Shown: positions 1-64,000 of the stretch, in pieces | Layout of the letters: every line of letters begins with the position of its first letter | How positions within the stretch are numbered: position 1 is the stretch's first letter | Source: Candidatus Binatia bacterium | GTDB lineage: Bacteria; Desulfobacterota; Binatia; HRBIN30 | NCBI GenBank assembly: GCA_937925685.1 | Contig: CALAMI010000007.1 | Location: 62,001-126,000 of the forward strand | DNA: 64,000 nt | Reading direction: 5' to 3' | Position numbers and translations under genes: made by a program | Notes under the pieces: model-generated | Seen by the model: only the letters and a program-made list of their open reading frames with translations | Told to the model about the DNA's origin: nothing | Databases searched by the model: none

Positions 1-149
1 GCTTTGAATTCGTCCTTTGCTTTTTTCCCCCGATTCGACTCGTTCAGAGCCCGCTGCAGGTCGACGTAGCCGATTTTCACCTCGGAAGCCCACAGCGGTA
101 GGGCAACCAGCAAAAGTCCCAGGGGCAAATATGGACGCATCGCTTTCAT
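1..149 (-). CDS. skp: Skp/OmpH family periplasmic chaperone, N-terminal part
   Basis: The first 49 residues are visible; the gene runs off the left edge. It opens with a signal peptide (MKAMRPYLPLGLLLVALPLWA, cleaved near residue 22), followed by the family hallmark KIGYVDLQRALNES and the start of the charged helical arm. Skp/OmpH proteins are periplasmic trimers that hold unfolded outer-membrane proteins on their way to the BAM complex. The start is set by a clear GAAGGAG six bases before the ATG. It lies 68 bases downstream of bamA on the same strand, the usual bamA-skp order, so the two are probably co-transcribed. Identification rests on the signal peptide, the opening motif and the neighbour. 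Confidence 0.9.
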   Translation of the reverse strand, partial: MKAMRPYLPLGLLLVALPLWASEVKIGYVDLQRALNESNRGKKAKDEFK

Positions 150-217
150 CGCTGACTCCTTCGGATGGGATCTGGGGCTAGCGTGTATCGAGAAAATCTG
201 CTGGCGGCGCAAGCCGA

Positions 218-2539
218 TCACAGAGGGGCACCAAAGGAAAACATGACGGTTTGCCGATCGTCCCCCACGCGCGGATTCAGGGGAAAACCAACTTCGATGC
301 GCAGTGGTCCAATGGGAGAAAGCCAACGAAGTCCGGCACCGCTGGCCAAGCGCATCTCCCCCAGGTCGATACCCCGGGTCGCCAGGAAGGCGTTGCCCGC
401 ATCAAAGAAAATGACTCCTTTGAGGCCGATCGACTCGACGAGAGGAAAAATGAGGTCATTGTTGAAAATGAGCTGCTGGCTACCGCCAATCGACGTGCGC
501 CCCAGATTGTTCCCGAACGGATCCAGCAACGGTACGCGCTGCCCCAGGGATAAGATACGAAAGCCACGCACCGAGTTGATGCCGCCAGGGAAGTACCGTT
601 CGAACAGCGGCAACTCGATGCGCTCTCCCCATCCTCGCCCGTACCCGATTTGGGCGCCCAGCGAGTACACGAAGGTGCCCCAATTTTCGCTACGATAAAA
701 CGGGTAGTAAAAACGGGTGCGAGCCTCGAACCGAAAGAACTTGCTTTGCCCGCCGAGCCCGGCAAACTCCAACGACAAATCTTGCATCGAGCCATCCGTT
801 GGATCGAAGGGGTGATTGCGGGTGTCGCGAAACAGCCGTGGAGTCAGGCTGCTGGTGAGGCTGCTTCCTTGTTCCGCTGCGATTTGCGCCGGGGCGACAA
901 CAGAGACATCGCTGATCTCGGCGTTCTCGAGGCGATATTCGAGCCCGAGGCGGGTATCCTCGAGCGAGTAGCCCCCGAGCCGATCCCAACCCAGAGCAGG
1001 GAGGGGGTAAAGAAGCCGTACTGCAGCGCCAGTTCCACCGCGGGTGAACTGATTGAAAATCAACTCCCAGTTAAAGGCTGTGAAGCCGAGCGTGAGTTCC
1101 GTGTCCCAAAAATAGGGTTCGGAGACATCGAAACTGATGTTTCGGCGGATGGAACCGAAGTCGGCATTGAGAACGAGCCGCTGTCCGCGGCCCAAGAAGT
1201 TGAGTTCCGACAAGCGCACGTTGAACAAGTAAGTTTCTCCGCTGGAAATTCCCGCTCCCGCAGAAAAGGCGCCGGTGGAGCCCTCTTTGACATCCACGAG
1301 CAGATCGAGCCGATCCTCGCGCGCTGCTTTTCGGGTGGTCATGTTGATATCCTCGAAAAACCCGAGGCGGCGCAGCCGCTCTTGGCTGCGTTTGAGTTTG
1401 GTGCCGGAAAAGCGCTCCTGTTCGCTCAGTCGCAGTTCGCGGCGAATGACTTTGTCGCGCGTCTTAGTGTTGCCGCTGATCAGAATGCGGTCGATGTACA
1501 CTTCGGGGCCTTTGCTCACCCTGTAGGTAACATCGACCGTGCGGGCGCTGGGATCGACGTCCGTGTCTGGGCTGACGTTGACGAAGGCGTAACCAGCGTC
1601 ACCGTAAAAATCCGTGAGCATGGAGATATCTTCCCTGAGCCTGCTGGTGCGAAATCGTTCGCCCGGTTTGAGCTTCAGACGCTCTCTGGCCGGAGCCATG
1701 TCGGGCAACAAGTCGCCAGCAATGTCGACACGTCCGACATTGTACGGTTGGCCCTCGTCGATGCGGATGGTCAGGTGCAACCCATCTCGCTGTCGCTCCA
1801 CTTTCGGCTCATCGATTTTCACATCGATATAGCCGTGGTCGTAGTAAAAGGCGGTGAGTCTCTCCAAGTCGGTCTTGAGCACCTCGCTATCGAGATTGCC
1901 AGCACCGGTGAGGAACGACAGCAACCACTTTTCCTGTGTTTGCATGTTTTTCAGCAGTTGCTTTTTCGAGAAAGCCCGGGCGCCCTCGAAGCGAATGTCA
2001 GCGATGCGCACCACCTTGCCTTCGTCCACAACGAAGCGCAGGCGCACCTGGTTATCCGGCAAGGGCTCCATTTTGTAGTCGACAGCGGCATCGAGGTAGC
2101 CCTTTTTCGCATAAAGCTTTTTCACCTCCTCGATGCCGCGCTCGATTTTATTGACGTCAAGAATCGTGTTGGGGCGGATTTTCAACGCGGCGTCGATGTC
2201 CTCTTTGGAAATCTTTTTCTGCCCTTCGATGACCACTTCTTTGATCAAGGGGCGTTCGCGAACCCGGTAGGTCAGCACGTGCAAACCATTTTCCACCGAC
2301 CAGTCTGCCTCCACCCGGTCGAAAAAGCCGGTGCGCCACAGCGCACGAATGTCCTCGTCGACCATGCCTTCGTTGAACTCCACTCCCGGACGAGCGCGGA
2401 GTTGCACCCGAATGGCCTGTTCTTCGACGCGCTGGTTGCCACGAATTTCCACCCGGTCGATCCGTGGCGGTTGCGCGCGGAGCGTGGTTGCGAGGCCCAG
2501 CAGGAGCACAAGCCCCAACACCACCCATCGCCAATGCAT
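218..2539 (-). CDS. bamA: Outer membrane protein assembly factor BamA
   Basis: BamA is the essential Omp85 insertase that folds beta-barrel proteins into the outer membrane. The 773-residue product has a signal peptide (MHWRWVVLGLVLLLGLATTL), five POTRA-like repeats over roughly residues 25-400 (the first begins RIDRVEIRGNQRV), and a C-terminal 16-strand barrel. The barrel contains the conserved lid-lock motif RYFPGGINSVRGF near residue 660 and ends in a strand finishing FSFGAPL. The length is normal for the family. An upstream in-frame ATG at 2599 would add 20 basic residues before the signal peptide, so the ATG at 2539 is preferred; GAGGGA lies just upstream of it. It is followed by skp. 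The lol genes lie further upstream, separated from bamA by two secreted-protein genes. Confidence 0.97.
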   Translation of the reverse strand: MHWRWVVLGLVLLLGLATTLRAQPPRIDRVEIRGNQRVEEQAIRVQLRARPGVEFNEGMVDEDIRALWRTGFFDRVEADWSVENGLHVLTYRVRERPLIKEVVIEGQKKISKEDIDAALKIRPNTILDVNKIERGIEEVKKLYAKKGYLDAAVDYKMEPLPDNQVRLRFVVDEGKVVRIADIRFEGARAFSKKQLLKNMQTQEKWLLSFLTGAGNLDSEVLKTDLERLTAFYYDHGYIDVKIDEPKVERQRDGLHLTIRIDEGQPYNVGRVDIAGDLLPDMAPARERLKLKPGERFRTSRLREDISMLTDFYGDAGYAFVNVSPDTDVDPSARTVDVTYRVSKGPEVYIDRILISGNTKTRDKVIRRELRLSEQERFSGTKLKRSQERLRRLGFFEDINMTTRKAAREDRLDLLVDVKEGSTGAFSAGAGISSGETYLFNVRLSELNFLGRGQRLVLNADFGSIRRNISFDVSEPYFWDTELTLGFTAFNWELIFNQFTRGGTGAAVRLLYPLPALGWDRLGGYSLEDTRLGLEYRLENAEISDVSVVAPAQIAAEQGSSLTSSLTPRLFRDTRNHPFDPTDGSMQDLSLEFAGLGGQSKFFRFEARTRFYYPFYRSENWGTFVYSLGAQIGYGRGWGERIELPLFERYFPGGINSVRGFRILSLGQRVPLLDPFGNNLGRTSIGGSQQLIFNNDLIFPLVESIGLKGVIFFDAGNAFLATRGIDLGEMRLASGAGLRWLSPIGPLRIEVGFPLNPRVGDDRQTVMFSFGAPL

Positions 2540-3218
2540 GCTGTTCCCTCGTTTTCCGCCTCGGCGGCCACCGCTAGCAACCCTACGGGCGGGTTTCAAA
2601 TGCGCTCGCAGCGATCCCTAGGAACCGGCCCGGCAATGCTAGGTCACCATAGCCACAAGTTACGCCCAGGTGGCGAAATAACTGTATCCCTAGTTGGGTA
2701 ATTTGCACGATGGGATCACGGGGAAATTGAACGGATCACCGAGTGAATCATCCTGGGCCCACTGGATCGGGCATCGTCGTGGCATGGCTACGGACGGGGT
2801 CGAAACCCGCCACTACCGGGGGATATCGGGGTTTTCGCGGTCCCATGCCCAAGGCAACGGATTGCTCGCACTGTATCGGCTGAAGGCGATCCAGGAATTC
2901 GTCCCAGCGGAAGATGTGTTCTCACGATTCCGCTGCCAGACGCGCACACTAGGCGTGCCACATCGTTCGTTGATGCAGCGAACCGAAAACGTTTTGAAGG
3001 CGCGCACCGTTTCCCTCAGGCCAGGAACGCACCCACCACCCGGCAGGGGTGGGTTTTCAACCGGCCCCTGCCGAGGCAACCGGGGAAACAGCGAACGGAG
3101 CGGGAGGCAATACGATGATCCGGTGGGCATCATGCACGATGACCGCCCATCCACCCCGGCCAACGTTGGGATCGTCGCGCGGCAGATCGTTCCGTGTTGC
3201 CCCACACTTGCCCGCGAT
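2540..3218. other. Gene-free stretch upstream of bamA
   Basis: About 680 bases between bamA and the secreted-protein gene upstream of it. Open frames exist on both strands, but none has a recognisable domain, a ribosome site or protein-like composition. The bamA promoter presumably lies here. The only structure seen is an inverted repeat at 3041-3073. Confidence 0.5.
3041..3073. repeat. Inverted repeat, 9-bp arms
   Basis: CGGCAGGGG at 3041-3049 is repeated as its exact reverse complement CCCCTGCCG at 3065-3073. A second, nested pairing (CCACCC/GGGTGG) overlaps the left arm. It could fold as a hairpin between the secreted-protein gene and bamA. No U-tract follows on the minus strand, so it is not a classical intrinsic terminator for the gene ending at 3219. 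Confidence 0.4.
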
Positions 3219-4223
3219 TCATTCAAAACGACAGCCGAGCAAGGCGGCGTTTACCGCGGCAACGATCTCATCCACTGTGACCGTTCCATCCTCGTTACGG
3301 TCCGCCGCGAGGCAGCCTGACACCTCGGACGTTCCTAGAGCAACGGATACCGCGAAGACAATCTCATCGATGGTAACCTCGCCGTCGTCGTTGCAGTCTC
3401 CTACACAGGCTCTCTGCGTTGGCGTCGGCTGCGGCCTCTCGGTGGCGGTGGGTAGAGAGGTGTTGGAAGGAGAGGGTGGTGGCTCTGTGGGCGAGGGAGT
3501 CAGCGTCGCGGATGCCGTGAAGCTTGCCGTGGGAAGAGCCGTTTCGGTCGAGGCAACAGTGGCCGTCGCTGTATGGGTGGGCGGAGTCGTTGGCGTGGAG
3601 GTCAGGGTCGGGGTTGGGGTCGCAGTGAGCGTAGGGCTCGGAGTTGGCGGCTCAGAAGCGTTGGTCACCCATACCGTGTAGTCAGGCGATGCCCGGAAGC
3701 CAGGGGTTGTGGTGGTCAGGCGGAAGACAACTCGGAACGCTCCCACCCTGCCTTCGGGCAAAATTAAACGCCACGACGGATGATTGTGCAGGCCGGGGCC
3801 AGTACCCAGCAAGACCCGCGAGGCGCCCCCACGTTCGAGAATGATCCGCCCAAAGCCAATTTTCACCTCGGGTACGATCTCTACCACCTCGAGCCAAACC
3901 TCCACCCGCTCGGGCAAGGGGAACAAGCCCTCGGCAGCCAGGTCCTGTTCTGTCAATTCTCCGTGAGCTGGGTCGCCCGCAAAACCGGGATTCGATCCAG
4001 CAAAGAGGCAAGAACCCCCTTGGCACAGGACCAAATACACCGGGATGTTTCGTTCTGCGAACCGGACGATGCGAAGATCGCCGCTGTTCACCCCGGTGGT
4101 GCCAATGACAAACACCTCGTGGGCAAAACCAGAGATCGGCGAAAGAACGACCACGAGGCCGACAAACAACCGTAACAACGCCATAGCCGTGGGTAAGCTC
4201 GAGGAAAGGGCCAGACGCAACAC
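3219..4223 (-). CDS. Secreted protein: LHNHP beta domain, Pro/Thr linker, dockerin-like double EF-hand
   Basis: The product has 334 residues. An N-terminal signal peptide ends near GFAHE. A domain of about 150 residues follows, containing GLHNHPSWRL and ending PDYTVWVTN. Next come about 85 residues of Pro/Thr/Ser/Ala-rich linker, then a C-terminal module with two EF-hand-like loops (DCNDDGEVTIDE and DRNEDGTVTVDE) framed by four cysteines. The module resembles a type I dockerin and is a recurrent C-terminal tag on exported proteins of this lineage. The N-terminal domain is homologous to that of the next gene upstream (4339-5430), sharing the LHNHP motif and the flanking strands. A GTG start with GAGG upstream is used; an internal ATG at 4184 would also leave a good signal peptide. 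The molecular function is unknown. The protein is probably displayed on the cell surface. Confidence 0.75.
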   Translation of the reverse strand: MLRLALSSSLPTAMALLRLFVGLVVVLSPISGFAHEVFVIGTTGVNSGDLRIVRFAERNIPVYLVLCQGGSCLFAGSNPGFAGDPAHGELTEQDLAAEGLFPLPERVEVWLEVVEIVPEVKIGFGRIILERGGASRVLLGTGPGLHNHPSWRLILPEGRVGAFRVVFRLTTTTPGFRASPDYTVWVTNASEPPTPSPTLTATPTPTLTSTPTTPPTHTATATVASTETALPTASFTASATLTPSPTEPPPSPSNTSLPTATERPQPTPTQRACVGDCNDDGEVTIDEIVFAVSVALGTSEVSGCLAADRNEDGTVTVDEIVAAVNAALLGCRFE

Positions 4224-4338
4224 GCCCTGGACCTCATCACCCTTTTAGAACACGCGAAGTTCGCAGCATGGTCCAACACACGGTCGGGCGCGGGATGCGC
4301 CCGACCCATGTTCGCCTCCACTCTTTACAAGCATGAAT

Positions 4339-5430
4339 TCACTGCGGATGCGCTCGCGACTTCAAGCAAGGGAGATAGTGAGGGAGGTCTTGACCTCCCT
4401 GACTCGGCCGAGCCGTGAAATTCTCGAGGTCATGCAGCACATGGGCATAGGCTGCTCCCAGCGCTTCCTCGGCACGGCAGCGGACCATACCAAGATGCGT
4501 ACGCAACTCGCGCTCGGTAAAATCGCCGGATGCACTGGCAGGAATTGTTCGGCCATCCATCGTGGTCGCACTCGGAGTACCGCATTTTATTTGGGCATCG
4601 GACACGGTCTTCGCTTCCAACGTGCTCAATTTTCCCAGCAAAGTTTGGGCATCTGGCCCAGTACCAGAGCTGTCGGTGCACGCCTTCTCCGCCTGAGCCA
4701 GCGCAGCGGACGCTGAAGAATGCCCGGCAGCTTGCCGCGCCTTCCAGTTCGCCACCTTGTCCAAGCACTTCCGAAGCAAGCCGTGCACCTTGAAGAAGTA
4801 CTTGGCACCAGCTGCGCCAACGGCTCGTTGACACTCCAGACTGGCGTGGTCGATACTCGGCCCGGCGCCATAATTCACTTCTTCTACGTAGCCATTGCTG
4901 AGGTGCACTACGTACGTGTCGGAAGGGGTGTAACCCGGCCCGTTCGTACCCTGCACCAGTCGGAACACGATGATCCCCTCCGCAAAGGACGAATCCGAAG
5001 CCGCAACCAGGCGGAAGTACGGATGGTTGTGCAACTGGGAGTTTTCGATGTTCGCACCCGTCTGGTCATGGGTGCCGATCAGATACGTGCCCGGTGCCGT
5101 AATAGGGTTGCCGTTGAGTTCCATGGAGGTTCCGGGGTCGAGGTGAATGACTTCGAGCGCAACGTCAGTGTTGAGGTCCAGCTCGTAAATGTGAGGGGGG
5201 TCGTCTTCGGCCGCACCAAAACCAAGTTCGTTCGTTTCGAATACGGTCCCAAACCCAGTATAGTCGAGCCCAGCCACGTGCCTTTCAAATTCGTACTTGA
5301 TCTCGAGGTCGCCCCCGCCGTTCATGTGCGAACCAATGAACATCAATCCCTGAGTATGAGCCTGGGCTGCCCCATTCCAGAACCACGCGAAAAACACCGA
5401 AGCGAATAACCATCCTAACTTTTGCTTCAT
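4339..5430 (-). CDS. Secreted protein: LHNHP beta domain with Cys-containing helical C-terminus
   Basis: The product has 363 residues. The start is fixed by GAGGAGG seven bases before the ATG and by a good signal peptide (MKQKLGWLFASVFFAWFWNG, cleaved after AQA). Residues of about 25-190 form the same domain as in the neighbouring gene: an opening FIGSHMNGGGDLEIKY against VIGTTGVNSGDLRIVRF, and a core LHNHPYFRL against LHNHPSWRL. Here the second half is a mainly helical domain with spaced cysteines (LECQRAVGAAGAKYFFK, LLRKCLDKV), not a dockerin-like tag. The two genes are therefore tandem paralogues with swapped C-termini. They sit between lolD and bamA. His-rich LHNHP could bind a metal, but that is conjecture. 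No characterised homologue is known to me. Confidence 0.75.
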   Translation of the reverse strand: MKQKLGWLFASVFFAWFWNGAAQAHTQGLMFIGSHMNGGGDLEIKYEFERHVAGLDYTGFGTVFETNELGFGAAEDDPPHIYELDLNTDVALEVIHLDPGTSMELNGNPITAPGTYLIGTHDQTGANIENSQLHNHPYFRLVAASDSSFAEGIIVFRLVQGTNGPGYTPSDTYVVHLSNGYVEEVNYGAGPSIDHASLECQRAVGAAGAKYFFKVHGLLRKCLDKVANWKARQAAGHSSASAALAQAEKACTDSSGTGPDAQTLLGKLSTLEAKTVSDAQIKCGTPSATTMDGRTIPASASGDFTERELRTHLGMVRCRAEEALGAAYAHVLHDLENFTARPSQGGQDLPHYLPCLKSRAHPQ

Positions 5431-6240
5431 TTCGAAACCTCCTCGACAAGATGCGTTCCGTACGTCCAGCCAATGTCCGTTTACCCGGGGGGTTCGCGGT
5501 GCCCTCAACCCGGAGGTTCATCGCCAAAGCTCACTCTCTCCCTGACCCTAGGGTGGTTTATTTAGAGGTACGATGGAAACCTTTTCGCCAGGCAACCGGT
5601 CATCCGTGCGCGAGACCAAGCAGCCCGAACAATCCCTGCTCGGCGCAAGCCACGAGATCGGCGATTGCCTTTTCGCCAGCCGCTGCTGGTTCAGCGAGCG
5701 CGGGTGCCTAAAAGCGCAACTGGCGCCGAGATGCATGCCGCTGTTCATACCGACGCGCACGCCTTGGCAGCAACGATCAACCCTGCGGTTTGTTGTCGCG
5801 TGCTCGCCAGGCGCTCCGGATCGCCAAGCGCCGCGCGCATTGCGTTTCCCCCCGTGGCGCCTTCAACCGCTCTGGCTAAGGGCGCCTGCAGCTCTCCACG
5901 GGAAGCGACGCCGCCGACAAATACGAGGGCGCGACGTCCGCCCAGCGCACGAGCCCTACACCGAATCGGGACTGCGCTATCGCAAGAATACCACCGCCCC
6001 GCCGCCAGCTTCTCCAGGCTCGGTCTAGATCCCACGACTTGCGCCTTAGGGTTCGGCGATCGAGCCTTGGTTTCTCTTGCGGCAGTAGAGGAAAAGCGCC
6101 GAGATCGTGAAGGACAACCGTTGCTCACGGTCATGGGGCCGCTTCGAACAACCTCGCCACTCGGCTCCGAAGCCGCCTCCGGAGGCTGTCAGCCGCGGGA
6201 GATGCCGCTGGTCAAGCCGCCGTTCCGGCAAGGGGAAAGA
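5431..6240. other. Gene-free stretch between the secreted-protein pair and lolD
   Basis: About 810 bases. A minus-strand frame at 5745-6134 and a plus-strand frame at 5665-6300 are open, but neither has a recognisable motif or ribosome site, and the plus frame runs into the end of lolD. It may contain a decayed gene. I can name nothing in it. Confidence 0.4.
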
Positions 6241-6918
6241 TCAGGCTTGATGCAGCTTGCCGTGATGCAAGCAGAGCACGCGGTGAGCCGAACGAGCTAA
6301 GCGCTCGTTGTGGGTTACCAGTACGCAGGTGGTTTGGCGCTCGCGGTTCAACTCGAGTAGCAACGTGTGCACTCCATCAGCGGTTTCCGGGTCCAGGTTG
6401 CCGGTAGGCTCGTCGGCCAAAATCGCTTTCGGCGACAATACGAGCGCGCGAGCTATCGCCACGCGTTGCAACTCCCCGCCAGAAAGTTGCCCCGGTCGGT
6501 GGTCCAAACGCGACCCCAGACCGACGCGGTGAAGCAGCTCGCGAGCACGAACGAAAGCTTCGGAGCGACGCATGCCAGCAATCAGCGCGGGCATCATCAC
6601 GTTTTCCACGGCCGCGAAGTCGGGCAGCAAGTAATGAAACTGAAACACGAAACCAATCTCGCGGTTGCGGAACGCCGCCTGACTCTGTTCGTCAAGTGCG
6701 AACAGGTCCTTCCCCTCGAACCATACCCGCCCAGCGGTTGGGGTGTCCAAGGTGCCCAAGATGTGCAAGAGGGTGCTTTTTCCCACGCCTGATTGCCCGA
6801 CGATGGCCAGCACCTCGCCACGCTTCACCTCGAGGTCGAGTTGATCCAACACGGTGATGGGGCGTCCATCGCCGTAGACCTTGCACAATCCCTCTGCGCG
6901 AATGAGCACCTCATTCAC
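6241..6918 (-). CDS. lolD: Lipoprotein-releasing ABC transporter ATPase LolD
   Basis: ATP-binding subunit of the LolCDE complex, which extracts mature lipoproteins from the inner membrane for transfer to LolA. The 225 residues contain Walker A (GQSGVGKST, near residue 39), the Q-loop region, the ABC signature ([15 protein letters not shown], near 144), Walker B ([12 protein letters not shown]) and the switch histidine (LVTHN). It overlaps the end of the upstream permease gene by eight bases, so the two are translationally coupled. The MacB/FtsE/LolD family is closely related; the two adjacent LolC/E permeases support the LolD assignment. Confidence 0.93.
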
Positions 6919-8200
6919 TGCGCAACACCTCCACCGGTATCAACCGAGCCGCACGCCGCGCCGGATAAATAGTGGCCAGAAAACAAATGGCCATAGAGGC
7001 AAGCGCGACCAAGGCGAAGTGCACCCAGTGCATCCGTACCGGGAGAGCGTTCACGTAAAAAACGTTCTCCGGCAGGGGAATGACCGGGTAGCGTTCCAAC
7101 ACGGTCCCGACGAGGGCCGCAACGAGACTGCCCGTCACCGTCCCAGCCGCTCCGATGACCAAGCCCTTGTAATGAAAAATGCGGGCGACGCCCAGCGAAG
7201 TTGCGCCCAAGGATTTCAGCACCGCGACGTCTCTGCGCTTTTCGATGACGGTGAGGACAAGCATGGCAACGATGTTGAAGGCAGCCACCACGATGATCAG
7301 CAACAAAACGAGGAAATACACCGTTTTCTCCATTTGCAACGCCGCGAAGAGAGTGCGGTTGTTGTCCATCCAGTCGCGTACGTCATATTCAGCGCCGAGG
7401 CGCTCGCGTAACCGGTCGCGAACGGCCCGTGCACGGTCGATGTGCGTCGCTCGAACCTCGATTGCGGAAACCCCTTGTTTCAGATCGAAAAAGCGTTGAG
7501 CGTCCGCAAGGTTCATGTAGACAAGCCCCTCGTCGTACTGCACCATACCCGACTCGAACCAGCCGGCAACGACGAAGCGGCGCACGCGCGGGACAAGACC
7601 CACTGCCGACGGCGTTGCCAACGGCGACACCACGCTCACCGGATCCCCCACAACGACGCCGAGCTGGCGCGTCAATTCGTGCCCGAGAAAAATCGCTGGG
7701 AGCTGGACTGAGTGCTGCCTTTCCTCTTGGCCCTCGATGGAGTGCAGGCGGAAAAGGTCGGTCAACTCCCCTCCTTTAATTCTTTTAGAGAGGGACCATA
7801 CGGAATCGGCCCGCTGGTCGATGCCGCGCACCTGGGCGCCAGCTACGCCCGCGGTCGTCGTCAGCATCACCTGGCCGATGACCACCGGCGCCGCACCCCC
7901 CACACCCGGGGTGGACTGCACGAGTTCCAGCACTCCTGAGGGATCGGGTAACGCCCCGTCTTTACCTTGAACGACGACATGGGCTTGAAATCCGAGAATG
8001 CGATCGCGCAGGTCTTCCTCGAAACCGCTCATGATGCCGAGAACCAGGTTCAGGGTAGTCACCCCGAGAAAGACGCCGCCGAGGGCAATCCACGTGATCA
8101 AGGAAATAAACCGTTCGCGCCGCCGAGCGCGCAAGTAGCGAAGCCCGACGAAAAGGGAAAAAGGCAGCCGATCCAGCACGAGGTTCCACAGGCGGGTCAT
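6911..8200 (-). CDS. lolE: Lipoprotein-releasing system permease, LolC/LolE family (second copy)
   Basis: Inner-membrane subunit of the lipoprotein exporter, 429 residues. It has an N-terminal transmembrane segment ([19 protein letters not shown]), then [13 protein letters not shown], which is typical of the family and begins the large periplasmic MacB-like domain. Three C-terminal membrane helices follow in the FtsX/MacB permease domain, with a [18 protein letters not shown] coupling segment that contacts the ATPase. The ATG at 8200 overlaps the stop of the preceding permease (ATGA), so the upstream in-frame extension, which would run back through that gene, is rejected. A tandem permease pair before LolD fits a heterodimeric LolC/LolE. 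Which is C and which is E cannot be told by eye. Confidence 0.88.
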
Positions 8201-9432
8201 TCGTACCGGATCACTTCCACGGGCGAGAGACGGGCTGCTTGCCGTGCCGGATACAACGAGGCGAGCCAGCAGAGCAGCAACGCCAACGCAGCCACCAGCA
8301 GAAAGTACTCCGGATAGATGCGCACCGCTAAGCGGTCGATGGCATAGACATCCGCCGGAAGTTTCACGAGCCGGCTGTGCTCGATGAACAAGCACGTCCC
8401 GTATCCCGCCAGGCTACCCGTAAGGGTGCCCACGGCCCCGATGATCATTCCCTTGCCTACAAAAATACGCCTCACGCTGGCACGCGTCGCTCCCATTGAG
8501 AGCAAAATGGCAAGGTCCTTGCGCTTCTCCATCGCCACCATGAGTAGGGTGGACACGATATTGAAAGCCGCTACCAGTACGATCAAAAGCAAAACGATCG
8601 AATAGACAATTTTGCCCAGGGTGAGTGCGGAAAAGAGATTGCGATTCAAATCGATCCAGTTGCGCACGCGGTAAGGGAACCCGAGACGCTCGCTCAATTC
8701 GTGGCTCACCCGTGGAGCGGCGTACACGTCGCTCAAGCGAACCTCGAAACCCGTGATGCGATCGCCAAACTGAAACAGCCGCTGTGCTTCCGCTAGGCTA
8801 GAGTACGCTAGCACGCTGTCGTACTCACCGAGCCCCGAGTCGAACACGCCGACAACTCGCATCGCCTGCATCTGCGGCACCAAGCCCACGGACGTCGCTT
8901 GTGCTGCAGGGGAAACCAACTCGACGGTGTCCCCCACCTTAACCTGCAGTTTCTCCGCTACCCCTCGACCAATGACAATGGGAGGCAGGGACTCATCCTG
9001 GGCAGCTTCCCCTTGGTACAACGGCAGCAAAGATCCAGAGCGCAAGAAACGGCTCAAGGGCATCACCTGTTCCGAGGCCGCAGTCACCCCCCGTAGCAGC
9101 ACGCCAGTGACTGCCTGACCTGCGGTCAACATCCCTTGCGCTAAAACGAAGGGCGCCACCGCCCGCACCTCCGGGTGGCCTTGGAGCTTTTCCACGACCA
9201 CGTCGGGCTCGCTCACCGTACCGGTGAAGCTTACGACCACCAAATGGGGGTGGAAACCGAGAATGCGTTGCCGCAGCTCCTCTTCGAAACCCGTATAGAC
9301 GGCAAGGACAACGTTGAGGGTGAGCACTCCGACAAACAGCCCCAGAGCAGAGACCACTGTGGACCACGAGCCGAATGATTTCTGCCGGCGGGAGACCAAA
9401 TACCGTAACGCAAGGAACCACTCGAAACGCAT
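8197..9432 (-). CDS. lolC: Lipoprotein-releasing system permease, LolC/LolE family (first copy)
   Basis: The product has 411 residues with the same architecture as the next gene: MRFEWFLALRYLVSRRQKSF at the membrane entry, a first helix (VVSALGLFVGVLTLNVVLAV), the family motif GFEEELRQRILGFHPHLVVV, a periplasmic domain, and three C-terminal helices with the coupling segment LSMGATRASVRRIF. It forms an operon with the second permease (4-base overlap) and lolD. It starts 40 bases after lysS, the order seen in many deltaproteobacteria-like genomes. Heterodimeric LolC and LolE proteins are about 400 residues, so the length fits. Confidence 0.88.
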   Translation of the reverse strand: MRFEWFLALRYLVSRRQKSFGSWSTVVSALGLFVGVLTLNVVLAVYTGFEEELRQRILGFHPHLVVVSFTGTVSEPDVVVEKLQGHPEVRAVAPFVLAQGMLTAGQAVTGVLLRGVTAASEQVMPLSRFLRSGSLLPLYQGEAAQDESLPPIVIGRGVAEKLQVKVGDTVELVSPAAQATSVGLVPQMQAMRVVGVFDSGLGEYDSVLAYSSLAEAQRLFQFGDRITGFEVRLSDVYAAPRVSHELSERLGFPYRVRNWIDLNRNLFSALTLGKIVYSIVLLLIVLVAAFNIVSTLLMVAMEKRKDLAILLSMGATRASVRRIFVGKGMIIGAVGTLTGSLAGYGTCLFIEHSRLVKLPADVYAIDRLAVRIYPEYFLLVAALALLLCWLASLYPARQAARLSPVEVIRYE

Positions 9433-9472
9433 GCTTTCGTTGACAACTTTCGGTGTCTAACGCACGCCCCGG

Positions 9473-10981
9473 TCACTCCGGACGCAATTGCGGGAACAAA
9501 ATCACGTCACGGATCGAGGGCGAGTTGGTAAACAACATCACCAAACGATCGATGCCAATGCCCTCGCCGGCTGCGGGGGGCATACCGTGTTCGAGGGCGC
9601 GCAAAAAGTCTTCGTCCATGGCATGAGCCTCTTCGTCGCCTGCCGCCCGGGCGCGCAACTGTTCCTCGAAGCGCTGCCGTTGGTCGATGGGATCGTTAAG
9701 CTCGGAAAAGGCATTGCAAATCTCTCGCTGCGCGCAATAAAGCTCGAAACGATCCACGAAGGTCGGGTGCTCCTTGTTGCGGCGGGCAAGTGGCGAAACG
9801 GACGCCGGGTAATGATACACAAAAGTCGGTTGCACTAAATCTGGCAAAGCGGCAGCCTCGAAGACATCAACCAACAAATGACCCGCGGCAGCTGGCCCGT
9901 AGTGACCAGCGTAATCCTTTTCGATCGGAACACCCAAGCGCTGGGCCACGGTAGCGATGGTTCCCAAGTCGAGGGCAAACACCGCGGCCACGTCCACACC
10001 GGATCGCTGTGCCAGGTACGACGGAATCGAAATCCGGCGAAACGGCGGAGTGAAATCCAGCATCCAGTCGCCGTAGGGCACGGTTCGTGTACCCTTGAGT
10101 TCGTCGGCCAAGGTCACCAGGAGTTCCTCCGTGAGCACCATCAGGTCTTCGTAAGTCGCATAAGCCCAGTAAAACTCCAGCATGGTAAATTCAGGGTTGT
10201 GACGGACCGAGATACCCTCATTACGAAAGTTCCGATTGATCTCGTAGACGCGCTCGAAACCGCCGACGAGCAAGCGCTTGAGATAAAGCTCGGGGGCAAT
10301 GCGGAGGTACAAATCCATGTCCAGGGCATTGTGATGGGTTACAAAGGGGCGCGCCGCCGCTCCTCCAGGGATCGGGTGCATCATCGGTGTCTCTACTTCG
10401 AGGAACTCTCTGGCGTTGAAAAACGCGCGCACACGCTCGATGAGGCGGGAACGCAGCAAGAACACTTGACGCGACTGGGGGTTCGCGATCAAGTCAAGGT
10501 AGCGTTGCCGATAACGAGCCTCGACGTCCGTCAACCCGTGCCACTTTTCGGGAAGAGGGCGCAATGATTTCGCCAGCAAGCGCAGCTGGTGCGCCTCGAT
10601 CGTCAGCTCGTTGGTGCGCGTGCGAAACGGGCGGCCGACCACTCCGAGAAAATCGCCTAAGTCGGTGAGTTTGAAGATCTCGAAGGTTTCCGCGCCGACC
10701 AGGTCGCGACGCACATATGCTTGAATGGTCCCGCTACGGTCGAGCAGGTGAAAAAACGAAGCCTTGCCAAAATCGCGGCGGGTAAGCATGCGCCCGGCAA
10801 CGGAGACGACATCGTTGCACTGTTCCAAGGCTGCGGCGTCGTGTGCGCTGTACCACTCGAGTACCCGGGCGGCGGTGTGTGTCGGACGGAAGTCGTTGGG
10901 ATACGGGTCCACGCCGCGCGCACGCAGCTGTTCCAGCTTTTGCAGCCGAACTCGTTCCTGATCCGATCGTTCGTGGGACAC
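9473..10981 (-). CDS. lysS: Lysyl-tRNA synthetase, class II
   Basis: Charges tRNA-Lys with lysine. The 502 residues contain an N-terminal OB-fold anticodon-binding domain (VSVAGRMLTRRDFGKASFF, near residues 60-80) and a class II catalytic core. Motif 1 is around VETPMMHPIPGG. Motif 2 is FRNEGISVRHNPEFTMLEFY, with the amino-acid-binding region LYLRIAPELYLKRLLVGG just before it. Motif 3 is GEGIGIDRLVMLF near the C-terminus. The length matches bacterial LysS. It is first in the block leading to lolC-lolE-lolD, an established linkage. The region upstream shows a small hairpin (11106-11126) but no T-box-like structure. Confidence 0.97.
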   Translation of the reverse strand: MSHERSDQERVRLQKLEQLRARGVDPYPNDFRPTHTAARVLEWYSAHDAAALEQCNDVVSVAGRMLTRRDFGKASFFHLLDRSGTIQAYVRRDLVGAETFEIFKLTDLGDFLGVVGRPFRTRTNELTIEAHQLRLLAKSLRPLPEKWHGLTDVEARYRQRYLDLIANPQSRQVFLLRSRLIERVRAFFNAREFLEVETPMMHPIPGGAAARPFVTHHNALDMDLYLRIAPELYLKRLLVGGFERVYEINRNFRNEGISVRHNPEFTMLEFYWAYATYEDLMVLTEELLVTLADELKGTRTVPYGDWMLDFTPPFRRISIPSYLAQRSGVDVAAVFALDLGTIATVAQRLGVPIEKDYAGHYGPAAAGHLLVDVFEAAALPDLVQPTFVYHYPASVSPLARRNKEHPTFVDRFELYCAQREICNAFSELNDPIDQRQRFEEQLRARAAGDEEAHAMDEDFLRALEHGMPPAAGEGIGIDRLVMLFTNSPSIRDVILFPQLRPE

Positions 10982-11801
10982 TGTGGAAACCCCTAAAGGT
11001 TAACGCGGTTAACGAGCGTACCCTAACGAGTCAAGGAAATCGAACCCCTAAAGGCCATCGGCCCCCCGGTGACAACCCATCGCGCCCTCTTCCACGCGAA
11101 ATGCTCTCTCCTGCTGGCTAGGAGAGGGTGCCCCAAAAGGTTCGGCCGAGGGCCCCGCTCCCTTTTGATGACGCACGTCCGCATCCGGCGGCGTGCTCTC
11201 AGCCACCCCGCCGTTCCCAGAAGGAGAGGACAACGGCGCCTACGGTGGGGCGAAGGTGATTATTTTTGTTGCCACGGAGGTCAACGGGGTGGAAATCGTC
11301 TGGGCGGGAAACAAGGCGGTGCTTGCGTGTTGGTCGGGCGCCACGATGACCTTTAACGATGGCAGAGTCATCCTTGCGGCGATTTGCCGTGGCGCCTTGC
11401 AACCGTGCCACCGTTTGCTTCACGGGATCTACAGGTGAGTGGAGGTCTCTCGTCTAACAGACTCGCCGCCGCCACTAGGCACAGCGCTCTTAGCTCCGAG
11501 CCGGTGGAAAATACCCGTCTTCTGACCAGCCGTAAGAGGTGACACCACCAACAGTGGTCGAGCAGCCATCGCAATCTCTGGGAATGGCCCGTTCGAGGGG
11601 CCACTGTCCGAGCACCGCCACGCAACGGGAACTACAACGAGACCGCAAGCTCAGGCTGCAACCACGGCCAACGGCGACTCCAGGCCAGCCGCTCTTCAGA
11701 TGACACTCGCTTGTTTCAGCGCGCGACTCCGTTCACGCCGACCAACGCCGACGCCTACGCTCATCGGGGTGGCTGGGCAAAATGACAGAAGGTGCGATCC
11801 A
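10982..11801. other. Gene-free stretch upstream of lysS
   Basis: About 820 bases with only short, unconvincing frames. A hairpin with 7-bp arms (CTCTCCT/AGGAGAG, 11106-11126) lies about 125 bases upstream of lysS on its transcript side. The lysS promoter must be here. No RNA gene could be recognised. Confidence 0.45.
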
Positions 11802-13220
11802 TCAATCCAAGCGCACGGTTTCCAGATAGCGCGGCACCACGGCAGGCCAGCCGAGTTCGGCTTCGATCGCCGAACGCAAGGCCTGCGATGCCAATGGTTC
11901 ACCGTGCACGATGTACGTCATGTCCGGTGGTCGGGCATTGGACCTGATCCAGGCCAGCAACTCGTTACGATCGGCATGCACGGAGAAGGCAGGTACATCG
12001 ATCACCTCGGCACGAACGGCAACGTACCGACCCAGCAGCTTGATCTCCCGTGCGCCCTCGAGAAGGGCACGGCCGCGGGTACCCTCGGCTTGGTAGCCGA
12101 CGAGCAACACGGTGTTGCGCGGGTCCGGCAGGCGGTGGAGCAAGTGATGCAAAACGCGGCCTCCAGTCGCCATGCCCGATGCAGAGATGATAATGCCCGG
12201 ACCGGGCTCTGCATTGATGGCCATTGACTGCTCGACCGTGCGCGCCTCGATCAGATGACCGGGGTCGAAGGGGTCGCTGCCCGCAAGGGAAGCGTGCATG
12301 TCATGATTCGCACTCGCCAAAGCAGTGCGATAGATCTGCAATGTTGCAAGGGCCATGGGACTGTCCACCCACACCGGCAGCCGCGGCAACTCGCCAGACT
12401 GCATCATGTTGCGAAGGTGGTACAGCACCACTTCCGTCCGGTCGACGGCAAAGGAGGGAATCACTGCCATACCACCACGCGCGGCGGTGCGGCGGATGGC
12501 ATCTCGAAAGCGTTCCAGCGATGTAACATCTTCGTGGATGCGGTCGCCGTAAGTCGATTCGATCAAGAGCACGTCGCACGTCGCCCGGAACACTGGGGGG
12601 CGCAAAATTGGGTGAAACGGCCGGCCCAGGTCGCCACTGAAAAGCACTACGCGCGAAGGCATCCCACCGAGTCTGAGCTCCACGGTGGCCGAGCCGAGGA
12701 TATGGCCAGCGCGATGAAACACCACACCCACCCCTGGCGCTACCTCGGTTAAGGTTTCGAACTCGGTGGGCTCCAGGTGAGTGAGCGCTTGCCGTGCGTC
12801 CTCCTCCGTGTAAAGGGGCAACGCCGGAGCGTGTTTGGAAAAGCCTTTGCGGTTGGCGTAAGCCGCGTCTTCCTCTTGCACACGCCCACTGTCGGGGAGC
12901 ACGATCCCACAGAGCGTCTTCGTTGCCGCGGTGCAAACCACGGGCCCGCGAAACCCATCGCGCACGAGTGCCGGTAAGTATCCCGAGTGGTCCAAATGCG
13001 CGTGCGAGAGAACGACGGCGTCGATGGACTCGGGGGGCGTTGGTAGGCCTTCCCAGTTGCGCAGGCGGAGGTGCTTGAGTCCTTGATACAGGCCACAATC
13101 CACCAGCACGCGTGCACGGGGCGTATCCACTAAAAAGCGGCTGCCAGTGACGGTTTCCGTGGCGCCCAGAAAACGGAGCACGGGCACACCGGGGCGAGGA
13201 GGTTGGGCGCCACTTTTCAT
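11802..13220 (-). CDS. MBL-fold beta-CASP RNase-like hydrolase
   Basis: A 472-residue metallo-beta-lactamase-fold protein of the beta-CASP (RNA-specificity exonuclease, CPSF73/YSH1-like) family. Zinc motif 2 is HAHLDHSG at residues 73-80; further ligands lie at HRAGHILGSATVEL and in FSGDLGR. The beta-CASP region carries PSFAVDRTEVVLYHL, PVWVDSPMA and IIISASGMATGGRV. C-terminal motifs are VHADRNELLAWI and IVHGEP. These residues predict endo/exonucleolytic cleavage of RNA, but the true substrate is unknown. It starts seven bases after the PRPP-synthetase-like gene, so the pair forms an operon. In many proteobacteria this enzyme is encoded with a PRPP synthetase homologue and a thymidine/AMP phosphorylase; the phosphorylase is not found here. 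Confidence 0.88.
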   Translation of the reverse strand: MKSGAQPPRPGVPVLRFLGATETVTGSRFLVDTPRARVLVDCGLYQGLKHLRLRNWEGLPTPPESIDAVVLSHAHLDHSGYLPALVRDGFRGPVVCTAATKTLCGIVLPDSGRVQEEDAAYANRKGFSKHAPALPLYTEEDARQALTHLEPTEFETLTEVAPGVGVVFHRAGHILGSATVELRLGGMPSRVVLFSGDLGRPFHPILRPPVFRATCDVLLIESTYGDRIHEDVTSLERFRDAIRRTAARGGMAVIPSFAVDRTEVVLYHLRNMMQSGELPRLPVWVDSPMALATLQIYRTALASANHDMHASLAGSDPFDPGHLIEARTVEQSMAINAEPGPGIIISASGMATGGRVLHHLLHRLPDPRNTVLLVGYQAEGTRGRALLEGAREIKLLGRYVAVRAEVIDVPAFSVHADRNELLAWIRSNARPPDMTYIVHGEPLASQALRSAIEAELGWPAVVPRYLETVRLD

Positions 13221-13226
13221 CGGCGG

Positions 13227-14126
13227 TTACAATGCCTCCGCCAGCAGTGTCACACAAGAGATTTGGTTCGTTGGATGAGGCACGGTGTCGCACGAAACGA
13301 TGCGGCGGATACCAGCGCGGCGCATCCGTTCCTCGGCTCCCGGAGCAAAAATGGCGTGAACGACGGCCACCTCGACGACTCGTGCTCCCATGTGGCGAAG
13401 CGCGCGGGCCGCTTGCGCCAGGGTGGCGCCACTACTGGCAATGTCGTCGACGAGCATCACTTCCGGGAGTGGTAGCTTTCCGGCAAACGCAACCCGCACA
13501 CGACGGTCACTGCGCCGCTCTTTTGTTCCCACCACCCATGGCAAGCCGCTGAGGTTGGCAACACCCCGCACCCAACTGGCCGACTCCACATCCGGCCCTG
13601 CCAGGCATCCGCGCCAACCGATCTTTTCCAAGTAAGCGGCGATGGCTGGCGCAGCGGAAATGGATTGGCCGGGCATCACCTGCGCTAACCGTTTCACTCG
13701 ATGCAAGTGCGCTTCGACGGTGAGCACGCGCTCGAAGCCGAGGCGGAAGATGTCGCCGAGCACTCGCTGGGATACTGGCTCGCCGGGACGAAACACCGTG
13801 TCTTGCCGCATGTACGGCAAGTACGGGGCGACCAACGTCACGTCCCTCGCCCCAGCACGGCGAAGCGCATCGGCAACTAAAAGCAAAGGGAACAATTTGG
13901 CGTCAGGTTCATGGAGCCGTTGCACGACGATGGCCCGCGGGGGGACGTTCGCGGGAACACGCACGAGTGTCTCTCCATCGGGGAAGCGGTGCACGCCAAT
14001 GGGGAACACTGGAAGCTGGCGCTTTTTTCCCAGCGCACGGGCCCAGGGCAAAGAGTCCGGCACTGCAAACAGCGCGGCCTGCTGAGCACCCCTCACGGGG
14101 CGGCGCGCACCAACTGCGGCAACCAC
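13227..14126 (-). CDS. prs: Ribose-phosphate pyrophosphokinase-like protein
   Basis: A 299-residue homologue of PRPP synthetase, which makes phosphoribosyl pyrophosphate from ribose 5-phosphate and ATP. Visible motifs are RFPDGETLVRV, the flexible-loop region PYMRQDTVFRPGEPVSQRV, the VEAHLHRV segment and the PRPP-binding loop VMLVDDIASSGATLA. The canonical KRR-type catalytic loop (KxRxxxxxxE) is replaced by TKERRSDRRVRV, still basic. This divergent class accompanies the beta-CASP gene in other bacteria and may act in nucleotide salvage. The GTG at 14126 gives the longest product. Its N-terminal 20 residues are poorly conserved in character, so a GTG further in (for example before VPDSLPW) is possible. 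Confidence 0.85.
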   Translation of the reverse strand: MVAAVGARRPVRGAQQAALFAVPDSLPWARALGKKRQLPVFPIGVHRFPDGETLVRVPANVPPRAIVVQRLHEPDAKLFPLLLVADALRRAGARDVTLVAPYLPYMRQDTVFRPGEPVSQRVLGDIFRLGFERVLTVEAHLHRVKRLAQVMPGQSISAAPAIAAYLEKIGWRGCLAGPDVESASWVRGVANLSGLPWVVGTKERRSDRRVRVAFAGKLPLPEVMLVDDIASSGATLAQAARALRHMGARVVEVAVVHAIFAPGAEERMRRAGIRRIVSCDTVPHPTNQISCVTLLAEAL

Positions 14127-14234
14127 CTTGCGCCCAACCTCAACCGTGGCTCAGGGAAGCGGACTGTGCCGGACGCCCAAGGTTTTCCGGGTTGCTCCCC
14201 AGGGCCGAGCCCACGAACCGACGCTCCCGTGTTC

Positions 14235-14450
14235 TCACCTGCGAGGTTTCCCTCCGGAGAAATAAGCCGACCGACAGCCCCGATTCCGGCAAAACCAAAG
14301 CCCCCCATCGCAGAAGGCAGTGGGGCAGGTTTCCGACCCGTTCACCAAGCGGACGACTGGATGCCGTTCTCCACAGTAAACACAGTGGACGAATTTCGCG
14401 CCGCCCTGTTTCTTTTGTCGATAAGAGCGGAAGTCAACGACCTCACCCAT
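14235..14450 (-). CDS. Small cysteine-rich (zinc-ribbon-like) protein
   Basis: The product has 71 residues: basic N-terminus MGEVVDFRSYRQKKQ, then a Cys pattern CVYCGERHP ... CPTAFCDGGLWFCRNRGCRS with six cysteines in pairs, typical of a zinc-binding finger. It is unfamiliar as a named family. It lies on the same strand as the BCAM0308-like gene upstream and the prs-like gene downstream. The composition looks protein-like, and the cysteine spacing is unlikely by chance. The ribosome site is weak (GGAT), so I am only moderately sure it is expressed. Confidence 0.6.
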   Translation of the reverse strand: MGEVVDFRSYRQKKQGGAKFVHCVYCGERHPVVRLVNGSETCPTAFCDGGLWFCRNRGCRSAYFSGGKPRR

Positions 14451-14517
14451 AATCCCGATTTATTTTTCCATTGGCGAGAAAAGTCAAAGGGGTGTTGTCA
14501 CCCCACCCTTTCTTTGT

Positions 14518-15033
14518 TCATGCATCCCGTTCCCAAACCGCGTACAAACACCCGTCGTCGGGCGACCAATGATACGACGCTTTCCCCTTGTAGAGTTTCT
14601 TGAGCTCGTGGACGATGCGATGCGCTAGCTTTTGCGACGTCGTCAGCACTTCGATGACGTTCCCCTCGCGGTCTGCCGAAACCAAGCGGCGCAGCGGCTG
14701 CGTAAAGCGCGCCCGTTCCTCGATGTTACGGATCCGGCGGCGAATTTCTTCTTCGTGCTCCGCAGCAAAACTACCGCGAATAACCACACGGCCAAAGTAC
14801 TCGCCCCGCTCTGCCTGTTTGCACGCCGGACATAGCGTCCAGTTCACTTTCTGCAGTAACGTATGCGAACGTTCGCCGGCTCGTCGCCAAGCCTGCTTGG
14901 TGTACAAGGCACCGCACCGCTCGCAACAAGAGGGGTCCGGCGGTGGTGGTAACTTTGTGGCTACAGGAGGTTTCTTCGTTTTCCGACTGCCCTTCCTGTT
15001 CATGGCTCGGATTAGACCCTTCGTCGATCCCAT
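14518..15033 (-). CDS. BCAM0308-like zinc-ribbon protein
   Basis: The product has 171 residues. A Lys/Arg-rich N-terminus is followed by a four-cysteine ribbon (CERCGALYTKQAW ... CPACKQ). A basic alpha/beta region then contains GRVVIRGSFAAEHEEEI, IEERA and VIEVLTTSQKLAHRIVHEL, ending LYAVWERDA. From memory the pattern matches the uncharacterised BCAM0308 family, whose members have a CxxC ribbon, an IRNIE-like helix and a closing W/RV strand. The domain hints at RNA or ribosome binding, as in NMD3-type ribbons, but function is not established. An AGGAGAGGA stretch before the ATG supports this start. It lies upstream of the Cys-rich, PRPP-synthetase and beta-CASP genes, all in one direction. 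Confidence 0.72.
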   Translation of the reverse strand: MGSTKGLIRAMNRKGSRKTKKPPVATKLPPPPDPSCCERCGALYTKQAWRRAGERSHTLLQKVNWTLCPACKQAERGEYFGRVVIRGSFAAEHEEEIRRRIRNIEERARFTQPLRRLVSADREGNVIEVLTTSQKLAHRIVHELKKLYKGKASYHWSPDDGCLYAVWERDA

Positions 15034-15230
15034 CTTTTCCTCTCCTCTTGCTCGTTCCTCTGCTACCAGAGCGGCAGCTACGGCAACCCTTCTCTAAGCA
15101 TTCTTGCGACGCCTGGGAACCCGTGACGAGCGGTCTGCGTGCCTGTAGAAAACAAAAACAGGGTCTTCACCACACTCGCCAATCCCATGGCTGCGTGGCA
15201 TAAGCGCAGAACTTGGAGGAGTTTCGAGCG

Positions 15231-16091
15231 GTGCACATTGGTATTCCCCTCTTTCTTCTGCGGCCACGGCGGATGGCTACCGTGGCCGCCCATGCGGAAG
15301 CACTGGGGTTCGAGTCGGTTTGGTTACCGGAGCACATCGTGTTTCCGCCACGAATCCGCAGTCGCTACCCTTACGCGGAAACCGGGGCTCCAGTGCAGCC
15401 CTCGACGCCACTGCTCGACCCCCTAGTTCTGCTCGCCCACGTGGCTGCCAGAACAGAGCGGATTCGCTTAGGCACGAACGTCTATCTTGCCGCGCTTCGG
15501 CACCCAATCGCCAGTGCTCGAATGATCGTGACCCTCGACGTCTTGTCCGGAGGGCGGCTCACCCTCGGCGTTGGCGCTGGATGGCTGGAAGAGGAGTTTA
15601 CCGCCCTGGGAGTGGACTTCGCTTCCAGGGGGGCGCGGCTTCGCGAATGTGTCCGTGCCTGGCACGTTCTCTGGCAAGAGCCAACGCCATCTTTTCAAGG
15701 GAGGTTTTTCGCCTTCGGACCAGTCGTCTTCGAGCCGAAACCGAAACAGCGGCCGGGTCCGCCGATTTTGTTCGGCGGGGAGACGGAAGCAGCACTGCGT
15801 CGGGCAGCACAGTTGGGCGACGGTTGGTACGGCGTACGGCACACGCCCGAAAGCGCGCGTATGCAAATCGAGCGCCTGCGCGCACTGTTGCACCAAGAAG
15901 GGCGAAGTCTCGAACATTTCGAAATTACTGTGAGCGCCGGTGGCGTGACGAAGGAAGAATGCGCAGCCTTCGCGAAAGTCGGGGTAACGCGCCTCGTCGT
16001 TTTACCGTGGCAGCAGGATTCCGAGGCCGAGGCCGCGCTCGACCGGTTGGCAAAGCTGCTGGGCTTAGGAACCGACAGCACTCCGGAGTGA
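15231..16091 (+). CDS. LLM-class F420-dependent oxidoreductase
   Basis: A luciferase-like monooxygenase-fold (TIM barrel) protein of 286 residues. The N-terminus HIGIPLFL is followed by AEALGFESVWLPEHIVFP, RIRLGTNVYLAALRHP, the family motif LDVLSGGRLTLGVGAGW, FEPKPKQRPGPPILFGG and AAQLGDGWYG. This arrangement is that of the single-component F420-dependent group (TIGR03619 type). Such enzymes transfer hydride from reduced F420 to varied substrates; the substrate cannot be predicted. A TTG upstream would give six more residues, but GGAGGAG lies nine bases before the GTG at 15231, making that the start. It stands alone on the plus strand. Confidence 0.87.
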   Translation: MHIGIPLFLLRPRRMATVAAHAEALGFESVWLPEHIVFPPRIRSRYPYAETGAPVQPSTPLLDPLVLLAHVAARTERIRLGTNVYLAALRHPIASARMIVTLDVLSGGRLTLGVGAGWLEEEFTALGVDFASRGARLRECVRAWHVLWQEPTPSFQGRFFAFGPVVFEPKPKQRPGPPILFGGETEAALRRAAQLGDGWYGVRHTPESARMQIERLRALLHQEGRSLEHFEITVSAGGVTKEECAAFAKVGVTRLVVLPWQQDSEAEAALDRLAKLLGLGTDSTPE

Positions 16092-16292
16092 ACACTGCCG
16101 ATGTGCCCTTCCACTCGAAAGTGCAGCAACGCATCCGAGTTCGCGGTCGGCCGAGCACGTGGAGATCGGGTACATGACCAGCCGTCTCCACACGAACGTC
16201 AGCGGAAGTGCCTCGGTCATAGAGGTTGCAGGATTGCAAGCAGGCTTGGCTAAAAGCCAGTCGCACTGCCGGTCCCAATTCACGGGTCGACC

Positions 16293-17285
16293 ATGAGTTT
16301 CGCAAACGGCACCGACACCCGGGCACGGAACATTTCCATTTTGGTTCGTCGGGCAAGCCTCGTCCTTTTTGGCTTGGTCGCAGGTTGCGTACTCCTGGAA
16401 ATTCTGTTGCAACTCGGAGCCAAACTCCTCCGCCCTGAAAGACCGGTGGCCATTGCACCGCGCTGGCCCTCCAGCGCGATTCGGATCCTCGCCCTCGGCG
16501 ATTCGAACACCTACGGCCTGTACGTGGGCAGAGAGGCCGCTTATCCCCAACTTCTCGAACGGATGTGGAACGACCGCAACCACGCACTACGGGTGGAGGT
16601 GCTCAATCTCGGCTATCCTGGAACCAATTCGTCTCAAGTTTTGGTTCGATGCAACCGCTACCTGGAGGGTTTTCGTCCCGACATCGTCACGCTGATGATC
16701 GGGGTGAATGATGCGTGGACCCAACCGGTTTCCACCGAAGCAGAGACCTCTCTCGGGGATTCTCTTCGGCAGTTGCTGTGGCGCAAATCCCGCCTGTACC
16801 GTTTCGGGTACATGCTGGTTCGCGCACGTGAGCACTCAAGCCTCGAGGTCATACCACTCTCCGACCCGTTGTCCGTAACTCAAGGCCGTGGGATCGCTCG
16901 ATTTGGAAATCAGGAGTTCGAGCTCGGACACCGGATGTCGCATCCAACAGCGCGCGCAGGGTGGATCGAGCGGGCCGAGTCGAACCTGCGAAATATCGTT
17001 CAGTGCGTACGGAGCTGGGACGTACCGCTAGTGCTCATCACTTACCCATCCGGCCACTTCCTTTACAGTGTGGCTAACCACCTGTTACGCGCCGTTGCCC
17101 AATCCACAGGCACGCCCTTGGTCGACGTGAACAAAGCAATCGAACCACACTGCCCCAACTGGGAATGCGAAGAGCTACTTGCTGACCACCATCCCTCCGA
17201 AAGAGGGCACGTGCGCATTGCGCAAGCGTTGGTCGAGTTTTTCGCCTCCCAGTTCCGCCAAGAAGCCCAGCACAGCGAACGTTAA
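16293..17285 (+). CDS. Membrane-anchored SGNH/GDSL-type hydrolase
   Basis: The product has 330 residues. An N-terminal signal-anchor (LVLFGLVAGCVLLEILLQLG) precedes the hydrolase domain. Block I is ILALGDSNTYG with the nucleophile serine, block II holds NLGYPGTNSSQ, block III is MIGVNDAW, and block V DHHPSERGH supplies the catalytic Asp-His pair. The fold acts on ester bonds of lipids or acetylated polysaccharides. An extracytoplasmic location is inferred from the anchor. The ATG is used without a clear ribosome site. It lies convergent to the large lipoprotein gene. Confidence 0.85.
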   Translation: MSFANGTDTRARNISILVRRASLVLFGLVAGCVLLEILLQLGAKLLRPERPVAIAPRWPSSAIRILALGDSNTYGLYVGREAAYPQLLERMWNDRNHALRVEVLNLGYPGTNSSQVLVRCNRYLEGFRPDIVTLMIGVNDAWTQPVSTEAETSLGDSLRQLLWRKSRLYRFGYMLVRAREHSSLEVIPLSDPLSVTQGRGIARFGNQEFELGHRMSHPTARAGWIERAESNLRNIVQCVRSWDVPLVLITYPSGHFLYSVANHLLRAVAQSTGTPLVDVNKAIEPHCPNWECEELLADHHPSERGHVRIAQALVEFFASQFRQEAQHSER

Positions 17286-17509
17286 AAACAATCCGAGGAT
17301 GACCCCCGGGTGCCGTTTACGGGCCGCGCGCAGGGGGATGGGGCACGAAAGATCAAGCCCCTCTCCCCGGAATTTCTGAGTTCCCGTGGTGGCGAAAATG
17401 CTTGCCCGCAGGTCGATGTCACTCGATCCGATGAGCCCCAGCAGTGCTGGCAATGACCTTGGAACAGGCTTCGTGTTAGCTGGTAGCGCTTGCTCGGCCC
17501 CCAGGGTTA

Positions 17510-20500
17510 CTAAGGCAACGTTGCGACATCTCGCCGAGGAGGGGGAGGCAAGTAACCTGGGCAGTCGTTGCGCGATTGGCAGAGGTCGGCGCTCAGTTCC
17601 ATGCCGTTCGTCACCAGGAATCGTGCAATCATATTTAAAAGGAAGTTGCCGATGTCGTACGTCGTCTGCGTGCGGCAGCCACATGGATCGCCCGATCCGG
17701 GAATCGGACATTCCCGGGCGCACTTGGCGCGGAAATCATCCGTCATTGCTCCGGGCAAACTAAACCCATGTTCACCGGTATCCCGCGTTAGCGGAAAGAT
17801 TGCAGCAGAGCGGCCGCCAAGTCGATCCCAGCGGTCGAAACCAAGCCGCAAGGGTGGGTGGAGGCGGGGATATTGCGGTCCCCAGATGTCATCGCCTCCG
17901 CTGAAGTTCTCGACGTCCAAGTGCACACCCTTTCCCGTTGCGTCGGTGAAACGCGCCAAGTTATCGACAGCCTCCACTGTGTACGTGTCGATCAGCATCT
18001 GGTTCGCAGACCGCCCGTAGCGGGGGTCGACCTCCAAAAAGGGCACGATTCCGGCAGCGCGTGCAAAGGTCACCGCGGAACTCGAGGGCACGTTCATGTC
18101 TCCTTGCGACGTGACCACTAGGGCATGACTACCCGTGCGCTCGCGTGTGAGAGGGAACTCCAACGCTTCTAGCAAAAGATGGGGAGCAAATACCACCGGA
18201 TCGGCGGGGTCGACCACCAACTGACCTATGGAGCCTAAGCGTCGAATCTCGGGCGTATTTCGGGGGCGGCCTAGTCCGTCCTCCAACGCCCGCAGTGGCT
18301 CTCCCGCACGGAACGGCTGCGCCTGATAGGTGAAATCAACGCCAAAGCGATCGAGCACGGCACGTACCGAACTCCCCGGTTGCACCTCGCATTTCGTGCC
18401 TGGCACGAGCACGGGTCCCGCATAAAACACGAGTCGAACCAGGTCTCCGCGGTCGCTTTCCAGCGAGGCGCGGACACGTCCGGGAGGCAGCACCAAGCCG
18501 CAGCCGCGCGCTCCATTGGTGAGATTCTCCGCAACCAACGTGTCCCCAACGCGCACACCCTCAACTGACCCGAGTGGCCTGCGTCCCAAGTCGTTGAGGT
18601 CCACGACCACGGTTTGCATCAGCATGCGGCCCGTCGCGGGGTCGAGAGTGCCAACGTACAACGGACCCATCATCCGCAACACGAACGCCTCGAGGGCGCC
18701 GCCCTGCACGGTGCGCATGCCGATGTCCACATAGCCGCCCCCGCCAGCAATCGGGGCCACGGCGGTAATTTGCGGCTCGGCGCCGCCCATCAGCATGGAC
18801 ATGATGCCACCGAGCGACGCACCGGTCATCACGATTGGGGCATTGCCACCGACGTCGACGTGCCCGTCGCCATCGAAATCGCCAGCGATGTCTGGAACAC
18901 CATCTTCCCCTAAGTCAAAATCCCACAGACGCCGCCCGTTCCAACTGCGCAAAATGCGCACGAGCTGCGAGTAATCGAGCATGAACTGGCGTACGACGTC
19001 GCGGGTATGAAACAAGTATGCACTCCAGAAATCGGCGCCGGAGTCCTTCACGCCATCGCCGTTTTGGTCGAAGGCGCGGTCGGACAAGGTAGCATCGACG
19101 GCAGCACCGTAACCCATGACGCCCAGGAGTTGTTTGGCCAGCGCTTCTTGCTCAGACGTCAGCCCAATGCCGTGTGAGGGTCCGTCGATGGCGATCGCGG
19201 CAAGCCCGTGACGAGCAAAGAAACCAGCGAACTGCATGAGTGCAAACCGGCTGCCCGTGTATCCATGGCTCAGGATGGCCACGGGGGCCGGGCGGCCGTC
19301 TTTCCGTGCAGAGACCTCTTTTCTCGGAACCGCGAGAGTGAAATAAACAATTTCCTCTCGCGCCGGCGCGGGTATGCGGTCGAGGTCCGGCGGCCACGCT
19401 TGCAAGTTCAAGTTCAAGAAATTTCCCTGCTCATCGTTTCGGGGAAAGAGCTGGGGAGAACGGTACGTGCCGATGACAAAGTAATCCACATACTCCAGCG
19501 ACGTTGCCAATTGCCGGTATTGTTCCGAGTTGGGGTTCAGCCCGAGGAAGGTAGTTGCCAGTGGTCGCGCTGCTTCTAACCAGTTTTCCCCGTAAAGAAG
19601 ATAAAGCCGTTTGCTGTTAGGAAACCGGTTGGCGTCGCGCAGCGGCAGCAAAGCCTCGACTTTCGCTGGAAACTCATGGGCCAAGTGGCGCTGCGGGCCA
19701 TAGCCGTACAGCCCTTCGCGCACGGCGCGCCAGTGGCTTTGGACCGACTGAGTGGTAAACGTAAAAGCAAACGCGACATCGGCGAGCGTGAGCCCGGTCG
19801 GGAGCACCTCGGGCAAAGCGCGAAGCGCCTCGGTTTGCGAGGTGTGATGAATCGTCGGGTAAGGCGAGCCTACGGGTTCCCCACGGATGTCCCGCAGCCG
19901 TCGGGTAACCACGACCGCATAAGTAGTCCGCTCGCGCAAAGGCACGAGTGGGCGCAAAACGAGAGTGTTGGTTTCGCGCTCGTAAAAGCTCATGAAGTTA
20001 TCCACTCGAGCCTTTAGGTCGCTGGGCGGAGGGTTGGAGCCGGGCAAGTAGTTCGGCTTGTCGAGTACGCCGTCGGCGTCGGTGTCTTCCCCAGGGTCCA
20101 AGATGCCGTTGCCATTGACGTCTTCGTCGACCTCGTCGAACAAGATCGACACGGTTCCCGCACGCGGGTCGTTGTCCCAGTAATTGTCCCGCCGCTCCAG
20201 CACGATGGGGTAGTTGCCATTGCCCACGTCAAGGTGATGTACACGACCAAATTCCGGGGAACGACGGTCGATGTTGATCAAGTAAATGACGTCGTTGTCG
20301 GTTTCGTACAACGGGTCGCGGTGACCAGCGAGCAGCGATTCAACATCAATCGGACCCGTGAACGGAATGGTAATCGGCTGAAACACTCCCCATCCATCGA
20401 GTTCGTCGATTTTCTGGCGGGTCAAGCGTTCGAATCCGGTCGGAGCGACCATGGACGCGTTGATGCGGCGGCCAGTGACCGACGTTGGATCGACCACCGT

Positions 20501-20689
20501 GGCAACGTCGTTCGGCAAGGGAATTTCAGGCAGGGGTTTGTGGAAGAAATCCATTTTCACCGTGGTCCGCGCCGGTTGCGACGTGGCGATGCCTTCAGAC
20601 TCGGAAAGCGAGCAGCCGCTCAACAAGGCGGCGAATCCCACCGACGCCCACCAGAACAAAACCAAATGTGCACTCGTTTTCTTCCTCAT
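17510..20689 (-). CDS. Large lipoprotein with alpha/beta-hydrolase (lipase-like) domain
   Basis: The product has 1059 residues. A lipoprotein signal ends in ALLSGCS, so the mature protein is lipid-anchored. The N-terminal half resembles the N-terminal domain of bacterial virulence-factor lipases, with Ig-like strands and a DVNGNGILDPGEDTDADG calcium-loop-like segment. The alpha/beta-hydrolase core has an oxyanion region (LSHGYTGSRF) and a nucleophile elbow (GASLGG, about residue 620), with further DxDxDG-type loops (DQNGDGVKDSG, DFDGDGHVDVGG) and a late histidine region. Probable role: surface or periplasmic esterase/lipase. The ATG at 20689 has GAGGAG eight bases upstream; a GTG at 20704 overlaps the previous stop. 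It follows the barrel gene directly, forming a two-gene operon. Confidence 0.8.
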   Translation of the reverse strand: MRKKTSAHLVLFWWASVGFAALLSGCSLSESEGIATSQPARTTVKMDFFHKPLPEIPLPNDVATVVDPTSVTGRRINASMVAPTGFERLTRQKIDELDGWGVFQPITIPFTGPIDVESLLAGHRDPLYETDNDVIYLINIDRRSPEFGRVHHLDVGNGNYPIVLERRDNYWDNDPRAGTVSILFDEVDEDVNGNGILDPGEDTDADGVLDKPNYLPGSNPPPSDLKARVDNFMSFYERETNTLVLRPLVPLRERTTYAVVVTRRLRDIRGEPVGSPYPTIHHTSQTEALRALPEVLPTGLTLADVAFAFTFTTQSVQSHWRAVREGLYGYGPQRHLAHEFPAKVEALLPLRDANRFPNSKRLYLLYGENWLEAARPLATTFLGLNPNSEQYRQLATSLEYVDYFVIGTYRSPQLFPRNDEQGNFLNLNLQAWPPDLDRIPAPAREEIVYFTLAVPRKEVSARKDGRPAPVAILSHGYTGSRFALMQFAGFFARHGLAAIAIDGPSHGIGLTSEQEALAKQLLGVMGYGAAVDATLSDRAFDQNGDGVKDSGADFWSAYLFHTRDVVRQFMLDYSQLVRILRSWNGRRLWDFDLGEDGVPDIAGDFDGDGHVDVGGNAPIVMTGASLGGIMSMLMGGAEPQITAVAPIAGGGGYVDIGMRTVQGGALEAFVLRMMGPLYVGTLDPATGRMLMQTVVVDLNDLGRRPLGSVEGVRVGDTLVAENLTNGARGCGLVLPPGRVRASLESDRGDLVRLVFYAGPVLVPGTKCEVQPGSSVRAVLDRFGVDFTYQAQPFRAGEPLRALEDGLGRPRNTPEIRRLGSIGQLVVDPADPVVFAPHLLLEALEFPLTRERTGSHALVVTSQGDMNVPSSSAVTFARAAGIVPFLEVDPRYGRSANQMLIDTYTVEAVDNLARFTDATGKGVHLDVENFSGGDDIWGPQYPRLHPPLRLGFDRWDRLGGRSAAIFPLTRDTGEHGFSLPGAMTDDFRAKCARECPIPGSGDPCGCRTQTTYDIGNFLLNMIARFLVTNGMELSADLCQSRNDCPGYLPPPPRRDVATLP

Positions 20690-20700
20690 GACCGCACTCC

Positions 20701-22206
20701 TCACAACCGGACCTCGAACAGGACCCTGCCCAGGAACACCTCGCTCATGGTGCTACCATCTAGCCGGCGGAACGCGCTGCCGGGAAACAGCACTGCCCCT
20801 TCGGCCCCCAGCTGAAAATCGAAGCCACGTACGCTGCGGAAGTAGCGCCACCCTAAGTCGAGCTCCGTGCCGTAAAAACGGCCGGGGCGTCCTCCCAAGG
20901 CATTGTGCGGTTCGCCTCCGAACAAGCGCGTGTTAAAGGCATCCGCGTAATCCACATCGCTCCATGCGAGCAACAGCCCACCGTACGCCACCATCGGCTC
21001 GAGCACTTGCCACCACACCCGCGGGAAAATTGCGATCGTATTCGAGGGCGCACCCCGCGTCGGCAAACGCTCGAGGTCGGGCACTGGCCGACCAACCAGG
21101 GTAGGGTCAGCAGCCGTGACCACGGTGCGGCCCGATTGCGCCGCCATTACCACGCGATAAAGCAGCAAGCCAAATTCGTAGTTCGGATCGACTTTGAAAG
21201 CATTTTGCTCCCGATCATCGAAATTCTCGTCACCACTGGCAAAGAGAAAATCCAAGGCAAACCCATGATTTTCCCGGTTCAGCCTAGCCTGCACGGTTGC
21301 GCCCACTTGCAGGAGGTCATGCTTGGGAAAGTCTACGGTGGGGCCCAGGCTCGTGCTGCCGTCAATCACGGCGGCCTCGCCCGCGAGCGTAAACTCGCCG
21401 ATGGCGCCGAGGTTTCGGCTCGTCCGCGCAAAAACGTCGTACACCACGACATCGAAGCCGCGGCGCACTTTTGCATCTTGGGTTCGATACACAACGTAGA
21501 GACCAGCCGAGTGCCGCAGTCCCGAACCAACGAGCACGCTGGCAATGTACTGCTGGGCGTCATCGTCACGCAGCAGCGGGTCGTCGGCAACCACTTCGTC
21601 ATAGGCCAGGCGGAGCACAACGTTGGCAGAGGTTAGGGGCGTCGTGCCGATGGTAGCGCGGATCACACGGTCTCCGCTGCGGGGGTCGCCAAAGTAAGCG
21701 TTATCCTTGGTCCACCCATGGGCGCCGTCGTTCGCCAACAAGCCCAGCCCCCAATGGCTCAGGGTATAGCCGCCACCGACTACGAGATAAGCGGAAGGCA
21801 CCGTAGCGCGAAGAAAAAGGCGCCTAAGTTCCGCGTGACCCTTCCTGCTGAAAGGGAGCTCTCTCCCTAAGCGGTCGGGAGGAGCGCCGTCCTCCACTCC
21901 TGTGACCAAGTCATGTTCGTAGTCGAATTGAAGGGAATAAGGCCTTCGGGCAACGTCGGTCGTCTCCCCACTCAAGCCCACGCGCAGCACCGGCAAGAAG
22001 AAAAAGTTCTCCTCCAGTGTCGTTCCGTAGCGGTCCAGCGGAAACGTACTCACACCCTCTAGACGGGTTTGGTACTGCGCCCGACCACGGATCCGCCAGA
22101 AGTCACCTTGGATGCAGGCCCACCCACAATCCTCTGCTTTGCTTCCAGTCGGTGGGACCACCAGCAAAAACCAGCCACCGAGCAACCACAAACGTATCCA
22201 ACGCAT
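20701..22206 (-). CDS. Predicted outer-membrane beta-barrel protein
   Basis: The product has 501 residues. A signal peptide (MRWIRLWLLGGWFLLVVPPT, cleaved before EDCGW) is followed by many alternating-hydrophobicity strands such as YSLQFDYEHDLVTG, FDFQLGAEGAVLFPG and a terminal FLGRVLFEVRL. That ending fits an outer-membrane barrel recognised by BamA. Length and style recall the DUF1302/alginate-export group, but I cannot fix the family. It is co-transcribed with the lipase-like lipoprotein downstream, suggesting the two handle one hydrophobic substrate: hydrolysis plus uptake or export. A palindromic promoter-like site lies 47 bases upstream. Substrate unknown. Confidence 0.75.
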   Translation of the reverse strand: MRWIRLWLLGGWFLLVVPPTGSKAEDCGWACIQGDFWRIRGRAQYQTRLEGVSTFPLDRYGTTLEENFFFLPVLRVGLSGETTDVARRPYSLQFDYEHDLVTGVEDGAPPDRLGRELPFSRKGHAELRRLFLRATVPSAYLVVGGGYTLSHWGLGLLANDGAHGWTKDNAYFGDPRSGDRVIRATIGTTPLTSANVVLRLAYDEVVADDPLLRDDDAQQYIASVLVGSGLRHSAGLYVVYRTQDAKVRRGFDVVVYDVFARTSRNLGAIGEFTLAGEAAVIDGSTSLGPTVDFPKHDLLQVGATVQARLNRENHGFALDFLFASGDENFDDREQNAFKVDPNYEFGLLLYRVVMAAQSGRTVVTAADPTLVGRPVPDLERLPTRGAPSNTIAIFPRVWWQVLEPMVAYGGLLLAWSDVDYADAFNTRLFGGEPHNALGGRPGRFYGTELDLGWRYFRSVRGFDFQLGAEGAVLFPGSAFRRLDGSTMSEVFLGRVLFEVRL

Positions 22207-22252
22207 CCCGAAGCCCCTCCCACCAGGCTTTCCCTTGGTTATTCATATTCTG

Positions 22253-22272
22253 TTGACACTTGCAACAGTCAA
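22253..22272 (-). promoter_or_regulatory. Palindromic operator candidate overlapping a -35-like element
   Basis: The 20-base site reads TTGAC-AC-TTGCAA-CA-GTCAA. The outer arms and the TTGCAA core are perfectly symmetric, 16 of 20 positions. On the minus strand the first arm supplies TTGACT, a -35-like hexamer, and TATGAA follows 19 bases on. It ends 47 bases before the barrel gene, so it could be a regulator site controlling the barrel-lipase operon. No regulator gene is adjacent. Confidence 0.4.
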
Positions 22273-22321
22273 GAGAACTCAGACCGGCCATAAATTGCGG
22301 ATTCAGCTCAGGAGTCGCGGC

Positions 22322-23809
22322 TTATAAGCTCGAAAGCAAGCGTGCGTAAAACTCTACTCCCTGCGCATAGGAACCGACACTCACGCGCTCGTTGGCGCCG
22401 TGCATCCGGGCCAAATCGGTCCGGTCGGCCACAAGGGGCATGAAACGGTACAGGTTCCGACTCACTCTCTGGTAGTGGCGGACGTCGGTGCCGCCGATAG
22501 TCAAGTAGGGAGCCACCACGGCCTGCGGAAAGGTCGCACGGATGGTCTTCGACAATAAAAGGAATGCTGGCACGTTGGTAGGCGAAATTCCTGTGGGCTC
22601 GCGGCTCGTAGGCAGGGTGCGCACTTCAATATCGCTATCGTGCACGACGGACCTTACGTGGTCGACAACGTCAGCCACTGTGTCGCCGGGAAGAATACGA
22701 TAGTTGACCACCGCCCAGGCAGAGGCAGGCAACACGTTCTCCTTGATCCCGCCACCAATCATGGTTGCGGCTGTCGAGGTTCGTACGCTTGCATTGGTCG
22801 CTGGCTCCGCCGCAAGGGTTCGCAGGAGGAAAGGCTCGAAAAGCCACAAATTTGCCCCCACCACTCGGTGGGGAAACCAGGGTAACTCCGGTGTCAGGTA
22901 ATCCAACATGGCTCGCACCGGCGGCGAAAGACGGGCCGCCATGGGGTTCTGTTCCAGTGCGACCACAGCCGCCGCAATTTTTCCGACGGCCGTGTGCCGC
23001 GGCGGCGCAGAAGAATGGCCACCAACGGCTCGAGCCTCCAGACGCACGCTCACGCTACCCTTCTCAGCGACACCGACGCACGCCACTGGCACCCGCAGGC
23101 CGGGGATCGCGTCCACCATCAAGGCACCACCTTCGTCCAGGACGAACTCTGCCGTCACACCGCGGCGCTCGAGCTCAGCGGCTAGCAGCGCCGCCCCTTG
23201 ATTGCCGCCTACTTCCTCGTCGTGACCAAAGCCCAAGTACACTGTGCGGTTCGGTCGAAAACCCTCGGCAAGTAACAGCTCCGCCGCCTCGAGTATCCCG
23301 ACCACGGTAAACTTGTCGTCGATCGCCCCCCGACCCCAAACAAAGCCATCAGCAATGGCGCCGGAGAAAGGCGGTTGATGCCAGGCGCTTTCCGTACCGG
23401 GTTCCACGGGTACGACGTCCAAATGCCCAATCAGTACGGCGGGCTGGGCTGCCGCGTTCCGCCCCGTCCACGTGTACAACAAGGAGTGACCGCCGATGAC
23501 TTCCCGTTGCAGAGTGTTGTGGACGCGCGGAAATTCCGCCTCGAGGTAAGCATGGAGCCGGGCAAACTCTGCGGCACGGACTGGAACCGACTCTCCCTCC
23601 GAAACCGTGGCAATGCGCAGAGCCCCTGCCAAACGCTCTGCGGCAGCTTGCGCGTCCACCGCTAAGGGACGCGCCGACGGTTGCACTGGAGGTTGTCGCG
23701 ACGGCAAGGTAGCCGCGCGCCACAACAGGACCGTGGCCAAAGCTAACGTAGCGAACAGGGCCAGCGCAGCGACCCGACTCAACCAGCCCCCGCCCCGCCG
23801 GTCACGCAC
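22322..23809 (-). CDS. Membrane-anchored M20-family metallopeptidase (carboxypeptidase S-like)
   Basis: The product has 495 residues. It has one N-terminal transmembrane segment (VAALALFATLALATVLLW), then a di-zinc M20/M25/M40 domain: GHLDVVPVEPG (first ligand), WGRGAIDDK (bridging Asp), GHDEEVGG (catalytic Glu), and late IGGTDVRHY, with a dimerisation lid around VGGHSSAPP. The order matches the carboxypeptidase S/PM20D1 type, which cleaves C-terminal residues or N-acyl amino acids. The GTG at 23809 has AGGAGCAGGAG just upstream and overlaps the stop of the decarboxylase gene by eight bases. An ATG at 23842 lacks a ribosome site. PM20D1-like activity on N-acyl amino acids is possible but unproven. 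Confidence 0.87.
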   Translation of the reverse strand: MRDRRGGGWLSRVAALALFATLALATVLLWRAATLPSRQPPVQPSARPLAVDAQAAAERLAGALRIATVSEGESVPVRAAEFARLHAYLEAEFPRVHNTLQREVIGGHSLLYTWTGRNAAAQPAVLIGHLDVVPVEPGTESAWHQPPFSGAIADGFVWGRGAIDDKFTVVGILEAAELLLAEGFRPNRTVYLGFGHDEEVGGNQGAALLAAELERRGVTAEFVLDEGGALMVDAIPGLRVPVACVGVAEKGSVSVRLEARAVGGHSSAPPRHTAVGKIAAAVVALEQNPMAARLSPPVRAMLDYLTPELPWFPHRVVGANLWLFEPFLLRTLAAEPATNASVRTSTAATMIGGGIKENVLPASAWAVVNYRILPGDTVADVVDHVRSVVHDSDIEVRTLPTSREPTGISPTNVPAFLLLSKTIRATFPQAVVAPYLTIGGTDVRHYQRVSRNLYRFMPLVADRTDLARMHGANERVSVGSYAQGVEFYARLLSSL

Positions 23810-25256
23810 GCTCCTGCTCCTTTGCAGGCCGGTACAGTTCATTAAAGTACACGGTGAGCAAGCGTTCGGCGGCTTCCGGTGGTAGCTGATTCAGCAACGA
23901 GCTGATGGCCGCCATCCGCTCTGGCAAACCGCTGCCCACCCCAGCCATGGCCAGCATACTTCGCAGTGTGTCCGGTGTAAGCTGATTCCAATCGAGACCT
24001 CGAAGCATGTCGCGCAAGTGCTTCAGCTCTTCCGTTTGTGCCCGACGGGCTGCTTCGACGCTCTCTCGCAAATCGGCCAACAGCGCCGAAGCCCAGCGAA
24101 CGTTCGCCGGGTTCACGGACAAGTGAATGTTTTCCTTCGAGCCACCGAAACTAAGTTGGGGTTGCACGTACCAGCCCCGAATTTTCATCTCGTCGACGAT
24201 CTGAAACACGTTCACCTCGTCAGAAGTAAACGCAATGAGATTCATCTCTGGGCGAGCGAGCAAACGCAGCCCAGGAATGCGCTCGATCTCCTCAGCGAGG
24301 TAACGAGTGGCTTCCAAAACTTTGCGGGCGAGTTCCAGGTAGCCGTCGTCGCCAAAGAAGTTCAGTACGGCCCAGGCTGCGGCCAGAGGCCCCGCGGACT
24401 TCGTACTTTGCACCGTGGGGTTGATCATCGTGTAGCCGGTCCAGGTCGCGCAGGTAAAAATCTGGTACTGACGCAGCTCGGCATTGCGATAGAGGATGAC
24501 CGAGGCGCCTTTGGCGGCAAAAGCGTATTTGTGGAAGTCCATCGAAATGGAGGTCACCCCAGGCACGTGGAACTCGAAGTCGGGTACGGGCGCTCCCAAG
24601 CGGCGAAAATACGGGAGAAGAAAACCACCCATGCAGGCGTCAACGTGCAACAGCAAGCCATGCCGCAGCGCAAGCTCCCCCAGTTCGCAAATGGGATCCA
24701 CCACTCCGTGAGCGTACGAAACCGCCGAACCCACTAAAAGGATCGTGTTGTCGGTGACCGCTGCAGCCATGCGTTCGGGATCGGCCTTGAAGGTCTTCGG
24801 GTCTACCGGCACCAACACCGGCTTTAGGCAAAAGTAGTGCGCTGCCTTTTGAAACGCGGCATGCGCAGTCACCGGCAGCACAATTTCCGGCTCGCGAATC
24901 TGAGGGCGGTTTGCCCGTGCCCAGTCGCGCGCTGTCTTGACCGCAAGCAGGATGCTTTCCGTCCCTCCCGAGGTAAAGTTGCCCACAACGTTGTCGTCGC
25001 CACGAAGGTGCGATGCGGCCATCGCCACAAGTTCGCGTTCTAAGTGCAATGCGCTCGGAAAGGCTGTAGGGTCGAGGCCGTTTTCCGATAGGTACATCAT
25101 GTACGCTTCTTTGATCACCTCCTCGGCCTCCGGCCCCGGATCGTACACGTAAGCCCATGTGCGCCCGCTCCGCCAGTCGACGTCTTGCGCGCGAAAACCC
25201 TCGAGATCACGGAGGATCTCTGCCTTGGAACGCCCGTGAGTGGGAATCCTTCGCAT
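23802..25256 (-). CDS. PLP-dependent decarboxylase/lyase, sphingosine-1-phosphate lyase-like
   Basis: The product has 484 residues of fold type I. Visible: PSALHLERELVAM, the cofactor phosphate loop NFTSGGTESILLA, the His stacking on PLP (VTAHAAFQKAAHYF), the Asp pair to the ring nitrogen (LHVDACMGGFLLPYF) and the Schiff-base lysine in SMDFHKYAFAAKGAS, near residue 242. The set and spacing are those of group II decarboxylases, closest to sphingosine-1-phosphate lyase. The ATG at 25256 has GAGGAG ten bases upstream; an in-frame upstream extension lacks conserved features. It overlaps the M20 peptidase gene. Substrate could be a phosphorylated long-chain base or an amino acid. Confidence 0.88.
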   Translation of the reverse strand: MRRIPTHGRSKAEILRDLEGFRAQDVDWRSGRTWAYVYDPGPEAEEVIKEAYMMYLSENGLDPTAFPSALHLERELVAMAASHLRGDDNVVGNFTSGGTESILLAVKTARDWARANRPQIREPEIVLPVTAHAAFQKAAHYFCLKPVLVPVDPKTFKADPERMAAAVTDNTILLVGSAVSYAHGVVDPICELGELALRHGLLLHVDACMGGFLLPYFRRLGAPVPDFEFHVPGVTSISMDFHKYAFAAKGASVILYRNAELRQYQIFTCATWTGYTMINPTVQSTKSAGPLAAAWAVLNFFGDDGYLELARKVLEATRYLAEEIERIPGLRLLARPEMNLIAFTSDEVNVFQIVDEMKIRGWYVQPQLSFGGSKENIHLSVNPANVRWASALLADLRESVEAARRAQTEELKHLRDMLRGLDWNQLTPDTLRSMLAMAGVGSGLPERMAAISSLLNQLPPEAAERLLTVYFNELYRPAKEQERA

Positions 25257-25832
25257 TGTGCGGTTCTCCTCGTTGTTGCCGCTGCGGCGGAAGTTGTGGC
25301 AGGCTCGCATTAGTGGCAAGTGCCTGTCAACAGGGACTGCCAATGGACCAGAGATCTGGACGGAGTGGGAACTGCAAGGCCTTCGTGGGTCTCCTCGCGA
25401 TGAGCACTCACCCAGGATCGCTACCCGCGCAGTGGCACCGCCGCCCCGGAAGCTCTTGCAGGGCGTTGCTTCATCCTTCGGGCCCGCCCGAGCCGAGGGT
25501 ACCGTTAAATAAAGCCGGTGTTCGATGCCCCGGCTTAGCCCAACGGCCAAATCCGCCCTCTTCGGGAGTGTTTCGGTGAGAACAACCTACAGCGATGCCC
25601 ACCAACCACAGTACATCTAAGAAGCTGCATGGGCGCTATCGCTCCGCGCTGTGCCCTTAGGAGTAACCGGGGCCCTTGAGGCGCCAGCAGCCGACGCCGC
25701 CTCCCAAAGAACCCAAGGCAATCACCAACGCCAGTGCTCCGGCGCCAAGGTTACAAACCACCGAATACCGCGTGGCCGCTTTTACGGCGGCGATGGGCGG
25801 CGTATCCTTTGTTTCTTTGTTACGCGTGCAGT
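25257..25832. other. Divergent intergenic region
   Basis: About 575 bases between the divergent decarboxylase and esterase genes. It should hold both promoters. On the minus strand a TTGACA lies 76 bases before the decarboxylase ATG, within a small inverted repeat (CCTGT-CA-ACAGG, 25326-25337 region), but no good -10 follows at standard spacing. A minus-strand frame overlapping the esterase start is open but unconvincing. Confidence 0.4.
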
Positions 25833-27686
25833 ATGGCTCGTACTTCTTCTTTTTTCGTGACATTTGCGCTTCTCGCATGGTGCGGGAGAATGGGAATCCT
25901 TCTATTAGCCCTGGCTGTGGGCCTAAGTGCGGCGGCCTGTGGCCGATCACAGCCGCCTAAGCTAGCGCCGGCCGCGGATACGCTCCGCCAGCTTCCCGCT
26001 GGCCCGGTCATAGGGGCTCATGACTTGTACGGAAGCTACGGATGGTATGGAATTCCCTACGCAGCCCCTCCCGTAGGTGACCTGCGTTGGCGTGCGCCGC
26101 GCCCGGCAGCAGGGTGGTCCACGGTGCGGCAATCCACCAAGCGCGGGGCACCATGCATGCAGTTTCCGAGCCCCTTCGGGGGCGTACCAGGAAAGCGGGG
26201 GCGCCCCACTGGCAGCGAGGACTGTCTGGTGTTGGATATTTGGACCCCGCCTCTTTCCACCAACGAGCTCGAGCAGGGAACGCGGCTTCCGGTCATGGTA
26301 TGGATTCACGGAGGTGGAAACACCATTGGCTCTACACAGCTTTACAACGGAGGGCATCTCGCTACCGCGCATCGATTGGTCGTCATTGCCGTGCAGTACC
26401 GGCTGGGACCATTCGGTTGGTTTCGTCACCCGGCCCTTCGCTCTACTGCGGCCGAAGAGCTAGATGCTTCTGGCAACTACGGGCTGCTCGACCTCATTGC
26501 GGCGCTCCAATGGGTACAGCGCAACATCGCCGCTTTCGGCGGCGATCCTGGAAACGTGACCATCTTTGGTGAGTCGGCAGGGGGGACCAATGTGTTCGCG
26601 CTCCTCTTGTCGCCGCTAGCACATGGTCTATTCCACCGTGCCATCGTGCAAAGCGGAGGCTTGCGATTCAGCTCGCCAGAGCGAGGCGAAGACCCAACGG
26701 AACCGCACAGCTCCGCACGAGTGATCGCCGACTGGCTCGGTCGGGCCGCAACGTCGGGCCAGCTCGAATCCGTCGAACGGGCGCACGAGGACCTACCAAA
26801 CCTGGCCGCACGTTTGCGGCAAATTCCCGCCAGTGAACTCCTGTCGCTCTACGAGCCTCAAGACTCGGGCATGATTCGCATGCCTCTTTTATTCCGAGAC
26901 GGTGTCGTGCTGCCACGAGAGGAAGCGATCGTTCTCCTAGAGCAAGGCCGGTATCACCAGGTTCCCGTGATCCTTGGCACGAACCGCGATGAAATGAAAC
27001 TCTTTTTCTCGCAGGTACCAGATCTTGTTCGCTGGCGCCTTTGGCTATTCCCGCGGATTCGCGATGTTCGCCTTTACGAGCTGTTCAGCGAGTACGCGTC
27101 GAAAATGTGGAAAGCAACCGGCGCCGATGAACCGGCCGAGCGCATGCGGCTCGTACAAGGACCATCAGTCTTCGTCTACCGTTTCGATTGGGACGAACTC
27201 CCTCGCCGCTTTGGCGTCGACCTCGGCATGCTACTCGGCGCCGCGCACGGTTTCGAAATTCCGTTTGTGTTCGGCCATTTCGACCTGGGGCGTGCCTCTG
27301 GCCTGTTATTCACACGGGAGAACGAGCCGGGAAGGATCGCTTTGAGCCAGGCGATGATGTCTTACTGGGCAGAGTTTGCCTGGCATGGTAACCCTGCCCG
27401 TGGGCGTGAGCGCCAATTGCCGCTGTGGCTCGCCTGGGACGAAGCAGAGCCCGACAGCGCAAAGTTCATTATTTTCGACACGCAAGATGGAGGTGGAATC
27501 CGCATGGCGAGCGACGTCGTACGCCGCCTCGAATTACTCGATCGCGTGGAACAGGACCCTCGTTTCCAAAGCCAGTCGGAACGCTGCTCCCTTTACTGGC
27601 TGCTTACGGAATTCGGACGAGGGCTCTCTGTCGAAGAGTACCGACGCCGCGGCTGCAGCGAGCCTCTCGAACGCGTTCGGAGGTAA
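25833..27686 (+). CDS. Type B carboxylesterase lipoprotein
   Basis: The product has 617 residues. A lipoprotein signal ends GLSAAACGRS. The carboxylesterase/lipase type B domain carries IPYAAPPVGDLRW, the oxyanion stretch VMVWIHGGGN, the nucleophile elbow FGESAGGTN (near residue 247), the acid region GTNRDEMKLFF and the catalytic histidine in GAAHGFEIPFVFG. The triad is therefore complete. It should hydrolyse esters outside the inner membrane. The ATG at 25833 starts the only part with a signal sequence; the longer in-frame version adds 33 residues of no character. The quinone reductase gene begins six bases after its stop, so the two form an operon. Confidence 0.9.
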   Translation: MARTSSFFVTFALLAWCGRMGILLLALAVGLSAAACGRSQPPKLAPAADTLRQLPAGPVIGAHDLYGSYGWYGIPYAAPPVGDLRWRAPRPAAGWSTVRQSTKRGAPCMQFPSPFGGVPGKRGRPTGSEDCLVLDIWTPPLSTNELEQGTRLPVMVWIHGGGNTIGSTQLYNGGHLATAHRLVVIAVQYRLGPFGWFRHPALRSTAAEELDASGNYGLLDLIAALQWVQRNIAAFGGDPGNVTIFGESAGGTNVFALLLSPLAHGLFHRAIVQSGGLRFSSPERGEDPTEPHSSARVIADWLGRAATSGQLESVERAHEDLPNLAARLRQIPASELLSLYEPQDSGMIRMPLLFRDGVVLPREEAIVLLEQGRYHQVPVILGTNRDEMKLFFSQVPDLVRWRLWLFPRIRDVRLYELFSEYASKMWKATGADEPAERMRLVQGPSVFVYRFDWDELPRRFGVDLGMLLGAAHGFEIPFVFGHFDLGRASGLLFTRENEPGRIALSQAMMSYWAEFAWHGNPARGRERQLPLWLAWDEAEPDSAKFIIFDTQDGGGIRMASDVVRRLELLDRVEQDPRFQSQSERCSLYWLLTEFGRGLSVEEYRRRGCSEPLERVRR

Positions 27687-27691
27687 AAACT

Positions 27692-28672
27692 ATGCAGGCA
27701 CATGCTGTGTTGTTTTCACGCACGGGTGGCCCTGAAGTCTTGGTGTGGGAGGAAGTAGAGGTGCCAAACCCGGGGCCGGGCGAAGCCCTCATCCGGCAAA
27801 CCGCCATTGGCGTTAACTTCATCGATATTTATCACCGCACCGGACTCTACCCCGTAGGCAGCCTACCCTCGGGTATTGGGCTCGAAGGTGTGGGCGTTGT
27901 CGAGGCTATTGGCCCCGAGGTCACTGAGGTTAGCGTGGGCGACCGTGTGGCCTACGCGAGTGCGCCGATTGGGGCGTACAGCGAGTGGCGCTGCATGCCC
28001 GCGGAGCGTCTCGTCCGTTTGCCGCCGGGGATCAGCGACGAAGTCGCCGCCGCCATGATGCTCAAAGGCATGACGGCGCACTATCTCCTCCGGAGAACCT
28101 ACCGTGTACAGCCTGGAGACACGATCGTGTTTTACGCTGCTTCTGGTGGTGTGGGCTCGATTGCATGCCAATGGGCCAAACACCTTGGTGCCGAAGTCAT
28201 CGGCGTAGTCGGTTCCGATGAGAAAGCCAAGCTGGCCCGCGAGTTTGGTTGTACCCATACCGTCGTGTACACGCGTGAACGCGTACCGGACCGAGTGCGC
28301 GAAATTACCGGAGGGAAAGGTGTCCCGGTGGTATACGACTCGGTGGGCCAGACCACATTCTTCGACTCCCTCGACTGCCTTCAGCCGCGGGGCTTGATGG
28401 TGAGCTTCGGCAACGCATCCGGTCCAGTTCCCCCCTTCAACATTCAAGAACTCGCCTTGAGGGGTTCGCTCTATTTGACCCGGCCTACGCTGGCGACCTA
28501 TACGTCCACCCGAGCCGAGCTGTTGGCATCTGCGCAAGAGCTGTTCGAGGTCGTGCTGTCGAAAACCGTGCGGGTCCACATTGGGCACCGGTTTCGCCTG
28601 CGTGAGGCCGCCGAGGCTCATCGTGCGTTGGAAAGCCGGGCCACCACCGGTGCCATCGTGCTGCTACCCTAG
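27692..28672 (+). CDS. qor: NADPH:quinone reductase, zinc-free MDR family
   Basis: The product has 326 residues. GroES-like N-terminal domain: PGPGEALIRQTAIGVNFIDI and GLEGVGVVEAIGPEV. The Rossmann domain has YAASGGVGSIACQWAKHLGA as the NADPH-binding AxxGGxG motif and VYDSVGQTTF. Zinc ligands are absent, as in QOR. It should reduce quinones or activated enones with NADPH. GGAGGT lies seven bases before the ATG, inside the end of the esterase gene, so the downstream ATG is the start and the pair is coupled. Its stop overlaps the end of the convergent dockerin-like gene by nine bases. Confidence 0.92.
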   Translation: MQAHAVLFSRTGGPEVLVWEEVEVPNPGPGEALIRQTAIGVNFIDIYHRTGLYPVGSLPSGIGLEGVGVVEAIGPEVTEVSVGDRVAYASAPIGAYSEWRCMPAERLVRLPPGISDEVAAAMMLKGMTAHYLLRRTYRVQPGDTIVFYAASGGVGSIACQWAKHLGAEVIGVVGSDEKAKLAREFGCTHTVVYTRERVPDRVREITGGKGVPVVYDSVGQTTFFDSLDCLQPRGLMVSFGNASGPVPPFNIQELALRGSLYLTRPTLATYTSTRAELLASAQELFEVVLSKTVRVHIGHRFRLREAAEAHRALESRATTGAIVLLP

Positions 28673-29476
28673 CCGGTCCGTCACCGCGGGCACTACCAAA
28701 TTGCCCTGCGCCGTGACCGAGCAGCCATGGAGTGCAAAGTTGACGGCAGCAACGATTTCCTCCACCGTCACGATGCCGTCTCTATTGGGATCGGCCAACT
28801 CGCAGTCCATGTCCCTCTCTCCCAAAGCGTTGCCAACCATCGCAACCAGTTCTTCAATCGTGACCGTGAAGTCTCCGTTGCAGTCCCCGATGCACGCTGG
28901 TGGCGTGGGGGACGGAGTTGGCAGCGGTGTGGGGGTGAAGGTAGGCCGGGGCACCGCTTGGCTTACGGCCAAAGTCCCATCTACCCCGCGAGCATTGGCC
29001 AGCAACCTCCCGGTGGCATCGGAAACCGCCACGTTCCGAATGGCAATGGGGTACTCGCCGTCGGTGGCGCTTGCGGAAACCAGCAGGGTGCAGCTTAACA
29101 AGGGTCCATCGGGAAGGGGCGAACGATCGAAGAAGTCGAAAATCAAAACTCGCGTGCCCTCGCAAACAGGCTCGACCTCTAGGGTGCAACCCGCGGGAAT
29201 GAACACGAAAACGGTCCCGCTCCGTTCGACACTTGGGATCAAACGGCAGTCCGGCCGACCAACGGCAAGCGGCCGGATGACAAACGGACCAGAAAAATGA
29301 ATGTCAAATTGCAACGCCACACTCTCCGTCCCCTCGGCAGCAAAGCGCACGATGAGCGCGTGCTCCTCGCCAGGGCGAGCCGCTAGCGGATCCACGGAAA
29401 GCACCTGAGGCAGTACCACGACTGGGAAGAAAACCAACGCCGCACCACCGAGCAAAAAAAGGGGTCGCCGCAACAT
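28664..29476 (-). CDS. Secreted cohesin-like protein with dockerin-like C-terminus
   Basis: The product has 270 residues. A signal peptide (LFLLGGAALVFFPVVV) is followed by a beta-sandwich domain resembling cohesins (LSVDPLAARPGEEHALIV, VALQFDIHF, DGEYPIAIRNVAVSD). A short TPTPLPTPSPTPP linker leads to two EF-hand-like loops, DCNGDFTVTIEE and DPNRDGIVTVEE, framed by four cysteines. The last module is the same tag as on the protein ending at 3219. Cohesin-like plus dockerin-like in one chain suggests homotypic or mixed surface assembly, which is inference. TTGGAG lies six bases before the ATG at 29476, just after endonuclease V. A longer upstream start would overlap that gene. Confidence 0.75.
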   Translation of the reverse strand: MLRRPLFLLGGAALVFFPVVVLPQVLSVDPLAARPGEEHALIVRFAAEGTESVALQFDIHFSGPFVIRPLAVGRPDCRLIPSVERSGTVFVFIPAGCTLEVEPVCEGTRVLIFDFFDRSPLPDGPLLSCTLLVSASATDGEYPIAIRNVAVSDATGRLLANARGVDGTLAVSQAVPRPTFTPTPLPTPSPTPPACIGDCNGDFTVTIEELVAMVGNALGERDMDCELADPNRDGIVTVEEIVAAVNFALHGCSVTAQGNLVVPAVTDRLG

Positions 29477-29499
29477 CGGACTCCAACCTATTCCTGAAT

Positions 29500-30093
29500 T
29501 CAGGACGAAGCGAGCACTCTCGCTAGTGCAAGGCGGGCAAACTGGTGAGCGAGGCGTAACGGCTCGGGAATGCGAAAGCAAGGCGTGGCCCGTAAAATCA
29601 TTTGCACGGCGGCATCGAGTTCCAGGAAGCCGCCGACACTGACATACACGGGCCGCACGTTGGTCTGTGTACGGACAACACGGCCGACGACTTTGCCATC
29701 GAGCTTTAGCTCTGCGCAGTCCCCACGGGCGGGTCCCACAGGATCATGTCGGCCGCACAGCAAGCTCTTTGCACAACCAATCGTCGGCCAGCCTGTCAAA
29801 CTCGCAATCTCGCAAGCCATGCCCCAACGCTGCGGGTGCGCTCGCCCGTGACCATCGCACATCACCAACGCCGGACGTGCGTGCAAAGCCCGAAGCGCAG
29901 CCACCGCCACCGCAGCTTCGCGCTCCGCAAAACGGCCGGGCACGTAGGCAGCAGGCTGTATGGCCACGGCAGTGTGTCGTTCCACGACAAGCCGATCGTC
30001 TGGGTTCCACGCCACCGCAGCAGCGGCGACGAGTGCATGCACGGAGTCGTAAGCTGCGTCAACACCGACCCACAAAGGCGTTTTCCCAACCAT
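29500..30093 (-). CDS. nfi: Endonuclease V (deoxyinosine 3'-endonuclease)
   Basis: The product has 197 residues. The conserved path is complete: GVDAAY (catalytic Asp), AAYVPGRFAEREA (Tyr wedge and catalytic Glu), MCDGHGRAHPQRWGMAC (second Asp), IGCAKSLLCG, then VRTQTNVRPVYVSVGG and RIPEPLRLAHQFAR. Endonuclease V nicks DNA, or RNA in some lineages, one nucleotide 3' of inosine. The ATG at 30093 gives a family-sized protein; a longer frame would begin at the very edge of the tRNA gene. It is followed after 24 bases by the cohesin/dockerin-like gene. Confidence 0.92.
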   Translation of the reverse strand: MVGKTPLWVGVDAAYDSVHALVAAAAVAWNPDDRLVVERHTAVAIQPAAYVPGRFAEREAAVAVAALRALHARPALVMCDGHGRAHPQRWGMACEIASLTGWPTIGCAKSLLCGRHDPVGPARGDCAELKLDGKVVGRVVRTQTNVRPVYVSVGGFLELDAAVQMILRATPCFRIPEPLRLAHQFARLALARVLASS

Positions 30094-30160
30094 CCGTCGC
30101 GCGTTGAGGGGGTGCTCAGAGCGCCCTTCCCCCGCCTCTTTGAGAGCGACTCGAAACAAG

Positions 30161-30244
30161 TGCGAAAGGGGGGAGTTGAACCCCCACGGGTGTTACCCCA
30201 CAGGATCCTGAGTCCTGCGCGTCTGCCAGTTCCGCCACTTTCGC
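30161..30244 (-). tRNA. tRNA-Leu (anticodon CAG)
   Basis: An 84-base cloverleaf on the minus strand. The acceptor stem GCGAAAG pairs with CTTTCGC plus discriminator A. The D-arm is GGCGGAACTGGCAGACGC. The anticodon stem CAGGA/TCCTG encloses the loop CTCAGGA, giving anticodon CAG. A long variable arm (GGGGTAACACCC) is typical of leucine, and the T-arm is GGGGGTTCAACTCCCCC. CCA is not encoded. It reads the CUG codon, which is abundant in this GC-rich genome. Confidence 0.95.
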
Positions 30245-31415
30245 GTGGAGCTCCTGGTTAGCGTTTTCCAATGTCGGCAACAAGTTACGTCGCGTTTCCC
30301 CGCGGACCCCGTATCATCTGGCTTCTCGCTGGATTTCCCTGGCACGCATCGCGCCTTCGTTCCGTACCGCGGATTCGATGGCGGTGCGACCTTCTTCGTT
30401 CTTCGCGGCCCGACCGCTTTTTTGTGGCTCGGCAGCGCTACAGCAGCAAGCGCCAGGTTGAGCGAATTTAAGGGGCCGACGCGCGCCCAAGACGTTTTCC
30501 CACAGATGGGGCGGTAGGCCTGTAAAAAAGGGGGATGATCCCGCCACATCTGCACAAAAACGCCCGCACCGGCAATCCGCTTCATTTTGTACGACTCCGC
30601 CTGAAAAACCGCGCATCCCTGCCTGGTTTGCCATACGCCTTGGGAAGGGGCGCAAGTACCGAGGAAACGAGGTTACCAACCGTCACCCGGCGCACTGCCT
30701 ACGTGCCGGCCTGAACCCTAGGTAGAAAGCTGTTGCCACGGAGCTCCGCCACAGCCTTGTTTCTGCACCTTCGTCAGTGGTCGGCCATGAACTATAAGCT
30801 CCTCGCCCGCGGCGCCTGCCTCGCGCCGCCGGATTGCTGCACCGTGGCCAACTGTAACACTAGATCCTCGAAGCCGGGGCGCCCAATCGCCTCAAGAAGT
30901 TCAACATTCATTGCGTGCACCTTGTGCATTTTGAGGCGAAAGAACTGCCGCACCTGCCATCCAGAGTTTCCGCTGCTCGCGCTTCGCAGCGGCTGCCAGC
31001 CCCCTACTGACCGGCGGCTCGCGAGTTTTTGCTCAAGAAGGTAGCCAGCACCACCCGGGGTTCGTGGACCATACCAGACCGAGAAAGGCTCTTCCCATCC
31101 GAGGACGCTTGCCAATGGTCGCACGAGGTTCTCAGAACCCTTCGACACCAAAGGCAAGTTCGCTCCCGAGAGCAGAGCACACTTCTTGGTCGACCTTTGA
31201 GCGGGCAAACCTCCACCTGCGCTCGAACTTCTCTAAGGATCCGAAACCCCAGGACACGGTGGAGCGCTCCGATAGACTGACTCGAGTGATGCTGACGAAG
31301 GCACCTACTGACATCGTCCTGGTCCGCGGCTGCCCACGGGCATTCGTGCGAAAGCACCTCGCTCTACCCGAGGTGCAAGCCGCCACACCACAAAGCGCGA
31401 TCGCCGAATGCGACG
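30245..31415. other. Gene-free stretch of about 1.2 kb
   Basis: No frame here has a recognisable domain or a convincing start. The minus-strand frame at 30792-31208 and the plus-strand frame at 30733-31044 were read and not recognised. It lies between the tRNA gene and the end of the broken FG-GAP gene and may hold decayed sequence. Confidence 0.4.
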
Positions 31416-34154
31416 CTACCAGTCCAACCAGGGCTTAAAAGTCAGCACTGCGCCGCGGGCAAAGGTCATCGGTCCGTCACGGCTCAGCAAGGCGCCTCGT
31501 ACCAAGGCCCATCGTCCGACGGCTAGCTTCTTCTCCGTGAAAATAGTGCCCTCGACAACGCTCTCATTACCCAGCTTTGCCTTGCCGCCAACGAGCACGA
31601 TTACTCGTACTCGCTCCGCAGCAGACCCGCGCGGTCCGGGCGCGAAGCCCTCTGTTACGATGCGACCACCTGATCCAACCAGCAAGTTCCTCGCTATACG
31701 GAGAACGATCGTCTGCGTTGCAGTATTGCCGCGTACCGTGAGCACAACGTTAGGCTGCAGTTTCAACGAAGCGAAGTCGACAACTGGGTTGGACCCCAAC
31801 GTCGTGACATCGAGCAACTGATCTGCGGACAGCGTGACGTCACCCACGCTCAAGTCCGCGGGAGGGGCGAGAAGGTTTTGTCTGCGGGTGTGCGCCGCAT
31901 CACCCGCGTTAACGCACTCCGTCAACGTTAAGTTCATACCAGAAGAATCGGTCCCACCCAAGCACACAGCTCCGGGCTTCAAACTGATCGGCGTGCCACT
32001 CGCTACGCATTGGTGATTCACTACGGCTGCGGCGCCAAGCCGGACACGGCGCATGGCAATTACGTGCCCATCGACGATACCCATCCGCGCGACAGCCACA
32101 ACTCGGCCGCAGACGCTTCCACCCTGCACCGCCGCGCCCAAACCCACTTTAACCCGCGCCGGGCTGTTCCCCGGAGCAGCGAGGACCGAGAACCCACTCA
32201 CGGAGTTTGTCGGCGGCAGGGGGACGTTTTCCACCAAGGTTCCGACGCCCTTCCCGAAAATCCCGTCCACCGTTGCAGTACTAGAACCAGCCACCAGCGC
32301 ATCTCCAGCCATGGCAAGGCTGTGTACGGCTCTTCGCGGCAGGTACACCACCTGGTTGGCGGTAGCGCCGGATTGCCAGCCGCCAGAGGGCTTTTGGTAA
32401 AGGTAAAGGGCACCGGTGTCGCCTTCACCCCCTGGGCCACCGTGCTCAGCGCCGGCGACGAGCCGATCTCCCTGTATCGCGATCACCGTTGCAAAAAGAT
32501 CCGATCGGTCCGCTGCTGCAGGGGTAAGCGAGGCCGTTTCGAACATGTCTCCGCCCCATCCACCCACTGGTTTGACGAAAATAAAGGCTCGCCCGACGTC
32601 TTCCTCGACCCCACGGGGCTTGTAAGGGGCACCGGCAACGACAACGTCGCCGTCAGCCGACACGGACCTGCCCAGTTGATCATAGGGTTGTGCATCCGAG
32701 GCGATGAGGCGGGCGTCGGGCGTGGCCGTGTTTGTCCAACCGCCTGGCGGCTTGGCAAACAGATATACGGCTCCCGCGAAGCTACGCCCCGCGGCCGCAG
32801 TTTACGGCGCCCCCACAGCGATCGTGTCCCCAAACAAAGCAACCGCATGCCCAAAACTGTCTCGCCCAGTGCCGGAAGGCGGGCGAAGAACGGCGGTTTC
32901 GGTGAGCGTTCCCGACCAACCGAACGGTGGCTTTTCGAACACGTACACCGCTCCCGAGCGTCCTCCCAGCGGAGAATCGTGGATTGCCCCCACAACGACT
33001 CTGTCCTCTTGGATGTCGACCGAATATCCAAAGTAGTCGTAACTGGCACCATCGGACGGCAGCAGCTTGGCTGTTTCCGTGAGCGTTCGCGACCAACCAC
33101 CAGGCGGGCGTCGAAAAACGTACACAGCCCCTTGACAGTCGTTGCTGCCTTCCCGGCGACTGGGATCGGCAACTACGACCACCTCGCCCGAGATGGCCAC
33201 AGCTCGTCCGAAGCCCGAATTCGTGCCAGCCGAAGCCTGGTCGGAGGCGATCAACCTCGCGTTAAAGCTTGTCGTGCTCGACCAACCCGAAGGCGGTTTC
33301 AGGAACACATACGCAGCCCTCTCACCAGTCGCACCGCCCGGAGCTCCGAGCACGACCGTATCACCGTCAATCGCGACTGCCCAACTCACCGAGCGCGCAT
33401 TGTACGCAGTCGTCAGCTCAGCTTTTTCTACCAACGGATCGATCACAATCGGGTAAGTGGCCCCCTGATCGTCAACCTCGATCCGCAGTCTATGCCCCGC
33501 CCGGGAGACTCGTGCAGGCAACCTACGACCCGAAAAATCCCTCACCGCCAAGGGGCCGTAAACTAACGCCTCTCTGCCATCGGGGCTGAAAAAGGTCACG
33601 GAGTCACCGCTCGAGTCCGTTTGCCAGAGAGCCACACCGGTGTCGACCTCGAATTCCACGATAGCGCGGTCGCTCAGGGTAGGCCGCCGAGCTAGGGTTA
33701 CGCCATGTTGAAGCCCAAGCGGGCCATTCACCCACCACTCCGCGGCAACCCCATGGCGATATTCGACGCGATTCTCCATCACGAGCGGCAGCGGCTGGCT
33801 AACGCCCCCGCCACCCATCGAGCTTTCCGGCGTCGGTTCGGTAGGCTCACGCCAAGCAAGCCAGACCACCAGGCGGCCAGAACGGAGGGAAACACGGTCC
33901 GAGCCGAACCATGCCGCAATTGCGCCACGAGCGCGAACCATTCCGAGCCGATCCACCTCTTGGATGTGGTAGGTGGCATCCTCTGCACCCGCAATGGTGT
34001 TGGCCGTTAGCTCTGACTGGAGAGGCAAGCAGTGTCCAGGCCCCGGAACCGCCTGCGCCGGATTTCCTCCAGTCACGACCAGAAGGGGCAAGAGTCCGCC
34101 TGCCGGAACCGCCAGCCACCAAACTGTGCCGTGCGTCACCTTGGTGTCTCGCAT
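31416..34154 (-). pseudogene. Secreted FG-GAP repeat protein interrupted by one in-frame TAA
   Basis: One continuous frame would encode about 912 residues, but a TAA at 32802-32804 (codon 451) splits it into 450 and 461 residues. Upstream of the stop: a signal peptide (VPAGGLLPLLVVTGG), a domain ending YPIVIDPLV, then FG-GAP repeats (AIDGDTVVLGAPGG, AISGEVVVVADPSR, DIQEDRVVVGAIHD, ALFGDTIAVGAP). Immediately after the stop the repeat continues in the same frame (GRSFAGAVYLFAKPPGGW, SADGDVVVAGAPYKP). The C-terminus has a beta-rich domain (VIVLVGGKAKLGNESVVEG). The repeats would form a calcium-binding propeller at the surface. GAGGAGG precedes the ATG at 34154. It could be a real nonsense mutation, a readthrough codon or an assembly error; a GTG at 32663 could restart translation. 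Confidence 0.75.
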
Positions 34155-34707
34155 CACCGGCCTCCTCGGCGGCTACGCCAAGCCACGAGAGGCAACCGCG
34201 CCCTCCACGACCGCTTTGCCGCCCGCACGCTGCTGCGGGAAAGCCAGTCAGAGGCCATGCGAACTGTCGACGTTAGTCACTCAAGAGTCAAATCAATTAG
34301 ATGTCGCCTCCTCTCACGCAACCGCCACACTGACGATCAAGTGTCAGCCGAGTTGCACTTAGAAGGGGGAGAAGAGGGGGACGAATGCAATTCCGCTTCA
34401 CGCATGATCTTCAGCTTTGAACCGGTAACTTCCCAGGAGGAAGGTGTGTGCCGCTACCTCTCCACGGCGATTTCGATGACGCCGGCTACGGAACCGACGG
34501 CGGCGGGCTCTAGCGCCGGCCTGCGTGTATGCGACCCTTGGCGCCAGCCAACGCGCGGATAGCGCGCGCCCAGAGGAGGCGAAAGGCACCCCGGGTTCAA
34601 CGTCGGGGCAAAATGAGCCACGGAAGCAGCCGACGCTTACAGGCCCGCCTTTGGTTTTTCTCCCACCGAGCAAAGGAGGGACGTGGACAAAGGCAGAGCA
34701 TGAGAAC
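34155..34707. other. Divergent intergenic region upstream of the DUF2298 cluster
   Basis: About 550 bases separating the FG-GAP gene from the membrane glycosylation cluster. It must hold promoters for both directions. The longest in-frame extension of the DUF2298 gene reaches 34525 but is charged and of low quality. No repeat or RNA was recognised. Confidence 0.4.
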
Positions 34708-36882
34708 ATGCGCGGTTGCAAAGATGGAAAGGAACGGATAGCGTGCCGGCTCTGGGTCGGCGGTACGATGGGTGCGCTAGTCTCGTGGTGGCTGTTGCTA
34801 GAAGTGCTAGGGCTCGTCGGCCTACCACTTGCGGCGCGGCTGTTCGGCCAAGCCTCGATATACAGTTACGTCTTTTCCAAGATCATCAGCGTCGTTTCCA
34901 TCACGTACGTGGCGTGGGTCCTTGGCCACACGGGCCTTGCGTACGGGGTTGCTTTGCAATTGGGGGTCATTGTGTTTGCAGTCGGCAACGTTGTGCTTGC
35001 CTGGCGGGACCGTGGTTCCCTGCGGCAGTGGCTGGCTCACGGCGGAGTGAAGGAAGCGATGCGGGCTGACCTTTGGTGGACAGCAGCGTTTCTCTTCTTC
35101 GCTTGGCAGCGAGCGTTGCACCCGCACATCGTCGACCAAGAAAAGTACATGGACTTTGCCTTTTTCAACACTCTCATCCGCACCCAGCAAATGCCCCCGG
35201 AAGATCCGTGGATGTCGGGATTGCCGTTCAACTACTACTATTTCGGTTACTTGATGAACGCCAACCTGGCACGCCTGTTGCCCTGGCCGAGCCCGGTCAC
35301 TTACAACTTATGTGTAGCGACTCTAGGCGGGTTAGTGTTCGCACAGCTTGCCGCCATCGGCTGGCAGCTCACGCAGCGGCACGCGGTGGCATGGCTTACG
35401 GGTGGGTTCGGTGTGCTGTTGGGCAATCTTGACGGGCTGTGGCAAGTGCTGGAAAAGGCCAGCCTCGTCGACATGGATTATTTCCGCTCCACGCGCATCG
35501 TGGGGCGAGACGCCACGATCAACGAATTTCCTTACTTTACGGTCATTCACGGCGACCTGCACCCGCACTTGTCGGTGATGCCCATAAGCGTCTTGCTCAT
35601 CGGTTGGCTGTTGCTTCGTCGCCCATGGAGCGACATTGCTGTTCGTGGCGTGACCACCGTTGGCGAGTTGCTCCGGATTTTGGTGCTGGGCGCGGTCTTT
35701 GGTGCCATGGTCGCCACCAGTCCTTGGGAATTGCCTGTTGGCATCATGGTGACCTTTCTTTTGCTGCAGCGGGAATTGCCACTTCGACCCCTAGTGGCGT
35801 GGCCACGAGTGCGTGCCGGGCTCATTGCCCTTGGCGTACTAGTGGTCGGCTATGTGGCGTTTCTGCCGTTTTACCTTCATTTCCAAGCACCTCAAGGTGG
35901 AGTGGGATTTAAACTGGCAACAACCAAGCTTCATGAGTTCCTCACGGTGTTCGGCGCTCTGCTGATCTTCCCGGGGTGGTATTTCGTCCAGCAGCTCCGC
36001 GGGCAGCCGAGGGTGCAGCAGTATGGGCAGCTCATCGTGGCCTTGTTCTCGCTCGCTCTTGTCATTGGCGTGCTTACGGGCAAAGCCGTGGCCGTTCTCA
36101 TGGGAGCCTTCGTCCTCGCTGCACTGTGGGTAAGTTACGGAAGCGAAACCGCCGAAACCCGCGCCCCTGTGCTTCTTGCGCTTTGCGCCAGTGTGGCGCT
36201 TCTCGCTTGCGAACTGGTGTACATCAAAGACCCATACGGCGAGCGTTTGTACCGCATGAACACCGTTTTCAAACTCTACTTGCAATCGTGGTTTCTTCTC
36301 GCCATCGCCTCGCCCTGGTGTGCCTGGCGCCTTTGGCAGACCGGGCGAAGCCTGGCTTGGGGGGTTCGTCCGGCCGTCGCGGCAGCAGTGCTCCTCGTCG
36401 CAGCCACGGCTTGTTATCCTCTCGGGGTCACGGCAACGCGCTTGAGGTATCTTGACCGCGGCCTGACACTCGATGGCAACTTCTACCTGCGGCAGCAGCA
36501 TCCAGACGACTTCGCCGCAATCGAATGGATGCGTGCCAACGTAACCGACCTGCCGGTCATCCTCGAAGCCAGCGGGAACCCATACTCTTACTACGCGCGG
36601 TTTTCGTCGAACACCGGGCTACCGACGGTGATGGGTTGGGCCAACCACGAAGGTTTGTGGCGCAGTCACGAACCGTCCGTCGAAGCACGGCGACGGGAGG
36701 TTGCCTCGATATATTCCGCAGCCAAGCTCGAGGAAGTACAGCCGCTGCTCGAGCGCTACCGAGTGCGTTACATCGTCGTCGGAGAACTGGAGCGGCGCGA
36801 CTTCAAGCCCGAAAGTCTGGAGAAATTTCGGCAGCTGCGGGTGGCTTTCTCGCAGGGGAGTACGACGATTTACGAACGATGA
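34708..36882 (+). CDS. DUF2298 polytopic membrane protein
   Basis: The product has 724 residues and more than ten hydrophobic segments. Hallmarks of the DUF2298 (Chlor_Arch_YYY) family are EKYMDFAFFNTLIRTQQMPP, PFNYYYFGYL, ATINEFPYFTVIHGDLHPHL and NTVFKLYLQSWFLLAIASP. The loops rich in D, H, E and Y resemble the extracytoplasmic active regions of GT-C glycosyltransferases. A soluble C-terminal part follows (VILEASGNPYSYYARFSSNTG). The function is not established; a lipid-linked sugar transferase is the natural guess. The start is uncertain: ATG at 34708 or 34768, neither with a strong ribosome site. The gene overlaps the glycosyltransferase gene by four bases (ATGA). Confidence 0.82.
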   Translation: MRGCKDGKERIACRLWVGGTMGALVSWWLLLEVLGLVGLPLAARLFGQASIYSYVFSKIISVVSITYVAWVLGHTGLAYGVALQLGVIVFAVGNVVLAWRDRGSLRQWLAHGGVKEAMRADLWWTAAFLFFAWQRALHPHIVDQEKYMDFAFFNTLIRTQQMPPEDPWMSGLPFNYYYFGYLMNANLARLLPWPSPVTYNLCVATLGGLVFAQLAAIGWQLTQRHAVAWLTGGFGVLLGNLDGLWQVLEKASLVDMDYFRSTRIVGRDATINEFPYFTVIHGDLHPHLSVMPISVLLIGWLLLRRPWSDIAVRGVTTVGELLRILVLGAVFGAMVATSPWELPVGIMVTFLLLQRELPLRPLVAWPRVRAGLIALGVLVVGYVAFLPFYLHFQAPQGGVGFKLATTKLHEFLTVFGALLIFPGWYFVQQLRGQPRVQQYGQLIVALFSLALVIGVLTGKAVAVLMGAFVLAALWVSYGSETAETRAPVLLALCASVALLACELVYIKDPYGERLYRMNTVFKLYLQSWFLLAIASPWCAWRLWQTGRSLAWGVRPAVAAAVLLVAATACYPLGVTATRLRYLDRGLTLDGNFYLRQQHPDDFAAIEWMRANVTDLPVILEASGNPYSYYARFSSNTGLPTVMGWANHEGLWRSHEPSVEARRREVASIYSAAKLEEVQPLLERYRVRYIVVGELERRDFKPESLEKFRQLRVAFSQGSTTIYER

Positions 36883-38060
36883 GGCCGCTGCGGGTTCTGG
36901 TAGCGCTCACGTACCACCGGCCGGACGTGAGCGGGCTAACGATTTACGCAGGGCGCCTCGTGCAACAGTTAGTCTGGCGTGGGCACTGCGTCACCCGATT
37001 CACGTCTCGCTACCAGGCTCGCTTACTTCCGCGAGAGCCTCTCCCCCGTATCGAGACCGTTCGTGTCCCCATATGCCGCAAAGTGAGCAAGGGCATGATC
37101 ATGCCATGGCTTCCCGTGTATGCATGGCTGCTCCCCCGCAAACACGGAATGGTGAACGTTCCCATGCACGAGCTCGCGGCGGTTCTCCTGGCCCTTTGTA
37201 CTCGATTGCTCGGCAAACCCGCTTTTTTACCGTACCAGTGCGATTTGCAGCTTCCCGCTAGGTGGGTGCATCGCATCGACGATGCCGCTTTAATTCCCTT
37301 GAACACGGGGGCGGCGAAGTTCGCCGCCTACGTTGTCGCCAGCAGCCAAGACGACGCGCTCTGTCGTCCGTTCCTGAGCCGCTACTTTCGTAAACTACGC
37401 GCGATTCCTCCGTTGATCCAAGTCGCCGCGGAAGACCCGCATTGGACCGCCCAGTTACAAGCGCATGCGATGAGCTCCCCGTGCGTTGGGTTCGCTGCCC
37501 GGTTCACTGAAGACAAGGGCGTGGGGTACATGCTTGCGGCTATGCCCACGATCATCGAGAAAGCACCAGAGAGTCGAGCCGCTTCCACCGGCGCCTACAA
37601 GGAGACGATTGGCGAGGAAGCGTGTTGGCAAAGATTGCAGCCGCTGCTCGAGCGTCACCGCCGACGACTCCTGTTTCTCGCGCTCCTTCCCGGTCAGGCA
37701 AGGCCAAGCTTCTATCGGGGATGTGACATCGTTGTAATCACCCCCCTCAACTCGAGCGAAACGTTCGGGATGGTGCAGGTCAAGGCGAGGTCGTGCGGCA
37801 CCCCGGTCGTAGCAACGAACCTCCTAGACGTGTTCGAGGTGGTACGGCGAACAGGAATGGGAGAAATCGTTCCCCGGAGGAGCAGCCCGGCGCTAGCCGA
37901 AGCAATTGTACGCGTGCTACGGAATCGCGCGTTTTATGTCCAGCCACAGAACGATGTTGAACTCGTGTTTCCCCCTAAAAGCTCGGCACGGGCGTACGCA
38001 GGCATGTTCCATCTCTTGCGCGATAGCAAACGGGGAGGGCGTTGTGATCCGGGCTTGTAG
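36879..38060 (+). CDS. Glycosyltransferase family 4-like protein with altered EX7E motif
   Basis: The product has 393 residues. N-terminal Rossmann domain: VLVALTYHRPDVSGLTIYAG and a donor/acceptor cleft. C-terminal domain: CVGFAARFTEDKGVGYML, then DIVVITPLNSSETFGMVQVKARSCGTPVV. The usual GT4 EX7E motif has Glu294 but Lys302 (codon AAG) in place of the second Glu, which normally contacts the donor nucleotide sugar. The GxG of the second fold is also unusual (AASTGAYKE). The enzyme may have lost or altered catalysis, or may be a divergent family. The ATG overlaps the stop of the DUF2298 gene, so expression is coupled. The next cluster gene starts 96 bases after it. Confidence 0.8.
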   Translation: MRPLRVLVALTYHRPDVSGLTIYAGRLVQQLVWRGHCVTRFTSRYQARLLPREPLPRIETVRVPICRKVSKGMIMPWLPVYAWLLPRKHGMVNVPMHELAAVLLALCTRLLGKPAFLPYQCDLQLPARWVHRIDDAALIPLNTGAAKFAAYVVASSQDDALCRPFLSRYFRKLRAIPPLIQVAAEDPHWTAQLQAHAMSSPCVGFAARFTEDKGVGYMLAAMPTIIEKAPESRAASTGAYKETIGEEACWQRLQPLLERHRRRLLFLALLPGQARPSFYRGCDIVVITPLNSSETFGMVQVKARSCGTPVVATNLLDVFEVVRRTGMGEIVPRRSSPALAEAIVRVLRNRAFYVQPQNDVELVFPPKSSARAYAGMFHLLRDSKRGGRCDPGL

Positions 38061-38156
38061 CGGTGCCGCTTTTACACCCGCGGTTTTCCGTGCGGGGTCG
38101 TGGTGGTTAATGGGGCCACACAGCCTTGCCGAGGATGGCGGTGTGGAGGCGAGTGC

Positions 38157-41100
38157 ATGACGACAGCGAACAACACTTGGTGGAAGCGGCCTCGGCTGTG
38201 GGCTGCAGCAGTGGTAGTCTTTGCCGCCTTCGTTCGGTTTCCCGCCATCGAATGGGATCATCGGCACTTTTTCCACCCAGATGAGCGGGCCGTAGCGTTT
38301 GCCATCCAACGCATTTCCTTCGCCCGGCTTGTTCTCGATCCCGACTGGTTCGCCTATGGCACGCTGCCGATCTATTTGAACCGTGCCCTGGCGGAGCTTC
38401 TCAGCACCATCGATCCCAGAGCGACCACCTATGATGCCATCATCGTAAACGGCCGGCGCCTGACAGCATTCTTGGGTGCTCTTACGGTATTGCTTCTTTT
38501 CCGCCTTGGCACGCGGATGTACGACCCCGTGGTGGGTAGCGTAGCTGGCTTTTTGTTAGCCGGAGCTGTGCTGCATGTTCAGAATTCGCGGTTCCTGACC
38601 GTGGACGTGCCCCTCACTTTCTTTGTGCTTTTGGCTCTTAGCCAACTCGTGGCAGCGGTGGAAAGAGGTTCATGGAGGCACTTCCTTCTAGCCGGAGTCG
38701 CCATCGGCACGGCCATGGCAACCAAATTCAGCGCAGCCCCATTGTTTTTGCCCTTGGCTGTGGCTGGGGTCCTGCGCTGGCGGCAAGAGGGCCGGTTCAC
38801 CGTCAATGCAGCCAAAGTTGCGGGCGCGGTCATCTTTGCAGCCGGGGCCTTTGCACTGACCCAGCCTTATGCCCTGCTGAACTTCTCGCGGTACGCGCAC
38901 GACATCCTCGAGCAAAGCAACATGGTGCGCAACGCCGGGTTGTTCCCTTACACGAACCAATACATGCACACGCCGAAGTACGTGTACGAGCTCAGCCAAC
39001 TCGTCTTGTGGTGCATGGCGCCAGCGCTGGGACTCGTATCTATTTGGGCAGCAGCGCTGCGCCCTGCTTATGCGTGGCGCACGGGCCGGGCGGCCGAGTG
39101 GGTGCTGCTTTCGTGGGTGGTGCCGTTTTTTGTCGTCACCGGTTGGTTCGAGGTGAAATTCCCTCGCTATCTCCTGCCGATCTATCCCATCCTTTGCCTA
39201 TGGGCAGCGGAGTGGCTCGTTCGGCAGTACCGCAGCGGCATCAGGTGGCGACGCTTCTGGCTTCCCGCCGTCCTTCTTGGCAACACGGCTGCGCTCTTTG
39301 CCTTCCTCTCCATCTATACGCGACCACACACGGTGCGTGCCGCCTCGGAGTGGTTTTATAAGAACATTCCCGCTGGCTCCAAGGTGCTCTCTCAGGACTG
39401 GGATGAGGGCTTTCCCCTCCCCGTACCCGGGTTCAGTCCTAACCGCTACCAAATTGTAGCTTTCAGTTACTACGAGCCAGACAGCCCGGGCAAGATCCAA
39501 CGACTCGGTCGAGAACTGGCAAACAGCGACTACATCGTTTTCCAGACTAAGCGGATTTACGGTGCCGTAACCCGTGCGCCCGAAAAATTCCCCCTCACCA
39601 CGAATTATTTCTACCAGCTGTTTGCCGGTGACCTCGGGTATACCTTGCTGCAAGAGTTTGCCTCGCGGCCGTCGTTTCTCGGATGGGAAGTGCCCGACGA
39701 ACTCGCGGACGAGTCGTTTTCGGTTTACGACCATCCCAAAGTTTTAATTTTCCAAAACACTGGCCGCTTGACCGCCGAGGAGCTTATTGACCGTATCCTT
39801 CATCGGCCGCCGTCTCGACCACTGACGCGTAACGACCTCTTGCTCGCCCGTCCGAGCGCAGAGGGAGTGATCGCTGCTGCAGGGGGTGAACGGATTCGGT
39901 CGAGTGTACTGGCTCTCGTCTTGTTCGGGACGTTGGTCGAACTCCTGGGGCTGAGCCTTTACCCGCTGGTGCGTCACTGGTTCGTCCGGCCTGGAACGCT
40001 TGGGCTGGCGAAACCGCTCGCAGTTCTCCTCTTTGCGTACGCCGCTTGGTTTCTCGCCGGGTGGCGGATTGCTCCTTTCTCCCAAGGGACGCTCGGTATT
40101 GTTGTCGTCGCCTTCCTCATCGTCGGGGCCTTTGCCTGGCGGCTTCACGGACGCGTACGGATGTCGGCGGGCGAGATTATTGCCACGGAGAGCGTTTTCT
40201 GGGGGACCTTCATGTTTTTCTTGCTGGTGCGGGCCTTCAATCCGGAAATTTACTGGGGCGAGAAGCCAATGGACTTTTCCTTTCTCAATGTTCTTTACCG
40301 CACGACGTACCTTCCGCCCCCTGAGCCTTGGTTTGCTGGCTCTCCTTTGCACTACAGTTACTTCGGCTACTTCATGGTGGCTTCCCTGGGGAAGGCGTTA
40401 GCCATCGACCCAGCGATAACGTACAATCTCGGCATTGCGCTCGTCGCTGGGCTGACGGCCGTGGCAGTCTTCGCTGCCGGGACGATGGTCAGCGACCGCT
40501 GGGGAGTGGGGCTATTGGCCGCCTTCTTGGCGGTGATGATTGGCAATCTAGCTGGCCCTCGTGAGCTTTTAGGAGCACACCGCTCAATCAATTTCGATTA
40601 TTACTGGGCCACCTCGCGCGTCATTCGCGACACGATCAACGAGTTTCCCTTTTGGAGCTTTCTTTTCGCCGACCTGCACGCACACGTCATGGTGATGCCC
40701 CTGACCGTGACTTTTGTTGCCCTCATGGTGCGGTGGGTCCGCAGTCGAGTGATGAGCCCCCCGGAACCGCTGCCGACGAGCAATGCGGTGACATTGATTG
40801 TGTTGCTAGCGCTCACCTTAGGAGCGATCACCACCACGAACACGTGGAGCATGCCCACCTACCTCCTCCTGCTTGGATACATGCTTACGACGATCTGGCT
40901 GACGGAAAGCGAGCACCGTGGTGTTGCCGGCTACGTCTTCGGCTTTCTCGTTCGGGTGGTTTTGGTGGTCGTAATCGTGGGCGGCCTCGGGTACCTCCTG
41001 TTCTGGCCCTACTGGGCCACATTCGTGGCTCCGGAACGGAACTTCGGTTGGGAGCGCCTTCCGCCGTGGCGCCTTGTGCGTCCGCTCGATCTCTTCACCA

Positions 41101-42935
41101 TCTTTGGAACGTTTTTCGTAGCCATCGTTCCCTTTCTGTGGCGGCAGTGGGGCGAACTGTTGCAGGCTCCGAGCGGCGGCTGGAGTCGCTTCGGCGTGGC
41201 CGGCTGGATCGTGATCGGGCTGTTGAGCGTGCTTGGCTTTTTCGTTTCCACGCGCGTCGGGATGGCGGTGCTGTTCCTTCTCGCGCTGCAACTTCTTCTG
41301 GCAACCCGAACGCGCCGCGAATGGCGGATCGCGCTGGCGCTGGCGAGTTTCGGCCTTGCGATCCCGGCAGGCACCGATCTCGTGTACCTCTGGGACCGCA
41401 TGAACACGATTTTCAAGTTTTACTTAGAAGCCTGGTTTTTCTTCGCTCTCAGTGCGGCAGCTATGGCTGTCGGACTGTGGACCGGAGGCGTGCCTCTGGG
41501 GCCGTTCCGGCGGGTGTGGCAAGGGTCTTTTGTCCTTGCCATCGCCGTTGGACTGTTTACCGCGGCTACAGACGTGCTGGGGATTTTGCGCACCAACCGG
41601 GTACCTACGCCAAAACCGACTCTCGATGGGATGGCGTACCTCCGGCTCAAAGCCCCCGACGAGTACGCAGCCATCGATTGGCTCAACCGCAACGTCAAAG
41701 GGATTCCTTACCTCTTAGAAGCTCACGGAGATGCGTACCAAGAGTACACCCGGATCGCCATGAACACGGGCTTACCCACAGTACTCGGATGGGCATACCA
41801 CGTGTATCAACGGGCACATTCCTGGAACGAAATCAATCGCCGCAAAGCGGACGTCGCCCTAGCCTATACAACAGAAGACAAAAACGTGCTCACGGAAATC
41901 CTCGATCGTTACAAAGTGAGTTTGATTTACGTCGGAGCCCTTGAACGGCGGACGTACGCTGGGGGTAACTTGGAGCGGTTTCGTTCTTGGAGCGATATTT
42001 TGACTCCCGTATACCAAAACCCTGGGGTGACGATCTTTGCGGTCAACGGGCGCTTCACCGGATCGCTGGCAGTGACCACAATCGAGGAGGTTATGCCGGT
42101 GGGAGCACCGGAGGCGGAGGTTCCCCGTGCACCTGACGCCCCGGGAATTCTGTCACAGCCTCGCGGCATAGCCGTCGCGCCCGATGGCATCGTGGTGGTC
42201 TGCGACTTCGGCAACAACCGCATGCAGGTCTTCCAGCGTGACCTTTCCTTCGTCCGAGCCTTCGGGCGGCGGGGAGAGCTGCCAGGGCAGTTTAAAGAGC
42301 CCTGTGGCGTGGCCATCGGGCCCGGGGGTAACATTTACGTTGCCGACACCTGGAACGGCCGAATCCAGGTATTCGACTCGGAAGGTAAGTACTTGCGCGA
42401 GTTCGGTGAGGGACTCTACGGGCCGCGGGGGATTACCGTGGATGCTCTAGGCCACGTCTTCCTCGCAGACACGGGAAACAACCGTGTTGTCCGCTACTCC
42501 TCGCGCGGGGAGCAAGAACTCGAGTGGGGCAAGAAGGGCAACGGCGCGGGAGAGTTCTGGGAGCCAACAGGGATTGTGGTGGACCAAACGGGCACCGTGT
42601 TCGTGGCCGACAATGGCAATGGCCGGGTGCAGTTTTTCCATCGCGACGGCAAGTTTCTCGGCAGCTTCCCCGTTCCAGGGTGGGAGAGCAAAGTGTTTTC
42701 CGAGCCCCATCTGGCCCTCGATCCTCGCGGCAACCTTTGCTTGACCGTTCCTGGGGAGAAAGAAGTCCGTTGCTACGACCGCACCGGGAAGCTTCTGCGC
42801 ACGATCCGAGGGGATGGCTCAGCCGGGGTTATTTTTGATACCCCGATGGGAATTGCGTTCGATGCTGCCGCTGGGGAACTGGTTATTTCCGACTTGGAAA
42901 ACCGGCTGGTCCGTATTCGATATGGAGGCAAGTAA
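38157..42935 (+). CDS. Giant fusion: GT39-like glycosyltransferase + DUF2298 + NHL propeller
   Basis: The product has 1592 residues in three parts. (1) Residues about 1-580: PMT/ArnT-like GT-C transferase with FFHPDERAV (D42-E43) in the first loop and SRFLTVDVPLTFF. (2) About 580-1310: a second GT-C-like DUF2298 domain with EKPMDFSFLNVLYRTTYLPP, PLHYSYFGYF, TINEFPFWSFLFADLHAHV and NTIFKFYLEAWFFF. (3) About 1325-1592: an NHL-type beta-propeller with repeats PRGIAVAPDGIVVV, GNIYVADTWNGRIQVF, GHVFLADTGNNRVVRY and GTVFVADNGNGRVQFF. The DUF2298 part is homologous to the gene at 34708. GGAGG precedes the ATG. The propeller could bind polymer or protein. Such a fusion is unusual and suggests coupled steps of one pathway. 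The function is inferred only. Confidence 0.85.
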   Translation: MTTANNTWWKRPRLWAAAVVVFAAFVRFPAIEWDHRHFFHPDERAVAFAIQRISFARLVLDPDWFAYGTLPIYLNRALAELLSTIDPRATTYDAIIVNGRRLTAFLGALTVLLLFRLGTRMYDPVVGSVAGFLLAGAVLHVQNSRFLTVDVPLTFFVLLALSQLVAAVERGSWRHFLLAGVAIGTAMATKFSAAPLFLPLAVAGVLRWRQEGRFTVNAAKVAGAVIFAAGAFALTQPYALLNFSRYAHDILEQSNMVRNAGLFPYTNQYMHTPKYVYELSQLVLWCMAPALGLVSIWAAALRPAYAWRTGRAAEWVLLSWVVPFFVVTGWFEVKFPRYLLPIYPILCLWAAEWLVRQYRSGIRWRRFWLPAVLLGNTAALFAFLSIYTRPHTVRAASEWFYKNIPAGSKVLSQDWDEGFPLPVPGFSPNRYQIVAFSYYEPDSPGKIQRLGRELANSDYIVFQTKRIYGAVTRAPEKFPLTTNYFYQLFAGDLGYTLLQEFASRPSFLGWEVPDELADESFSVYDHPKVLIFQNTGRLTAEELIDRILHRPPSRPLTRNDLLLARPSAEGVIAAAGGERIRSSVLALVLFGTLVELLGLSLYPLVRHWFVRPGTLGLAKPLAVLLFAYAAWFLAGWRIAPFSQGTLGIVVVAFLIVGAFAWRLHGRVRMSAGEIIATESVFWGTFMFFLLVRAFNPEIYWGEKPMDFSFLNVLYRTTYLPPPEPWFAGSPLHYSYFGYFMVASLGKALAIDPAITYNLGIALVAGLTAVAVFAAGTMVSDRWGVGLLAAFLAVMIGNLAGPRELLGAHRSINFDYYWATSRVIRDTINEFPFWSFLFADLHAHVMVMPLTVTFVALMVRWVRSRVMSPPEPLPTSNAVTLIVLLALTLGAITTTNTWSMPTYLLLLGYMLTTIWLTESEHRGVAGYVFGFLVRVVLVVVIVGGLGYLLFWPYWATFVAPERNFGWERLPPWRLVRPLDLFTIFGTFFVAIVPFLWRQWGELLQAPSGGWSRFGVAGWIVIGLLSVLGFFVSTRVGMAVLFLLALQLLLATRTRREWRIALALASFGLAIPAGTDLVYLWDRMNTIFKFYLEAWFFFALSAAAMAVGLWTGGVPLGPFRRVWQGSFVLAIAVGLFTAATDVLGILRTNRVPTPKPTLDGMAYLRLKAPDEYAAIDWLNRNVKGIPYLLEAHGDAYQEYTRIAMNTGLPTVLGWAYHVYQRAHSWNEINRRKADVALAYTTEDKNVLTEILDRYKVSLIYVGALERRTYAGGNLERFRSWSDILTPVYQNPGVTIFAVNGRFTGSLAVTTIEEVMPVGAPEAEVPRAPDAPGILSQPRGIAVAPDGIVVVCDFGNNRMQVFQRDLSFVRAFGRRGELPGQFKEPCGVAIGPGGNIYVADTWNGRIQVFDSEGKYLREFGEGLYGPRGITVDALGHVFLADTGNNRVVRYSSRGEQELEWGKKGNGAGEFWEPTGIVVDQTGTVFVADNGNGRVQFFHRDGKFLGSFPVPGWESKVFSEPHLALDPRGNLCLTVPGEKEVRCYDRTGKLLRTIRGDGSAGVIFDTPMGIAFDAAAGELVISDLENRLVRIRYGGK

Positions 42936-45543
42936 CCGCGATCGGCCATCGGCTCTAGAAATTGCGCTTCTCTTGGCCAGCCTCGCTGCTGCCGGCGTGG
43001 GCCAGTACTGTTTGGCTTACAAGTGGCAAGTCAACTATGCGGCGGTGCTTTGGCCGCTAGCGCTTGTCCTCTTCGTGGCCGCTCTGAGTTCGACCCCGCG
43101 CGAGCATCGAGAGCTCCCGAGGCTCTCGGGGGAATCTGTAAGCCGCCCATGGGAGGCCATGCTGGCCACGGCGGTGATCGCATTGGGAATTTTTTTCAAA
43201 GTACACAAACTGCAAGAATTTCCGCCCGGGCTCAATCACGATGCTGCATGGGAAGGGCAGTATGCACTCGCCATCTTGAACGGAATCCCTTACACACCAT
43301 TCGTCTCGGCAGCCTGGGGCCGAGAGACGCTTACCTTTTACCTTCGTGCTCCCTTCGTTTGGTGGCTTGGTAACGTACCCCTTGCGGTGTATTTGCCGTC
43401 GGTCATCGCTGGCAGCATCCTGTTGCCTTTCCTTTACTGGTGGGCCCGCACGATGTTTGGCCGCACCACGGCCATCCTGACCACGGCGCTGTTGGGTGTC
43501 TCGGGCTGGAGTCTCGTCTTTAGCCGCACGGGTTGGCGTTCTGATTTCCAGCCCTTGTTCACCGTTCTCACTTGTTGTTTCTTTTGGCGTGGCCTGGAGA
43601 GACGGCGGCCGCTGCACTTCGCCCTTGCTGGGGTGTCCCTGGCAGCAACAGTGAATACGTACAATGCGGGTCAGGTGCTGCCGCTACTGTTTCTCATCTG
43701 GATCCCTTTGTTCGCCCTCCAAGGCTGGACGCTCCAAGGATTCTTGCGGCGCTACGGTTGGGCACTGGGCAGCGGAGCAGTCGCGTTTCTTGTCGCCGTA
43801 GCCCCCCTCGCGTGGTACGCCCTGAACAACTGGGAAAAGTTCTTTGGCCGGCAAACGTACTTGCTGCAACAATGGTCTTTCGCCCGTTCCCTTGGGGCAA
43901 CCGTACTCATGTTTCACTACTGGGCAAACGGGGACGACTTTTTCGTGAACACGCCCGGTTTGGAGTCGGTGGCGGCGGTTTTCTTCCCGTTTGGACTGCT
44001 GTGGTGCTGTGCCGCCGTGCGAGACCCACGGGCGCAGTTCTTGCTTGTGGGGTTTGCGGTCGGATTGTTACCAGGGTTGCTGAGCAGGCCCAACATGAAC
44101 CGGGACATCGGCACCATGCCGTTTGTCTACTTTTTCGCCGCTCTTGGCACTTTGTTCTGTGCGCGACAGCTCGCTCGCCTTGCTCCGCGGCAGTGGCGTC
44201 GAGCGTTTATCGCTTCTGCAGCTGCGGTTATCGTCGGCGCTTCGGCATGGGCCACCTATGCGCAGTACCTCGGTCCCTCACGGCGCTTAGTTTGGGGTTA
44301 CTACCCGGAAACGACTGTTCTGGGGCAATATTTGGCAACGCTTGTTCCCTCCTATCGCATTTGGGTTCTCGGCGGGCACTTTCCGATGGAAACTCTCGAG
44401 TACCTCACCTACCGGGAGGGGGACCCATTCAAACGGAGCTTCACCCAACACGAAGATCCGGCCCGAATTTTTCGTGAGCCCTTACCGGACCCGAGCTCAT
44501 CCGGACTCGCGTTCGTCTTCCCCGATGAAACCGTAGCCATGCTGGTCATGGCCGAGTTGCGCAGTCGCTACCCGAAACACGAAATTGTCAACCTCCGCTA
44601 TCCTACAAACGAAAGCGGCAGGATCTTTGCGCGCGTGCTCTTGGTTCCGCCGACTGAAACAGTCCCCACGGTCGATACCGCTATGGTTCGACAGCGAGAT
44701 CCTACACGCACTCCGCTCAGCCTGGCGTCACCTACTCCAACCGAGGTTCCCTCTTTAGCCGAACCCCGGGGCGTGGCGGTGTTCGATGATGGCACGATTG
44801 TCGTGAGCGATTTTGGTCACGACCGCTTGGTTTGGTTCGACTCTGCGCTGCGGCGCCAACGTGCTCTCGGCCAAGCTGGGCACGAGCCAGGGCAATTCCG
44901 CCAGCCCAGCGGACTAGCGATTGGCCCGGGCAACGAACTGTACGTTTGCGACACGTGGAATCACCGCATTCAAGTGCTGACCAAGTCTGGAGAGTATCGG
45001 CGGCAGTACCTAGCAAACTTTTTTTCTCCTCGGGGAGTGGCGGTGGCGCGTGACGGGACCGTATACGTAGCCGACAGCGGGAACAATCGGGTAGTCGTCT
45101 TACGCGCCGACGGAGAAGTTGTGCAGAGTTGGGATGGAAGCGCTGGCGGATCGCCATTGCGCGAGCCCGTGGGCATTGCCGTGGACGACAGGCGCGGCGT
45201 TGTTTTCGTAACCGACAATGGGCAAGCCAAGGTCAGGATCTTTAGTAGCTCGGGCGAAAGCCTGGGAAGCTTTGCCCTCGAGGGGATCAGTTTGCAGGCG
45301 TTATCAGAGCCGCAACTTTCTTGGGCATCTCAAGGCGGTTTGTGGGTCAACGTAACGCATCGTCACGAAGTCCGTTTGTACAAGAAAACCGGGGATTTGG
45401 CGCAAGCCATTCCTGTAATTTCCGAGGAGGGCAAGGAGAAACTCTTACCCATGGGTGTCGCGGAAGACTACCGGCGCAAACGTCTCCTCGTGACGACGCT
45501 ACAAGGCGACCTACTCTCGATTCCCCTGGGCGGGAAACCTTAG
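42922..45543 (+). CDS. GT39-like membrane glycosyltransferase fused to NHL propeller
   Basis: The product has 873 residues. The N-terminal half is a polytopic PMT-type domain with PPGLNHDAAWEGQYALAILNG in the first loop (the usual Asp-Glu pair is Asp107-Ala108, with Glu111 nearby) and a run of hydrophobic helices. Residues about 620-873 form a propeller like that of the preceding gene: EPRGVAVFDDGTIVVSDFG, ELYVCDTWNHRIQVL, TVYVADSGNNRVVVL and VVFVTDNGQAKVRIF. The ATG overlaps the end of the preceding gene by 14 bases, giving coupled translation. Two consecutive genes ending in similar propellers imply duplication or domain sharing within the locus. The gene ends about 80 bases from the convergent thiE. 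Confidence 0.85.
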   Translation: MEASNRDRPSALEIALLLASLAAAGVGQYCLAYKWQVNYAAVLWPLALVLFVAALSSTPREHRELPRLSGESVSRPWEAMLATAVIALGIFFKVHKLQEFPPGLNHDAAWEGQYALAILNGIPYTPFVSAAWGRETLTFYLRAPFVWWLGNVPLAVYLPSVIAGSILLPFLYWWARTMFGRTTAILTTALLGVSGWSLVFSRTGWRSDFQPLFTVLTCCFFWRGLERRRPLHFALAGVSLAATVNTYNAGQVLPLLFLIWIPLFALQGWTLQGFLRRYGWALGSGAVAFLVAVAPLAWYALNNWEKFFGRQTYLLQQWSFARSLGATVLMFHYWANGDDFFVNTPGLESVAAVFFPFGLLWCCAAVRDPRAQFLLVGFAVGLLPGLLSRPNMNRDIGTMPFVYFFAALGTLFCARQLARLAPRQWRRAFIASAAAVIVGASAWATYAQYLGPSRRLVWGYYPETTVLGQYLATLVPSYRIWVLGGHFPMETLEYLTYREGDPFKRSFTQHEDPARIFREPLPDPSSSGLAFVFPDETVAMLVMAELRSRYPKHEIVNLRYPTNESGRIFARVLLVPPTETVPTVDTAMVRQRDPTRTPLSLASPTPTEVPSLAEPRGVAVFDDGTIVVSDFGHDRLVWFDSALRRQRALGQAGHEPGQFRQPSGLAIGPGNELYVCDTWNHRIQVLTKSGEYRRQYLANFFSPRGVAVARDGTVYVADSGNNRVVVLRADGEVVQSWDGSAGGSPLREPVGIAVDDRRGVVFVTDNGQAKVRIFSSSGESLGSFALEGISLQALSEPQLSWASQGGLWVNVTHRHEVRLYKKTGDLAQAIPVISEEGKEKLLPMGVAEDYRRKRLLVTTLQGDLLSIPLGGKP

Positions 45544-45622
45544 CTTGTGTCGGCAGTTGGATCAGATCCGACGAGTCAAGTACTTGCGGGGGCCGAGCGG
45601 GTAGCTGGACTGCGTTGGCGGG

Positions 45623-46270
45623 TTATCTGCTCGATAGGCGTGCCAGCAATTGCCGGACAAACACATGCGGTTGGTCGGCTCGAGCGATGCTACTGATCAT
45701 TGCCACCGCGTCGGCACCAGCCTCCAAAACGGCCTTTGCGTTGGATTCTGTAATCCCGCCAATCGCCACGATCGGCAGCCGTACGGCCGCGCGAATCGTT
45801 CGCAAACCCTCCAAGCCGAGGACAGGGTCGGGGTCTCGTTTGCTGGCGGTCGGGAAGATCGGCCCTACACCGATGTAATCCACCAGCGCACCGCGTTCGG
45901 CTTCGAGTGCTTGTTCCAGGTTGTGGGTCGACCAGCCGATGATGCGCGGCGGCGAAAACCACGGGCGAACGACCTCCGGGTAGAGGTCTTCCTGGCCGAG
46001 GTGAACACCTGCGGCATCCACCAATATCGCTATGTCAGCCCGATCATTGATCACCAGGCTCACACCGCGGGCAGAGCAGATTCGTGCAACTTCGCTCGCT
46101 AGAGAAACGAAACTGGCTGTGTCGAGTGACTTGGCTCGCAATTGTAGTAAGGGCGCCCCGGCGTCCACAATGGCACGGGCCAAGCGAAGGCAATCTCCAT
46201 GTGGTGCCGCGTCGTAGTCGGCAATCGGGTAAACAGGTGACGGAAAGTGAAATCCAGCACTGCGCCTCAC
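45623..46270 (-). CDS. thiE: Thiamine-phosphate synthase
   Basis: ThiE joins HMP pyrophosphate and THZ phosphate to give thiamine phosphate. The 215 residues contain LLQLRAKS, VINDRADIA, GVHLGQEDL, YIGVGPIFPTASK and VAIGGITESNAKAVLEAGADAVAMIS, the complete TIM-barrel set. The GTG start overlaps the stop of the NtrC-type regulator gene (GTGA), so thiE is translated with the two-component pair. No other thiamine gene is adjacent, and no TPP riboswitch was seen. The coupling to a regulator is unusual and may only reflect compact gene arrangement. Confidence 0.93.
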   Translation of the reverse strand: MRRSAGFHFPSPVYPIADYDAAPHGDCLRLARAIVDAGAPLLQLRAKSLDTASFVSLASEVARICSARGVSLVINDRADIAILVDAAGVHLGQEDLYPEVVRPWFSPPRIIGWSTHNLEQALEAERGALVDYIGVGPIFPTASKRDPDPVLGLEGLRTIRAAVRLPIVAIGGITESNAKAVLEAGADAVAMISSIARADQPHVFVRQLLARLSSR

Positions 46271-47727
46271 GAGCCGCCTTCTTCCGTGGATGGACGGGAC
46301 ACGATACCGAACATGTGCATTTTTTTGTGCAGCGTGTTGCGATTAATCCCCAGCAAGGCTGCAGCACGAAGTTGATTCCCCCCAGTGCGTTCCAGGGCGT
46401 ACTCGATCAGAGGACGCTCCACCCGTTGCATCACCCAAGCGTAAACATTGCGCGGCGAAACTTCGGGATCCGACCCGAGGAGCGACTCGACTGCTTGGCG
46501 TATGGCAGCCTCGATCGTTATGGCCTCGGTCGATTTCTTCCCCGGGCCGGACTCGGCAAGCACCAAGTCTTGGGGCATCACGAATGGACCAGGGGCGAGC
46601 ACCGCAGCTCGCACCAGCGTATTCTCAAGCTCGCGGACATTGCCGGGCCAGGAATGCTGGAGCAGTTTCTCCATAGCTTCGTCCGAGATTCCAGAAACGC
46701 GTCCGCCAAGCTCTCGGTTAATCTTGGCGAGAAAGTAACGCACGAGGTCTGGAATGTCGGCGCGGCGCTGGCGAAGCGGGGGGACGTGAATCGGCACCAC
46801 CGCCAGCCGAAAATACAGGTCTTCGCGAAAACGTCCTTCGCGTACGGCGCGCTCGAGGTTCTGATTCGTTGCGGCAATGAGGCGGACGTCGACTTTTACC
46901 ACTTCGCGCCCGCCCACACGGGTGAGTTCTCTTTCCTGGACCACGCGCAGGAGCTTGGCTTGCAGCTCGAGCGGCATGTCACCCACTTCGTCGAGAAACA
47001 ATGTCCCGCTATTGGCCACTTCAAATACCCCAAGGCGCTGCTCCGTGGCTCCGGTAAACGCCCCCCGCTCGTGACCAAACAGTTCACTCTCCAACAAGTC
47101 ACGAGGAACAGCCGAACAGTTCATCGCAACAAAGGGTCCACTCCACCGGCGCGAATGAGCGTGGATTGCGCGGGCGATCAGTTCCTTTCCCGTACCACTC
47201 TCCCCTTGGATCAGCACGGTCGCCTCAGTGGGTGCCACACGTCCAATCGTTTTGAAGATTTCTTGCATCACTGGCGTGCGCCCGACGATTTCCACCCCCA
47301 GCTCGAAGCGTTTGCGTTGGTCACGCTCCAAGCGTTCCAACTCCGCGCTTTGCCGGCGCATCTCCAGCGCACGACGCACGAGGATACGAACTTCGTCGAG
47401 ATCGAATGGCTTGGTAATGTAATCATAAGCACCGCGCTTCATCGCCTCGATCGCATTGGCCATGGTGTTTTGGGCCGTGACGATGATCACCGAGGTGTCA
47501 CATCCGGACTCGGCCAGGCGGGAGAGCAGCTCGAGGCCATCGAGTCCCGGCATACGGATATCGACCAGGGCAACTTCGAAATTGCCGCTTGTCAGCTTGC
47601 TCCACGCCTCCTCGCCGTTCTCCGCCGTCTCTACCACCCAGCCCAGATCGGCAAGCGCCTGGCGGAGCACCCAGCGTATGGATTCTTCGTCGTCTGCAAT
47701 CAGTACACGAGCCAGTGGAGTTGTCAT
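46267..47727 (-). CDS. Sigma-54-dependent NtrC-family response regulator
   Basis: The product has 486 residues in three domains. Receiver: phosphoacceptor Asp56 ([13 protein letters not shown]), acidic DDE pocket and the TKPF lysine. AAA+: Walker [10 protein letters not shown], the sigma-54 contact loop GAFTGA, Walker [12 protein letters not shown], arginine finger [10 protein letters not shown]-terminal Fis-type helix-turn-helix: [22 protein letters not shown]. It activates RNA polymerase with sigma-54 at -24/-12 promoters after phosphorylation by the partner kinase. It overlaps the kinase gene (ATGA) upstream and thiE downstream. Targets are unknown; no -24/-12 site was searched exhaustively. 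Confidence 0.94.
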
Positions 47728-48869
47728 TTCCGCCCGTCAACCGGTAGATGCACGGTCACTACCGCGCCGTGCGGCTCGCGGTTACCCAAGTGAATGTCAC
47801 CGCCCAGAGTCGCCACAATCCTCTGGCAAATCGCCAAACCGAGGCCGCTGCCCTTAGGCTTCAAGGTAAAAAAAGGCTCGAAGGCATGCTCCAAGGCTGC
47901 TGGGGAAAAACCGGGTCCGGTGTCGGCAATTTCCACGCGGAGGAATTTACCGGGGCCGCTACCCTTCACGATATGGTAATCCGTTTCCATCCTGGTCACG
48001 ATGGTCACGCGGCCGCCTTGTTCCATCGCGTCGCAGGCGTTGTGAATCAAATTGAGAAACAGTTGAGTCAACTGATCTGCATCGCTGCGCAAGTCGGGAA
48101 GGCTCGGATCGATCTCCAAGACGGTTGCGACGCCGCGGTCCTCGAGCTGAGGGCGGCACAAGCGCAAAACTTCATATAATACACGGTGAACGTTCACGAG
48201 TTCCATCTTCGGTTGGGCTGGTGCACCGAGGATTAACAATTGGTCGACGAGCCGGGCTAAACGGTCGGTCTCGCGGATCATGATCGAGGTATACTCGCGG
48301 ATTTCCTCGTTGTCGCGGCAGCGATCCGCCAGAAGCTGCGCGGCTCCGCGGATCCCGCCCAGGGGATTTTTGATTTCATGAGCCAAACCGGCGACGAGCC
48401 CACCGAGTCGTGCCAGCGTTTCGGTTCTCCGGACAGTTTGCTCGAGCTTGTGCTGGTACGTGAGGTCATGGAACACCAATGCCGTGCCTTCGATGGCACC
48501 AGTGCGTGACCACACGGGTGAGCAACTCACGCGCACCGGCAAAGAGCGCCCCGCACCGAGCTGGAGCATGGTTTCCCCGCACACCTGGCTTTGCGACGAC
48601 GTCAACGTGCGCTGCACCAGCTCCACGACCACGGGGGATGCAGCAAAAGCTTCCGCGACCGCTCGGCCACAGAGCTGTGATTCCGGCCAACCCGTGAGCT
48701 CTTGCGCCGCTGCATTGACGAACAAGACGCGGCCCTCGCGATCCGTGAGTACCACAGCTTCGCCCAAGCTCCCCAAAACATTTTCCAACATCGTGCCCGG
48801 ATACGCCTGCGGTGCGAATGCATTCGACGGATCAAAGGGTTCAAAGGTCACCACCACAAGGTAACACAT
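47724..48869 (-). CDS. PAS-domain histidine kinase, NtrB type
   Basis: The product has 381 residues. A single PAS domain (AVVLTDREGRVLFVNAAAQELTGW) is followed by a HisKA dimerisation helix with the phosphorylated His in GLAHEIKNPLGGIRGAA. The HATPase domain has the N-box (FLNLIHNACDAM), G1 (ADTGPGFSP), F-box (FEPFFTLK) and G2 (GSGLGLAI). There is no transmembrane segment, so it is cytoplasmic like NtrB/GlnL. It forms a coupled pair with the downstream regulator (4-base overlap). The ATG at 48869 is chosen without a clear ribosome site; starts nine residues upstream or a GTG a few codons in are possible. Confidence 0.92.
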   Translation of the reverse strand: MCYLVVVTFEPFDPSNAFAPQAYPGTMLENVLGSLGEAVVLTDREGRVLFVNAAAQELTGWPESQLCGRAVAEAFAASPVVVELVQRTLTSSQSQVCGETMLQLGAGRSLPVRVSCSPVWSRTGAIEGTALVFHDLTYQHKLEQTVRRTETLARLGGLVAGLAHEIKNPLGGIRGAAQLLADRCRDNEEIREYTSIMIRETDRLARLVDQLLILGAPAQPKMELVNVHRVLYEVLRLCRPQLEDRGVATVLEIDPSLPDLRSDADQLTQLFLNLIHNACDAMEQGGRVTIVTRMETDYHIVKGSGPGKFLRVEIADTGPGFSPAALEHAFEPFFTLKPKGSGLGLAICQRIVATLGGDIHLGNREPHGAVVTVHLPVDGRK

Positions 48870-48970
48870 GGGCCAAGGGGCAACCAAGTTGCCCACACAC
48901 CTTCCGACGGCGACGAGCGCGAGGCCGACGATTCCTGCGACTTTTCAGTTGTGCTAACAGCCCCCAGGTG

Positions 48971-49462
48971 ATGATGCGCATCGGTCACGGCTACGACCTG
49001 CACAAGCTCGTTTCCGGGCGCCGCCTTTACCTCGGCGGCGTCGCCATCGAGTATGACAGAGGTTTATTAGGTCATTCCGATGGCGACGTGGTTTTGCATG
49101 CGGTCTGCGACGCGATCCTCGGAGCTCTGGGCTCGGGAGACATCGGCCAGCACTTTCCCGACAGCGATGAACGTTTTCTCGGAACCCCGAGTTCAGCTCT
49201 GGTCCGCGAGGTCGCTAGACTAGTCGACCAAGAAGGGTGGGAGGTCATCAACGTTGATATTACGATCGTGGCCGAGGCTCCAAGACTAGCCCCGTATCGC
49301 CACGCTATGCGAGCACGGATCGCCGACCTTCTCGGAATGCCCGTCGAAGCTGTGAGTGTCAAAGCCAAGTCGAACGAAGGCATGGATGCGATCGGTCGGG
49401 GCGAAGCGATCTCCGCGACCGCTGTTGCCTTGCTGCAAGAACGGAAAACCCCGGTGGGATAG
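48971..49462 (+). CDS. ispF: 2-C-methyl-D-erythritol 2,4-cyclodiphosphate synthase
   Basis: IspF of the MEP isoprenoid pathway, 163 residues and normal in length. RIGHGYDLHKL gives the metal-binding Asp and His. LLGHSDGDVVLHAVCDAILGALG, DIGQHFPDSDE, the substrate loop INVDITIVAEAPRLAPY and the end VKAKSNEGMDAIGRGE are all present. It forms a homotrimer with a zinc per subunit. Two or three adjacent starts (GTG 48968, ATG 48971, ATG 48974) follow an AGGTG. It is divergent from the kinase gene, with about 100 bases between them. No IspD is fused or adjacent. Confidence 0.96.
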   Translation: MMRIGHGYDLHKLVSGRRLYLGGVAIEYDRGLLGHSDGDVVLHAVCDAILGALGSGDIGQHFPDSDERFLGTPSSALVREVARLVDQEGWEVINVDITIVAEAPRLAPYRHAMRARIADLLGMPVEAVSVKAKSNEGMDAIGRGEAISATAVALLQERKTPVG

Positions 49463-49602
49463 CGTCCCGCCAACCTCTCCACGACTGCCTTGCTCGGACT
49501 TTCCCTTCTAGGGAAAGAAGGTTGATCCGCTTGGCGCCCACAAACGGCTACCGTAAGGGGAAGCCACGAAACACCCACTGCGACAATGGATTGCAGCCGC
49601 CT

Positions 49603-49965
49603 CTATTCTTCTTCCCGAGAGTCGCCGCCCTCTCCGCTCTCCCCGGCCTCCCCGCCTTCCAACTCGTTCATCATCTCCTCGAAGTCATCACCGCCAAACT
49701 CCTCACCCATTTCCTTACCCACGGTGCGCATCCAGCGAGCCAGGCTCTTCGGGTCGTTCTCGTCCACATCGCCGAAGCGACTAGGATCGCTCAGGGCTTC
49801 CATGCGCGCTTCGTCCGACTTCGGCATGGCAAAGCGCGATAAAAGCCGCTCACCGTCCGTAGAGCCACAGTGCTCGCACCGCACCGTGTAACTCTCGCCC
49901 ACCCGCAAGGTGAGGATGGAGAAGCGTTTGCGACACTTGCGGCACCGAAACTCGTAAATGGGCAT
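49603..49965 (-). CDS. FmdB-family zinc-ribbon protein
   Basis: The product has 120 residues. The N-terminal ribbon MPIYEFRCRKCRKRFS ... VRCEHCGSTDGERL is diagnostic of the FmdB/CxxC_CxxC_SSSS family (putative regulatory protein). The tail is acidic and Glu/Gly-rich (EEMMNELEGGEAGESG), longer than typical members. GAGGAG lies nine bases before the ATG. The zinc is held by two CxxC pairs. The role is poorly defined; FmdB was named for a formamidase regulator, and the present target is unknown. Confidence 0.88.
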   Translation of the reverse strand: MPIYEFRCRKCRKRFSILTLRVGESYTVRCEHCGSTDGERLLSRFAMPKSDEARMEALSDPSRFGDVDENDPKSLARWMRTVGKEMGEEFGGDDFEEMMNELEGGEAGESGEGGDSREEE

Positions 49966-50111
49966 AACTGCCACTCCTCTCGTGCGCTGGCAGCTCGGTT
50001 GTGTAGCGAGACGTCGTCCCTTCCTTCAAGCAGCGCCACCACCTGACGAAATTTACTTGCCAAGCGTTCGTCACGGGCATAAAGAGCGGTCACTGACGGG
50101 GAGACTACGCC

Positions 50112-51098
50112 ATGGCCAAAAATGGCTCTGTTCACGGATGCATTTGGCGCTGGGGCATCGCGTTCAGCCTTGTCTTCGGTGTTCTTTGTGCAGGATGGGC
50201 GCAAGGGGTTACAGACCTAGCGATTCGCGTCACTGCGACCTCGTTTCAAGTCGGCATGCCAGGGCGCTATGTGATCACCGTTGTCAATGCTGGCGCAGCG
50301 GCGACCGAGGGAGAAATTGGCGTCGTCGTCGATCTCGCACCGGGCCTTGCCTTCCATTCGAGTGCCGGAGCGTGGCAGTGTGGACCCAGGGAAGGCGGCG
50401 CAGTATGCACTACCAGTACCCCTATCCGTGCTGGACAAAGCAGCACATTCACTCTCACCGTGTCCGTCGCTCGGGAGGCGGTCCCGCGGGCGTCGACAGT
50501 ACTTCGCTTGCGTTACGGGCCTGACCTGCGACCGACGAACAATGCCGTATTGAAGACCACCACCGTGCGTCCTTCGCGGCGGCCGATCCCGACGTTTACC
50601 CCTTCGCCTACCTTCCCTCCCAACCGGCCCACCTGGACGCCAACGCGTACGCTCAGTCCAACCATCTCTCCCACACCCTCGATCACTCGTACGCCCACAG
50701 CCACAGCCACACCAGTCCCAGCGACGACGAATCTCGCTTTGAGCAAGGCTGTTTCTGGGCGCTTTGTGGTGGGCGCAAACGGGACGTACATCCTGACCGT
50801 AAGTAATCTCGGCCCCAACGCGACGAATTTGCCGATCGTGGTTACCGATACGTTACCAAACGGCCTGTCCTTCGTCTCTGCCACTGGGCCAGGTTGGAGC
50901 TGCCACGCTGCCGGCAACAATGTCGAGTGCGCCTACAGCGACCCCTTGCCTGTGACCGCGACCACCACACTCACACTGATTGTCGGCGTGGGGAGCGGCG
51001 CCTACCCCACGATCACGAATACGGCCACGCTCTCTTACCCAGCCGATCCCGACATGTCGAACAACTCCGTGCGTCGACCCACCTCTGTTCGCCGTTGA
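50112..51098 (+). CDS. Secreted protein with two DUF11 (Ig-like) repeats
   Basis: The product has 328 residues. A signal peptide (WRWGIAFSLVFGVLCAGWA) is followed by a DUF11-type beta-sandwich (VTDLAIRVTATSFQVGMPG ... YVITVVNAGAAATEG), a 50-residue Pro/Thr/Ser linker, and a second DUF11 repeat (VVGANGTYILTVSNLGPN, VVTDTLPNGLSFVSATGPGW). The linker style is that of the other exported proteins in the window, but no dockerin-like tag is present. It is likely a cell-surface or extracellular structural protein. It stands alone between the FmdB-like gene and the GST gene. Confidence 0.8.
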   Translation: MAKNGSVHGCIWRWGIAFSLVFGVLCAGWAQGVTDLAIRVTATSFQVGMPGRYVITVVNAGAAATEGEIGVVVDLAPGLAFHSSAGAWQCGPREGGAVCTTSTPIRAGQSSTFTLTVSVAREAVPRASTVLRLRYGPDLRPTNNAVLKTTTVRPSRRPIPTFTPSPTFPPNRPTWTPTRTLSPTISPTPSITRTPTATATPVPATTNLALSKAVSGRFVVGANGTYILTVSNLGPNATNLPIVVTDTLPNGLSFVSATGPGWSCHAAGNNVECAYSDPLPVTATTTLTLIVGVGSGAYPTITNTATLSYPADPDMSNNSVRRPTSVRR

Positions 51099-51200
51099 TC
51101 AGAGCGATGAACGACTCTCGGCAGCCAGCGCTCTCATCGTTCAGCCCAGGCGGAGTTCGCTCGTGACGGTGGCAGCGTAAACCCCTGGCTCAAAAAGAAC

Positions 51201-52190
51201 ATGACGGGTCAATTTCGTCTTTTCGGCAACGAGCTCTCACCGTATTCGGTCAAGGTGCGTTCGTACCTGCGGTTCAAGGGGATTCCCTACACATGGATCG
51301 TGCGAAACGCCGCCACAGAGGAGGAATTCTCCCGTCACGCCCGGGTCCCGTTGATTCCCCTTTTGCTTACGCCAGAGGGCGAGGCACTCCAGGACTCGAC
51401 CCCCATCCTAGAAGCCCTCGAAGCGCGATATCCGGAACCTTCAATCGTACCGGGAAACCCTTCGTTAGCCTTTCTGGCGGCACTCTTAGAAGAGTACGCC
51501 GACGAGTGGCTGAACAAGCCCATGTTTCACTACCGGTGGTTCTACGAAGAAGACGCCATTTCAGCCGCGAATCGACTCGCCGCTAGCCTGATGCCTGATG
51601 GCGAGCCGACGATGGCCGCATCGTTGATCCGCCGCCGCATGGTAGACCGCTTACGATTCGTCGGTTCCTCACCAGAGACCAAGGAGACGATTGAGGACTC
51701 CTTTGAACGGCTCGTGAACCTGCTCAACCAACATCTCGCCACTCGGAGCTACGTTCTCGGGGAGCGTCCCTCAATGGCTGACTTTGGCCTGTTCGGGCAA
51801 CTTATTCAGTGCCTCTCCGACCCTTCTCCAGGCACCATCCTGCGCCAGCGCGCTCCCCAAGTGCAACGCTGGCTAGAGCAAATGGTGCATCCGAGAAACC
51901 ACGGTCCTTTCGAAGCATGGGAAACATTGGCTCCGACCCTTGAACCCATCTTGCGCGAGGAGGTCGGCCTCGTCTTCGCGCCGTGGACGCTTGCCAACGA
52001 ACGCGCACTGCAAAGCGGCCAAAACCGGCTGGAGGTCGAAATCCGCGGCCGCCTGTTTCGTCAGACACCGCAAAAATATCACGCCAAATCCCTGGCGATG
52101 CTACGCCAAAAGTACTCCTCGCTAAGCGACCCCGACGACTTGCGGGCAATCCTCGAACGAACCCGCTGTATCGCCTTGTTCGAGTCCTAG
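51201..52190 (+). CDS. Glutathione S-transferase-like protein
   Basis: The product has 329 residues. N-terminal thioredoxin-like domain: LFGNELSPYSVKVRSYLRF, where Ser/Tyr occupy the usual active-site position, then RVPLIPLLL with the cis-Pro, and LQDSTPILEALEARYP, which holds the GSH gamma-glutamyl site. The helical C-terminal domain has SYVLGERPSMADFGLFGQL. About 100 extra residues at the C-terminus (YHAKSLAMLRQKYSSL) are longer than standard GSTs. A detoxification or dehalogenation role cannot be specified. There is no strong ribosome site before the ATG. A strong hairpin lies 54 bases after its stop. Confidence 0.85.
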   Translation: MTGQFRLFGNELSPYSVKVRSYLRFKGIPYTWIVRNAATEEEFSRHARVPLIPLLLTPEGEALQDSTPILEALEARYPEPSIVPGNPSLAFLAALLEEYADEWLNKPMFHYRWFYEEDAISAANRLAASLMPDGEPTMAASLIRRRMVDRLRFVGSSPETKETIEDSFERLVNLLNQHLATRSYVLGERPSMADFGLFGQLIQCLSDPSPGTILRQRAPQVQRWLEQMVHPRNHGPFEAWETLAPTLEPILREEVGLVFAPWTLANERALQSGQNRLEVEIRGRLFRQTPQKYHAKSLAMLRQKYSSLSDPDDLRAILERTRCIALFES

Positions 52191-52243
52191 CAGCACGGAC
52201 GACAACCTAAGGAACACGGCCCGACCGGCGCCTAGCTTAAAAG

Positions 52244-52280
52244 TTTAGGAGGGCTTGGGAAACCCCAAGACCCTCCTAAA
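52244..52280. terminator. Strong hairpin, terminator-like, between convergent genes
   Basis: TTTAGGAGGG and CCCTCCTAAA form ten perfect pairs; the inner CTTGGG/CCCAAG adds six more around the loop AAAC, with one bulged A at 52270. It lies between the GST gene and the lysine-rich microprotein, which converge. A short T-rich tail (CTTTTAAG) follows on the minus strand only. It could terminate both transcripts. Confidence 0.6.
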
Positions 52281-52351
52281 GAGTGAACCACGAGTTCGAG
52301 ACGGGGATTGCTACAGAACAGGCTGTGGAAACAGCCGCCCTAAAAAGTGAG

Positions 52352-52435
52352 TTACTTTTTCTTTTTGCTCGTGCTTGTCGACTTTTTCTTCGCTGGTGCC
52401 TTTTTCTTTGCTTTACTGGTCTTCGTTGCTGCCAT
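52352..52435 (-). CDS. Lysine-rich 27-residue microprotein
   Basis: The frame reads MAATKTSKAKKKAPAKKK followed by STSTSKKKK and stop: 27 residues, about half lysine, like the tail of histone H1 or the AlgP/Hc1-type nucleoid proteins. AAGGAGGT lies five bases before the ATG, one of the best ribosome sites in the window. A sigma-70-like promoter (TTGACT, 18 bases, TATAAG) lies about 100 bases upstream. The stop codon sits in a small AT-rich inverted repeat (AAAAAGT/ACTTTTT, 52342-52360). It is too short for normal gene finders. A role in DNA or RNA binding is inferred from composition alone. It is unlike all neighbours in composition. Confidence 0.65.
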   Translation of the reverse strand: MAATKTSKAKKKAPAKKKSTSTSKKKK

Positions 52436-52763
52436 ACCGACCTCCTTGTGACCAATTGGGGAGTGTCTTCACTCTGAGAACATCCCCGTCTCGAACTCTT
52501 TCTCCTCCCCTCCACAACCTCCACATCGGTTTCGCTTATACGGCAACTTGGGCTGACAAGTCAATAGGAGAATGGCATTTTGGAAATTTTTTTTTAAAAT
52601 CGATTGGTGCGGAAAAATGACCACTTGAGTGAAACTAAAACCTCGTTCCCAGTCTCGCAGGCTTCTCTGTAGGCAGTCGTTTTATCTGAATCCGAAGGGT
52701 ACCCCAATGGAATCCGGCCAAAATCTCAAGTCTTAACCTCAGGCGGTTTGTGGCTTTCTCGCT
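52436..52763. other. Leader and upstream region of the microprotein
   Basis: About 330 bases containing the microprotein promoter, its roughly 90-base leader, and an AT-rich run (TGGAAATTTTTTTTTAAAA) just upstream of the promoter that could be an UP-like element. The leader has a small hairpin (GAGTG-TCTT-CACTC, 52461-52474). A longer frame with a basic 82-residue product overlaps the microprotein in another phase; it is not supported by a ribosome site. Confidence 0.5.
52535..52564 (-). promoter_or_regulatory. Sigma-70-like promoter for the lysine-rich microprotein
   Basis: On the minus strand TTGACT (52564-52559) and TATAAG (52540-52535) are separated by 18 bases, a near-consensus housekeeping promoter. 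The predicted start of transcription is near 52528, leaving a leader of about 90 bases. It is the clearest promoter seen in the window. Confidence 0.55.
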
Positions 52764-54444
<1,681 letters not shown>

Positions 54445-54445
<1 letters not shown>

Positions 54446-55620
54446 TGTACGGTGGAGTCATCTGCTTGCAGGATCTGGGACTGCTCTTTACCCTGCGACA
54501 CATGGGTCACCTCGATCGATTGCGACGTCTGCGCGACGAGCTCTCGCAACTCTTCGTCGAACGCCAGGCGGTAATCGATGGTGCTCTGATCTGCCTGCTC
54601 GCCCGACACCACCTGCTGCTCGTTGGCCCCCCAGGTACGGCCAAATCCATGCTGGCGGATGAAATTTGCTCCCGTATCGAAGGGGCAAGGTATTTCCAGT
54701 GGCTGTTGACTCGCTTCTCCACTCCGGAGGAACTGTTCGGTGCGGTTTCCCTGAGTGGACTCGAGCAGGACGATTACCGGCGCGTGACCGTCGGAAAACT
54801 TCCCGAAGCTCATATCGCCTTTCTCGACGAAGTCTTCAAAGCCAATTCTTCCATTCTCAATGCTTTGCTCGCGATCATGAACGAGCGCCGCTTTCACAAT
54901 GGACGCGAAGTTCACGAGGTACCGCTCATCACCCTCTTTGGTGCGACCAACGAACTTCCAGAAGACGACGAGTTGCAAGCTCTTTACGATCGCTTCCTCG
55001 TACGCTTTACGGTGAGTTACATTGAGGACGACTTTCACTTTCTGCGGATGCTCGAAGGTCGGGCCCCGTCGCAACGCACAACGCTCTCTCTTGCTGAACT
55101 CCGCCGGCTGCAAGAGGCGGTCTTGGATGTTCAGGTTCCACCGAACATCTATCGTTGCCTTGCCGATCTGCGCCGCGAGCTGGCCCGCAAGCAAATCGTC
55201 GCGTCGGACCGCCGCTACCATCAATCCGTCTCGCTCCTCCGGGCTCACGCCTTGCTTCGTGGTTCTGGAACAGTTGCCGAGGAAGACTTGTTCTTCCTCG
55301 AACACGTGCTGTGGCGCGCTCCGACGGAGCAACCGGAGGTACGTGCCAGCATCCGCGGACTCCTACGCGGCTACGAAGACGAAGCCCGGGCGCTCTTGTT
55401 TCAAAGTCGGGAGATCGAGGAGTACGCCCACCGCCAATGGGAGAGTCACGAGCTGCGCAACCGAGCCGTGGTCGAGGCGCACACGAAACTACGGCAACTG
55501 TTGCGCAAGGTAAGTTCCATCGTTGAAGCCGCACGGGCCGCGGGGCGCCCGACGGAAACGGTCGAAGCTGTCCGCCGCGAAATTGAAGAAATTCAGAAGC
55601 GCATGTTGGAGACCCTGTGA
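54445..55620 (+). CDS. MoxR/RavA-like AAA+ ATPase
   Basis: The product has 391 residues. Walker A is GPPGTAKSMLA, Walker B IAFLDEVFKA, followed by SILNALLAIMNERRFHNG, sensor 1 FGATNELPE and the sensor 2 region. This spacing is typical of the RavA branch of the MoxR family. RavA-type ATPases work with a VWA-domain protein, ViaA, which is the next gene. They act as chaperones for metal- or membrane-associated complexes. The ATG overlaps the ftsB stop; an ATG 19 codons later is also possible. A helical C-terminal tail ends RREIEEIQKRMLETL. Confidence 0.9.
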
Positions 55621-55629
55621 TCTAGTCCA

Positions 55630-57216
55630 ATGAAAAAGACTCGGGACAAACAATGGCTCGCCCAGCCCATGATAACTGGGGCGACCACGCCGGCGGGCGA
55701 ACTTGCGCCGAACTGGATCGAGACCGACACATACGATGCGGCCGCATTCGCGGCTCTCGTCCGTGAGTCCCCCTCGCTGCAGAGGCTTGCCGACAGTGGG
55801 CAGAAACTGCTGCCTCACTTTGGCGCATTCCTGTTCGACCTTTATACCCTTCTTTACAAAACGACGATCGCGTTACGCAGCCCGGATCAGGTTCTTGCCA
55901 GCGCTGGACTGTATCGCGCGATCCTGGACATCATTTTGCGAGCTCCGGCCCTGGCGGTGCTGCGTGAGCGCACGGTGCTCGACGAGCGCCAAAGTGGATT
56001 GGGCGTGCTCCTCCTTGGCGAGCAAATTCTAGCTTTGCTGAGGTCAGAAAGATTGGTCCACCGCGCTCACATGCTCGACTACTGGAATCTCAACCACCAA
56101 GAGCGGGAACTGATGGAACTCGAAGAGCAGGCTTTCTCCGCCCGTGAGCTTGTCGAGAGTATTAGCGAACCCAAACGAGCCACCGCCGCTCAGCTTGCGG
56201 ACCAAATTGGAAGGCAAGCCTCCATCGTTGCACGCAGCCACTCCGTCAAAGCGCGCGACGTCGAGCGCACGACGCGCGAGGCTATCGAACGGAATTCGAA
56301 ACACTTGGAGAAAGGCGTGGGCGTCGTGGCGCTGGCAGCTACGAATGCGGAGCAGCATTGGCAAGAATGGCAAGACCAATGGGGTGGTCGCTTCGGACAG
56401 TCTCTCGGGCTGCAAATTGAACTGGGCAAGCGGCTGGCTAACAACCCGCGCCTACAAAAACTCGCTCGCTTGGTGGGTCGCATGCGCACACAAGCTTTTG
56501 CCCTGCGACAAAAGACCTTTGAGCGTGTCAATCAAGAAGTTCATGCCGTGGCGCGCGGGCACGACCTCAGCCGCCTGTTGCCATGCGAGCTCTCGGCCCT
56601 CGGCAATCCCTGGCGTAAACGCGATTTTGGGCGTCGGTTGCTGGAAGGCACACTTCTTCAATACGAACTGCGCGGTCCAGAACACAGCGGCCGTGGCCCT
56701 CTCGTGGTGTGTCTGGACGTGAGTTCGTCTATGTCGGGGGACAAAGAAATTTGGGCCAAAGCCGTCGCCCTGACCCTGCTTGACATCGCTCAACGCCAAA
56801 AGCGCTTGTTTCGGGTTATTTGCTTCGCCGCGAAGGACACCCCACTGCTAGAACTCGATCTCAACCCAGGCGTGCGCTACGCCGCGGACCCTCATCGGGT
56901 CCTCGACTTTGCTGGCTACTTCCCAGGAGGAGGTACGGACTTTCAAAAACCGCTCGACGCCGCGGTTGCTTGCCTCCGCTCGGCGAAATACCAGAAAGGC
57001 GACATTGTCTTCATTACCGACGGCGAATGTCAGTTCGAAGCTGGGTGGGTATCGGCCTTCCACGAGCAGAAACGCCGGTTGCATTTTCGGCTCTTTGCCG
57101 TGCTGATCGACGTAGGCTCGACGAGCCTAGCTGCCCTGGGCCAGGTCGTCGACCGGATGACCTCGGTGCGGCAACTCACTGCGGAAGCAGGGGCGCCGTT
57201 ATTTCTGGAGCTCTGA
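55630..57216 (+). CDS. ViaA-like VWA-domain protein
   Basis: The product has 528 residues. A long helical N-terminal region (residues 1-340) is followed by a C-terminal von Willebrand A domain with a complete MIDAS: LVVCLDVSSSMSGDKE (DxSxS), GGGTDFQKPLDAA (Thr) and VFITDGECQFE (Asp). This is the ViaA arrangement. It starts nine bases after the AAA+ gene, forming a RavA-ViaA-type pair; ViaA stimulates RavA ATPase activity in Escherichia coli. The link with ftsB upstream is only positional. The client is unknown. Confidence 0.9.
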   Translation: MKKTRDKQWLAQPMITGATTPAGELAPNWIETDTYDAAAFAALVRESPSLQRLADSGQKLLPHFGAFLFDLYTLLYKTTIALRSPDQVLASAGLYRAILDIILRAPALAVLRERTVLDERQSGLGVLLLGEQILALLRSERLVHRAHMLDYWNLNHQERELMELEEQAFSARELVESISEPKRATAAQLADQIGRQASIVARSHSVKARDVERTTREAIERNSKHLEKGVGVVALAATNAEQHWQEWQDQWGGRFGQSLGLQIELGKRLANNPRLQKLARLVGRMRTQAFALRQKTFERVNQEVHAVARGHDLSRLLPCELSALGNPWRKRDFGRRLLEGTLLQYELRGPEHSGRGPLVVCLDVSSSMSGDKEIWAKAVALTLLDIAQRQKRLFRVICFAAKDTPLLELDLNPGVRYAADPHRVLDFAGYFPGGGTDFQKPLDAAVACLRSAKYQKGDIVFITDGECQFEAGWVSAFHEQKRRLHFRLFAVLIDVGSTSLAALGQVVDRMTSVRQLTAEAGAPLFLEL

Positions 57217-58287
57217 AAAACTTCCCTCCAAGTCCGGCTTGCTGTGGCGAAGGATTGCTCGCTGTGGAACCTCTCTTTGCTGTTGACGGAGGCTCCGATG
57301 CTCCTGACGCGGCGTTCGCTGCGGCGATGACTTCGGCCTTTCGTTCATCGTTCGCGATCAACCTGTGTCTCCACCCACCGAGCCAACGCCAGCGTGCAAA
57401 ATGCCTGCAGAAGCCATGGTCAAGGTTACATCTGGATCCACCGTCACGCTCGCTTCTGGAGCGACGCGACGCAATCGCCAAGGAAGCTGCTCGTTTCATC
57501 CCTAGCGCGCTAACGGCACTGGCGGTTGGCGGCTCAGGACGTGCGCTCGGCTAAACAAGAGCTGACGCTACACCCTAACGTGGGTCTGCCTGGACTCGCC
57601 AGTGATCGCAAAGCACAGCCGATCCACGCTGAAGCTCGGGCAATCTTGCTTCCCTCGCCACCACGTCGGCACTGACGATACCCGCTCGAGTTGCGCTGTG
57701 GCCCGGATCGCGCCAAGCGGACACCCCTGCCACAGTGGAGCACGCCTTCGTGACCGAGCCTCAACAAAAGCTGCTCGCATTTGGCGCGATGGTGCAGCTG
57801 CAACTGGCTAGTAACGCCGCCACCGGCCGCTCGGATCCGTTCTCGCGCCCACGGCAGACACTCGCGCGCTCGGTCGCTGATCCTTCCCGTGCCCTCAAGC
57901 ACCCCGTATCCCGTTTAGGCCGTGGACGGTGACGGTGCGGCTGCAGCGGGCGCTGGGCAACACGCCGAAAACGGCTCGGCAGGGCGAAGGGCATCCTCTC
58001 GTGTGGCAACACATTTCCTTTTTACTGCCCCTCGCACCCGAGTCACGAAGCACAGTGCAATCAGACCGGCAGCGGCTTCGGGGAGCGCGAAATGGTAGCG
58101 AAAACCAAACCCCAAGTCAGTTGATTTGCTGGAGCGCTACAAGTCCCCGGCGACCTGCTGGACAAGCCCGCTGCCGTCACCGCGCCGGGAACACGACGCC
58201 TGCGCAATCAAGATTTTCCAACCGAAAAAACCGCTTGTGCCCATGTACCGACTTGAGGCAGCAGCGCTTCCACACGCCCCCGCGAAC
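57217..58287. other. Gene-free stretch of about 1.1 kb
   Basis: No intact gene is recognised between the ViaA-like gene and the radical SAM gene. The first 700 bases contain fragments that recall a decayed gamma-glutamyltransferase, described separately. The rest shows only short random-looking frames. Confidence 0.45.
57240..57932 (+). pseudogene. Possible decayed gamma-glutamyltransferase remnant
   Basis: In one plus-strand frame, broken by several stops, three stretches fall in the order expected for gamma-glutamyltransferase: AVDGGSDAPDAAFAAAMTS (like the GGNAVDAAVAAA N-terminus), GNLASLATTS (like GNAVSLTTT after the catalytic Thr) and LLAFGAMVQLQLASN followed by DPFSRPRQT (like the C-terminal MGG...QVLLN...DPQ..APR region). 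The whole spans about 0.7 kb against about 1.6 kb for a functional gene, so deletions would be needed. This is pattern reading only and may be chance. Confidence 0.25.
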
Positions 58288-59838
58288 TTAGGATTCCTGC
58301 GATATCATCTCCGGCTGCGGGGGGAAGCGCCGCAACTCTTCCAACAAAGCATCCAGGCGGCGGCTTGTCGCGCACATGTATTCGTACAGATGCTTATGCA
58401 ACAGTGCAAACGTGACTGCATCGCGCAGGGCGCGCGGCCGTCGCAGCAAAGTTTCCATGAGCAACGACAGTGTCATCCAGGCGCGCGCGGGCGAAGCACG
58501 AAGCACGCAGTACCAAAGAACCCGGAGGAAAATCTTGAAATCCTGCACCGAAGTCAGCAGGCGTGCGTGGGCGAGCTGGCCGCGGTTCAAGATAAAGTCC
58601 ATGACCCGACGTCGGTAGCTCCGGTAACTGTAAAGGCGACGCAGGAGTTGTTTGTAACCTTCGTAAAGCTCGGCCAGCGACATCCGCGCCGGAACAATGT
58701 TGGTGAAGACGAACTGGTCACCCACGGACTCCGCAATCAGACGTCCAGCCTGTTTGAGTCGCTCGTACAAAGGTGTCTTCGGCACCGCGTTCAACATGCC
58801 CGTCATCGATACCGGTATGCGCGCTTGCTGGATAAACTCGAACTGCTCATCAAAAATCGTCGGATCATCGTGATCGAACCCCACGATCATTCCCGCCATC
58901 ACTTCGATGCCCGCACGCTGAATGCGGTGGACTGCATCGAGCAAGCTTTCCCGGAGATTTTGCGTCTTGTGGGTTTCCTGCAAGCTCTCGCGCCGTGGCG
59001 ACTCGATCCCGATGAAAATCGTCGTAAAGTTCGCAGCTCGCATTAATGCGAGCAGTTCATCGTCCTGCGCCACGTTCAGGGTGACTTCGGTCATCATCTC
59101 GATTGGGTAACCGTTCTTCCGCTGCCATTCGGCTAAAGCTTTGAGGAGTTCTTTCGCCTCCTTCTTGTTGCCGATGAAGTTGTCGTCGACGACAAAAATA
59201 TTTCGCACTCCAAGACGGTGAATTTCTTCTACCTCAGCCATGACCTGTTGCACCGTTTTCGTTCGCGGGCGCCGGCCATACATGACAATGATGTCGCAAA
59301 ATTCGCAGTTGAACGGACATCCCCGGGCGAACTGAATGGTCATGGTGCGATAACGGTCCACCTTGAGTAAGTCGAACCGTGGCAGCGGTGAATCGCGCAA
59401 GTCGGGCTTTTCCACTTGGCGATACTCGGACTTCCAAATTCCCCGCTCGAAATCCTCGAGGAACTGCGGCCAGGTGTACTCCGCTTCATCTATGAAGACA
59501 ACGTCCACCTTGTCTCGCAACTCTTCTGGGCAAAGGGAAGCAAAGGGACCGCCGGCGACGACGACCTTACCGCGTTTGCGAAACTCGGCAGCCAACTCGA
59601 AAATGCGCTGCTTATGAATCACATATCCGGTGAGCCCGACAATGTCTGCATCAGTGTCGAAATCCACCTCTTCGACGTTTTCATCGCACAGGATCACCTC
59701 ATGTTTACGCGGAGTGATTCCAGCGACGGTCGGCAGCGACAAGTTGGGAAATACGCATTTCTTTCCCAAGCTGGGTAAAATGCGATCAAAGGTCCAAAAG
59801 GACTCGGGGTTTTTCGGAGCAATCAAGTAAATCTTCAT
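58288..59838 (-). CDS. B12-binding radical SAM protein, hopanoid-methylase (HpnP) type
   Basis: The product has 516 residues. N-terminal cobalamin-binding domain: FDRILPSLGKKCVFPNLSLP and DADIVGLTGYVIHKQRIFELA. The radical SAM core has the cluster CxxxCxxC at Cys174-Cys178-Cys181 (RGCPFNCEFCDII), then VRNIFVVDDNFIGNKKEA and GIESPRRESL. The C-terminal DUF4070-like helical part carries YSYRSYRRRVMDFI. This combination and length match the family that includes HpnP (hopanoid C-2 methylase), but many relatives act on other lipids. The substrate is not shown by the sequence. No hopanoid gene is nearby. It is isolated between gene-free stretches. Confidence 0.85.
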   Translation of the reverse strand: MKIYLIAPKNPESFWTFDRILPSLGKKCVFPNLSLPTVAGITPRKHEVILCDENVEEVDFDTDADIVGLTGYVIHKQRIFELAAEFRKRGKVVVAGGPFASLCPEELRDKVDVVFIDEAEYTWPQFLEDFERGIWKSEYRQVEKPDLRDSPLPRFDLLKVDRYRTMTIQFARGCPFNCEFCDIIVMYGRRPRTKTVQQVMAEVEEIHRLGVRNIFVVDDNFIGNKKEAKELLKALAEWQRKNGYPIEMMTEVTLNVAQDDELLALMRAANFTTIFIGIESPRRESLQETHKTQNLRESLLDAVHRIQRAGIEVMAGMIVGFDHDDPTIFDEQFEFIQQARIPVSMTGMLNAVPKTPLYERLKQAGRLIAESVGDQFVFTNIVPARMSLAELYEGYKQLLRRLYSYRSYRRRVMDFILNRGQLAHARLLTSVQDFKIFLRVLWYCVLRASPARAWMTLSLLMETLLRRPRALRDAVTFALLHKHLYEYMCATSRRLDALLEELRRFPPQPEMISQES

Positions 59839-61103
59839 TGGGGCCCTCCACGGGGTCTGAGTTGCCTATGTACCACCTCGGGGAGGCCGAGCGCTAGGGC
59901 TCGGAGGTGAAAGTGAGCCTGAGTGAGGTCACGGGGAAGAGCACTGGTCCTGAACCGCCGGGATCGAAGCTCGCCATCGAACGAAGAAGAGAAACAAGCC
60001 AACTCCCATGGGTCGCGCGCCACCCGGGACACCACCGGAAACCTCGATATTCGGTATATCCGGAACCCCCAACGCAGCATCACAGGTCGCGCCCCGCGTT
60101 TCACTGCGAACACAGCGAATCCAGCCGCCGATGGTGTTCTAGTGAGAAAGGGCACGCGAGTCGATATAGTGACCGGCACTTGGGGCGGCCGCAATCAACG
60201 CGCCCCCTACGAATGTTTTCCAGTGTTTACGATGCCGGGGGCGCCGTCTTGGGGAGGCGAGGTCGCACGATCCACAACGGTTTACGAAAGGATCCCTTAG
60301 AAAGCAGTGTGTACGGGTGAGAATGCCCTCTGAAAGCGTGTGAACTGTAAAAAAGAAAAATTCAGAAGCGCAGCTATCGGAGCCAAAGCCGATGTTCTCC
60401 TACTCAAGCCGACCCCACTCGAGCTGGCGAAAGCGTAACCCGATCGAGCTCGCCCCGTGGCTTCCGATGTGCGGGAAAAAGCTTTTACACCCCTCGTTTT
60501 CATCCTCGATCGATCAGCACGCCCCGTTTCTGCAGCAAGACGCTGCCAATCACTTATTGCATCTTCCAATTCCGAAGCCTTCGGGGGGCCCGGGGTTCGC
60601 TAAAGTGGCCTACCCAAGGTGACGGAAGTCCGACACGAGAGCGCTTGCACTAGGGAGCCTATTGCTCCATTCCCGTTCACGCGAGGTCTTGGCATTCTAA
60701 GCGGTTGTAACGGGGAAAAGGTCGGCTTGGTTGGCGCTCTGGAGGCGGGGTCGGGTTGAGCGCAGGTGCCCAGCACCCATTGGCGCCTCAACCAACGAAA
60801 CATCGCGCCGTGGGCGCCAGCTTGGAAGGCGAAGAAAGCTGACTTAAGGCTAGCCGCCAGCGTCCAGTGGGGAGGCTTTGCCTATGATGCGTCTGATCCC
60901 CTTCAAGCTCGAAAGGCCAGCCTGCAAAAGAAGAGGCAAGCAGGATTTCACAACTTCGCCGCCCTCGTTCGAGCGATGCTGGTCTATGTCAAGGGGTCGA
61001 CGGCGAAAGCGGCTCGTAATCCCAGGAACTCGCGCAACCTCGGCCGGTGCGAGGCATCCCGCGCTGGGGCCGAGGCTGACTGATCGCTGCGCGATCGATC
61101 ATC
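59839..61103. other. Gene-free stretch of about 1.3 kb
   Basis: The longest stretch without a gene in the window. Frames on both strands are short and of random character, and no RNA or repeat was recognised. It contains the radical SAM promoter region at one end and the 3' side of the ferredoxin operon at the other. Confidence 0.4.
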
Positions 61104-61394
61104 CTATGTTGCCCGGTGGCTATCGCGCTCAGCCCAGGCTTGCAGCTCCTTGATCCGAAGGTATCCCCCACTGGCCTGGACGAAGCCCTCGCGGCGAGCG
61201 TCGTGAATGGAAGAAACGGGGCAAAGAGGAACGCAAAAGCCACAGTCGATGCATTCCTCCAACTTGATCGCGAAACGCCCTAAAAAATCGCCTGTGACCG
61301 GGAATATGGCGTCGACCTTGCCCGGGCAAGCATGCTCACAAGCGCCGCACCCAATGCAGGTCTCGTCAATGTAAAAATGCCCGTGACGCGACAT
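61104..61394 (-). CDS. 2[4Fe-4S] ferredoxin
   Basis: The product has 96 residues. Two cluster motifs are complete: CIGCGACEHACP (Cys13, 16, 19, 23) and CIDCGFCVPLCP (Cys48, 51, 54, 58). A C-terminal extension of about 35 residues carries a basic helix (GYLRIKELQAWAERD). It is last in the operon after the SCP2-like gene, 17 bases beyond its stop. The obvious role is electron supply to the diiron oxygenase. No reductase gene is adjacent. The ATG at 61394 is chosen as the only start that keeps both clusters. An upstream in-frame extension would run through the SCP2-like gene. Confidence 0.88.
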   Translation of the reverse strand: MSRHGHFYIDETCIGCGACEHACPGKVDAIFPVTGDFLGRFAIKLEECIDCGFCVPLCPVSSIHDARREGFVQASGGYLRIKELQAWAERDSHRAT

Positions 61395-61411
61395 GGAGAT
61401 CGTCGATTCGT

Positions 61412-61909
61412 TTATGCGGCAAACCGCGTGCAGATGCGAGCCGACCCGTTGAAAAACTCCTGTAGGCTCTGCGCGTAACGAAAGTACAGATCGCGACGCA
61501 CTGGATCCTCCGATGTGACACGCATGGGAGTTCCCATATGAGTCAGGTAGTTCAGAGTTTGCTCCAAGTCCGGGCGCCCTTCGTTTCTCGCGATACTTTC
61601 CAACATGCCACGCCAGCTCGCCAAGGGCCCCTCGACACGGAAGTCTGCCCGATCTCGATCGTTCGCCGCCGGGATGCGCACGTCGACGACCCCGAACTCC
61701 TCGAACGTCACTTGCACAACGAAGGGGATGGGTTGCACATCGGTGACACAAAACTCGGCCACGCAGTCCATGTAGCCAAGGTGCTCGAATCGGGAACGCT
61801 GGCCATTGGCCTCGGCTGCAAGCAGCTCGAACCAACGTACGGAAGGAAACACCGCAGTCGAGAATGACTCCGACTGGGGAGAGTCCCCTTGCCACTTGTG
61901 GAGCATCAT
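61412..61909 (-). CDS. SCP2-like sterol/lipid-binding protein
   Basis: The product has 165 residues. The pattern is that of SCP2-type proteins: WFELLAAEANGQ, a central strand set (FVVQVTFEEFGVVDVRI), ADFRVEGPLASWRGMLESI, a late MGTPMRVTSED strand, and a final helix QSLQEFFNG. Such domains hold sterols, acyl-CoAs or other lipids in a hydrophobic tunnel. The ATG overlaps the stop of the diiron gene (ATGA). Lying between oxygenase and ferredoxin, it may present the lipid substrate. Recognition is by pattern; family assignment is moderate. Confidence 0.68.
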   Translation of the reverse strand: MMLHKWQGDSPQSESFSTAVFPSVRWFELLAAEANGQRSRFEHLGYMDCVAEFCVTDVQPIPFVVQVTFEEFGVVDVRIPAANDRDRADFRVEGPLASWRGMLESIARNEGRPDLEQTLNYLTHMGTPMRVTSEDPVRRDLYFRYAQSLQEFFNGSARICTRFAA

Positions 61910-63114
61910 GCGGCCACCCTCCACGGAGCCTCCATGGGCAGCACACAGCGCGGGCGACGATGGAAACCGGCACGCTCGCAACGTTGCAAATACTCATGGA
62001 TAAACATCGACCACACACGCATCATCCCCTCCATGCCGGCGTCGATTTTTTGCAGACCACCCCCGAGCAAGATGGCGATCGGCTCGACCAAAGTTGGCTC
62101 GGTAAACGCAGTTAAAATGACCTGCTCCCCCACATCGGCAAAGCGATGGAGCATCTCTTCCGCCTCTACCCGCTCGGGCTGGTGATCCAGCCACCACTGG
62201 AATTGCAGCACCCCGTAGGAAACGTGCCGGGCCTCGTCCTGCAAACAGCGACGGAAAATTTCCTTGTCCACATGTGTTTTGGCAATCATTTCCCCTGATC
62301 GAAACACGGACAACACCAATCCCTCGGCCAGAAGATTGAGCAGGAAGGTCCCCATCGTGTGGGTGGGCGCGTCCAAGATCGCCTTTAGAGCCCATTCTGC
62401 ACCGGGAGAGGAATGCAACAAGCCTCCACCCGCTAAAGCACGCTTACGGAACACTTCTTGATGCCGAGCCTCGTCCATGATCTGCGTCGACAGGAAACTC
62501 TTCACCTCGAGGTAATCTTGGGGAATTCGATACATCCATTTTGCCGGGAAGTCCCCAGCGACAAACTCCACCTCGGTAAGCCCCGTGCACAGCTGACAAG
62601 TAGCTTTTTCCAAATCTTCCGATAGGGGCTTCAGTTCGTGCCAAGGGATATCCCGGGTCGCATTCCACTGCCGTGCCTTTGCTTCTTCGTAAAGCGCCAT
62701 GACGTTTTCGGCCCACACTTCGTCTCGTTCCAACACGGTGTAGTCGTCGACCTCAGGCATGTCTTGGCGGTAACACTCTCGCACGGAGCCGCGTGGGGCG
62801 AAGTTGAGCCACGACGCCACTTCGGGCAGCTCGCCGTAACCAGGCAAGCGGTTAATGTCAGCATACAAAAGCCCGCGCGACGAGGGCTTCGCACGAGGTC
62901 CCCAGTGAGCCTGCGTCGTATCCATCCAATGAAGCGAAAACTGCCCGCGGGCCAAACGTTCCGCGTTTCGGTACAAGATTTCCATCCACCGCGTGTAACA
63001 CCGACGGAACTCAGCCTCGTACTCGTCGAGCACTTCCCCTTGAGGGCGGCGGCCCGACAAGGTGGCGACCACACTCCCGCTACTGCCCTTCTGCGCTTGC
63101 TGCACTCCTTGCAC
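61906..63114 (-). CDS. Ferritin-like diiron oxygenase
   Basis: The product has 402 residues. Two DEARH motifs (Asp214-His218 and Asp293-His297) give Glu/His ligand pairs. Glu181 or Glu183 and Glu264 lie in the right helices for a four-Glu two-His diiron site. The helical body resembles the ribonucleotide reductase-like/AurF group. Expected chemistry is O2-dependent hydroxylation, desaturation or N-oxygenation. The product is encoded with an SCP2-like protein and a ferredoxin, suggesting a lipid or sterol substrate. The GTG at 63114 has no good ribosome site; inner GTG codons are possible starts. A TetR gene is divergent, and a palindrome lies 40 bases upstream. Confidence 0.85.
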   Translation of the reverse strand: MQGVQQAQKGSSGSVVATLSGRRPQGEVLDEYEAEFRRCYTRWMEILYRNAERLARGQFSLHWMDTTQAHWGPRAKPSSRGLLYADINRLPGYGELPEVASWLNFAPRGSVRECYRQDMPEVDDYTVLERDEVWAENVMALYEEAKARQWNATRDIPWHELKPLSEDLEKATCQLCTGLTEVEFVAGDFPAKWMYRIPQDYLEVKSFLSTQIMDEARHQEVFRKRALAGGGLLHSSPGAEWALKAILDAPTHTMGTFLLNLLAEGLVLSVFRSGEMIAKTHVDKEIFRRCLQDEARHVSYGVLQFQWWLDHQPERVEAEEMLHRFADVGEQVILTAFTEPTLVEPIAILLGGGLQKIDAGMEGMMRVWSMFIHEYLQRCERAGFHRRPRCVLPMEAPWRVAA

Positions 63115-63429
63115 TGCGCCGCCGCGGTTACTCCTGTGCTCCTCCTCGCGGAATTATTGATAAAATGCTCAATACGCCCCTTGCACGCTCAAGTCAATCA
63201 ACAACCACGGAAATTCCGCCCAATGCGGTCGATGCTGGTTTTGCCAAAGGTCCTAGGTAGGCAGCGGATAAAGTACCGCAAGCTGTGTTGGAAGCCGCAA
63301 ACCAGAGTGGGGTCCAGGTACGTCCTCGGAAAACGCCGCCGGCGCCAGCCATGCACGACGGGGCTTTTTCCCGTCAGCGCCATTCGAAATTGTGCGCCCC
63401 CCAAAAGTGCATGGTAAAAGGGCGCTGTC
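63115..63429. other. Divergent regulatory region between the diiron operon and TetR gene
   Basis: About 315 bases. The palindrome near the diiron start is the notable feature. The rest shows no RNA gene or further symmetric site by eye. Confidence 0.5.
63155..63174. promoter_or_regulatory. Candidate TetR-type operator
   Basis: TATTGA-N8-TCAATA, a perfect six-base inverted repeat over 20 bases in an otherwise GC-rich region, 40 bases upstream of the diiron gene. Size and symmetry suit a TetR dimer, and a TetR-family gene is divergent. Repression of the operon by that regulator is inferred. Confidence 0.45.
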
Positions 63430-64000
63430 ATGGCAAGAGCCCCTCATCGGAGAACTCACCGCGTGAAATCGAAGCACCGCTCGCCTGTGAGGAAATCCGC
63501 ACGACAGCGTGCCTCTCGCCTTGCCCCCGAAGCTCGGCGGCGACAATTACTCGGTTGTGCGCTGAGAGTTTTCGCAAGGCGTGGGATTGGCGAAGCGCGC
63601 CACGCAGAAATCGCGAAGGAGGGCAAGGTCGCTGTCGCGACTGTGTTCGTCTACTTCCCGACGCGCAAAGCCTTGGTGGAAGCGGTACTCGGCGAGGTAG
63701 CGTCGTTTTATATCGAAATGGCGCGGCGCATTCACGCCCGCCATGACCTACGCGCCAGCGAGGTTCTGTTGCGCCATGCCGAGGAGTTCTCCGCGTCGGT
63801 CGTCACGCACGAAGATTACGCTCGAGTATGGCTCGACTGGAGCACGTCGATCCGCGAGGGCGTATGGCCACGTTACCTCGAGTTCCAGCGCGAGGTAGCC
63901 GAGATCGTTGCCAACACCATTGCGCGAGGCCAGCGCGAGGGCAACATACAAGCCTACCTCGAGCCGCATTTCGCCGCCTTGTTGATGATCAGTGCGGCCC
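63430..64000 (+). CDS. TetR/AcrR-family regulator, truncated by window end
   Basis: A frame of 190 codons runs off the right edge without a stop. After a basic tail it has the TetR helix-turn-helix: RQLLGCALRVFARRG, then HAEIAKEGKVAVATVFVYFP with the hallmark TVFxYF, and TRKALVEAVLGEV. A helical ligand-binding domain begins at ASFYIEMARRIHARHD. AAGGG lies eight bases before the ATG; a GTG 11 codons later is an alternative. It is divergent from the diiron-SCP2-ferredoxin operon and is the likely repressor, with a lipid-type inducer possible. Confidence 0.85.
   Translation, partial: MARAPHRRTHRVKSKHRSPVRKSARQRASRLAPEARRRQLLGCALRVFARRGIGEARHAEIAKEGKVAVATVFVYFPTRKALVEAVLGEVASFYIEMARRIHARHDLRASEVLLRHAEEFSASVVTHEDYARVWLDWSTSIREGVWPRYLEFQREVAEIVANTIARGQREGNIQAYLEPHFAALLMISAA

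Follow-up and report, generated by a model that had tools for sequence, protein, structure and literature searches.

A conserved bacterial linkage group of DUF2298 and PMT_2 membrane proteins and its propeller-bearing Agl23-family partner

Main finding

Four adjoining genes of a Candidatus Binatia bacterium encode membrane proteins with a probable role in attaching sugars at the external face of the cell membrane. They were found in a stretch of 64,000 nucleotides, which was analyzed as a whole and is referred to as the window in the following. Two of the proteins carry the domain DUF2298, confidently predicted to adopt a GT-C fold and to end in an AglB-like domain, and the genes constitute a conserved linkage group, whose order and fusion recur in related genomes. 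The constant partner of DUF2298 is a protein of the Agl23 family with a C-terminal NHL propeller, encoded outside the window. With moderate confidence, we interpret this ensemble as an extracytoplasmic glycan-assembly system built from the Agl23 protein, GT-C proteins, and shared propellers. The cluster is new in terms of domain architecture and composition, while the pairing of Agl23 with DUF2298 is one of known, poorly understood families.

Domain architecture of the gene cluster

All four genes are located on the plus strand, spanning positions 34708-45543. The first one, g1 (34708-36882, 724 aa), encodes a stand-alone DUF2298/TIGR03662 membrane protein, exceeding both the Pfam cut-off (DUF2298, E 1e-92, 312.1 bits, cut-off 27.8) and the curated NCBIfam cut-off (TIGR03662, 513.9 bits, cut-off 300.25). 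It is followed by g2 (36879-38060, 393 aa), a GT4 glycosyltransferase (Pfam Glyco_trans_1_4, E 2e-16), and by g3 (38157-42935, 1592 aa), a chain consisting of a GT39-like PMT_2 module (residues 1-585; Pfam, E 6e-15), a TIGR03662 module (residues 586-1297; 473.5 bits, cut-off 300.25; DUF2298, E 5e-88, 296.6 bits, cut-off 27.8), and an NHL propeller (about residues 1325-1592; E 2e-35). The last gene, g4 (42922-45543, 873 aa), combines a PMT_2 membrane domain (Pfam, E 7e-7) with an NHL propeller (E 4e-30). A first-pass annotation of the sequence had noted two proteins with the DUF2298 signature and two similar propeller ends, and both observations are confirmed by these profile scores. Its description of a chain of about 1590 residues joining two GT-C-like domains and a propeller agrees in length and in the predicted fold of the DUF2298 module, while for the PMT_2 modules in g3 and g4 a GT-C fold is suggested by their Pfam matches over the cut-off only.

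The overlaps described previously are present as well, with four bases (ATGA) shared by g1 and g2 and 14 bases by g3 and g4; since g2 and g3 are separated by 96 bases, overlap is found at two of the three junctions. In a search of the genome assembly (3.7 Mb, 95% complete), no DUF2298 match was detected beyond g1 and g3. With the only two matches of the assembly lying close together in this cluster, chance adjacency was rejected. Known forms of TIGR03662 (Chlor_Arch_YYY), as described by NCBIfam, are stand-alone proteins and proteins with two copies plus TPR. The curated cut-off of this family is exceeded by g1 and by the central module of g3, but g3 differs from those forms in that its single copy is preceded by a PMT_2 domain and followed by an NHL propeller.

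The surroundings of the cluster comprise a pair of a sigma-54 response regulator and a PAS histidine kinase directly downstream and convergent with it (46267-48896, minus strand), as well as two FG-GAP_2 repeat proteins, one of which has an additional ice-binding-like domain (31416-34157, minus strand). Two large open frames (17510-22206, minus strand), which encode 1064 and 501 aa and share a few bases, gave no Pfam match at E 0.001.

Predicted fold and invariant residues of DUF2298

An AlphaFold model of g1 (pLDDT 86.7, pTM 0.91) was compared with experimental structures by two aligners. Foldseek ranked the C-mannosyltransferase DPY19 first (E 1e-6), whereas the second aligner returned STT3 8agc (Z 17.3), ALG12 (16.6), AglB 3waj (15.9), ArnT (15.4), and Pmt4 (15.1); Z values less than one unit apart are to be read as ties, and helical proteins may score high by chance. 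A Z of at least 8 was reached by 57 of 996 aligned chains, and the 50 matches listed are, judged by their titles, oligosaccharyltransferases, other GT-C glycosyltransferases, and GPI-transamidase subunits. Residues 592-724 match the globular domain of AfAglB-S2 (3vu0) with a Z of 11.1 and an rmsd of 2.7 Å over 111 residues at 22% identity. The first-pass reading depended on a GT-C fold and on linkage of the domains in relatives; the g1 model matches GT-C structures, and the domains are linked in the genomes compared below.

On sequence level, searches of the PDB gave no match for either the DUF2298 profile (up to E 1) or the PMT_2-DUF2298 profile (up to E 0.1), and comparing DUF2298 with bacterial STT3-like proteins profile against profile yielded nothing (probability 0.2%). 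The kinship of DUF2298 to STT3 is hence drawn from predicted structure only.

Across 105 DUF2298 domains from several phyla, the positions tabulated (g1 numbering) include E145, W168, Y176, E273, D283, H285, H287, N518, K522, W644, and H647 as invariant in all 105, in stand-alone and fused copies alike; position D149 is Asp in 103 domains and Glu in two. According to a home-made topology script, the E145-D149 cluster comes after a predicted membrane helix at the outer face, in the place occupied by the catalytic acid of GT-C enzymes. The residues D283, H285, and H287 form a D-x-H-x-H motif, which we take to resemble the D-x-H metal ligands of AfAglB and from which we infer, by analogy, a putative metal site. 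In g4, an NHD motif is invariant in all nine aligned sequences.

This combination of fold and motif leads to an alternative reading, in which DUF2298 would be a non-canonical oligosaccharyltransferase, transferring whole lipid-linked oligosaccharides onto proteins at an AglB/STT3-like metal-dependent site. It is favored by STT3 and AglB being among the best structural matches, C-terminal domain included, by the invariance of the D-x-H-x-H motif, and by the genome itself, where no STT3 match was obtained at E 0.001. Nevertheless, we consider it unlikely. DUF2298 resembles the STT3, AglB, and PglB oligosaccharyltransferases in its predicted fold (GT-C) and in its globular C-terminal domain. These enzymes contain a WWD motif (WWDYG in the STT3-like comparison set), however, which was not found among the consensus and invariant columns in the C-terminal portion of the DUF2298 alignments, and no similarity links the two at profile level. 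Furthermore, ArnT, PMT, ALG12, and DPY19, whose donors are lipid-phosphate sugars, score comparably with g1 (Z about 14-17), ALG12 and ArnT nearly as high as the oligosaccharyltransferases.

Concerning earlier work, no function for DUF2298 and no biochemistry of any DUF2298 protein was found in the literature searched, in which the terms TIGR03662, TIGR03663, PF10060, and the YYY name did not occur and a look for GT-C along with DUF names brought nothing on DUF2298. A Chloroflexi gene list puts a DUF2298 protein together with a PMT2/PA14 protein (PMC8756737).

Distribution of DUF2298 and its Agl23-family partner

Extension of the search to 58 genomes, the own genome being counted among them, revealed DUF2298 over the cut-off in 19, of which 16 (G000-G014 and G016) host full-length domains and three (G044, G046, and G057) partial or fragmentary matches. 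When named genomes were scanned with the PMT_2-DUF2298 part of g3, 77 loci were obtained. The complete PMT_2-DUF2298-NHL fusion was found in Binatota-type, Acidobacteriota, Omnitrophota, Schekmanbacteria, Tritonobacter, and Myxococcota records, while some fusions stop after DUF2298 and lack the propeller; in the Bacteriovoracia-type stretches retrieved, DUF2298 was seen alone. The domain also occurs in archaea, namely in the control genomes of Haloferax volcanii and Methanosarcina acetivorans. In a quick tree of the 105 domains, in which long branches and an uneven composition were flagged, six changes suffice for the labels fused and single, compared with about 35 in shuffles. Thus, fused and single DUF2298 look like two old lineages and not like the result of many separate fusions. 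A plasmid collection contributed two weak matches, one in Pseudobutyrivibrio and one, unannotated, in Halarchaeum. The Pseudobutyrivibrio gene (L227:7572-9827) resides among genes for an O-antigen ligase, a glycosyltransferase, and a sugar epimerase.

A genome search for NHL repeats identified a further gene 21 kb downstream of g4 and about 2.4 kb past the window end (G000:C7:128403-131219, equal to L148:8404-11220; minus strand, 939 aa). Its product, an Agl23/TIGR03663 protein with a C-terminal NHL propeller, reaches 277.4 bits (curated cut-off 126.25) and also matches PMT_2; the gene adjoins two GT2 genes and one for another PMT_2 protein. With 27.3 bits for g3 and 31.6 bits for g4, the N-terminal parts of these two proteins stay far below the TIGR03663 cut-off.

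NCBIfam already notes that the families TIGR03662 and TIGR03663 go together, and the genomes compared here reproduce this association. Within a set of 39 genomes of the own class, which leaves out the three class members with partial or fragmentary DUF2298, TIGR03663 exceeds its cut-off in exactly those 16 that host a full-length DUF2298; the remaining 23 gave no match over the cut-off. The Agl23 proteins of all 16 Binatota-type genomes carry NHL repeats, one of them being cut by a contig end. In a second set of 60 genomes, centered on an acidobacterium and counting G060, DUF2298 was found over the cut-off in 31 and TIGR03663 in the same 31, with both on one contig in 26 and within 2 kb in 24 of these. 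Such an exact match in two genome sets is striking, its counts being inflated by relatedness as related genomes are not independent. In two acidobacterial loci (L083 and L109), genes for DUF2298, GT4, PMT_2-DUF2298-NHL, Agl23-NHL, and a further NHL protein form one run, the large fused gene of L109 being split over two frames. Ten distant genomes were chosen from the 77 loci, and nine of them contain TIGR03663 over the cut-off; the tenth, a Myxococcota MAG with DUF2298, gave no such match.

The characterized member of the family is Agl23 of Haloarcula hispanica. The off-window propeller protein is alike in exceeding the TIGR03663 cut-off, but the Binatota-type members differ in their C-terminal propeller, present in 16 of 16. 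Purified HhAgl23 is reported to have moved a lipid-linked oligosaccharide across liposome membranes, its over-expression suppresses the loss of Rft1 in yeast, and the protein is regarded as a putative flippase for hexose-phosphate-dolichol (PMC11182771). In light of the Rft1 suppression, the partner of Agl23 may bear on the flipping and use of lipid-linked sugars. Flipping by the off-window Agl23-NHL protein is putative, being transferred through family membership only. The first-pass statement that no characterized system with this set of genes is known agrees with the literature searched as far as the entire set is concerned, yet a member of the Agl23 family, the Haloarcula protein, has been assayed as a flippase (PMC11182771). 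Agl23 is not mentioned in the main text of PMC8993221.

From the same association one could propose that DUF2298 and Agl23 jointly form a flippase or scramblase for lipid-linked sugars, with the GT-C fold serving transport and not transfer, as their co-occurrence, the liposome activity of HhAgl23, and the PMT_2 match of the Agl23 protein would allow. We judge this distinctly improbable, as the invariant acidic and His residues, whose series is predicted to start outside the membrane, resemble an active site, and g3 joins DUF2298 to a PMT_2 module with an HPDER motif invariant in 13 out of 13 aligned sequences.

Related propellers on three membrane proteins

In the proposed glycan-assembly system of Agl23 and GT-C proteins, related propellers are carried by g3, g4, and the Agl23 protein. 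The model of g4 (pLDDT 77.4, pTM 0.61, i.e., moderate) displays an NHL propeller with Z values of up to 33.6 (TRIM71 NHL) and 27.7 to 1rwi, and propellers fill the match list of a structure search with this model, supporting the propeller topology presumed in the first-pass annotation. The propellers of g3, g4, and the Agl23 protein match each other at E 1e-38 to 1e-67 and are closer mutually than to the three other NHL proteins of the genome that were compared. The best pairwise BLAST among the respective membrane parts is at E 0.006. Since all three match PMT_2, and g3 and g4 weakly match TIGR03663, these parts are to be considered distant relatives and not unrelated. Taken together, the sequences fit a picture in which three enzymes are served by a single propeller type. 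The topology script narrowly favored a C-terminus outside for g3, g4, and the Agl23 protein and gave a tie for g1.

An NHL propeller like that of g4 constitutes the extracellular domain of Mycobacterium PknD, whereas those described here sit on glycosyltransferase-like membrane domains. In comparison with the GT-C enzymes ArnT, PMT, ALG12, and DPY19, the PMT_2 Pfam matches of g3 and g4 are a point of likeness and their propellers a difference. No paper in the literature searched brought together NHL repeats, propellers, glycosyltransferases, and mannosyltransferases of bacteria.

Gene order in relatives and decay of the GT4 gene

Gene surroundings were compared in 15 relatives (G001-G014 and G016). 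The order g1-g2-g3 on a single strand was found in 13 of them, with g2 truncated in G002 and reduced to a remnant in G001; in G010 the pairs g1-g2 and g3-g4 are on separate contigs, and G016 has the fused DUF2298 copy only. Directly after g3, g4 is present in eight (G001-G003, G005-G008, and G010). A contig end cuts the locus of G004, and g4 is not adjacent in the five genomes of the family f4, nor in G016. In the longer locus L052, which is on the same contig as the locus of G013, a g4-like gene lies about 6 kb off on the opposite strand. The spacing varies as well, with g2-g3 gaps of about 6-10 kb in G008, G011, and G012 and a g1-g2 gap of about 3 kb in G004.

Alignment of g2 with 14 relatives revealed that the second Glu of EX7E, the motif of GT4 enzymes, is replaced by Lys. 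Inspection of the 14 other sequences showed the motif to be complete in 12; L048 carries Asp instead of the first Glu, and L032 has lost the stretch. The truncated copy of G002 misses about 50 residues around the second Glu. Within the genus, dN/dS of g2 is 0.40 (one pair) compared with 0.03-0.10 for g1, g3, and g4, ratios that are rough due to synonymous sites near saturation; in two other sets of relatives tested, the constraint on g2 is similar to that on its neighbors. Apparently, g2 is decaying in the genus of the window, and the GT4 of the window itself is probably either not required or in the course of being lost. A GT4-centered pathway was rejected for this genus.

The decay of the GT4 gene, the variable g2-g3 spacing, and the non-adjacent g4 in one family weaken the notion of a strict four-gene pathway. 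From the dedicated pathway proposed in the first-pass annotation, the conserved linkage and the glycosylation theme persist, while its restriction to these four genes does not, given the decaying GT4, the varying position of g4, and the Agl23-NHL gene outside the window. Going further and regarding the cluster as independent surface-polysaccharide genes merely sitting together, as the wide g2-g3 gaps in three relatives, the position of g4 in family f4, and the loss or decay of GT4 might suggest, is highly implausible in view of the g1-g2-g3 order in 13 of 15 relatives and the exact DUF2298-Agl23 co-occurrence in two genome sets.

Proposed extracytoplasmic glycan assembly

In the preferred reading as an extracytoplasmic glycan-assembly system, a cytoplasmic glycosyltransferase would charge a polyprenyl carrier, and the lipid-linked sugar would be brought to the other side of the membrane by the Agl23-family protein encoded 21 kb downstream. 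The GT-C modules, i.e., DUF2298 in g1 and g3 and PMT_2 in g3 and g4, would subsequently transfer or polymerize the sugar onto a surface acceptor, with their conserved residues acting on the outer face. The propellers of g3, g4, and the Agl23 protein might sit outside, holding the enzymes together or to a common acceptor. A more far-reaching version, which we regard as tentative and rather doubtful, would see in DUF2298 a new metal-dependent, oligosaccharyltransferase-like class obligately coupled to Agl23, with one propeller having been moved onto three enzymes to give a single assembly, widespread in bacteria and archaea.

The occurrence of related propellers on three membrane enzymes suggests a possible way in which such enzymes are physically organized. 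The GT-C prediction, the invariant candidate catalytic residues, and the exact pairing with Agl23 in two genome sets make DUF2298 a testable enzyme of surface-glycan assembly; thereby, a widespread family, found in several bacterial phyla and in archaea, now has a testable role.
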